From an uncultured Duganella sp. (GTDB lineage Bacteria > Pseudomonadota > Gammaproteobacteria > Burkholderiales > Burkholderiaceae): a DNA stretch of 30,946 nt. The position numbers and the translations under genes are program-made. Below, piece after piece: positions 1 through 30,946 of this stretch; position 1 is the stretch's first letter; each line of letters begins with the position of its first letter. Location: NCBI GenBank assembly GCA_946482635.1, contig CAMLSG010000042.1, positions 1 through 30,946 on the forward strand, in the 5' to 3' direction. The notes below the pieces were generated by a model that saw nothing but the letters and a program-made list of their open reading frames with translations, did no database searches and had not been told where the DNA came from.

Positions 1-20
1 CGATGGGGCAAGCGTTGTGT

Positions 21-752
21 TTAAGCTGCGTAGATGCTCACGGCTTCGACCATGAAAGGAGCGAGGTCGGGGTGGATCTTGTCGAAGTTGGCGCGGAAGC
101 GCGCATCGTCGCGGTAGGTGGCGGCGAGGTTCGGCAGGTGTGCACGTTCGGCTGGCCAGAAGTGGCGCATGTGCTGGTGCCAGCGCGCGACCAGGCCTTG
201 CACTGCATCGCTGCCGGCGCCGTGCGGCATGGCGGCTGCCAGCTCGGCGTAAATGGCGTTGCCCTCATCGATCAGGGACTGCTGCTTGTCCTCGCCGTAG
301 CCCTGCCATTGCCGCACCGAACCTTGCACGACGTCCATGCCGTATTTCTGTTCCGCTTCCTGTTGGTGCTTGTCGTGCTTGTCCCGCAAGCCGTCGAAGA
401 GTTGCACTGGTTTCATGCTGTGTTTTCCTTTCAGGTGGAGGATGGTCTTGTCCACCGTGGAAATCAGCCCTTGCAATTCCTGCAGCCGGCTTGCCAGCGC
501 CTGCTTATGGCTCTGCAGCGCCGCCAGCACGTCGAAGCCCGGTTGCGACATGATGTCGCAGATGGCGGCCAGCGGCACGTCCATCTCGCGGTAAATCAGG
601 ATCTGCTGCAGCCGCAGCAAGTCCGCTTCGTTATAGTAGCGGTAGCCGTTATCGCCAACGCGCGATGGCTTGAGCAGGCCGATGCTGTCGTAGTAACGCA
701 GCGTGCGGCCGGTAACGCCGGTGATGTCGGAGAGCTGTTTTACGGTGTACAT
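21..752 (-). CDS. MerR-family regulator with TipAS-type effector domain
   Basis: A 243-residue transcription activator of the TipA type. The N-terminus is a typical MerR winged helix-turn-helix: MYTVKQLSDITGVTGRTLRYY, then YDSIGLLKPSR and GYRYY, residues 1-40. A helical dimerisation region follows (about 75-110). The C-terminal half (about 135-243) resembles the TipAS/antibiotic-recognition domain, with conserved W and H residues around WHQHMRHFWP and the FDKIHPDLAPFM stretch. TipAS domains bind drugs or other hydrophobic ligands and switch the regulator on; the ligand here is unknown. The ATG at 750-752 is preceded on the minus strand by a GAGG Shine-Dalgarno. It lies 46 bp behind the acetyltransferase gene on the same strand, so it may be co-transcribed with it, although MerR regulators often have their own promoter. 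The family assignment is firm, the ligand open. Confidence 0.88.
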   Translation of the reverse strand: MYTVKQLSDITGVTGRTLRYYDSIGLLKPSRVGDNGYRYYNEADLLRLQQILIYREMDVPLAAICDIMSQPGFDVLAALQSHKQALASRLQELQGLISTVDKTILHLKGKHSMKPVQLFDGLRDKHDKHQQEAEQKYGMDVVQGSVRQWQGYGEDKQQSLIDEGNAIYAELAAAMPHGAGSDAVQGLVARWHQHMRHFWPAERAHLPNLAATYRDDARFRANFDKIHPDLAPFMVEAVSIYAA

Positions 753-798
753 GCAGCCATCCTCAAGGTTGACGCGGCGTCAAGGTCAAGCGGTATTT

Positions 799-1635
799 TC
801 ATCCCACTTCAAACGTCGTGATGCCGTACTGACGCGCCAGCGGCAGGCCAGGATCTTCGCCCGTGTACATGCGCGCCGTTTCGAAGCAGGCGCGCATGCC
901 GTGCCGCAGGGCCAGCGCCGCTGCGGCAGCATTCGGCTCCGGCACGTCGAGGAACACCGGTTCATCAGCCGGCACCCGGCCACGCACGGCCTGCATCAAT
1001 TCCTCGGCCACCTCCGGCGACTCGGCGCATAGCGGGCCAATCTTGAATCCAGCGCGGCATGGGCGCAATACCGCATAGCCAAGCAGCGCGCCACCGTTAT
1101 CGCGCACGCCGAAAGCCACGCTGCCTGCCTGCTGTAGCCAGCAGCGCATGAATTGCTCGCGGTCGTCGGCAAAGAAGGCGCGGTCATATAGCAATACATC
1201 GCCCATGTCCTGCGGACCTAGCGGCAGCACGCGGTCGGCAGGAGGAACATCGCTGCCGCGGCCTTCATAACGCACGTTGCGGTGCGCCAGTTTGAACCCG
1301 GAACGCGCGTAATTGGCCTGCTGGGCCGGCACGCCATCCAACCCGACGTTACGCCCCTCCAGCCGCGACATGCCGGCGCGCCAGATCGCCATGCCAAGTC
1401 CTTTGCCGCGAAACCCGGGCCGCACGATGTAGCCGCCGATGAAACCGAAACGTGCGCCGTACCGTACGGCGAAGATGCTGGCCACCGGCTCGCCGTCGAG
1501 CGAGCCAAGCAGGAAGCCGTCCGGGTCGGCGGCATGGAAACTGGCGGCATCCTGCAGGCCCGGATTCCAGCCTTCCGATGCAGCCCAATCCAGCACTGTT
1601 TCCAGCTCGGGCAGGGTCATTGCGCGGATTTCCAT
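799..1635 (-). CDS. GNAT-family N-acetyltransferase (two-part, YitH-like)
   Basis: A 278-residue acyl-CoA-dependent N-acetyltransferase. The N-terminal half has the GNAT core with the acetyl-CoA pyrophosphate-binding loop RGKGLG at residues 76-81, preceded by the beta strand FIGGYIVRPGF. The C-terminal half (about 150-278) looks like the extra Acetyltransf_18-type domain found in YitH-like proteins, with GYAVLRPCRAGFKIGPL and a final aromatic-rich ARMYTGEDP segment. The open frame extends upstream to 1704, but I chose the ATG at 1633-1635. It sits one base after the TGA of the upstream methyltransferase gene, which suggests translational coupling. The longer version would add 23 residues with no domain match. 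The substrate is unknown; amines or amino groups are usual for the superfamily. Confidence 0.85.
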   Translation of the reverse strand: MEIRAMTLPELETVLDWAASEGWNPGLQDAASFHAADPDGFLLGSLDGEPVASIFAVRYGARFGFIGGYIVRPGFRGKGLGMAIWRAGMSRLEGRNVGLDGVPAQQANYARSGFKLAHRNVRYEGRGSDVPPADRVLPLGPQDMGDVLLYDRAFFADDREQFMRCWLQQAGSVAFGVRDNGGALLGYAVLRPCRAGFKIGPLCAESPEVAEELMQAVRGRVPADEPVFLDVPEPNAAAAALALRHGMRACFETARMYTGEDPGLPLARQYGITTFEVG

Positions 1636-1636
1636 G

Positions 1637-2560
1637 TCAGGCACCCTGCATCGCGTCGTGAGCGGAAAATGCGGCCCGCACTGCATACTCCCAGGCCGCG
1701 CCATCCTGTTCGTAAAGGTAGCTGGCCGCCGGCGGCGCTGCCGCGTCCAGCACGGCGCGCCGGCGATACAGGAAGACCGTCGTCCACGCCACGCTGGGCG
1801 GCGCGAATTGCTTTACCAGTTCAAAGGCCGGGTGCGGCATGGGGAACGTGACGGTTGTGACCAGAGCGCCCTCGGGCAGTTCCCTGGCCAGCTTGTCGGC
1901 CAGCCTGTCCATCATCGGTGCGAAACAGGTACTGTAGATATAGACCATGCTGGCGTCGGAGACATCGGTGGCGAACATATCCTGGTGCAGCAGGCGCACG
2001 CGGGCGGCAACCCGGGCGGCTGCGGCGGGATCTTCCGCCACGCCGGCCGCCAGCATCTGCGCCAGCCGTACCTGCGCCATGTCGTTGCGGTAGCCAAGCA
2101 GCTCCACGCCGGTGCAACGCATGCCGGGCAAGGCCAGCGCCGCACTCAGCACCACCTTGCCAAGGCCGCTGCCAAGATCGATGAAATGGCCATGCAAGGG
2201 CAGCCAGGGCGCCACTGCCTCGAAGTAGTTATCGAGTTCCTGCTGCGTGAATTCGCCGTAGATCAGGCGGCCATCGTCGACCAGCCATTGCGCCAGGTCT
2301 GCATCGGAAATCTCGGCCAGGCCCTGCGCGGGCGGGCGCTCGGGCAGCATGCCATGCTGCTGGATGCCTGCCGGGATGCTGCCGGCAATCAGGCGCCGGT
2401 GCGGCTTCAGGCGCGCAATGAAGGTCTCGCGCAGTTCCGGCTGGCGGAAAGCCTGGCGCACCGCCAGGCCGATTTCGACATAACGGGCAAGCACCGCATC
2501 GTCAATAACGGGTCGTACATGCTGCGCCCCGTTTGTGATTGCCCGCCGCATCGAGAGCAT
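1637..2560 (-). CDS. Class I SAM-dependent methyltransferase, Dot1-like
   Basis: A roughly 307-residue methyltransferase. Motif I, FIDLGSGLGKVVL, binds S-adenosylmethionine. It is preceded by YGEF and followed by the acidic ribose-binding motif GVELL. Downstream VYIYSTCFAP and ELPEGALVTTV resemble the histone-methyltransferase Dot1 fold (YGE, DLGSGVG and the N/S-x-F-A-P segment). The target is not known; bacterial members of this group are mostly uncharacterised. The frame is open to a GTG at 2590, which has no Shine-Dalgarno and adds 10 residues. The ATG at 2560 has AGGG six bases upstream, and a possible -10 box GATAAT (minus strand, 2587-2582) lies just before it, so I prefer 2560. It is the first gene of a probable minus-strand unit with the acetyltransferase and directly follows the terminator of the TonB receptor gene. 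Confidence 0.8.
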   Translation of the reverse strand: MLSMRRAITNGAQHVRPVIDDAVLARYVEIGLAVRQAFRQPELRETFIARLKPHRRLIAGSIPAGIQQHGMLPERPPAQGLAEISDADLAQWLVDDGRLIYGEFTQQELDNYFEAVAPWLPLHGHFIDLGSGLGKVVLSAALALPGMRCTGVELLGYRNDMAQVRLAQMLAAGVAEDPAAAARVAARVRLLHQDMFATDVSDASMVYIYSTCFAPMMDRLADKLARELPEGALVTTVTFPMPHPAFELVKQFAPPSVAWTTVFLYRRRAVLDAAAPPAASYLYEQDGAAWEYAVRAAFSAHDAMQGA

Positions 2561-2600
2561 GGTTTTCCCTATCACCGTTTGATTATCCACTTTACAATAA

Positions 2601-2624
2601 AAAACCGCCCCGAGGGGCGGTTTT
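2601..2624 (-). terminator. Intrinsic terminator of the TonB receptor gene
   Basis: A perfect inverted repeat: AAAACCGCCC (2601-2610), loop CGAG, GGGCGGTTTT (2615-2624). It lies 20 bp after the receptor's stop codon. Read on the minus strand, the GC-rich stem is followed by a run of T residues (TTTTTTATTG), as expected for a Rho-independent terminator. The stem is also flanked by T residues in the plus direction, so it could work both ways. This is the only classical intrinsic terminator I see in the window. Confidence 0.9.
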
Positions 2625-2644
2625 CGCGTCGACCGGATAGCGCT

Positions 2645-5251
2645 TTAGAAGCGGTAGTTCAGCGATGCGGCGTAGGTGCGGCCAAGCTGGCTGAAATGCG
2701 AGCCATCGTAGGTCACCATATCGTAGCGGCCGTTGAAGGTGATCAGGTTGCGCTGGATAGCTTTCAGGTTCGGATCGTTAATGATCGCCTGGCCGTCGGC
2801 ATTCAGGGCTTTGAACTCCCACTCAGGCGTGGTGTTGAACACGTTGTTGACGTTGAACGACAGGGTCACATTCGGCATCAGGTTGTAGTTGAGGGCGAAG
2901 TCGGTGACGTTCTTGGTCTTGAACTTGGTCTCCAGGTTGCTGTCCAGGCCGGCCTGGCGGAAGCGGGTCGGGCCGAACACGGTGTTGTTGAGCGACAGGT
3001 TCAGCTTTTTGTAGTCCCAGTCGGCGCCGATGATGGTCTTGAACTTCGGACGCGAGGTGAACATCAGCGCTTCCTGGGTTGCATCCATCACGGACTGGCC
3101 GCCGTTGGCTACTTTCTCAGGATTCTTGACGTCGCCGTCACGTTCATTCTTGTTGGTGAAGTTCCCCGACAGGTTCAGGGTCAGCTTGCCATCAGCCAGA
3201 GGGATGTTCTTACGCGACAACACATAGTCCAGGCCTTCGGTGCGGGTAGTCAGCGCGTTCACAAAGAAGCTGACCGATACCAGGCCGAGCGGCACCATGA
3301 CGCTGTCCAGCGGGCTGGCGGCAACGCAGGCATTGTACACGGCGACCTGCGCCGGGTCGTTAGGGTTGGCAGGCTTAGGGCAGATCGGCTTGATTTCCTT
3401 GCCCAGCACGATGCGGTCCTTGACCTTGATGTTGTAGTAGTCGAACGTCATGTTGGTGTTTTCGTCCGGCTTCAGGCCCAGGCCAAGGGTGATGTTGTCG
3501 GATTTCTCCGCCTTCAGCTTCGGCACGCCCAGAGCTGCCGCTTCGGCCGATACATTGTTCACCAGGCCGGATACCTGGATGCCGGAGCCCGGCACGAAGG
3601 AATACTGGCGCTTCTGGGTATAGATCTGCGCCAGCGATGGCGCACGGAAGCCTTTCGATGCCGAGGCACGCACGGTTACCCAGTCGTTGGCCTTCCAACG
3701 GGTAGCCAGCTTCCATACGAAGGCCGAACCGAAGTCGGTGTATTTCTCCCAGCGGCCGGTGCCGTCAATCAGGAAGTCCTTAGTGATATCCCAAGTTGCG
3801 CCGCCGTACACGCCATAGTTGGAGCGTGACGATGGGAAGGAGTTGTCCGGATGGTTGCCGGCGAAGGAATCCGCGCCGGAACCCTGCCAGGAGAAGCGGT
3901 CGCCAGCGATCACTTTGTATTTTTCGTGACGCAGTTCGGTACCGGCATAGGCGCCAACGGTATCGGTGAGCTGCTTGGAGACGTCGGCGTTGAATACGAA
4001 GTGCTCGAACTTCACGCCACCGGCATCGAAGTGGGTTGGCGAGTGCTCGGTGCTGGTGCCGGCCAACACGGCGTCTTCCATGCTGCGGTTGACGGAATGG
4101 TCCACCTCGTATTTTTGCTTGTTGCCGCCGTAGGTCAGGCTGAAGTCGGTGGTCCAGCCGGCCAGGTCCATCTTCACGCCGCCGGTGGCGTTATAGTCAT
4201 CCAGGGTGCCGTCGAAGGTTGGCTGGTAGCCCTCGTACGTCGTGCCGGCCGGGTGCAGCAGGCCGTAGTCGGTCGGGCGCCAGTATGGGGTGCGGTAGTT
4301 GGCGAAGGAGTTGATCTTCTTGTTCACGTACGCCGCGTTGGCGTACACCGCGATGCCCTCGCCCAGGTCGTAGCGGGTATTGAACAAGCCCTTGTAGGCC
4401 TTGGTTTTCGGCGAGCCGTTGACGTTGCGCGCGTCAGGGTATTTGGACAGGAAGGCCTGTACCTCGGACAGCGAAGCGCCGAAGTCGCTCGCTTCGCCGG
4501 CTGCGCTAACTGCGCCGGAGCGGCTGGCCAGGTTCACGCGCGAGGCATCGATGGTGTAGTTGAAGAAGCCGCGGTCGCCGCCCAGTGCGAAGCCCTGGTT
4601 GACGCTCAGGCCACCCATGCCACCGTCGTGCTCGTGGGTGATGCCGGCGCGCGCCGTGACCGAACCGCCTTCCGCATTGTCTTTCAGGATGATGTTGACC
4701 ACGCCGGCAATCGCGTCGGAGCCATATTGCGCCGAAGCGCCATCGCGCAGCACTTCGATACGTTTGATCGCATCGGCAGGGATGGCGGAAATATCGGCGC
4801 CGGATTCGCCGCGGCCGGGCGAGGTCTGGGTGTAAACCAGCGAGCTCATGTTCTTGCGCTTGCCGTTGATCAGGATCAGCACGCGGCTCGGGCCCATATT
4901 ACGGATTTCGTAAGGGTCCAGCAGGGAAGTGGCGTCGTTGACCGGGGTCTGTACGGTGTTGAAAGAAGGGACGCGGAACTGCATCGACTTGTCGAGGGTG
5001 GTCTGGCCGGTCTTGGTCAGCTCGCGCGAGCTCAGGACGTCAACCGGGACTGGCGTATCCACCATGGTGCGCTGCGAACCGCGGCTACCGGTCGAAACAA
5101 TGACCACCTTCTGGATCTCGTCGGTGGTGCTGTCGGCAGCCTGCTGCGCCTGGATAGGAGCAGCATCCTGTGCTTGTGCGTGGGCTTGGCCCAGCAGCAC
5201 GAACGGGCTGGCGGACAACATTAATGCTGCAATCGGAAAATGTTTATTCAT
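2645..5251 (-). CDS. TonB-dependent outer-membrane receptor
   Basis: An 868-residue gated beta-barrel transporter of the outer membrane, energised by TonB-ExbB-ExbD. A signal peptide (residues 1 to about 26, ending AHAQA) is followed by a possible TonB box around IQKVVIVST. The plug domain (about 60-190) contains VPVDVLSSREL, LILINGKRK, SAIPADAIKRIEVLRDGASAQYG and the conserved DAIAGVVNIILK. The barrel fills the rest and ends in the canonical C-terminal aromatic, YRF. The length is normal for the iron-complex/cobalamin receptor superfamily. The subfamily with an R/K-x-LILINGKRK plug is abundant in proteobacteria that import carbohydrates or other polymers as well as siderophores, so the substrate cannot be read from sequence. 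It starts at the ATG 5249-5251, with a purine-rich GGAAGAGAG upstream on the minus strand. It is monocistronic, judging by the terminator behind it, and divergent from a solute-binding-like gene. Confidence 0.95.
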   Translation of the reverse strand: MNKHFPIAALMLSASPFVLLGQAHAQAQDAAPIQAQQAADSTTDEIQKVVIVSTGSRGSQRTMVDTPVPVDVLSSRELTKTGQTTLDKSMQFRVPSFNTVQTPVNDATSLLDPYEIRNMGPSRVLILINGKRKNMSSLVYTQTSPGRGESGADISAIPADAIKRIEVLRDGASAQYGSDAIAGVVNIILKDNAEGGSVTARAGITHEHDGGMGGLSVNQGFALGGDRGFFNYTIDASRVNLASRSGAVSAAGEASDFGASLSEVQAFLSKYPDARNVNGSPKTKAYKGLFNTRYDLGEGIAVYANAAYVNKKINSFANYRTPYWRPTDYGLLHPAGTTYEGYQPTFDGTLDDYNATGGVKMDLAGWTTDFSLTYGGNKQKYEVDHSVNRSMEDAVLAGTSTEHSPTHFDAGGVKFEHFVFNADVSKQLTDTVGAYAGTELRHEKYKVIAGDRFSWQGSGADSFAGNHPDNSFPSSRSNYGVYGGATWDITKDFLIDGTGRWEKYTDFGSAFVWKLATRWKANDWVTVRASASKGFRAPSLAQIYTQKRQYSFVPGSGIQVSGLVNNVSAEAAALGVPKLKAEKSDNITLGLGLKPDENTNMTFDYYNIKVKDRIVLGKEIKPICPKPANPNDPAQVAVYNACVAASPLDSVMVPLGLVSVSFFVNALTTRTEGLDYVLSRKNIPLADGKLTLNLSGNFTNKNERDGDVKNPEKVANGGQSVMDATQEALMFTSRPKFKTIIGADWDYKKLNLSLNNTVFGPTRFRQAGLDSNLETKFKTKNVTDFALNYNLMPNVTLSFNVNNVFNTTPEWEFKALNADGQAIINDPNLKAIQRNLITFNGRYDMVTYDGSHFSQLGRTYAASLNYRF

Positions 5252-5415
5252 GTATTTCTCTCTTCCATACAGATTTTAAAAAAACTAGGGAAGAATTTAT
5301 ATGCAACATTTTCATCCGTCTATTATTTCCAGTTTTTCATGCGCAAATACAACATGTATGGCTCTTTTTATTGAAGTCGTCCGGAACAGAAAAACGGCGT
5401 GATAATCTTTATGCC

Positions 5416-6201
5416 ATGAGCTATAAAAGCCTCTGCGTGTTGCTGGCATTCATGACCGGCACGGCTGCCCATGCCGCGAAAGAGCCGCCGTTGCGCCTGT
5501 GCTTTGAAGATGTGGAGCAACGGCCATGGAGCACGCCCGACGGAAAAGGCTTGAATTTCGAATTATTAAAACGGGTTGAAATACTCCTGAATGAACAATT
5601 TATTTATTCAGCGAAACCCTGGAAGCGTTGCCTTAGTGAATTAAAACTTGGCCAGGTGGATGCTGTAGTCGGTGCAGCAGATGCAATTGACCGGCGTGCC
5701 TGGTCGCGCATTCCCCAATTACCCGATGGGCGTGAAGATCCGGGCCGCGCATTATTCGAAGATGCAGCCCTGGTTTTCCTGCGCGTGGGCGGCAACGGCG
5801 GCTGGGATGGGCACACGCTGGTGGCGCCCGGCAAGGTGGTGGTCGTGCAGACCGGCTACCTGGTGGGGCAGCAATTACGCGAAAAAGGCTATATCCCCCA
5901 CGACACCGTGAAGTCGGCTGCCGATGCCCTGCGCATGCTGGTCACGGGCAGCTTTGACGTCGCCATCCTGCAAGGGCTGGAAGCAAGCAAACTGGTGCAT
6001 GAAGATCCGCGCTTCAAGGGCAAGGTCCGGCAGGCCGCGCTGCCTTACTCCGTCGTCAACCTGCACCTGATGGTGGGGCGCGGCATCTACCAGCGCGATC
6101 CGCTGCGGGTCGAAGCCATCTGGCAAGCCATCGGCAACGTGCGCCAGTCTCATGACTACCAGCAAGTCGAGCAGGCGGCAGGCATAAAACATTCCCATTA
6201 A
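5416..6201 (+). CDS. Periplasmic substrate-binding-like protein (SBP_bac_3 type)
   Basis: A 261-residue secreted protein. A signal peptide (about residues 1-21, hydrophobic VLLAFMTGTAAHA) precedes a fold typical of family 3 solute-binding proteins: PPLRLCFEDVEQRPW, GLNFELLKRVEILL and LGQVDAVVGAA. A second lobe follows with VVVQTGYLVGQQL and GSFDVAILQGLEAS. No permease or ATPase gene lies next to it, so it may be an orphan binding or sensor protein, as is common in betaproteobacteria. The frame is open far upstream, but the signal peptide fixes the ATG at 5416. That start lacks a clear Shine-Dalgarno. A GATAAT hexamer at 5401-5406 would, if it is a -10 box, give an almost leaderless mRNA. The 164-bp AT-rich gap 5252-5415 must hold the promoters of both this gene and the divergent TonB receptor. 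Confidence 0.75.
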   Translation: MSYKSLCVLLAFMTGTAAHAAKEPPLRLCFEDVEQRPWSTPDGKGLNFELLKRVEILLNEQFIYSAKPWKRCLSELKLGQVDAVVGAADAIDRRAWSRIPQLPDGREDPGRALFEDAALVFLRVGGNGGWDGHTLVAPGKVVVVQTGYLVGQQLREKGYIPHDTVKSAADALRMLVTGSFDVAILQGLEASKLVHEDPRFKGKVRQAALPYSVVNLHLMVGRGIYQRDPLRVEAIWQAIGNVRQSHDYQQVEQAAGIKHSH

Positions 6202-6222
6202 TATTTTCATTAAGGAAATTTT

Positions 6223-6243
6223 ATGGTTAAATAAATGGCATGA
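6223..6243 (+). other. Two micro-ORFs in front of the RDD gene
   Basis: The best Shine-Dalgarno before the operon, AAGGA at 6213-6217, is positioned for an ATG at 6223, which opens only ATG GTT AAA TAA. The next ATG (6235) opens ATG GCA TGA, and this TGA overlaps the ATG of the RDD gene at 6240. The RDD start itself has no well-placed Shine-Dalgarno, and its frame is closed upstream by TAA at 6228-6230. Termination-reinitiation through these micro-ORFs could deliver ribosomes to the first gene of the MoxR operon. This is inference from spacing only. Confidence 0.3.
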
Positions 6244-6932
6244 ATTTCCTCCTCGATGGGCGCCTGTCCCTGACCACTCCCGAAGGCGTGCGTTTGCAGC
6301 TGGTTCCTGCCGGTCCGGTGGTGCGCGCCTACGCATGGGCCATCGATGCCATTGCCTGGGGCACGGCATCGAGCGTCCTGATCGGGATGCTTGGCGTTCT
6401 GATCCCTTCCGAAAAAATGTTCAGTGGCGTGGCCGCGGTACTGTACTTCCTCGCCTACTGGTCCTATCCGGTGTTTTGCGAGATTTACGCCGGCGGCCGC
6501 ACGCTGGGCAAGCGCGCGCTCGGCCTGCAGGTGCTGCGCGCCGACGGACTGCCGGTGCGCTGGCGCGAATCGGTGCTGCGCAACCTGCTGCTGGTGGCCG
6601 ACTTCCTGCCGCTGTTTTATGCCTCCGGCCTGGTGTCCATGCTGTGCGACCGTCACTTCCGCCGCCTCGGCGATATCGTGGCCGGCACCCAGGTGGTGTA
6701 CCGCGACAAGCCGCCCAAGCGCGTCGAAGTGCCCAATGCGGCGCCGCTGCCGCTGCCCTTCCCGCTGACGGCGGAACAGCAGCGCGCCCTGGCCGACCTG
6801 TTCGCGCGTGAAAACCGGCTGCCGCACGGCCGCATGCTGGAACTGGCCGATATCGCCGCGCCGCTGACCGGCCGCGAAGGCGAGGCTTCGCTGGAACGCT
6901 TGCGCGGCATGGCCGCAGGACTGGTCCGATGA
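6240..6932 (+). CDS. RDD-family integral membrane protein
   Basis: A 230-residue inner-membrane protein. It begins with the usual operon-type leader LDGRLSLTTPEGVRLQLVPAGP, followed by R-x-x-A-x-x-ID (RAYAWAIDAIAW), the arginine/aspartate signature of the RDD family. Transmembrane helices lie near 30-55, 58-80 and 112-130. The conserved G-R-T-L-G-K-R-x-x-G-L-x-V loop is present (GGRTLGKRALGLQVL), as is RHFRRLGDIVAGT. The C-terminal 70 residues are cytosolic and charged. RDD proteins have unknown or varied functions. It is the first gene of a six-gene operon and overlaps the SpoIIM-like gene by ATGA, implying coupled translation. Confidence 0.9.
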   Translation: MNFLLDGRLSLTTPEGVRLQLVPAGPVVRAYAWAIDAIAWGTASSVLIGMLGVLIPSEKMFSGVAAVLYFLAYWSYPVFCEIYAGGRTLGKRALGLQVLRADGLPVRWRESVLRNLLLVADFLPLFYASGLVSMLCDRHFRRLGDIVAGTQVVYRDKPPKRVEVPNAAPLPLPFPLTAEQQRALADLFARENRLPHGRMLELADIAAPLTGREGEASLERLRGMAAGLVR

Positions 6933-7888
6933 AGCAAGCGCAGTTTGAAGCGGCCTACACCCCGCTGTGGAACGAGATCGACACCTTGCTGGGCAAGCGT
7001 GCCGAAGGCCGCGAAGCCCTGCCCGAACAATACCGTCGCCTGTGCCAGTGCCTGGCCCTGGCCAGCCAGCGCGGCTACTCGCCGCAGCTGGTGACCTACC
7101 TGCACGGCCTGGTGGCGCGCTGCCACCACGCCTTGTATGGCGTTGCGGCTGAACGCCCGGCCGTGCTGCTGCAATGGCTGCGCGTCGACTTGCCATGCCG
7201 CGTGCGCGCCGAATGGCAGCTGTTGCTGGTGGTGCTGCTGTGCCTTCTGGGTCCGGCCATTGCCATCGGCGTACTGGTGTGGCACGACGCGCACAACGCC
7301 TTCATGTTCGCCTCGCCGCAAGAACTGACGCACATGCACCAGATGTATGCCCCGTCCAGCTTCAAGACCGGCCGTGGCGGCAGCGAGGGCGACCTGCAGA
7401 TGTTCGGCCACTATATCTGGAACAATGTCTCGATCGGCTTCCGTACGTTCGCCAGCGGCATTTTCGGCGGCGTGCCGGCCCTGGTGAGCGTGCTGTTCAA
7501 CGGCATGAAGATGGGTGTGGTGGCGGCCTGGCTCAGCCTCGATCCGGCCACCCGCAGCAACTTCTGGTCGTTCGTGGTGACGCATTCCAGCTTTGAGCTG
7601 GCGGGCCTGGTGCTGTCCGGCCTGGCCGGCCTGCGCCTTGGCCTGGCGCTGGTCAAGCCGGGCCGCCTGAGCCGCCGCCGTGCGCTGCAGGAAGCCAGTG
7701 TCCAGATGTACCCGGTGGTCGCCGGCGCCGCCCTGCTCACCGTGCTGGCCGCCTTCTTCGAGGCCTTCTGGTCGGCCAGCGCGTTTGCGCCGGCGGTCAA
7801 ATACAGCGTCGGCGCCGTGTGCTGGGCCCTGGTATTCCTGTTCTTTGGTTTCGCCGGCCGCGGGAAAGGCGCGCATGCAACTCGATAA
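6929..7888 (+). CDS. SpoIIM-like (stage II sporulation protein M) membrane protein
   Basis: A 319-residue membrane protein of the SpoIIM/DUF95 superfamily. A cytosolic N-terminal helical part (1 to about 90: WNEIDTLLGKR, YRRLCQCLALA) precedes several transmembrane segments (about 98-120, 165-200, 215-245, 255-300). The family-typical segment NNVSIGFRTFASGIFGGVP is at about residues 165-185, followed by HSSFELAGLVLSGLAGLRLG. Outside spore formers such proteins occur in operons with MoxR, DUF58 and RDD proteins, exactly as here, so the name does not imply sporulation. The ATG overlaps the RDD stop codon, and the 3' end overlaps the next gene by 14 bp. Confidence 0.9.
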   Translation: MKQAQFEAAYTPLWNEIDTLLGKRAEGREALPEQYRRLCQCLALASQRGYSPQLVTYLHGLVARCHHALYGVAAERPAVLLQWLRVDLPCRVRAEWQLLLVVLLCLLGPAIAIGVLVWHDAHNAFMFASPQELTHMHQMYAPSSFKTGRGGSEGDLQMFGHYIWNNVSIGFRTFASGIFGGVPALVSVLFNGMKMGVVAAWLSLDPATRSNFWSFVVTHSSFELAGLVLSGLAGLRLGLALVKPGRLSRRRALQEASVQMYPVVAGAALLTVLAAFFEAFWSASAFAPAVKYSVGAVCWALVFLFFGFAGRGKGAHATR

Positions 7889-9461
7889 GCTGCGCCTGGA
7901 CTTGCGCCCGCGCAGCAATGCGCAAGGCCTGGACCTTGGTTTCGCCCTGCTGCACGCCGGCGGCGCCGACGTCTGGCGCGCCTGGCTCGCCCTGTGGCTG
8001 CCGCTGTCGGCGCTGGCGATCCTGATCGGCTGGCATTGGGAAACAGCGTTCGGCTGGCTGCTGCCCTGGTGGCTGCTGCCCCTGCTGGAACGGGCGCCGC
8101 TGCACGTGCTGGCGCGCCAGGTGTTCGGCGAGCAGACCGGCTGGCGCGCTGCCTTGCGCGCCTGGCCGCGCGAACTGGGCGGCGGCTGGATCCGCATGCT
8201 GACATGGTGGCGTCCCTTCATGGCCGGGCGCGGCCTGCACCAGCCGGTCTGGGTGCTGGAGCGGGCGCGCGGCAAGACCGCCACGGCGCGCCGCGCCACC
8301 ATCGCGCGCAATGGCACCGGCGTCGCCGCCTTCCTGTTCGGCGCCAGCTTCTTTGTCCTCGAATTCCTGGTGCTGGCCCTGGGCATCCTGGGCCTGGTGG
8401 GACTGTTCATGTCCAGCACATCGCCAAACCCGGCAGCGGTGTTCCGTATCGACGATGCGGCGTTGCGGTCGGCCATCATCAACGCCGCCTGCTGCGCGGC
8501 GCTGGCCATTGTCGGCCCGATTTATACGGCCTGCACTTTCACGCTATACCTGAACCGCCGCGCCACGCTGGAGGCATGGGACATCGAAATCGTGCTGCGC
8601 CAGCTGCGCCCGCCAGCCCGGCCGGTAGCGGCGCGTCACGTTGCCGCCGTGCTGATGGCGGCACCGCTGCTGGCCATGGCCTTGCTCGGCATGCCGCCGC
8701 CGGTGCAAGCCGCGCCGGCCGCCAGCGCGACGGCCGCTGCCCGCGATTGCGAACCGCCGGAAGGGTTCAAGAAGGAGGACAGCGGGCGCGGTCCCGACCA
8801 GTCGCCGGAACAAGCCGCCGTGCGCCGCCAGCTCGAACAGGTACTGGCCCACGAAGACTTGCGCGGTTATCGCTGCAGCGAGCAATGGGAATTGCGTGAG
8901 CAAGCGGAACAGGAAAAGCCCAAACAAGAGCAGAAAGCCCCGCCGCTGGTGCCGCGCTGGGTGGCGGCCATCCTGGCCGGCCTGTTCAAAGCGGCCCTGA
9001 TCGGCGGCGCCATTGCCCTGGTGGCGTGGCTGCTGTGGCGCTATGGCGCGCCGCTGCGCTTCAACATGGGCGCGGCCCCCGAGCCCCGCCTGGCAACCGA
9101 AATCGGCGGACTCGATATCCGCGAAGAGAGTTTGCCGTCCGACGTGGCCGGCGCCGTACGCGCCCTGTGGCAGCAAGGGCAGCAGCGCGCTGCGCTGGCG
9201 CTGCTGTACCGCGCCACGCTGTCGCGCCTGGTCAGCCGCCAGTCGCTCAAGCTGCACCACGGCGCCACGGAAGGCGAATGCCTGGCGCAAGCGCGCAGCG
9301 CCAATGCCGCCGGCACCCTTGACGGCAACAGCCTGGCACTGGCCGACCAGGCCACCACGCTATGGCTGAATGCCGCCTACGGCGCGCGCTGGCCCGCCGC
9401 GGAAACCGTGGCGGCGCTGTGCACGCGCTGGCAAGCCCACTTCGACCGCGAGGCAGCATGA
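7875..9461 (+). CDS. DUF4129 domain-containing membrane protein
   Basis: A 528-residue protein. The N-terminal half carries several transmembrane helices (the region after DLGFALLHAGGADVWRAWL, then about 35-75 and 150-220). A periplasmic, low-complexity, charged stretch follows (about 270-360, rich in E, Q and K). Next comes one more transmembrane helix (VAAILAGLFKAALIGGAIALV) and a C-terminal cytosolic DUF4129 domain with the usual RAALALLYRATLSRLV motif. The open frame extends upstream to 7680 inside the SpoIIM-like gene; the ATG at 7875 matches the normal family N-terminus and gives the expected short overlap. DUF4129 proteins accompany MoxR/DUF58/DUF4350 operons, and their biochemical role is unknown. 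Confidence 0.85.
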   Translation: MQLDKLRLDLRPRSNAQGLDLGFALLHAGGADVWRAWLALWLPLSALAILIGWHWETAFGWLLPWWLLPLLERAPLHVLARQVFGEQTGWRAALRAWPRELGGGWIRMLTWWRPFMAGRGLHQPVWVLERARGKTATARRATIARNGTGVAAFLFGASFFVLEFLVLALGILGLVGLFMSSTSPNPAAVFRIDDAALRSAIINAACCAALAIVGPIYTACTFTLYLNRRATLEAWDIEIVLRQLRPPARPVAARHVAAVLMAAPLLAMALLGMPPPVQAAPAASATAAARDCEPPEGFKKEDSGRGPDQSPEQAAVRRQLEQVLAHEDLRGYRCSEQWELREQAEQEKPKQEQKAPPLVPRWVAAILAGLFKAALIGGAIALVAWLLWRYGAPLRFNMGAAPEPRLATEIGGLDIREESLPSDVAGAVRALWQQGQQRAALALLYRATLSRLVSRQSLKLHHGATEGECLAQARSANAAGTLDGNSLALADQATTLWLNAAYGARWPAAETVAALCTRWQAHFDREAA

Positions 9462-10780
9462 AGCGCAGCACTTCCATTATCACGGCCATCGCCGTGGTCG
9501 CCGCGCTGCTGGCCTTCGCTGTTGCCGAACTGTGGCCCATCTACTTCCACAAGGTGTGGCGCGGCCAGCCATATGTCTCCGCGGCGCAGGCCAAGAACCC
9601 GATGCTGGCCGCCACCCGGCTGCTGGAGGCGCGCGGCCACAAGGTGCGCATCGAGCCCGTGCTCAGCTACCAGTTGCTGAACCAGCTGCCGGACGGCGTG
9701 ATGATGCTGTCGCGCTATGCGCGCCCGCCGGACGAGCGCCAGGCCAAGCTGCTGCTGGACTGGGTGCGCCGCGGCAACACGCTGATCATGACACCGGACT
9801 GGATCGGCGACAGCGACGACGAGGAAGGCAGCCAGGAGAGCGGCGCGGAACAGTTGACCGACCCGCTGGGCAAACACTTTGGCGTGGCAATGTCGGGCCG
9901 TACCCGCATGGACGATACCTGCCGCATTGACCCGCTGGAAACTGCGCGCCGCGAAAAGCGCGCCGCCGAGGCGGCGCAAGCCAAAGCGCAGCCGGCCGAG
10001 GAGGAGGCGGACGACGAGGACCAGGCAAGCGAGCAAGAACCGGCCGGCCCGGCCCACCTGGTGTGCCTGAACGCGCCCGGCGCCGCCAACACCATCGAGC
10101 TGGCCCGCCCATCCGACACCCTGCAGCGCTTCGAAGGCAAGGGCCCGCAACCGCTATGGGGCGACACGTACGAGCTGGCCGTGCTGGTCTACGGCGAAGG
10201 CCGCGGCAAGGTCGCCATGGTGGCCGTCGACGCCGGCGACAGCTACTTCGACAACGATGCGCTGCGCCAGTTCGACCACGGCGAGCTGCTGCTGTTGCTG
10301 GCCGGGCAGAGCGGTCCCAAGGCGCCGGTCATGCTGGTGCAGCACAACGAGCCGGTCAGCTGGGCCGCATGGCTGTGGCAGCACGGCCGCCTGGCCGTTC
10401 TCGGCCTGGCCGCCCTGCTGCTGTTGTGGACCTGGAGCGCCTCGCGCCGCTTCGGCCCAATGCTGCCGGAAGCGGCCGCCCCGCGCCGCGCGCTGATCGA
10501 ACATATCGAAGCCAGCGGCCGCTGGCTGTGGCGCTTGCCGCAGGGCCGCGCCTTGCTGCTGGACGCCGTGCGCAAGCGCACGGAAAAACAGCTGCTGCGG
10601 CGCCTGCCGGAACTGCACGCCCTGGGTCCCGCCGAACGCGCACGCCGCCTGGCGCGTTTGACCAAGCTGCCGGAAGCGCATGTCAGCGACGCCCTGCTTG
10701 GCGCGCCGGCCAGCCGTGCCGCCGATTTCACACGACAAATCTCCATACTCCAACAATTGCGAGCCCATCATGAGCGATAG
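9458..10780 (+). CDS. DUF4350 domain-containing membrane protein
   Basis: A 440-residue protein. An N-terminal signal anchor (residues about 7-25, IITAIAVVAALLAFAVAEL) leads to the DUF4350 domain with its typical NPMLAATRLLEARGHKV start and LLDWVRRGNTLIMTPDW. A strongly acidic and alanine-rich insertion lies around 165-200 (AEEEADDEDQASE). A transmembrane segment near 310-330 (LAVLGLAALLLLWTW) precedes a helical cytosolic tail with RRFGPMLPE and R-x-L-x-EH-I-EASGRWLW, common in this family. The ATG overlaps the DUF4129 stop as ATGA; longer upstream frames are shadows. The partner set MoxR-DUF58-DUF4129-DUF4350 is also found in actinobacteria. Confidence 0.85.
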   Translation: MKRSTSIITAIAVVAALLAFAVAELWPIYFHKVWRGQPYVSAAQAKNPMLAATRLLEARGHKVRIEPVLSYQLLNQLPDGVMMLSRYARPPDERQAKLLLDWVRRGNTLIMTPDWIGDSDDEEGSQESGAEQLTDPLGKHFGVAMSGRTRMDDTCRIDPLETARREKRAAEAAQAKAQPAEEEADDEDQASEQEPAGPAHLVCLNAPGAANTIELARPSDTLQRFEGKGPQPLWGDTYELAVLVYGEGRGKVAMVAVDAGDSYFDNDALRQFDHGELLLLLAGQSGPKAPVMLVQHNEPVSWAAWLWQHGRLAVLGLAALLLLWTWSASRRFGPMLPEAAAPRRALIEHIEASGRWLWRLPQGRALLLDAVRKRTEKQLLRRLPELHALGPAERARRLARLTKLPEAHVSDALLGAPASRAADFTRQISILQQLRAHHER

Positions 10781-11774
10781 CATGTCCATCCCATCCAACA
10801 ACGCCATTCCGGCCGACCGCCTGGCGCAGGCGATCGACATCGTGCAGCGCGTGCGCGAGGAAATCGGCCGCGCCATCGTCGGCCAGAAAACGGTGGTCGA
10901 GCAGGTGCTGGCCTGTTGCCTGGCTGGCGGCCATGTGTTGCTGGAAGGCGTGCCCGGGCTGGGCAAGACCTTGCTGGTCAAGGCGCTGGCCAAGACTTTC
11001 GCCGGCGAGTTCTCACGCATCCAGTTCACGCCTGACCTGATGCCCGCCGACGTGATGGGCCACGCCGTGTTCGACCAGCGCCAGCAAACCTTCAGCATCC
11101 GCAAAGGCCCGGTGTTCACCCACCTGCTGCTGGCCGACGAAATCAACCGAGCGCCGGCCAAGACCCAGTCCGCCCTGCTGGAAGCCATGCAGGAGCGCCA
11201 GGTCACCATCGAAGGCGAAGCGCACACGCTGGAAGCGCCCTTCATGGTGCTGGCCACCCAGAACCCGCTGGAAAGCGAAGGCACCTACCCGCTGCCGGAA
11301 GCCCAGCTTGACCGCTTCCTGATCAAGGCGCGCATCGCCTATCCAAGCGAGTCGGAGGAAACCGCGATGCTGCTGGCCGTGACCGAAGGCCGCGTCGGCG
11401 ACGCGCTGGAAGTGGCGCAGGTGCGCACCCTGATTAAGCCGGAAACCCTGGTCGCGCTGCAGCAGCTGGTGGCCCGCATCCGCGTCGACGAGGCGGTCGC
11501 CAACTACGCCGTGCGCATGGCGCGCGCCACGCGCCAGTGGCCCGGCGTGGCGGTCGGCGCCGGCCCGCGCGGCAGCATCGCCCTGATCCGCCTGGCGCGC
11601 GCCATGGCCCTGATGGCGGGCCGCGATTACGCCACTCCTGACGATATCAAGCAAGCCAGCCTGCCGGTGCTGCGCCATCGCATTGCCCTGTCGCCGGAAA
11701 GCGAACTGGATGGCCTGGGCGCGGACGACGTGCTGGCCGCACTGATCGACTCGGTCGCCGCGCCGCGCAACTGA
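10770..11774 (+). CDS. MoxR-family AAA+ ATPase
   Basis: A 334-residue cytosolic AAA+ chaperone-type ATPase. Walker A is GVPGLGKT (residues 60-67) and Walker B LLLADEINRAP (DE at 123-124). Sensor 1 is ATQNP (162-166) with the MoxR-typical LESEGTYPLPEAQLDRF following. The arginine-finger region and a C-terminal lid domain come after (VGAGPRGSIALIRLARA). MoxR proteins are thought to assist assembly or cofactor insertion of protein complexes, generally with VWA-type partners; the DUF58 protein encoded next is the probable partner. The ATG at 10770 lies inside the DUF4350 3' end (11-bp overlap). A second in-frame ATG at 10782 is two bases after that stop and is an alternative start. Confidence 0.93.
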   Translation: MSDSMSIPSNNAIPADRLAQAIDIVQRVREEIGRAIVGQKTVVEQVLACCLAGGHVLLEGVPGLGKTLLVKALAKTFAGEFSRIQFTPDLMPADVMGHAVFDQRQQTFSIRKGPVFTHLLLADEINRAPAKTQSALLEAMQERQVTIEGEAHTLEAPFMVLATQNPLESEGTYPLPEAQLDRFLIKARIAYPSESEETAMLLAVTEGRVGDALEVAQVRTLIKPETLVALQQLVARIRVDEAVANYAVRMARATRQWPGVAVGAGPRGSIALIRLARAMALMAGRDYATPDDIKQASLPVLRHRIALSPESELDGLGADDVLAALIDSVAAPRN

Positions 11775-13078
11775 TGAAACCAACCCGCCGCATGTTCTTG
11801 GCCCTGCTCGGCCTGACCGCGCTGGGCGTACCGGCCAGCGCATGGCCGATGCTGCAGGCGCCGTGGCAGGCGCTGGCCGGCACCCTGCTGCTGGCTGCCG
11901 GCGCCGATGCCCTGCTGGCGCGGCGCCGCCCTGCCCTGCGCGCGGAACGCAGCATGGCGGGCGTGCTGCCGGTCGGCGCCTGGCACGACGTGCGCCTGAC
12001 CCTGCACAATGAAGGCAAAGCCGCGCTGCAGCTCGACGTGTTCGACGATTACCCGCCCGCCTGGGAACTGGAAGGCATGCCGCACGCCACCCGCCTGGCG
12101 CCCGGCGCGTTTTCCACCATGACTTACCGCGTGCGCCCGCTGGAGCGGGGCGACGGCGACTTCGGCACGCCATGGCTGCGGGTGGCCGGCCCGCTCGGCC
12201 TGTGGCAGGCCACGCACCGCATCGGCCCGCAACAGACTGCAAAAGTCTTCCCCGACGTGGCGCGCCTGCTGGGCCAGGCCCTGCGCGCCACCGACCGCCA
12301 GGCGCCGACCGCCGGTTCGCTGCTCAAGCGCCAGCGCGGCGAAGGCACCGATTTCCGCCAGCTGCGCGAGTACCGCCGCGGCGACAGCCTGCGATCGATC
12401 GACTGGAAGGCCACGGCCCGCCATCGCAAGCCGATCACCCGCGAATACCAGCTCGAACGCGACCAGCAGGTCGTATTCCTGCTCGATACCGGGCGCCGCA
12501 TGCTGGCGCGCGACGACGACACCAGCCATTTCGACCATGCGCTGTACGCGGTGCTGACGCTGGCCTTCGTGGCCGGCAAGCAGGGCGACGCGGTAGGCTT
12601 GATGAGTTTTGGCGTCGACAACCGCTGGCTGGCGCCGGCCAAGGGCCGCATCGGCCTGGACCGCATGCTGGCCGGCGTCTATGACCTGCAGCCGGGCGAA
12701 GCCGCGCCCGACTACATGCGAGCCGCCAACGACTTGCTGAACCGCCTGAACCGGCGCGCCTTCGTGGTACTGGTGACCAATGTGCGCGATGAGGACGATG
12801 TGGCGTTGCGCCAGGCCGTCGACCTGCTGTCCTCGCGCCACCTGGTGATGTGCGCCAGCTTGCGCGAGCGCGCACTGGACGCCGCCAGCTCGGCACAGGT
12901 GCAGGACTTCAACGATGCGCTGCGCCTGGCAGCCAGCGAACATTACCTGCAGCAGCGCCAGGAAGCCATCCGCCGCCTCGGCCTGCGCTCAGGCCACCTG
13001 GTCGACGTCGCGCCGGAGCACCTGGCCGGCGCCCTGCTGAACCGCTACCTCGATATCAAAGAAAGCGGAGCGCTGTAA
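11774..13078 (+). CDS. DUF58 domain-containing (VWA-like) protein
   Basis: A 434-residue protein, the expected partner of the MoxR ATPase. Two hydrophobic N-terminal helices (about 8-45) anchor it in the membrane. A beta-rich region follows, then the DUF58 signature G-x-D-F-R-Q-L-R-E-Y-R-R-G-D-S-L-R-S-I-D-W at about 191-211. A VWA-like fold comes next, with VVFLLDTGRRM (about 233-243), where the MIDAS serine positions of classic VWA domains are replaced by G and R, as is common in DUF58 proteins. The start codon overlaps the MoxR stop by one base (TGATG). The 3' end overlaps the convergent DUF805 gene by 23 bp. Confidence 0.93.
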   Translation: MKPTRRMFLALLGLTALGVPASAWPMLQAPWQALAGTLLLAAGADALLARRRPALRAERSMAGVLPVGAWHDVRLTLHNEGKAALQLDVFDDYPPAWELEGMPHATRLAPGAFSTMTYRVRPLERGDGDFGTPWLRVAGPLGLWQATHRIGPQQTAKVFPDVARLLGQALRATDRQAPTAGSLLKRQRGEGTDFRQLREYRRGDSLRSIDWKATARHRKPITREYQLERDQQVVFLLDTGRRMLARDDDTSHFDHALYAVLTLAFVAGKQGDAVGLMSFGVDNRWLAPAKGRIGLDRMLAGVYDLQPGEAAPDYMRAANDLLNRLNRRAFVVLVTNVRDEDDVALRQAVDLLSSRHLVMCASLRERALDAASSAQVQDFNDALRLAASEHYLQQRQEAIRRLGLRSGHLVDVAPEHLAGALLNRYLDIKESGAL

Positions 13079-13553
13079 AGGCGGCAACCAGGATGCAGCC
13101 CAATGCCGCGCCAAGCTTCACGCCGAAGTCGGCTGGTGCCGGCACTGCGCCGAAACGGTTGGTGTCCGCCGTGCCGGGCGCGACCACCATGTAGATCAGG
13201 AAAATAAACTGCAAGATCGGGAACAGCAGCATAAGCGTCCACCAGCCCCCGACATCGAAATCGTGCAGCCGGCGGCGCGTCATCACCGCCAGTACCAGCA
13301 ACGGAATCATGAAGATCACCGTACCCATCGTCATGACGCGCGCCTCACTGGCAAAATAGGACTGCAGCCCGAAAACACCGACCGCGATCCCTGAAAGCAG
13401 GCCAAACAGGATGGCCAGCGGAATGCCTGCGAGGCTGTACGCAACAAAACGCACGCGCCCAATGCGCCCGTTCCAGCAAAACAGCCGCGCCTCGTTCGAT
13501 GGTGCAAACAGCAGTTCCAGCCCTGCCTGGGGCGCGGCGTAAGGGTTTTGCAT
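13056..13553 (-). CDS. DUF805 membrane protein (second of a tandem pair)
   Basis: A 165-residue membrane protein. It opens with MQNPYAAPQA and has the DUF805 N-terminal strand FCWNGRIGRVRFVAYS. Four hydrophobic helices follow (about 40-62, 72-92, 105-125, 143-162). The conserved RRRLHDFDVGGWW motif sits between the second and third helices. Function of DUF805 proteins is unknown. It begins three bases after the stop of its paralogue, so the two are co-transcribed. Its last 23 bp overlap, tail to tail, the end of the DUF58 gene. Confidence 0.88.
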   Translation of the reverse strand: MQNPYAAPQAGLELLFAPSNEARLFCWNGRIGRVRFVAYSLAGIPLAILFGLLSGIAVGVFGLQSYFASEARVMTMGTVIFMIPLLVLAVMTRRRLHDFDVGGWWTLMLLFPILQFIFLIYMVVAPGTADTNRFGAVPAPADFGVKLGAALGCILVAAFTALRFL

Positions 13554-13556
13554 CGC

Positions 13557-14126
13557 TTACTGGCTGTTGTCGATCTGCGCGGCTTCGGCCCTGGCTTTGT
13601 AGTCGGCATAGCCCGGCATTGTGATGGCAAGCACCATGCCCGCCGCGAACATGATTGGCATGAGCGAGGCCAGGATGATCACGCCGACAGTGTTCGGGCC
13701 AGGCGGCGGGCCATAATCGTTGCCCTCGGACTCGCCCGGAGCGAAGATCAGGTACAAGGCGAACAGGAAGCCGACGATGGGCACCAGCGACAGCAGCAGG
13801 TACCAGCCCGATTTGCCGAGGTCATTCAAGCGGCGGCGCCCAATGATGACGGCGGCAGCCAGCGTCACAACGGTCAAGGCGAGCAAGCCGAAAATGAATG
13901 TGGCGCCGATTGCTTCCACGCCCCGTCCGGCGGCGAGGGCCGACACGCCCATCACGATCGCGAAAATGAAAAATACCGGCGTCAGTATCAAGCTCAGGGC
14001 GGCGCTATAGGCAAGGTAGCGCACGCGGCCAATGCGTCCACTGACGGCAAAAAACTTTGGCTCATACGTTTCATTGCTGGCTGGTTCGCGCAGTTCGGCC
14101 TGCGGCATCGAATAAGGATTACTCAC
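13557..14126 (-). CDS. DUF805 membrane protein with pilin-like C-terminal tail
   Basis: A 189-residue paralogue of the following gene, with the same MSNPYSMPQA opening, FFAVSGRIGRVRYLAYS strand, four hydrophobic helices and the RRRLNDLGKSGWY motif. The C-terminal 35 residues (IMFAAGMVLAITMPGYADYKARAEAAQ, about 155-181) resemble the hydrophobic N-terminal helix plus first turn of type IV pilins, which read ...AIPAYQDYxARA. There is no prepilin peptidase site. The start codon is GTG (14126-14124 on the minus strand) with GGAG seven bases upstream. It is the first gene of the two-gene DUF805 unit. The 175-bp AT-rich gap 14127-14301 carries its promoter and that of the divergent gene at 14302. 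Confidence 0.87.
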   Translation of the reverse strand: MSNPYSMPQAELREPASNETYEPKFFAVSGRIGRVRYLAYSAALSLILTPVFFIFAIVMGVSALAAGRGVEAIGATFIFGLLALTVVTLAAAVIIGRRRLNDLGKSGWYLLLSLVPIVGFLFALYLIFAPGESEGNDYGPPPGPNTVGVIILASLMPIMFAAGMVLAITMPGYADYKARAEAAQIDNSQ

Positions 14127-14229
14127 GGTTGCTCCAGAAGAGGATGTATCGTTATTAAAGTTACCACCGAGAAAATATTACATTATTTTTTTACTAAGAT
14201 ACAAGGCCGATTTCAATACAACACCCGGC

Positions 14230-14258
14230 TTGCGGCTTGCACGCGCGACTGCGATACT
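14230..14258 (+). promoter_or_regulatory. Possible sigma-70 promoter for the RelA/SpoT-reminiscent gene
   Basis: TTGCGG (14230-14235), a 17-bp spacer, then GATACT (14253-14258). Spacing is ideal and the hexamers match the consensus at three and four positions. Transcription would begin near 14265, after the upstream alternative start at 14230, which supports the ATG at 14302. Confidence 0.35.
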
Positions 14259-14301
14259 TTCTTCAAAGACTGGACGGTTGCACAAATTCACGAACGCCGC
14301 C

Positions 14302-15456
14302 ATGCATCCCTCACTCAAGTGCCAGGGCAAGTTTTCCCTGAACTGGACTTACCTGAATGCCATCGCCTCCGGTGTGTCGGCAATCGACCTCGGCGGACTG
14401 GCCCTGCGCAACAAGCATGACGCCCACCAGTTCGTGCGCGAATACGGTTTCGACATCGACAACCCGCATGCGCGCGAAGTGATCGCGCAAGCCCATGGCG
14501 AAGCGCTGGACTTCGTTTGCAGCAGCTTCCTGACGCCAGCCCAGGCGGCCCTGATCCCGCCTGAAGTACGCCAGCCGGAAGATCCGCTGGACCTGCTGGT
14601 CTACGCCTCGCTGCACGGCAATGAACAGGTCGAGCTGCGGCGCATGTGGTCCTGCGCTGTGCTGAAAGTCATGCACGGCATCTTCTACATCGATAACAAC
14701 CTCAAGCTGCGCTACTTCAACACCATCCGCCAGCAAGTGTTTGCCAGCCTGGACGAAGTGATCCATGAAGAAGACGGCCAGTTCTATTTGAGCGACGGTG
14801 AAATTTGCCTGCCCTTGCTGCACTTTGACCGCAAGAACAATAAAAGCCGCGGCAGCATCCTGCTGAAGTTGCTGCAAAAAGCAGCCTACCTGGCAGCCGA
14901 CATCTTCGACCACCTTGGCGTGCGGCTGATCTTCAATACCCGCTTCGAATGCCTGCTTGCCTTGCGCACGCTGCAGCGGGCCCACCTGATCTCGGTGACC
15001 AACGTCGACTCCCAGCGCACCCGCAACACCCTGCTCGACATGGAAGCGGCAAAGGAAATATTCACCCAATACCGCTGCATGCTGGAGGCGGCCGAAGGCT
15101 ATCCGGCCGACCTGCTGGAACAGATGGATGCGGAACTGATGGAAATTTCGTCACCCCAGACGCAGGCCGACAACCCGCACAGCGGGGCCGGCTTCAACAG
15201 CATCCAGGTTACGGTGCGCAAGATGATCCACCTGCCGCCGGACGACCCGGCAGCCAGCGGCCCCGACTATGACGTCGGCTTCTTCTTCGAGTACGAGATC
15301 CAGTTGATGGACAAGGCCAGCCACGGCCGCACGCTGGAAGGCCCAGCCAGCCACGACGCCTACAAGAAGCGCCAGGTCGAAACCGCACGCCTGCGGGTGC
15401 TGGGGCGCGACCTGCTGCGCTATCTCGAAACCCAGCCGGCAGAGCGAGCCGCCTAG
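14302..15456 (+). CDS. Conserved hypothetical protein, RelA/SpoT nucleotidyltransferase-reminiscent
   Basis: A 384-residue cytosolic protein without signal peptide or membrane segment. The central part (about 110-240) has a layout like a RelA/SpoT-type nucleotidyltransferase: helical VLKVMHGIFYIDNNLKLRYF, a lysine/arginine-rich DRKNNKSRGSILLKLLQKAAY, then DIFDHLGVRLIF and a CLLALRTLQ helix. These recall the (p)ppGpp synthetase pattern of basic residues followed by D-x-x-G-x-R-I. From memory it may belong to the family named TIGR04552/TIGR04562, but I cannot confirm this. Whether it makes a nucleotide is unknown. The frame is open to 14230; I chose the ATG at 14302 because a plausible promoter lies between. 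No clear Shine-Dalgarno is visible. Its TAG stop shares four bases (CTAG) with the stop of the convergent DUF1059 gene. Confidence 0.6.
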   Translation: MHPSLKCQGKFSLNWTYLNAIASGVSAIDLGGLALRNKHDAHQFVREYGFDIDNPHAREVIAQAHGEALDFVCSSFLTPAQAALIPPEVRQPEDPLDLLVYASLHGNEQVELRRMWSCAVLKVMHGIFYIDNNLKLRYFNTIRQQVFASLDEVIHEEDGQFYLSDGEICLPLLHFDRKNNKSRGSILLKLLQKAAYLAADIFDHLGVRLIFNTRFECLLALRTLQRAHLISVTNVDSQRTRNTLLDMEAAKEIFTQYRCMLEAAEGYPADLLEQMDAELMEISSPQTQADNPHSGAGFNSIQVTVRKMIHLPPDDPAASGPDYDVGFFFEYEIQLMDKASHGRTLEGPASHDAYKKRQVETARLRVLGRDLLRYLETQPAERAA

Positions 15457-15701
15457 TGCGGCCTGACGCCTTCCGGCGTGCCCGTCGATGCCCCCGGCGG
15501 CATCACATGTTCGGGTGGCATGCCTTCATGGATCAGGCCACGAATGGCGCTGCGCAGTTCAGGACTATCCGTATGCTTGTGGACCGAGACGGCGTGCTGG
15601 ACAGCGACTTCCAGCAGCTCGTCTTCATTGTCTGCCGATATCGCGACGCTACATTGAGCCTCGCTGGGAAATTCGCGGCAGTCGATGTATTTGCGGGTCA
15701 T
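15453..15701 (-). CDS. DUF1059 small protein
   Basis: An 82-residue cytosolic protein with the full DUF1059 pattern: MTRKYIDCREFPSE, then CSVAISADNEDELLEVAVQHAVSVH and a C-terminal helix with RSAIRGLI. Such proteins are about 60-90 residues and of unknown function, with two conserved cysteines (C8 and C17 here). The ATG has a strong GGGAGG Shine-Dalgarno on the minus strand. The proline/glycine-rich last 20 residues look disordered. The stop codon overlaps that of the convergent gene. Confidence 0.88.
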   Translation of the reverse strand: MTRKYIDCREFPSEAQCSVAISADNEDELLEVAVQHAVSVHKHTDSPELRSAIRGLIHEGMPPEHVMPPGASTGTPEGVRPH

Positions 15702-15798
15702 GGCGACCTCCCTTCCGAAGAGCTACTTACACTATAGGACGTTTGGCCCGCAATTCCATGCTACATTTGCCTGCCTGTTAACTAAGCACGGAGGTGCA

Positions 15799-17127
15799 AT
15801 GCTGGTTCGTTCAATCGCCCTGGCCCTTGCCCTGATCGCAAGCACTGCCCACGCGGCGCCGCTCGATCGCGCGCTCGAACAGAAGATGGAAGCCAACGCC
15901 CAGCGCTATGTGATCGCCAGCCAGGCGGTGCTGGTGGCGCGCAACGGCGAAGTGATCTTCCGCAATGTCGCCGGCGCACGGCGCGACGAGCTGTTCCCCG
16001 CCTATTCGGTCAGCAAACTGCTGGCCAGCGTGCTGCTGATGCAACTGGTGGAAGCCGGCCAGCTGGACCTGGACAAACCAGCCAGCGCCTATCTGGCAGG
16101 CCTGCCGCTGCGCTGGCAACAGATTCCGCTGCGCCTCATCCTGAACCATAGCTCGGGACTGCCGGAATATTTCGATCCGGGCAACCTGTCCAGTCCCAGC
16201 TTCCCGCCGACACTGCAGGCGGTATTTGCCGCACTGGCCGACAAGCCGCTGTTGTTTGAACCAGGTACCGCTACCCGTTACACGCAGACCAACTTCCTGC
16301 TGCTGGAGGCCGTGCTGGAAGCGCACTATGGCAAACCGTACACCCAGCTGGCCAGCGAGCGCATCATCAGCAGGCTGGGATTGAAGAACACTTATCTTGG
16401 CCTCGCCAACGCCAGCCGCCGCGGCATGGTGCGCAACTACGTCGGCAAGAACGGCAAGCTGCAGGCCGATCCGGTAGTCCAATGGCCGGAATATGCCAAC
16501 GTCCATGCCGAGCTGTTCACCACGGTCGACGACCTTGCAGCCTTCCTCAACGCCGTGGCACGCGGCGAGCTGGTAGGCAAGGAAACGCTGCGCAAGCTGT
16601 GGCAGCCGCAGAAGCTGGCCAATGGCCAGGACAGCTGGTTCGCTTCAGGCTGGGAGTACGGCAAGAGCGGCGGCTATGAGTTCGTCGGGCACGATGGCGG
16701 CGCCAAGGTGCGCGTGCGCCTGCTGTGGCCGGAACGCGATGGCGGCGACAGCTACACCATCGTCTACCTGACCAACGGCAGCGCGCAGAACGTCTGGTCG
16801 CGCACCCTGGTCGAAAGCCTGATGGCGGCAATCGATCCGGCGCGGTTCTCGATGGAAGCAGTTTCCGAGCAGCTGATCGACTACGCCAGCCGGCCGGCAA
16901 GCACGCCGGCGCAGTTCCAGGCACTGTTGCAGCAACTGCAAACGCTGGCGCTACGCGACGGCGCGGCGCTGGAGCGGCGCATCAACGAAACCGGATACGC
17001 CATGCTCGAAACGCGCGGCAGCAGCGCCGCCATCAAAGTGTTCGAGTTGAATACGCGCCTGTTCCCGCAGTCGAGCAACGCACGCGACAGCCTGGCGCAA
17101 GCACAGGCGGCAGCGAGGTCGCCTTGA
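15799..17127 (+). CDS. Serine beta-lactamase-like hydrolase (class C/esterase fold), secreted
   Basis: A 442-residue periplasmic protein. A signal peptide (1-20, ending STAHAA) precedes the beta-lactamase/transpeptidase-like domain. The nucleophile motif S-V-S-K is at residues 70-73 (Ser70, Lys73). LNHSSGLPEY lies near 116-124, and FEPGTATRYTQTNF carries the second motif as Y161-T-Q, where most relatives have Y-x-N. GHDGG near 300 stands at the third motif. The C-terminal 90 residues form a helical extension ending in FELNTRLFPQSSNARDSL, resembling one TPR-like unit. The family includes beta-lactamases, D-aminopeptidases and esterases, so true beta-lactam hydrolysis cannot be claimed. The frame is open upstream to 15685; the signal peptide and a GGAGG Shine-Dalgarno (15790-15794) fix the ATG at 15799. 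Confidence 0.87.
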   Translation: MLVRSIALALALIASTAHAAPLDRALEQKMEANAQRYVIASQAVLVARNGEVIFRNVAGARRDELFPAYSVSKLLASVLLMQLVEAGQLDLDKPASAYLAGLPLRWQQIPLRLILNHSSGLPEYFDPGNLSSPSFPPTLQAVFAALADKPLLFEPGTATRYTQTNFLLLEAVLEAHYGKPYTQLASERIISRLGLKNTYLGLANASRRGMVRNYVGKNGKLQADPVVQWPEYANVHAELFTTVDDLAAFLNAVARGELVGKETLRKLWQPQKLANGQDSWFASGWEYGKSGGYEFVGHDGGAKVRVRLLWPERDGGDSYTIVYLTNGSAQNVWSRTLVESLMAAIDPARFSMEAVSEQLIDYASRPASTPAQFQALLQQLQTLALRDGAALERRINETGYAMLETRGSSAAIKVFELNTRLFPQSSNARDSLAQAQAAARSP

Positions 17128-17136
17128 GGCTGCTGG

Positions 17137-18414
17137 ATGACGCTGTCGCCTTGGCTGCTGTTGCTGCTGGCCTTGCCGCTCTTGCAGCTCGGCCGGTGGG
17201 TGCTGCATCGCACGCCGGTGCTGGCGCGCTTCAGCATCCCTGTGCCGGTTGTCGGCGGCCTGCTGTTCGCGCTCGCCATCCTGGCGCTGCGCCTGGCCGG
17301 TCTTGAGTTCGCGTTTGCCACCAAGGTCGACGCACCATGGTGGACCTGGCTCGTCACGGCCGATTCCGAATGGCTGGCACGGCCGGCAAAAAACATCAAC
17401 CTGCCTTTGCTGATCGGTTTCTTCACCTGCGTCGGCCTGGCGGCTCCGCTGCGCTTGCTCGCCACCGGCGGCCGCATGCTGGTGGTCCTGCTGCTCGGGA
17501 CTACGGTACTGGCTGTACTGCAGAACGCGATCGGGGCGACTGTCGCGACGGCGCTGGGAGCGCCAGCCCTGCTGGGCGTCATGTGCGGTTCGCTGACGCT
17601 GGTCGGCGGCCACGGCACCGCGCTGGGATTTGCGTCGCGCTTCGAACAGGCCGGGATGGCATCGGCAGCAGCCATTGGCGCCTCCGCGGCAACCTTTGGC
17701 CTGGTCGCCGGCGCCCTGCTCTCCGGTCCCCTCGGCACATGGCTCTTGCGCCGCCATAGGGTAGGCAACCGCGCCGAAGCCGGCACGCCGCCACCCAGCT
17801 CCGCCAGCAAGCCTGTCGTGGCCGACTTCCTGCAGGACGTATGGACGCTTGCAGTCCACGGCAGCACCGCAGCAGGCCACCTGCTGCTTGTCGCACTCTG
17901 CGTAAAGGCCGGCGCCTGGATCAGCTTCGGCCTCGACAAGCTGGACGCGCCCATGCCCGCCTATATGGGCGCGCTCCTGCTTGGCTTCGCCTTGCGCGCC
18001 GCCCACGATGCCGCCGGCGCACGCTGGCTGCGCAGCGACGTCATCAACCAGATCGCTGCCGTGCTGCTGCCGCTGTTCCTGGTCGTCACGCTGGCCCCGC
18101 TGAACCTGGCTGAGCTGGCTTCTGTCGCCGGCCCCATGATGGCCATCCTCGCCGTCAACACGGCGATGACGCTTGCCTTCGCTGCCTTCGTGATCTATCC
18201 CCTGCTGGGGAGCGACAGGGAGGCAGCGGTGGCGACGGCCGGGCTGACTGGCTACGGCGTGGGTTCAACCGCGACAGCTGTCGCGGCAATGGACGCCATA
18301 ACGCGACAACATGGCGCCGCACCGCGCGCCACGACCATCGTCCCGCCGACCGGAGGCTTCCTGATCGACCTGGCGAATGCCCCGGTGATCGGCGCTTTCC
18401 TGCGCTGGATGTGA
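17137..18414 (+). CDS. gltS: Sodium/glutamate symporter GltS
   Basis: A 425-residue polytopic inner-membrane protein of the ESS (glutamate:Na+ symporter) family. About ten hydrophobic helices form two inverted halves, each with a re-entrant glycine-rich loop. The first loop reads GSLTLVGGHGTALGFASRF (about 148-166). The second is GLTGYGVGSTATAVAAMDAI (about 370-390), followed by VPPTGGFLIDLANAPVI. Length is close to the usual 400. It would import glutamate with sodium. It starts 9 bp after the beta-lactamase-like gene on the same strand, so it is probably co-transcribed with it. Its TGA is one base from the stop of the convergent CsgG-like gene. Confidence 0.9.
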   Translation: MTLSPWLLLLLALPLLQLGRWVLHRTPVLARFSIPVPVVGGLLFALAILALRLAGLEFAFATKVDAPWWTWLVTADSEWLARPAKNINLPLLIGFFTCVGLAAPLRLLATGGRMLVVLLLGTTVLAVLQNAIGATVATALGAPALLGVMCGSLTLVGGHGTALGFASRFEQAGMASAAAIGASAATFGLVAGALLSGPLGTWLLRRHRVGNRAEAGTPPPSSASKPVVADFLQDVWTLAVHGSTAAGHLLLVALCVKAGAWISFGLDKLDAPMPAYMGALLLGFALRAAHDAAGARWLRSDVINQIAAVLLPLFLVVTLAPLNLAELASVAGPMMAILAVNTAMTLAFAAFVIYPLLGSDREAAVATAGLTGYGVGSTATAVAAMDAITRQHGAAPRATTIVPPTGGFLIDLANAPVIGAFLRWM

Positions 18415-18415
18415 T

Positions 18416-19279
18416 TCAGTTTTTCTTCTTGGTGGACTTTTTCTCGAGCTCTTTGGACGCTGGTGTGGAGCCACCCTGCACCCCAAGCGCGCCACCGGTC
18501 CCCATGCCGCCGGCAACTTCCTGCGCCTTGTAATTCCGCACAGCCTTGACGAGCTGGTTATACGAATCCATGAAGGAAGCGATCAGGATCTTGCCTTCCG
18601 GCGTGTTGGAATAGCCGCCCGCCGCGCCGAAGCCGCCGCCGCCAAACAAGGCGCCGCCCACATTGAAGTCATAATTCTTGGCACTGCCTTCCGCCGCAGC
18701 CAGCTGGATGCCCGAACGGTTATCCACCATTAGCAAGGTAGTGGAAGCCTCGTTGGCCTTCAGCCCGCCAGCAACGACACCAGCCACGCTGCCCAGCAAA
18801 CCCAGTCCGCCGAGGGCGCCGCCGACACCCTGCGTGCCTTTCTGGCTGAATGTGATGCTCGGGCTCATGGTGTAGTCAGCCGCCACCATCTGGCCCTTGC
18901 CGTAATTGCTGCCGGCCCGCATTTCACCCGACGAAGCCAGCGCCCGCTCCTGCATCAGCTTGCCCATCGCGGCGCCGCGCTCCACGACGACAAAGCAGTT
19001 CGACTGCTGGATCATCATGCGCAGCACGGGCACGGTCGAGCCGAGCTTGTATTGCGACAGGTGGTGATACCAGGGCGCAGCCGTATCCTCCACCACCCCG
19101 AGGGTGCCGAGCGGCTTGTCACATTTTTCCAACTGCTGGTTGGCATTCGACGCGGTGGCGCCGCCAGCGGAACCGGTGGCCATGGTCGGCGCACCGCCCA
19201 GCTTGGGATCGGTGCCCGCGCAGGCAGACAGCAACAGCAGCGCCAGGCCGGCAGGGCCTGTTTTGAAGTATTTGTCCAT
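18416..19279 (-). CDS. CsgG/HfaB-like lipoprotein
   Basis: A 287-residue lipoprotein. The signal sequence ends in the lipobox LLSAC, so Cys20 would be lipidated. The body resembles CsgG-type proteins: VLRMMIQQSNCFVVVERG and KLMQERAL (about 85-115), DYTMSPSITFSQKG, then a glycine-rich stretch, and STTLLMVDNRSGIQLAAAEGSA. CsgG forms the curli secretion pore of the outer membrane, but no curli subunit or csgE/F gene lies nearby, so the role here is open. Many CsgG-like proteins are unrelated to curli. The frame is open upstream to 19339; the lipobox and a GGGGAG Shine-Dalgarno place the ATG at 19277-19279. The C-terminus is lysine-rich (KKSTKKKN). It is divergent from psiF across 124 bp. Confidence 0.8.
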   Translation of the reverse strand: MDKYFKTGPAGLALLLLSACAGTDPKLGGAPTMATGSAGGATASNANQQLEKCDKPLGTLGVVEDTAAPWYHHLSQYKLGSTVPVLRMMIQQSNCFVVVERGAAMGKLMQERALASSGEMRAGSNYGKGQMVAADYTMSPSITFSQKGTQGVGGALGGLGLLGSVAGVVAGGLKANEASTTLLMVDNRSGIQLAAAEGSAKNYDFNVGGALFGGGGFGAAGGYSNTPEGKILIASFMDSYNQLVKAVRNYKAQEVAGGMGTGGALGVQGGSTPASKELEKKSTKKKN

Positions 19280-19403
19280 GTTCACTCCCCAGTAGAAACG
19301 ACCGTTTGATCTCATCGGCGTCCTTTGAGAATAGGCCACATCGACAAAAAATCTATGTATAGTTACTACCGCAAGACCAACTCAACTGTATGAAGGAACC
19401 CTC

Positions 19404-19700
19404 ATGAAAAAACTGATCATTGCCGCCCTGGCCCTGTCTTGTTCCGCCGCTTTCGCCGCGGATCCGGCGCCGGCAAAGAACTCCCAGCAATCCAAGATGA
19501 CGACCTGCAACAAGGAAGCCGAGGGCAAGAAAGGTGACGAGCGCAAGGCATTCATGAAGGAATGCCTGAGTGCGAAACCTGCCGCGCCGGTGACGCAGCA
19601 GGACAAGATGAAGACCTGCAATGCAGACGCAGCAGGCAAAAAGGGCGATGAACGCAAGGCATTCATGAAAGAATGCCTGAGCTCGAAGAAAGCAGCCTGA
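19404..19700 (+). CDS. psiF: PsiF-family small periplasmic protein
   Basis: A 98-residue protein with a clear signal peptide (cut near AFA-AD, residues 18-19) and two PsiF repeats of about 31 residues: SKMTTCNKEAEGKKGDERKA and DKMKTCNADAAGKKGDERKA, each followed by FMKECLS. E. coli PsiF is similar in size and phosphate-starvation inducible; its molecular role is unknown. An AAGGA Shine-Dalgarno precedes the ATG. A TATAGT box at 19358-19363 could be its -10 element. The TGA abuts the stop of the convergent metallopeptidase gene, forming TGATCA at 19698-19703. Confidence 0.82.
   Translation: MKKLIIAALALSCSAAFAADPAPAKNSQQSKMTTCNKEAEGKKGDERKAFMKECLSAKPAAPVTQQDKMKTCNADAAGKKGDERKAFMKECLSSKKAA
19485..19687 (+). 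repeat. Tandem internal repeat in psiF (2 x about 92 bp)
   Basis: Copy 1 is 19485-19576 and copy 2 is 19596-19687, offset by 111 bp (37 codons). Most differences are at third codon positions, so the two PsiF units arose by duplication and are kept by selection at protein level. Confidence 0.85.
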
Positions 19701-20984
19701 TCAGCGCAGGCCGCTGGCGAGGCGCGGCGACGACAGCAAGGTCTTGAACGCTTCCCAGCGCTGCTTGCGGGCGGCCACCGGATCGGTGGCCGTCACGTGT
19801 TTTTCCACCCAGGCTTTGACCATGTCCTTGCCCAGGTTGTAGTTGATGACGTAACCGCGATTCGCGTCATAGAATGACAGGCGCTGCGCCGACTTTTCCG
19901 GCGGGTACAGCGCCACATTCACCAGCCATTCGATGGTCCGCTCGCGCGTCCACTTCCCTTCCAGGTAAGCCTGTGCCGCGTCGTTGTCCGCATAACTCAG
20001 CTTGCCAAGCAGTTTCATGAGTTGTGCATATTGCGGCGCCAGCGCCGGATCCAGCCCCGCCAACGGATAGAGCACTTTCTGCTCGAAAGCCAGGCGCTCT
20101 TCGTCGGTGAACGCCATTTCGATGCCATAGTTCGCGCTGCCCTCGGCAATCAGCGACATCGGCGAATACAGCGGGTACACGCTGAACTCCACCCAGTTGC
20201 GCTGCTTCACCAGCGACTGCTCCAGCAAGGCGTTGTAGACGTGGTGGCCCGGATAGCCTTCATGGCAGCCAAGGTCCACCGCGCGCTCGATATAGATCGG
20301 GAACTCGGTATTAATCTGGATCAGGCTGTGCGCATTGCCTTTGTACCAGTTGTAGCCGGACCACGGCTTATTGGAGACGAACTCCAGCACGAAGCTCTCC
20401 TTTTGCGGCAGCGCCATGAAGGCAGCGGTGCGTTCGCGGCAAGCGGCAATGGAAGCGTCGAACACCGGCCTGAGCTTGTCCTTCGGGATGGCGAACCGCG
20501 CGCGGAAGGCTTTCAGGCGCTCGGGCAGCGGGCCCTCGCCCGGCAGCAGCTTGTCGACCTGCGCCACCAGCGCCATGTAATAAGCGCGGTCATGGTGCGG
20601 CGTCACGGCGTCGTACAGCAGCGCGGTCTCTTCGTCGAAACTGAATTTTCGGCCTTCCAGCATCTCAACCCGCGCCTGCATGGCTTTCAGCTGCTTCGAC
20701 AGGAACTCGATGCGCAGCGCTTCATCGGCACGGCCAGCCTTCTGCTGCGCGATGTCGCGCTGGGCTGCCACGACACCCGCCTTGATCGAGGCCAGGCTTT
20801 GCTTGTCTTTCGCCGCCTGCTGCTCCAGCTCCGGCGGTCCGTAATAGGCATCCACATAGCTGGTGTCGTGCTGGCCGATGGCCAGGACCAGCTTGCGGTA
20901 GCGCTCCGCCACCTCCTGCACCGACGCCGCCATGGCGCTCCCTGCGATCAGCATGGCCAATCCTCCCAGTACCAGTTTTTTCAT
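19701..20984 (-). CDS. DUF885-type zinc metallopeptidase, secreted
   Basis: A 427-residue protein with a signal peptide (1-20, GSAMAA). The DUF885 active-site motif HEGYPGHH is at residues 241-248, with candidate zinc ligands and the catalytic Glu. A second motif, EGSANYG (281-287), is positioned like the family's EGWALY glutamate ligand. The length is shorter than the 550-600 residues usual for DUF885. The family is related to M32-like carboxypeptidases, but substrates are unknown. The signal peptide suggests a periplasmic location. A GAGGA Shine-Dalgarno precedes the ATG. The stop abuts that of psiF. Confidence 0.83.
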   Translation of the reverse strand: MKKLVLGGLAMLIAGSAMAASVQEVAERYRKLVLAIGQHDTSYVDAYYGPPELEQQAAKDKQSLASIKAGVVAAQRDIAQQKAGRADEALRIEFLSKQLKAMQARVEMLEGRKFSFDEETALLYDAVTPHHDRAYYMALVAQVDKLLPGEGPLPERLKAFRARFAIPKDKLRPVFDASIAACRERTAAFMALPQKESFVLEFVSNKPWSGYNWYKGNAHSLIQINTEFPIYIERAVDLGCHEGYPGHHVYNALLEQSLVKQRNWVEFSVYPLYSPMSLIAEGSANYGIEMAFTDEERLAFEQKVLYPLAGLDPALAPQYAQLMKLLGKLSYADNDAAQAYLEGKWTRERTIEWLVNVALYPPEKSAQRLSFYDANRGYVINYNLGKDMVKAWVEKHVTATDPVAARKQRWEAFKTLLSSPRLASGLR

Positions 20985-21134
20985 GCTTCCTCATCGAATG
21001 GGTTGAAGCACATAAGTGTAGCGCAGCAAGGCCGAGGCATTCGCTTTACGCATGTCCATATGCCGAAAAACCGCCATTTGCTGCACGCATAAGCAAGCGC
21101 AAATCGATTCGTTCCCGCGCCGGGACACCCTCGA

Positions 21135-21140
21135 TAAGAT
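21135..21140 (+). promoter_or_regulatory. Possible -10 box of the gntR-aprAB-like operon
   Basis: TAAGAT matches the sigma-70 -10 consensus at four of six positions. The hexamer 17 bp upstream (TTCCCG, 21112-21117) is a poor -35. Initiation near 21147 would place the palindrome at 21160-21179 just downstream of the start, where a bound repressor could block elongation. Confidence 0.3.
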
Positions 21141-21159
21141 GGGCTCATCAAATCCATCA

Positions 21160-21179
21160 TGACTTGTTATGACAAGTCA
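21160..21179 (+). promoter_or_regulatory. Palindromic operator, probable GntR autoregulatory site
   Basis: TGACTTGTTATGACAAGTCA is a 20-bp inverted repeat with nine of ten pairs matched (perfect arms TGACTTG/CAAGTCA). It lies 10 bp before the ATG of the GntR regulator. HutC-type GntR proteins bind short palindromes with GT...AC halves, as seen here (TTGT/ACAA). No other copy was noticed in the window. The regulator is the first gene of the operon, so negative autoregulation is the simplest reading. Confidence 0.65.
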
Positions 21180-21189
21180 GTAAAAGCCG

Positions 21190-21942
21190 ATGAATTCACG
21201 CCCGCTTGCATTGTCTCCGGTTCCGCTCTACACGCAGGTCAAGGAGAGCCTGCGAGAACGCATCCTCGACGGCACCTACTCGCCGCATGCACAACTGCCG
21301 CCGGAAAGCGAAATCTGCAGCATCTTCGATGTCAGCCGCATCACCGTACGGCAAGCGCTGAACGACCTGCAGAAGGAAGGCCTCATCTTCAAACTGCCAG
21401 GCAAAGGCACTTTCGTCAGCAAGCCGAAGGCATGCCAGGAACTGACCCAGCTCGAAGGGTTCGCCGAGGCCATGTCGCGCCAGGGACATGAAATCTACAA
21501 CCGGGTGACCGGTATCCGCATACTCGCCGCCACGCCCAAGCTTGCGCAGCATCTGCAGGTGGCGGAAGGCACGCCGCTGGCGGAAATCCGGCGCATTCGC
21601 CTGCTGAACCGCGAGCCAGTGTCGCTTGAACTGACCTATGTGGCCGAGGCGCTCGGCGACCGCCTGCGCCGCGAAGACCTGGCCACGCGCGACATCTTCC
21701 TGATCCTGGAAAACGACTACGGCATCGCACTGGGCCATGCCACCCTCACGGTCGACGCCGTGGCGGCCGACCTGGAACTGGCCTCGGCACTGCATATCGG
21801 CGCCGGCATGCCCGTGCTGCGCATCGAACGCCTGACCCATACGGCCGAAGGCCGCCCGCTTGACTTCGAGTACCTCTATTTTCGCGGCGACGCCTTCCAG
21901 TACCGGCTGCAGCTGGCGCGCCGCACAACCTCCCGGGAGTAA
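21190..21942 (+). CDS. GntR-family regulator, HutC/UTRA subfamily
   Basis: A 250-residue repressor-type regulator. The winged helix-turn-helix (about 12-78) has PLYTQVKESLRERILDG, LPPESEICSIFDVSRITVRQAL and the wing GLIFKLPGKGTFV. The UTRA ligand-binding domain (about 95-245) has the typical RIRLLNREPVSLELTYV, D-x-x-A-A-DLELASALHI and GMPVLRIERLTHTAEGRPLDFEY. UTRA domains bind small molecules, often the substrate of the regulated pathway. Three bases separate it from the flavoprotein gene, so it is the first gene of an eight-gene unit. A palindrome overlaps the presumed 5' leader. The Shine-Dalgarno is weak. Confidence 0.92.
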   Translation: MNSRPLALSPVPLYTQVKESLRERILDGTYSPHAQLPPESEICSIFDVSRITVRQALNDLQKEGLIFKLPGKGTFVSKPKACQELTQLEGFAEAMSRQGHEIYNRVTGIRILAATPKLAQHLQVAEGTPLAEIRRIRLLNREPVSLELTYVAEALGDRLRREDLATRDIFLILENDYGIALGHATLTVDAVAADLELASALHIGAGMPVLRIERLTHTAEGRPLDFEYLYFRGDAFQYRLQLARRTTSRE

Positions 21943-21945
21943 GCA

Positions 21946-23694
21946 ATGGAAACCCATATCCAGACTGTCGACGTCCTGGTCATCGGCGGCGGCACCGCCG
22001 GCCCGATGGCCGCCGTGAAAGCGAAAGAAGCCAACTCGGCACTGCGCGTCCTTCTGCTGGAAAAAGCCAACGTCAAGCGCAGCGGTGCGATTTCGATGGG
22101 CATGGACGGCTTGAACAATGCCGTCGTGCCAGGCTTCGCGACGCCCGAGCAGTATGTGAAGGAAATCACTACCGCCAACGATGGCATCGTCAACCAGAAG
22201 ACGGTGATGGCCTATGCCCGCAACAGCTACGCCATGATCGAGGAGCTGAACGACTGGGGTGTGCGCTTCGAGAAGGATGAAACCGGCGACTATGCGATGC
22301 GCAAGGTGCACCACATGGGCACCTACGTGCTGCCGATGCCCGAAGGCCACGATATCAAGAAAGTGCTGTACCGCCGCCTGAAGCGCACCCGTGTCGAAAT
22401 CACCAATCGCCTGGTGGCGACGCGCCTGCTCACTGCCGCGGACGGCAGTGTCGCCGGCGCCATGGCCTTCGACTGCCGCAGTGGCGACTTCCACGTGATC
22501 CGCGCCAAGGCCATAGTGCTGGCGACCGGCGCCGCCGGGCGGCTTGGCTTGCCCGCCTCCGGCTACCTGTTCGGCACTTACGAGAATCCGACCAACGCCG
22601 GCGACGGCTACAGCATGGCCTACCACGCGGGCGCGGAGCTGTCAGGCATCGAGTGCTTCCAGATCAACCCCTTGATCAAGGACTACAACGGCCCGGCCTG
22701 CGCCTACGTTACCGGCCCCTTCGGCGGCTACACAACCAATAACAAGGGCGAACGCTTCATCGAGTGCGATTACTGGAGCGGCCAGATGATGATGGAGTTC
22801 TACCGCGAGCTGCAGGGTGGCGACGGCCCGGTGTTCCTGAAGCTGGACCACCTGGCCGAAGAAACCATCGGCACTATCGAGACCATCCTGCACACCAACG
22901 AGCGGCCCAGCCGCGGGCGTTTCCACGCCGGGCGCGGCACCGACTATCGCCAGCAGATGGTGGAAATGCACATCTCCGAGATCGGCTTGTGCAGCGGGCA
23001 CTCCGCCTCGGGCGTCTGGGTCAACGAGCATGCCGAAACCACGGTGCGCGGCCTGCACGCTGCGGGCGACCTGGCCTGCGTGCCGCATAACTACATGCTC
23101 GGCGCCTTCGTCTACGGCAAGCTGGCCGGCGAAAGCGCTGCGCGCTACTGCGCCGGCAACGAACTGCCCGCTGTCGACGAGCAGCAGGTCGCGGCCGAGC
23201 GCCAGCGCGTGTGGGCGCCGTTGTCGCGCGCCGACGGCCTGCCGCCCAGCCAGGTCGAATACAAGCTGCGCCGTATGGTGAACGACTACCTGCAACCGCC
23301 CAAGGTAACGCGCAAGATGGAGATCGGCTTGCAACGCTTCGAAGCCATCCGCCAGGACCTGGACCGGATGCAGGCGCGCAACCCGCACGAATTGATGCGC
23401 GCCATGGAAGTGCACGCGATCCGCGATTGCGCCGAAATGGCGGCGCGCGCTTCGCTGTACCGCACTGAAAGCCGCTGGGGCCTGTATCACTACCGCCTCG
23501 ACCATCCGCACAGCAACGACGCCGACTGGCTGGTGCACGTGCAGCTGCAGAAGAAGAACGGCGTCATGAGCTGCTTCAAGCGCCCGATCGAACCTTACAT
23601 CGTGGCCCTGGATGAGGACGAAAAAACCGCTTACCAGCGCCTGCGCATCAACAAGGAGGAAGCACATCATGCCAACGAGCTCGCACATCACTAG
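21946..23694 (+). CDS. AprA-like FAD-dependent oxidoreductase (fumarate reductase/APS reductase alpha superfamily)
   Basis: A 582-residue flavoprotein. The FAD-binding motif VLVIGGGTAGP is at residues 10-20 and the adenosine-binding acidic strand LLLEKANVKRSGA at 36-48. AIVLATGAAGRLG (189-201) and the C-terminal GLHAAGDLACVPH (369-381) with a histidine complete the FAD site. As I recall the APS reductase alpha subunit, RSGAISMGMDGLNN (45-58), CSGHSASGVWV (349-359) and the last part HELMRAME...ESRWGLYHYR...NDADW (481-528) match it better than succinate dehydrogenase. Asn57/58 would correspond to the active-site Asn. Its partner is the AprB-like ferredoxin encoded next. It is cytosolic, with no signal peptide. 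The substrate is unknown: no sulfate adenylyltransferase gene is present, so true APS reduction is doubtful. GGGAG precedes the ATG. Confidence 0.85.
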   Translation: METHIQTVDVLVIGGGTAGPMAAVKAKEANSALRVLLLEKANVKRSGAISMGMDGLNNAVVPGFATPEQYVKEITTANDGIVNQKTVMAYARNSYAMIEELNDWGVRFEKDETGDYAMRKVHHMGTYVLPMPEGHDIKKVLYRRLKRTRVEITNRLVATRLLTAADGSVAGAMAFDCRSGDFHVIRAKAIVLATGAAGRLGLPASGYLFGTYENPTNAGDGYSMAYHAGAELSGIECFQINPLIKDYNGPACAYVTGPFGGYTTNNKGERFIECDYWSGQMMMEFYRELQGGDGPVFLKLDHLAEETIGTIETILHTNERPSRGRFHAGRGTDYRQQMVEMHISEIGLCSGHSASGVWVNEHAETTVRGLHAAGDLACVPHNYMLGAFVYGKLAGESAARYCAGNELPAVDEQQVAAERQRVWAPLSRADGLPPSQVEYKLRRMVNDYLQPPKVTRKMEIGLQRFEAIRQDLDRMQARNPHELMRAMEVHAIRDCAEMAARASLYRTESRWGLYHYRLDHPHSNDADWLVHVQLQKKNGVMSCFKRPIEPYIVALDEDEKTAYQRLRINKEEAHHANELAHH

Positions 23695-23902
23695 CGTTCC
23701 GGTCAGCGTCGACGAAGAAAAATGCATCGCCCACAAGGGCTGCACGGTATGCGTCGACGTCTGTCCTCTCGACGTGCTGGCCATCGACTTCGTCAAAGGC
23801 AAGGCCTACATGCAGTTCGACGAGTGCTGGTATTGCATGCCATGCGAAAAGGACTGCCCGACAGGCGCCATCCACGTCGACATTCCATATCTGCTGCGTT
23901 AA
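23669..23902 (+). CDS. AprB-like ferredoxin, two [4Fe-4S] clusters
   Basis: A 77-residue iron-sulfur protein. Two cysteine sets are visible: C19-x5-C25-x2-C28-x3-C32-P and C53-x2-C56-x2-C59-x3-C63-P. The DECWYCMPCEKDCPTGAIHV segment is very like the second cluster region of APS reductase beta subunit. The irregular first set also recalls AprB, whose first cluster has an insertion. The C-terminal tail that wraps the alpha subunit in AprB is missing. It would carry electrons to or from the flavoprotein. The ATG at 23669 has AAGGAGG ten bases upstream and lies 26 bp inside the flavoprotein gene, so translation is coupled; the open frame upstream to 23612 is not needed. Confidence 0.88.
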   Translation: MPTSSHITSVPVSVDEEKCIAHKGCTVCVDVCPLDVLAIDFVKGKAYMQFDECWYCMPCEKDCPTGAIHVDIPYLLR

Positions 23903-23921
23903 ACACTACAGGAGAACCACA

Positions 23922-25316
23922 ATGAGATTGACCGTCTTCGGACTTGCCCTCGCCCTTCTGTCCGGCGTGTCCCACGCCGAAACCATCCGCGTTGCCATCG
24001 GCACCCAGGACACCACCATCAACTGCGCGACCGGCGGCATCCTGATCCGCGAACTCAAGCTGCTGGAGAAATACCTGCCGCACGACGGCAAGTACAAGGA
24101 CGTGCAGTACGACATCCAGTGGAAGAACTTCACCTCCGGCGCGCCGCTGACCAACGAAATGGTGGCCGGCAAGCTGGACCTGGGATCGATGGCCGACTTC
24201 CCCGGCTCCTTCAACGGCGCCGCCTTCGCCAAGGCCGGCCGCCAAAGCCTGTTCATCAACGTGCTGTCGGGCAGCACCACCGGCAGCGGCAACGGAATCG
24301 TGGTGCCCAAGGCGTCCCCGGTGCAGTCGCTGGCCGAATTGAAGGGCAAGACGATATCCGTGCCGTTTGCCTCCACCGCGCATGGCATGCTGCTGCGCGC
24401 CGTGCGCGCCCAGGGCTGGGACCCGGACAAGGACGTCAACATCACCACCCAGGCGCCGGAAATCGCCGGCTCCGCCCTGCAGAGCAACAAGGTCGACGCC
24501 CATGCCGATTTCGTGCCGTTCGCCGAACTGTTCCCGCACCGCGGCTTTGCGCGCAAGATCTACGATGGCTCGCAAGCGAACGCGCCGACCCTGCACGGCA
24601 GCCTGGTCGATGCCGCCTACGCCCGCAAATATCCGGAAGTCGTGGTGGCATTCGTGCGCGCCGCCATTGAGGCCGACCGCCTGTTCGCCGCTGAACCGGA
24701 AAAATACAGCGAGCTGGTAGCCAGGGTTACCGGCATCGAGGCAGAGGTGAACTACCTGTTCCACGGCCCGCTCGGCCTGCAGACGCGCGACCTGAGCTGG
24801 AAACCGGAATACCGCCAGGCGGTACGCACCTCGCTGGCGACGCTGCGCCTGCTGAAACGCACCGACAACGACATCGACGCCGATGCCTTTATCGACGACC
24901 GCTACGTGCGCGCCGCCTTCCAGCAGGCCGGCCTCGATTACGAAGCGCAGCTGAAAAATTACGCCAGGCTGCCCCTGGTGGGCAAGGATGCCGCGACCGG
25001 CAAGCCGATCAGCGACGTCCAGCGCGTCGCGCAAATCTGGGTCAGCGGTGAAGCGCTGGTGCGCCACTATGCCTCGCCGGAGTCGGCACTGGCCGACCTG
25101 GCGAAACTGGAGAAAGCGGGCCGCAAGGTGCGCGCCGTGTATGCACAAGATCGCGACAGCGGCATCAAGCTGTTTGCCGGCGACGCCTGGTTCGTCAGCA
25201 GCGGCAAGAACGAGATCAACGCCTTCCTGCTCAAGGAATCGGCCGAAGCGTGGGCGCGCAAGGTCAAGGGCAAGGTGCTGGACTTCAACGGCGCCAAGGC
25301 CGCCGTAGCCGGGTGA
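23922..25316 (+). CDS. SsuA/TauA/NrtA-like substrate-binding protein with NosL-like C-terminal domain
   Basis: A 464-residue periplasmic binding protein. The signal peptide is 1-19 (GVSHA-ET). The NMT1/SsuA-type domain (about 20-345) has IRVAIGTQDTTINCATGG, GAPLTNEMVAGKLDLGSMAD, then GNGIVVPK and LAELKGKTISVPFASTAHG. This group binds sulfonates, nitrate or pyrimidine precursors. It is about 130 residues longer than usual. The extension (about 352-464) resembles NosL: AQIWVSGEALVRHYASPESALADL, VYAQDRDSGIKLFAGDAWFV and FLLKESAEAWARKVKGKVLDF, but the copper-binding CxxCGM motif of NosL is absent. The extension is inferred by pattern only. AGGAGA precedes the ATG; the gene is 19 bp behind the ferredoxin. 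Confidence 0.85.
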   Translation: MRLTVFGLALALLSGVSHAETIRVAIGTQDTTINCATGGILIRELKLLEKYLPHDGKYKDVQYDIQWKNFTSGAPLTNEMVAGKLDLGSMADFPGSFNGAAFAKAGRQSLFINVLSGSTTGSGNGIVVPKASPVQSLAELKGKTISVPFASTAHGMLLRAVRAQGWDPDKDVNITTQAPEIAGSALQSNKVDAHADFVPFAELFPHRGFARKIYDGSQANAPTLHGSLVDAAYARKYPEVVVAFVRAAIEADRLFAAEPEKYSELVARVTGIEAEVNYLFHGPLGLQTRDLSWKPEYRQAVRTSLATLRLLKRTDNDIDADAFIDDRYVRAAFQQAGLDYEAQLKNYARLPLVGKDAATGKPISDVQRVAQIWVSGEALVRHYASPESALADLAKLEKAGRKVRAVYAQDRDSGIKLFAGDAWFVSSGKNEINAFLLKESAEAWARKVKGKVLDFNGAKAAVAG

Positions 25317-25323
25317 GCGCGCC

Positions 25324-26118
25324 ATGGCCGCGCTGAAATCCCGCCTGTTACGAGCCGTGGTGCGCAGCCTTTCGCTCGCGGCCTGCGTGCTGGCCTGGCA
25401 TTGGGCGTCGACCCGCCATGTCGACTTCGGCGTGGCCAGCTTCCGCAACGTGCCCTCGCCGCAGGAGACGCTGCAGGCTGGCGCGGCGCTGCTGCAGTCG
25501 CCCAAGCTGGGCACCCACCTGTCGGCCAGCATCAGCCGCGTGTTCGCCGGCTATGCAGTGGCCGCGCTGCTGGGCATCGGGCTCGGGCTGGCCATCGGCA
25601 GGTCGCGCCTGCTGGCAGCGGCCCTGCTGCCGCCGCTGGAGGTGCTGCGCCCGATTCCCGCCGTGGCCTGGATACCGCTGGCGATCCTGATGTTCCCATC
25701 GTCCGAGCTGTCAATGGTGTTCATCACCTTCATTGGCGCCTTGTTCCCGATCCTGCTCAACACTATCCACGGCGTGGAAGGCATCGACACCAGGCTGATT
25801 GCCTCGGCCCGCAGCCTGGGCGGGCGCGGCGCGGCAGTATTTGCCAATGTCATCCTGCCGGGCGCCGCGCCCAGCATCGTGACCGGCCTGTCGATCGGCA
25901 TGGGCACTGCCTGGTTCTGCCTGGTCACGGCCGAAATGATTTCAGGCCAGTTCGGCATCGGCTATTACACCTGGTCGTCCTACATCGTGCAGGACTACCC
26001 CGACATCATCGTCGGCATGCTCGCCATCGGCATCTTCGGCATGGGCAGCAGCCTGCTGGTCAGGCAAGCCGGCAATGCACTGATGCCGTGGTACTTCATA
26101 GGGAGGAATGCAATATGA
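25324..26118 (+). CDS. ABC transporter permease, SsuC/TauC-like
   Basis: A 264-residue inner-membrane protein with about six hydrophobic helices. The binding-protein-dependent permease signature (EAA loop) reads IASARSLGGRGAAVFANVIL followed by PGAAPSIVTGLSIGMGTAW, around 158-198. LRPIPAVAWIPLAI near 108-121 is typical of the sulfonate/nitrate/taurine group. It forms the channel for the binding protein encoded 7 bp upstream, with the ATPase encoded next (ATGA overlap). The substrate is not resolved by sequence. Confidence 0.9.
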   Translation: MAALKSRLLRAVVRSLSLAACVLAWHWASTRHVDFGVASFRNVPSPQETLQAGAALLQSPKLGTHLSASISRVFAGYAVAALLGIGLGLAIGRSRLLAAALLPPLEVLRPIPAVAWIPLAILMFPSSELSMVFITFIGALFPILLNTIHGVEGIDTRLIASARSLGGRGAAVFANVILPGAAPSIVTGLSIGMGTAWFCLVTAEMISGQFGIGYYTWSSYIVQDYPDIIVGMLAIGIFGMGSSLLVRQAGNALMPWYFIGRNAI

Positions 26119-26906
26119 CACATGGCGCGATCGAGATCGCCGGGCTGCACATCCGGCTGGGCGAAGGCAAGTCAGCGCTGGACGCCGTGCACGGCCTGTC
26201 GCTGGCCGCCAGCCCAGGCGAATTCCTGTGCGTGCTGGGCCCCTCCGGCTGCGGCAAATCTACCCTGCTGGGCGCTCTGGCCGGCCACCTGCAACCCAGT
26301 GCCGGCAGCGTCCGGGTGGACGGCGCAGCGGTGCGCGGCCCAAGCCCGGAACGCGGCCTGGTGTTCCAGCAGCACACGCTGTTCCCGTGGAAAACGGTGC
26401 TGGAGAACGTAGCCTTCGGTCTCAAGGTGCGCGGCGTGCCGCGTGCAGAACGGGAGGCTCGCGCGCAGCAGCTGCTGCGCCTGGTGGGACTGGACAGCCA
26501 TGCAGCCAGCTATCCGGCCCAGCTTTCGGGCGGGATGCAGCAGCGCGTCGAGATTGCCCGCGTACTGATCAACGACCCGCGCGTGCTGCTGATGGACGAG
26601 CCGTTTGCCGCGCTGGATGCGCAAACCCGCCTGAAAATGCAGCAGTTGCTGCTGGAGGTCTGGGCGCGCATCCGCACCACGGTGGTGTTCATCACCCACG
26701 ACATCGACGAAGCGCTGTTCCTGGCCGACCGCATCCTGGTCATGAGCGAGCGTCCCGGACGCATCGTCGAGGAAATCCGGCTTGATTTCCCGCGCCCCCG
26801 GCGGGCCGACCTGGTGACAACGCTGGATTTCGTGCGCCTGAAGCGGCGCTGCCTGGAACTGCTGCACCCGCAGGCTGCCGCACCGGTGCTGCGCTATGCC
26901 ACTTAA
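26115..26906 (+). CDS. ABC transporter ATP-binding protein, SsuB/TauB-like
   Basis: A 263-residue ATPase with all key motifs: Walker A GPSGCGKST (42-50), Q-loop VFQQHTLFPWKTVLENV (83-99), signature LSGGMQQR (137-144), Walker B VLLMDEPFAALD (157-168) and H-loop FITHDIDEA (192-200). FPWKTVLENV and RPGRIVEEI are typical of the nitrate/sulfonate/taurine family. It drives the permease encoded upstream. The ATG at 26115 overlaps the permease TGA and has GGGAGG (26101-26106) upstream; longer upstream frames are shadows. Confidence 0.92.
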   Translation: MTHGAIEIAGLHIRLGEGKSALDAVHGLSLAASPGEFLCVLGPSGCGKSTLLGALAGHLQPSAGSVRVDGAAVRGPSPERGLVFQQHTLFPWKTVLENVAFGLKVRGVPRAEREARAQQLLRLVGLDSHAASYPAQLSGGMQQRVEIARVLINDPRVLLMDEPFAALDAQTRLKMQQLLLEVWARIRTTVVFITHDIDEALFLADRILVMSERPGRIVEEIRLDFPRPRRADLVTTLDFVRLKRRCLELLHPQAAAPVLRYAT

Positions 26907-26915
26907 GGAGGAAGC

Positions 26916-27851
26916 TTGACACATACCGCATTACAGGAACGCCTGCGCCATGCCGATAGCACGGTACGCCGCATTGCTGTGCTGGAACTGGCCGACGAAG
27001 CCTCCGACCACGACGTCCCGCTGCTGCTGGCTGCGCTGGACGACCGGGACGGCGCGGTGCGCGCAGCAGCCGCCGAAGCGCTATCGGCTTTTGAAAGCGA
27101 CGACACCGTGGCAGGCCTGGCCTTGCTGCTGGACGATGAGGATGAAGCGGTACGCACCGCAGCCGCGCACAGCCTGGCCGAGCTGAAACGGCCGCAGTCA
27201 GCACGCCTGCTGCTGCCGCACGTCGCGCACCCGAACGCTTTCGTGCGCGCCGCCATCCTGCGAGCGCTGCGCGAATTGCGCGCGGCAGGCAGTGCCGCCG
27301 CCGCCCTGGCGGCATTGGACGACGCAGCCGCGTCCGTGCGGCGCGAAGCGGTGGCGGTACTGGGCTACCTGAAGCATGCTGCGGCGCTGCCCGAACTGGC
27401 GCGCCTGGCAACCGGCGACGTCGATGCCGAAGTGCGCCGTGCCGCCGCTGGCGCACTCGGGCTGGCCAGCGGTACCGGTGTCCTGCCGGCGCTGTTTTCC
27501 GCGCTGGCCGATCCTGCCTGGCAGGTGCGGGAAGAAGCCGCCACCACGCTGGGCAAGCTGCGGCAGTCCGCCGCCGGCGAAGCTTTGGCAGCGGCGCTAC
27601 AGGACGACTACTGGCAAGTGCAATTGCGCGCAGCGCGCAGCCTGGGCCGCCTGCGCCAGGGGAGCGCCCTGCCCGCCCTGTTGCCGCTGCTGGCGCACGA
27701 CATCGCCAACCTGCGCCGCGAAACGGCGCTGGCCCTGGGCGAGATCGGCGAACGCGCCGCCGTACCTGCGCTGCTGGCAGCATCGCAGGACCCGGACCCC
27801 GAGGTACGCAAGGCGGTACGCCTGGCGCTGCAGCAACTGGAGGAGGCATGA
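26916..27851 (+). CDS. HEAT-repeat protein (PBS-lyase-like repeats)
   Basis: A 311-residue soluble protein built almost wholly from about ten 31-residue HEAT-like repeats (for example DRDGAVRAAAAEALSAF, DEDEAVRTAAAHSLAEL, DAEVRRAAAGALGLA, DPEVRKAVRLALQQL). These form an alpha-solenoid used for protein binding. No catalytic motif is visible. It starts with TTG at 26916, supported by AAGGAGG (26905-26911) just upstream, ten bases after the ATPase stop. Similar repeats occur in phycobilin lyases and in proteins that help insert cofactors. Its place between an ABC ATPase and a DUF971 gene suggests an accessory or assembly role for the oxidoreductase, which is inference. The 3' end overlaps the DUF971 gene by ATGA. 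Confidence 0.88.
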   Translation: MTHTALQERLRHADSTVRRIAVLELADEASDHDVPLLLAALDDRDGAVRAAAAEALSAFESDDTVAGLALLLDDEDEAVRTAAAHSLAELKRPQSARLLLPHVAHPNAFVRAAILRALRELRAAGSAAAALAALDDAAASVRREAVAVLGYLKHAAALPELARLATGDVDAEVRRAAAGALGLASGTGVLPALFSALADPAWQVREEAATTLGKLRQSAAGEALAAALQDDYWQVQLRAARSLGRLRQGSALPALLPLLAHDIANLRRETALALGEIGERAAVPALLAASQDPDPEVRKAVRLALQQLEEA

Positions 27852-28123
27852 CGCCGCTGGCTATCGAGCTCGACACCGATGCCGGGCAGTTGTCCATCCA
27901 TTGGCCGGACGCCCGGGTGCAAAAGCTCGACACCACCATGCTGCGCCGAAGTTGCCGTTGCGCCGATTGCCTGTCAGCCGCCCGGGCAGGGACGCAGCCG
28001 CTGCCGGCCCGCGCACTGCAGATATCACGCATAGTGCCGGTCGGCTCTTACGGCGTGCAGCTCGCCTTCAACGACGGCCATGGGCGCGGCATCTACCCCT
28101 GGAGCTACCTGCGCAGCCTATGA
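27848..28123 (+). CDS. DUF971 (GBBH-like N-terminal domain) protein
   Basis: A 91-residue protein matching DUF971, the N-terminal domain of gamma-butyrobetaine hydroxylase. It has LSIHWPDARVQKLDTTMLRRSC, then C36-x-C38-x2-C41 and DGH with His78, followed by YPWSYLRSL. Cys36, Cys38, Cys41 and His78 would form the zinc site known from GBBH. Stand-alone DUF971 proteins, and fusions to Mrp/ApbC, are linked with Fe-S protein biology, which fits the ferredoxin in the same operon. It is the last gene; its TGA abuts the stop of the convergent kinase gene (TGATCA at 28121-28126), and no terminator hairpin is visible. Confidence 0.88.
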   Translation: MTPLAIELDTDAGQLSIHWPDARVQKLDTTMLRRSCRCADCLSAARAGTQPLPARALQISRIVPVGSYGVQLAFNDGHGRGIYPWSYLRSL

Positions 28124-30010
28124 TCACCGGCTGCGCAGCTGGCGGGCCAGGTCGGCCAGGCGATACGGCTTGCCGACGATGGAAAATTCTTCTTCCGACT
28201 GCGGGAAACCGGAAGACAGGATGATCTTGATGTGCGGGTAGCGCTGGCGCACTTCGCGCGCCAGCTCCAGTCCCGTCATCCCGTTGGGCATCATCACGTC
28301 GCTGAACAGCACGTCGACTTCGCTGTCGCGTTGCAATGCGCGCAAGGCAGCTGCCGCATCATTGGCATGCAGGGTGCTGTAGCCCATCGACTGGAACAGT
28401 TCGCGCGCCGCTTCCATCACCAGCGGGTCGTCCTCCACGATCAGCACGCGCTCCTCGCGTATGCTGCGCGGCGCCGGCGCCTCCGTCAAAGACTCTTCCA
28501 GCGCCGGCAGGAAGAGATTGATGGTAGTCCCCTGGCCTTCTTCCGTATCGATCGTCACCGCCCCGCCGGATTGCACAATGAAGCCATACACCTGGCTCAG
28601 GCCAAGACCCGAACCCTTGCCGACTTCCTTCGTTGTGTAGAACGGTTCAAACGCGCGCTGGCGCACTTCTTCGCTCATGCCGGTGCCGGTATCGGCCACG
28701 CTCACCCGCACATAGTCGCCGGCCGGCAGCGCGCCTGCCTGGTTGGCCGCAAGCACAACGTTGCGCGTCGCGACTTCGAGCGTGCCGCCGCCAGGCATGG
28801 CATCGCGCGCATTCACTACCAGGTTGAGCAGGGCTGCCTCGAAGCGCGCCTCGTCAATCGATGCCTGGCGCAGCTTGGGATCGAGGTCCATTTCAAAGCG
28901 CATCAGCGGACCGGCAGCGCGCCGCAGCACGCCCTCGAAGCCGAGCACCAGGCGGTTCAGCTGCTGCACGCTGGGCGCCAGCGGCTGCTGGCGCGCAAAG
29001 GCCAGCAGTTGCTGCGTCAGCGCGGCGCCGCGGTCAACGGCGCGCCGCATGCTGTCCAGCACGCGCACCGCCGAGGCTTCCGGCGGCGCCGTGCGCAGGA
29101 TGTCGATGCCGTTCGAGACCACGGCCAGCAGGTTGTTGAAGTCATGCGCCACGCCGCCGGTCAACTGGCCGATCGATTCCATTTTCTGTGCCTGGAACAA
29201 GGCGGCACGCGCCTGTTCCAGCGATTGCTGCGCTTCGCGCTGCTCGGTGTTGTCGCGCGTGACTTTGGCAAAGCCGATCAATTCGCCGTCATCGTCGTAC
29301 AGCGCATCGACCACCGCATGGGCCCAGAAGCGCGTGCCGTCCTTGCGCACGCGCCAGCCTTCGCTTTCGTAGCGGCCTTCGCGCGCAGCCACTTCCAGTG
29401 CCCGTTCCGGCACGCCTGCCGCTTTGTCTTCTTCCGTAAAGAAGCGGCGGTAGTGGGTGCCGAGCACTTCCTCCGGCGCATAGCCCTTGATGCGTTCCGC
29501 GCCAAGATTCCAGTTGGTGATCAAGCCTTGCGGCGACAGCATGTAGATCGCATAGTCGATCACGCCTTGCACCAGCAGGCGGAAACGCTGCTCGCTCTCG
29601 CGCAGCGCTTCCATCACGCGCTTGCGCTCGGTGATGTCGCGCGTGACGTTGGCGAAGCCGACGTGCTCGCCATCCGGCGTGTAGATCGGATCGATCACCA
29701 CACTGGCCCAGAACTGCGAGCCATCCTTGCGCAAGCGCCAGCCTTCGCATTCAAAACGGCCCTCGCGCAAGGCAGTTGCCAGCGCACGTTTTGCCAGGCC
29801 GGTCTCCCGGTCTTCCGGCGTATGGAAGCGGGAGAAGTGCGTGCCGAGTATTTCCCGTTCGCTGAAGCCGTTGAAACGCTGGGCGCCCGCATTCCAGCTA
29901 CTGATGCGGCCTTCGGTGTCCATCATGTAGATCGCGTAATCGCTGATGCTGGCCACCAGGAGTTCATACCTGGTTGACAGACTCTCAAGCGCTGGGACTT
30001 CATTGATCAT
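28124..30010 (-). CDS. Soluble hybrid sensor histidine kinase, PAS-PAS-HisKA-HATPase-receiver
   Basis: A 628-residue cytosolic kinase with no membrane segment. Two PAS/PAC units (about 15-130 and 140-258) are near copies of each other (for instance DYAIYMMDTEG versus DYAIYMLSPQG, and EGWRLRKDGSQFWA versus EGWRVRKDGTRFWA). The dimerisation/phosphoacceptor box is GGVAHDFNNLLA with His289. The ATPase domain has the N-box NLVVNARDAM, G1 DTGTGM (440-445) and G2 GSGLGL (466-471). A C-terminal receiver (about 520-628) has acidic ED at 526-528, phosphoacceptor Asp571 in LFSDVMMP and Lys614. No separate response regulator is visible in the window. The signal is unknown; PAS domains often sense redox or small ligands. 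It is convergent with the DUF971 gene, and its ATG is at 30008-30010. Confidence 0.93.
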   Translation of the reverse strand: MINEVPALESLSTRYELLVASISDYAIYMMDTEGRISSWNAGAQRFNGFSEREILGTHFSRFHTPEDRETGLAKRALATALREGRFECEGWRLRKDGSQFWASVVIDPIYTPDGEHVGFANVTRDITERKRVMEALRESEQRFRLLVQGVIDYAIYMLSPQGLITNWNLGAERIKGYAPEEVLGTHYRRFFTEEDKAAGVPERALEVAAREGRYESEGWRVRKDGTRFWAHAVVDALYDDDGELIGFAKVTRDNTEQREAQQSLEQARAALFQAQKMESIGQLTGGVAHDFNNLLAVVSNGIDILRTAPPEASAVRVLDSMRRAVDRGAALTQQLLAFARQQPLAPSVQQLNRLVLGFEGVLRRAAGPLMRFEMDLDPKLRQASIDEARFEAALLNLVVNARDAMPGGGTLEVATRNVVLAANQAGALPAGDYVRVSVADTGTGMSEEVRQRAFEPFYTTKEVGKGSGLGLSQVYGFIVQSGGAVTIDTEEGQGTTINLFLPALEESLTEAPAPRSIREERVLIVEDDPLVMEAARELFQSMGYSTLHANDAAAALRALQRDSEVDVLFSDVMMPNGMTGLELAREVRQRYPHIKIILSSGFPQSEEEFSIVGKPYRLADLARQLRSR

Positions 30011-30056
30011 CAGTAGCTAAGCGCACTGCTGCGCGCGTGGATTGTGCAAGGATTTC

Positions 30057-30946
30057 ATGAGAATGCCACAATCTGCAATTATGTGGAAAACGACTTTGTT
30101 GCTGGCCCTGGCCCTGTCGGTACCCACGGTGGAAGTCCCCAATACCCGCTCGCCGGTGGACAAGTCCTACCGCAAGATGCTGCAAGGCGCGGAGCGATTC
30201 AAGCGCGAGCACGGGCTGGCGCCACAAGCCAGCTTGCGCTTCCGCCTCTTGCCGCGGCAACCGGGCACGAACATGCAAGGCATCAAGCTGAAAGTGGTGG
30301 GCGACACCAGCAGCATGGCGGTGCCGATCGGCGCCGACAACAGCTTCACGCTGGAATACAACGAGCTGCTGTGGCGCGAAGACGCCGCCGTACTCGCCAA
30401 CCGCAAGACCTTGTCCATGACATGGCGCGCCGAGGTGCGCAGCCCGGGCGTGCCGGAGGGCATGCGCCGCCTGGGCGACCTGCGGCTGGAATGCCTGGTC
30501 GGCATGGAAGCCGGGCTGGTATCGAACAACGCCCACCTGTTCGCCTGGCTCGACGAATTCCTGCGCAGTCCCGACAAGGTATGCAGCGACCCGAACGGCA
30601 ACTATCTGTTCTTCACGGAAAAACCGCTGTTCTCCATTACCCTGCAGGCCGGCGAACGGCGCGCCACCCTGCCCTTCCACGCCTTATATGCCGGCAATCC
30701 GCCTGCTGCCGAAATGCCCTACTGCGATTGCCAGGTGCTGCTGGACCGCAGCTACTTCGCGCCGGTGTGGGACCGCAGCTGGCCTGACGACACCCTGCTG
30801 GGTTTCGAATACATGGACGATCCGCCGCCCGCCAGCGCGGCCGCCCCGCGCGACCGCGCGTCTGCCCTGGCAGCGCACGGCCCGCCCCAGCTCAGCAGGC
30901 GCTTCGACAGCGGGCGCGAAGTCTGGCTATACCAGTCGGCAGCGCC
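30057..30946 (+). CDS. Uncharacterised exported protein, 3' end cut by the window
   Basis: An open frame of at least 296 codons that continues past the window edge. It begins ATG AGA ATG CCA. AAGGA at 30048-30052 could serve either ATG (30057 or 30063), and a third ATG at 30081 is possible; a TAA at 30018 closes the frame upstream. A hydrophobic signal (MWKTTLLLALALSVPTVEV) suggests export. I recognise no domain. Visible segments include SLRFRLLPRQPGTNMQGIKL, DNSFTLEYNELLWREDAAVL and a cysteine-containing YCDCQVLLDRSYF. A proline/alanine-rich linker (PPPASAAAPRDRAS) lies near the edge. It is divergent from the kinase gene with 46 bp between starts. The reverse-strand frame over 30000-30680 lacks protein-like features and is a shadow. 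Confidence 0.75.
   Translation, partial: MRMPQSAIMWKTTLLLALALSVPTVEVPNTRSPVDKSYRKMLQGAERFKREHGLAPQASLRFRLLPRQPGTNMQGIKLKVVGDTSSMAVPIGADNSFTLEYNELLWREDAAVLANRKTLSMTWRAEVRSPGVPEGMRRLGDLRLECLVGMEAGLVSNNAHLFAWLDEFLRSPDKVCSDPNGNYLFFTEKPLFSITLQAGERRATLPFHALYAGNPPAAEMPYCDCQVLLDRSYFAPVWDRSWPDDTLLGFEYMDDPPPASAAAPRDRASALAAHGPPQLSRRFDSGREVWLYQSAA

Follow-up and report, generated by a model that had tools for sequence, protein, structure and literature searches.

AprA/AprB pairs act in dissimilatory sulfur metabolism together with sulfate adenylyltransferase, and SsuABC/TauABC-like importers, relatives of which carry nitrate and other anions, commonly adjoin a monooxygenase or dioxygenase. Published passages on the PAPS reductase of Methanothermococcus thermolithotrophicus (MtPAPSR, 8a8o) state that it retains the residues proposed to be catalytic in APS reductases. 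Passages on asfRABC describe an arylsulfonate desulfonation cluster with a proposed sulfonate role and a LysR-type regulator, AsfR; asfRAB has been reported on CHR2 of C. metallidurans CH34, with AsfA/B being Rmet_4334/5 (excerpts of PMC2864759). Here we analysed an operon that combines an AprAB-like pair with an importer. The gene set is widespread among bacteria and apparently unstudied; passages from the open-licence PMC literature, including Gordonia and Bradyrhizobium sulfonate-gene papers, gave no account of the eight-gene operon. New here are its putative operator, the electron-supply genes of some relatives, a HEAT-flavoprotein fusion and the enrichment of YeiH-type genes.

Gene order and conservation of the operon

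In the window (the whole stretch of 30,946 nucleotides that was analysed), eight genes follow one another on the + strand. A GntR/UTRA transcription regulator (250 aa, 21190-21942; Pfam PF00392 and PF07702) precedes an AprA/PAPS-reductase-like FAD flavoprotein (582 aa, 21946-23694), an AprB-like ferredoxin (77 aa, 23669-23902; Pfam and sequence comparison), a SsuA/TauA-like periplasmic binding protein with a C-terminal extension (464 aa, 23922-25316), a Ssu/Tau/Nrt-type ABC permease (25324-26118), a Tau/Ssu-type ABC ATPase (26115-26906), a HEAT-repeat protein with a TTG start (311 aa, 26916-27851), the last four assigned by Pfam and family profiles, and a DUF971 protein (91 aa, 27848-28123; Pfam). 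ORF coordinates and Pfam, which confirmed every domain call, agree with the genes, strand and order of the original prediction. The tight packing it described was found as well, with a gap of 3 bp followed by an overlap of 26, gaps of 19 and 7, an overlap of 4, a gap of 9 and an overlap of 4; three junctions overlap and the largest gap is 19 bp. By eye, a Shine-Dalgarno-like stretch precedes six of the eight starts, being absent from the GntR gene and weak at the permease. The ferredoxin ORF has an alternative in-frame ATG upstream at 23612. Downstream of the operon, a - strand ORF ending at 28124 abuts its last stop codon. Promoter and terminator scans of the operon gave nothing above chance; Pfam detected no sulfate adenylyltransferase among its genes, and neither SsuD nor TauD lies within it.

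For comparison, 80 database loci were picked by flavoprotein similarity and five with short flanks removed; counts refer to the other 75, which are mostly from Pseudomonas and Burkholderiales and in many cases related to one another. Ferredoxin and HEAT genes were present in all of them (75/75 each), GntR in 71, the three importer genes in 68, DUF971 in 60 and the complete set in 56. Because of these co-occurrence counts the arrangement is not a matter of chance, and the lack of a conserved neighbourhood that would have spoken against the original prediction was not observed. Seven loci had the operon without importer genes; eight ORFs flanking it there were compared with Pfam, of which four had no match and two were outer membrane efflux proteins. 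At one such locus (L086), MFS and GH31 genes lie upstream and probably belong to another operon. In the samples searched, the flavoprotein had matches in 50 of the 149 genomes from the P. lini genus and in 21 of the 398 Pseudomonadota.

The flavoprotein-ferredoxin pair and its possible electron supply

The flavoprotein scored 1087.6 bits against the NF006131/PRK08275 profile (cut-off 587) and thus belongs to this family, whose name is an annotation; databases label the protein succinate dehydrogenase or fumarate reductase. Grouping with SdhA or NadB would have undermined the proposed pathway, but in our tree the flavoprotein was set apart from SdhA, FrdA and NadB, and it lacks their catalytic residues. 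Since the tree has long branches and came from a quick search, we use only the separation of groups and not the deep order; with the rooting as printed, the main clade comprises 24 rows and excludes the two from cyanobacteria and the two from actinobacteria. For E. coli FrdA we take the catalytic residues to be His232, Arg287 and Arg390. The first is Asn241 in 28/28 family members, and the two arginines have no counterpart in the six aligned family rows shown.

The predicted likeness to AprAB was supported by sequence and, through structure prediction, by fold: the best solved relatives in both respects are sulfur enzymes, the nearest being MtPAPSR. A first model of the flavoprotein (mean pLDDT 62, cap region below 50) was superseded by a second one from 82 rows (pLDDT 75.3, pTM 0.81), in which residues 41-52, 200-218, 248-260 and 318-322 are below 50; these segments partly coincide with the active-site region, and we therefore claim no pocket geometry. 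A histidine after S-E (H352), corresponding to what is presumably the active-site histidine of AprA, His398, is present in all 28 family members; its distance from S-E equals that in the two displayed AprA rows, the alignment column itself being gap-shifted. Arg265 of A. fulgidus AprA, which we take to bind sulfate (its numbering was confirmed on the alignment), is Arg in 5/5 AprA rows and Leu243 in 28/28 family members, so the APS/PAPS mechanism is not transferable residue by residue. Sequence, fold and ferredoxin would also suit an APS reductase of the AprAB type, or an enzyme that oxidises sulfite to APS. We regard this as highly improbable, given the lost arginine, the score of 179.7 bits against the aprA equivalog TIGR02061 (cut-off 641.75), an operon devoid of sulfate adenylyltransferase and the attached importer and regulator.

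The ferredoxin carries eight cysteines and CW(Y/F)C in 18/18 rows, and the window protein keeps the Trp of its CWYC; the cysteines suit two [4Fe-4S] clusters as in AprB, with the Trp beside the second. Some relatives carry FdxA, a gene resembling ferredoxin-NADP reductase or an NfnAB-like fusion within the operon or next to it, which suggests NAD(P)H input; neither enzyme gene reaches its NCBIfam cut-off (154.7 bits versus 390 for the reductase-like gene, 606.6 versus 1072 for the Nfn-like gene). Neither type is present in 40 of the 64 mapped loci, the window among them. Both together were found in none of the 64 (2.25 expected if independent, chance 0.06), but since the two types are clustered by lineage, their mutual exclusion is only suggestive.

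The pair could also carry electrons to a monooxygenase whose gene lies elsewhere (for example that of SsuD or of a different LLM enzyme), leaving the sulfonate itself untouched. The same role has been proposed for AsfAB in arylsulfonate desulfonation, according to published passages, and a few relatives (L001, L006, L012, L013 and L061) have LLM monooxygenases close to the operon. However, no oxygenase of the LLM type, the only type sought, accompanied the operon throughout the 64 mapped loci, and the closest fold is that of PAPS reductase, which processes its substrate. Moreover, where NAD(P)H:ferredoxin-type enzymes accompany the operon, the AprAB-like pair would add a further carrier to them. 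We consider such a carrier role rather unlikely.

Importer, accessory proteins and putative operator

Against the SsuA family (TIGR01728) the binding protein scored 115.5 bits, below the cut-off of 163.5, and the best profile for the permease was ntrB (141.9 bits, also below cut-off). Judged by family, binding protein, permease and ATPase would import a small sulfonate-type anion, and the enzyme may act on this anion, putatively a sulfur compound. YeiH-type exporter genes are enriched near the operon in relatives; of seven cases, five have their genes arranged identically and one more branches near these five in the tree, which leaves few independent cases. A dehydrogenase or reductase for a sulfur-free anion (carboxylate, nitrate-like or a phosphorus oxyanion) would fit the ntrB match, the many substrates served by GntR/UTRA proteins and the FAD_binding_2 superfamily, whose chemistry is chiefly that of C-C bonds. 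Against it speak the altered or absent FrdA residues, the sulfur enzymes as nearest solved relatives, the SsuA/TauA-like binding protein and the YeiH enrichment, and we judge it unlikely.

The HEAT protein corresponds to the C-terminal portion of the flavoprotein fusion model NF010374/PRK13800, and in an actinobacterium (Tsukamurella, L008) HEAT repeats and flavoprotein form one polypeptide; a function of the NF010374/PRK13800 fusion was not found in the open-licence PMC literature. With 77.2 bits (cut-off 22.8), the DUF971 protein is a member of PF06155, and its CxCxxC motif, CRCADC, agrees with the pattern C[R,S]CAxC that published passages give for some HCF101 DUF971 domains. At two cyanobacterial loci, a Mrp/ApbC-type iron-sulfur carrier (domains checked for one) follows HEAT in the place of DUF971. 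Fusion and carrier both lend indirect support to the earlier suggestion that the HEAT and DUF971 proteins assist cofactor assembly, a role that we infer.

A putative palindromic operator, CTTGTTATGACAAG (CTTGT-N4-ACAAG, 21163-21176, assigned to neither strand), lies 13 bp 5' of the GntR start and forms the core of a longer palindrome, GACTTGT-TATG-ACAAGTC (21161-21178). It is the candidate binding site of the GntR/UTRA protein, which has the wHTH GntR and UTRA domains of its class (Pfam). In 19 scanned genomes or records, selected for motif-bearing operons, every CTTGT-YATR-ACAAG site was located at the operon (0 sites with the reversed-pattern control). Among 61 loci with an upstream gntR, 29 lacked the exact operator in the searched stretch before it; 12 of these carry it directly before the flavoprotein gene instead, and several have it with one or two mismatches. 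In four loci of the sampled genus that is nearest to the window (L197 and L252-L254), both mismatches are symmetrical (CCTGT-N4-ACAGG), and the palindrome is therefore preserved.

Proposed function and comparison with known systems

We tentatively propose that an AprAB-like reductase driven by NAD(P)H acts on a sulfonate-type compound after its import and releases sulfite, substrate and reaction being putative. The operon would be a self-contained, locally regulated uptake-and-reduction unit, in which GntR/UTRA binds the conserved site just ahead of the gene that encodes it and thereby governs the operon, and the SsuA-like importer brings in the anion. Flavoprotein and ferredoxin, given their homology and fold, would form an APS-reductase-type complex. 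Electrons from NAD(P)H would pass through FdxA and an enzyme resembling ferredoxin-NADP reductase or NfnAB, a direction suggested by gene association; for the operon studied here, these proteins are presumably encoded elsewhere. By analogy with the N5 attack on the sulfur of APS/PAPS, the target of the FAD may be the sulfur group of the compound taken up, or of a derivative, and the product sulfite, which some relatives might export, perhaps by YeiH/TauE-type carriers. HEAT, linked to the enzyme by the natural fusion, and DUF971 (Mrp/ApbC in the two cyanobacteria) may serve iron-sulfur loading or complex assembly.

Counter to a reductase, electron flow might run in reverse, and aerobes usually open sulfonates by oxygenases. 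The proposal is also weakened by Leu243 in place of Arg265, the low SsuA score of the binding protein, the nitrate and other anions that related importers carry, the seven loci lacking importer genes, the low scores of the reductase-like and Nfn-like genes, the 40 loci with neither of them, and the small number of independent YeiH cases. It seems doubtful that the enzyme is a sulfonate reductase of AprAB fold that is driven by NAD(P)H and needs no oxygen, its reduced FAD attacking the sulfonate sulfur and cleaving the C-S bond to sulfite, without oxygenase or glycyl radical, in aerobes of at least three phyla. If the tentative proposal is true, proteins now labelled succinate dehydrogenase or fumarate reductase in many genomes are a dedicated sulfur-acquisition enzyme, APS-reductase chemistry is connected to organosulfur use in aerobes, the HEAT/flavoprotein fusion has a rationale, and the one-site operator makes the substrate testable by reporter.

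The operon shares with asfRABC the order flavoprotein-ferredoxin-binding protein (the asf order being read from the name), an ABC transporter and a regulator, as expected if it were the Oxalobacteraceae form of that cluster. The regulator is GntR/UTRA, in contrast to the LysR-type AsfR, and published passages on asfRABC do not mention HEAT or DUF971. On CHR2, the CH34 replicon compared, the window flavoprotein has its top match at 30% identity over partial length (E 4.9e-17). In the genus of C. alkaliphilus, 15 of the 60 genomes have one match each, 73-77% identical. Flavoprotein/Fe-S neighbours in 200 kb of CHR2 were such weak matches only, and the two of them compared with NCBIfam were far from PRK08275. 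Our guess is that Rmet_4334/5 is the CHR2 pair at 927,881-929,862, adjoining an Ssu-type ATPase and permease; the other candidate, at 793,507, pairs a TcuA-like flavoprotein with an Fe-S protein of larger size and agrees better with A preceding B in ascending order. The name AsfA was absent from the 120 homologue rows listed, in which names are abbreviated and many rows unnamed. With no close homologue on CHR2, we rejected identity with asfRABC, now improbable; judged by this replicon, the operon is not a simple orthologue. This bears on asfA as a marker for counting sulfonate-using soil bacteria, because the A-B-binding-protein order matches and the flavoprotein family differs from that of the CH34 replicon.

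Compared with SsuABC/TauABC, binding protein, permease and ATPase are of the same families, but the window binding protein is longer (464 aa) and under the SsuA cut-off, and SsuD and TauD are missing from the operon. The flavoprotein and HEAT parts of NF010374/PRK13800 are homologous to two window proteins, a single polypeptide there and two genes here. With AprAB the pair shares its architecture, RSGA, S-E-x6-H with the His398 spacing, the PH motif and the ferredoxin Cys pattern and Trp; it differs by Leu for Arg265, Tyr for Trp234, a score below the aprA cut-off, a shorter ferredoxin tail and an operon without the adenylyltransferase. MtPAPSR likewise joins a FAD subunit to a small ferredoxin subunit with two [4Fe-4S] clusters, but is about 28% identical; in the window family Leu stands in place of Arg265, and the operon adds importer, GntR regulator, HEAT and DUF971.

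An eight-gene operon and its conservation

At 21190-28123 the window holds eight plus-strand genes with overlaps of at most 26 bp and gaps of at most 19 bp. Pfam assigned GntR and UTRA domains to the regulator, FAD_binding_2 and Succ_DH_flav_C to the flavoprotein (21946-23694, 582 aa) and two-cluster Fer4 to the ferredoxin; NMT1/SsuA-like binding protein, BPD_transp_1, ABC_tran, HEAT and PF06155 (DUF971) make up the importer and accessory genes. Gene coordinates and Pfam thus bear out the tightly spaced, one-strand operon of the original prediction. We found no publication on it in the open-licence literature. The neighbouring 28124-30010 (minus strand), by eye a PAS/histidine-kinase/receiver-like gene, is convergent with the operon, and its stop codon touches the operon's final stop with zero spacer. 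Elsewhere in the window, genes for a DUF4129-like protein (below cut-off), a DUF4350 protein, a MoxR-type AAA ATPase and a DUF58 protein cluster at 7680-13078, and 19404-19700 encodes a small secreted-looking protein, which we take to be PsiF-like, with the unit KMxTCNxxAxGKKGDERKAFMKECLS present twice.

Named species genomes were searched with the Cupriavidus pinatubonensis homologue, and genes were counted in those 75 of the best 80 loci of a longer list that had enough flank. Ferredoxin and HEAT genes accompanied the flavoprotein in 75 of 75, which makes these three the constant core; GntR was present in 71, the complete importer (three genes) in 68, and DUF971 in 60. The proposed co-occurrence of all eight genes was found in 56 of the 75. 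DUF971 was missing in 15 of these best-matched loci (mostly Caballeronia, plus Ralstonia, Pandoraea, Methyloversatilis and Trinickia) and the importer in seven. Immediately upstream of one importer-less copy lie an MFS transporter, a GH31 glycosidase (nearest NCBIfam alpha-glucosidase/alpha-xylosidase, below cut-off) and a porin-like gene (L086 2054-7095). Among annotated plasmid and chromid records, Acinetobacter and Paraburkholderia have the complete set, Cupriavidus and Aquabacterium seven genes with DUF971 unlisted, rhizobia the order DUF971-flavoprotein-ferredoxin-HEAT plus a Crp regulator, and two cyanobacteria flavoprotein-ferredoxin-HEAT-Mrp.

Evenly drawn samples gave 21 positives among 398 Pseudomonadota genomes, 50 among 149 from the genus of P. 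lini and 15 among 60 from that of C. alkaliphilus (one a fragment). Duganella sp. CF458 has a flavoprotein 97% identical to the window's, which points to a probable origin of the window in Oxalobacteraceae near Duganella. Of 300 genomes from the order of C. alkaliphilus, 23 gave a match, 18 of them to the window family (71-88% identity) and five only to a 34-35% paralogue. Loci L130-L135 carry a further AprA-like flavoprotein family, at 34-35% identity to the window's; a ferredoxin-like ORF adjoins it at several of them, and a true AprA was also matched in at least five of the six genomes.

An AprAB-like enzyme and its putative electron supply

The window's ferredoxin shares eight cysteines and the tryptophan of CWYC with AprB, the APS reductase subunit, and CW(Y/F)C occurs in 18 of 18 ferredoxins compared. 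In the paper on MtPAPSR, the PAPS reductase that is the closest solved relative, Trp42 is proposed to take part in electron transfer. The flavoprotein family retains the S-E-x6-H motif with its active-site histidine (H352, 28 of 28 sequences) and has lost other known catalytic residues. Where A. fulgidus AprA has Arg265, the arginine that holds the sulfate, all 28 of 28 family members have Leu243, and five of five AprA have Arg; the position of fumarate-reductase His232 is Asn241 (28 of 28), and the six family rows shown in the alignment have no counterparts of Arg287 and Arg390. Invariant residues of the family's own in this region include Y276, W277, R320, R323, R330 and R335 (28 of 28 each). 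On these residues, the flavoprotein is not a succinate/fumarate enzyme and not an APS reductase either; judged from the alignment, it retains the framework of a sulfur enzyme whose pocket differs. Since the structure model is uncertain in parts of the active-site region, we claim no pocket geometry.

Neighbouring genes were mapped at 64 loci, most with about 20 kb each. FdxA-type ferredoxins (with PF11953) occur at 16, ferredoxin-NADP-reductase-like genes at 12 (PRK10926, 154.7 bits against a cut-off of 390) and 1153-aa-type NfnAB-like proteins at a further 12 (PRK06567, 606.6 bits against a cut-off of 1072). The last, a fusion exemplified at L005 10574-14035, is a candidate NAD(P)H:ferredoxin oxidoreductase: one half matches the large and the other the small subunit of NfnI, which is an NADH-dependent ferredoxin:NADP oxidoreductase. 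It was found on Acidithiobacillus caldus plasmid pTcM1 and in genomes sampled from the order of C. alkaliphilus. Reductase-like and NfnAB-like genes never shared a locus (0 versus 2.25 expected among the 64), which is no more than suggestive of mutual avoidance. FdxA is also present at 11 of the 12 NfnAB-like and four of the 12 reductase-like loci; 40 of the 64, the window among them, have neither gene nearby. On the simplest reading, electrons would pass from NAD(P)H through the reductase, FdxA and the AprB-like ferredoxin to FAD, a direction that we infer.

In Tsukamurella, flavoprotein and HEAT form a single 893-aa protein (NF010374, 1568 bits, cut-off 1196), and the window's HEAT protein aligns with the C-terminal part of that model; the fusion argues for physical contact between the two. 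The window's DUF971 protein contains CRCADC, consistent with C[R,S]CAxC, which PMC7980591 gives as the motif of the DUF971 domain in some HCF101 proteins, Fe-S scaffolds, while terming the domain's function elusive. In the cyanobacterial locus L007, HEAT is followed by an Mrp/ApbC-type Fe-S carrier without DUF971 domain, of which L011 has a homologue. The yeast HEAT protein Met18 acts in cytosolic Fe-S targeting (PMC10728100); its likeness to the window protein is an analogy only.

A putative operator and the sulfur context

When dyads were enumerated in the sequence ahead of gntR (35 loci plus the window), CTTGT-N4-ACAAG stood out, with 22 sequences, the window's included, carrying it. The putative operator at 21163-21176, inside GACTTGTTATGACAAGTC, lies 13 bp upstream of the GntR start. 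Allowing one mismatch, the window has two matches (0.40 expected; as many in 6 of 100 shuffles), the exact one being this site. Ahead of gntR, an exact site was found at 32 of 61 loci. The fetched loci (2.16 Mb) hold 50 exact sites besides the window's, all at the operon by position: before gntR, directly before the flavoprotein gene, or, as second copies within the operon, before the binding-protein gene (L034 10313-10326) and just before the NfnAB-like gene (L205 3606-3619). A scan with CTTGTYATRACAAG covered 19 genomes or records, picked because their operons carry the motif: 18 were positive (17 once, one twice), every site lay at the operon by coordinates, and the reversed control pattern gave none among the 19. 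Presence follows from the choice of sample; the result is the absence of sites elsewhere. At L007, a 670-aa LysR regulator (6661-8673, minus strand) carries a C-terminal periplasmic-binding-protein-like domain, 32% identical to its own operon's binding protein and 31% to the window's; L011 has a similar gene. This resemblance suggests that the regulator senses the transporter's ligand.

By family, the window's binding protein scores highest with SsuA (115.5 bits, short of the cut-off) and TauA; its best match among solved chains is to an aliphatic sulphonate-binding protein. Of 36 PF03601 (YeiH-type) genes, spread over 28 of 39 operon-bearing genomes, seven fall inside the stretches of up to 20 kb retrieved around the operon (0.14 expected). 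Five of the seven have the same arrangement of genes and a sixth (G519) lies near them in the tree, so that apart from the two cyanobacteria the independent cases may number no more than two or three. In Aquabacterium and both cyanobacteria, annotation places TauE/SafE-type sulfite exporters next to the operon, and one Paraburkholderia locus runs on into an LLM monooxygenase, an aldolase-type protein, a 3-mercaptopropionate dioxygenase and a rhodanese. On the best reading, the operon would encode an AprAB-like reductase that is fed by the importer, draws on NAD(P)H and acts on a sulfonate-type compound, under a local operator of its own. We confirm the operon of the original prediction and support its interpretation in part. 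The analysis establishes the operon, its conservation and that of the operator sequence, the AprAB-like fold and the loss of known catalytic residues; substrate, reaction, direction of electron flow and the HEAT and DUF971 roles are what we infer.

Relation to asfRABC

According to a review, asf comprises a binding protein, an ABC transporter, a reductase/ferredoxin and a LysR regulator, and is required with ssu for arylsulfonates. Its gene order is similar to that of the window operon. In C. metallidurans CH34, asfRAB is reported on replicon CHR2, with AsfA/B as Rmet_4334/5 (PMC2864759). Our search of CHR2 found no close homologue of the window flavoprotein (best match 30% identity, E 4.9e-17), and with no match above 30% there we rejected the operon as asf. 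In the 200 kb scanned there, three flavoproteins have an Fe-S protein nearby, and they are the replicon's three weak matches; of two run against NCBIfam, one is TcuA-like and one unassigned. The unassigned type occurs in nine of 149 genomes of the genus of P. lini, and in three of the nine an SsuA-like binding protein and an LLM monooxygenase both come after it. Another flavoprotein/ferredoxin pair (L143 7882-9863, minus strand, and L169-L175), which in the genus of P. lini adjoins SsuA-like binding proteins (L171-L173, L175) or LLM monooxygenases (L169-L174), is a candidate for the literature's AsfAB. Taking CH34 CHR2, not S-313 sequence, as the point of comparison, we conclude that the operon would represent a family separate from asf.
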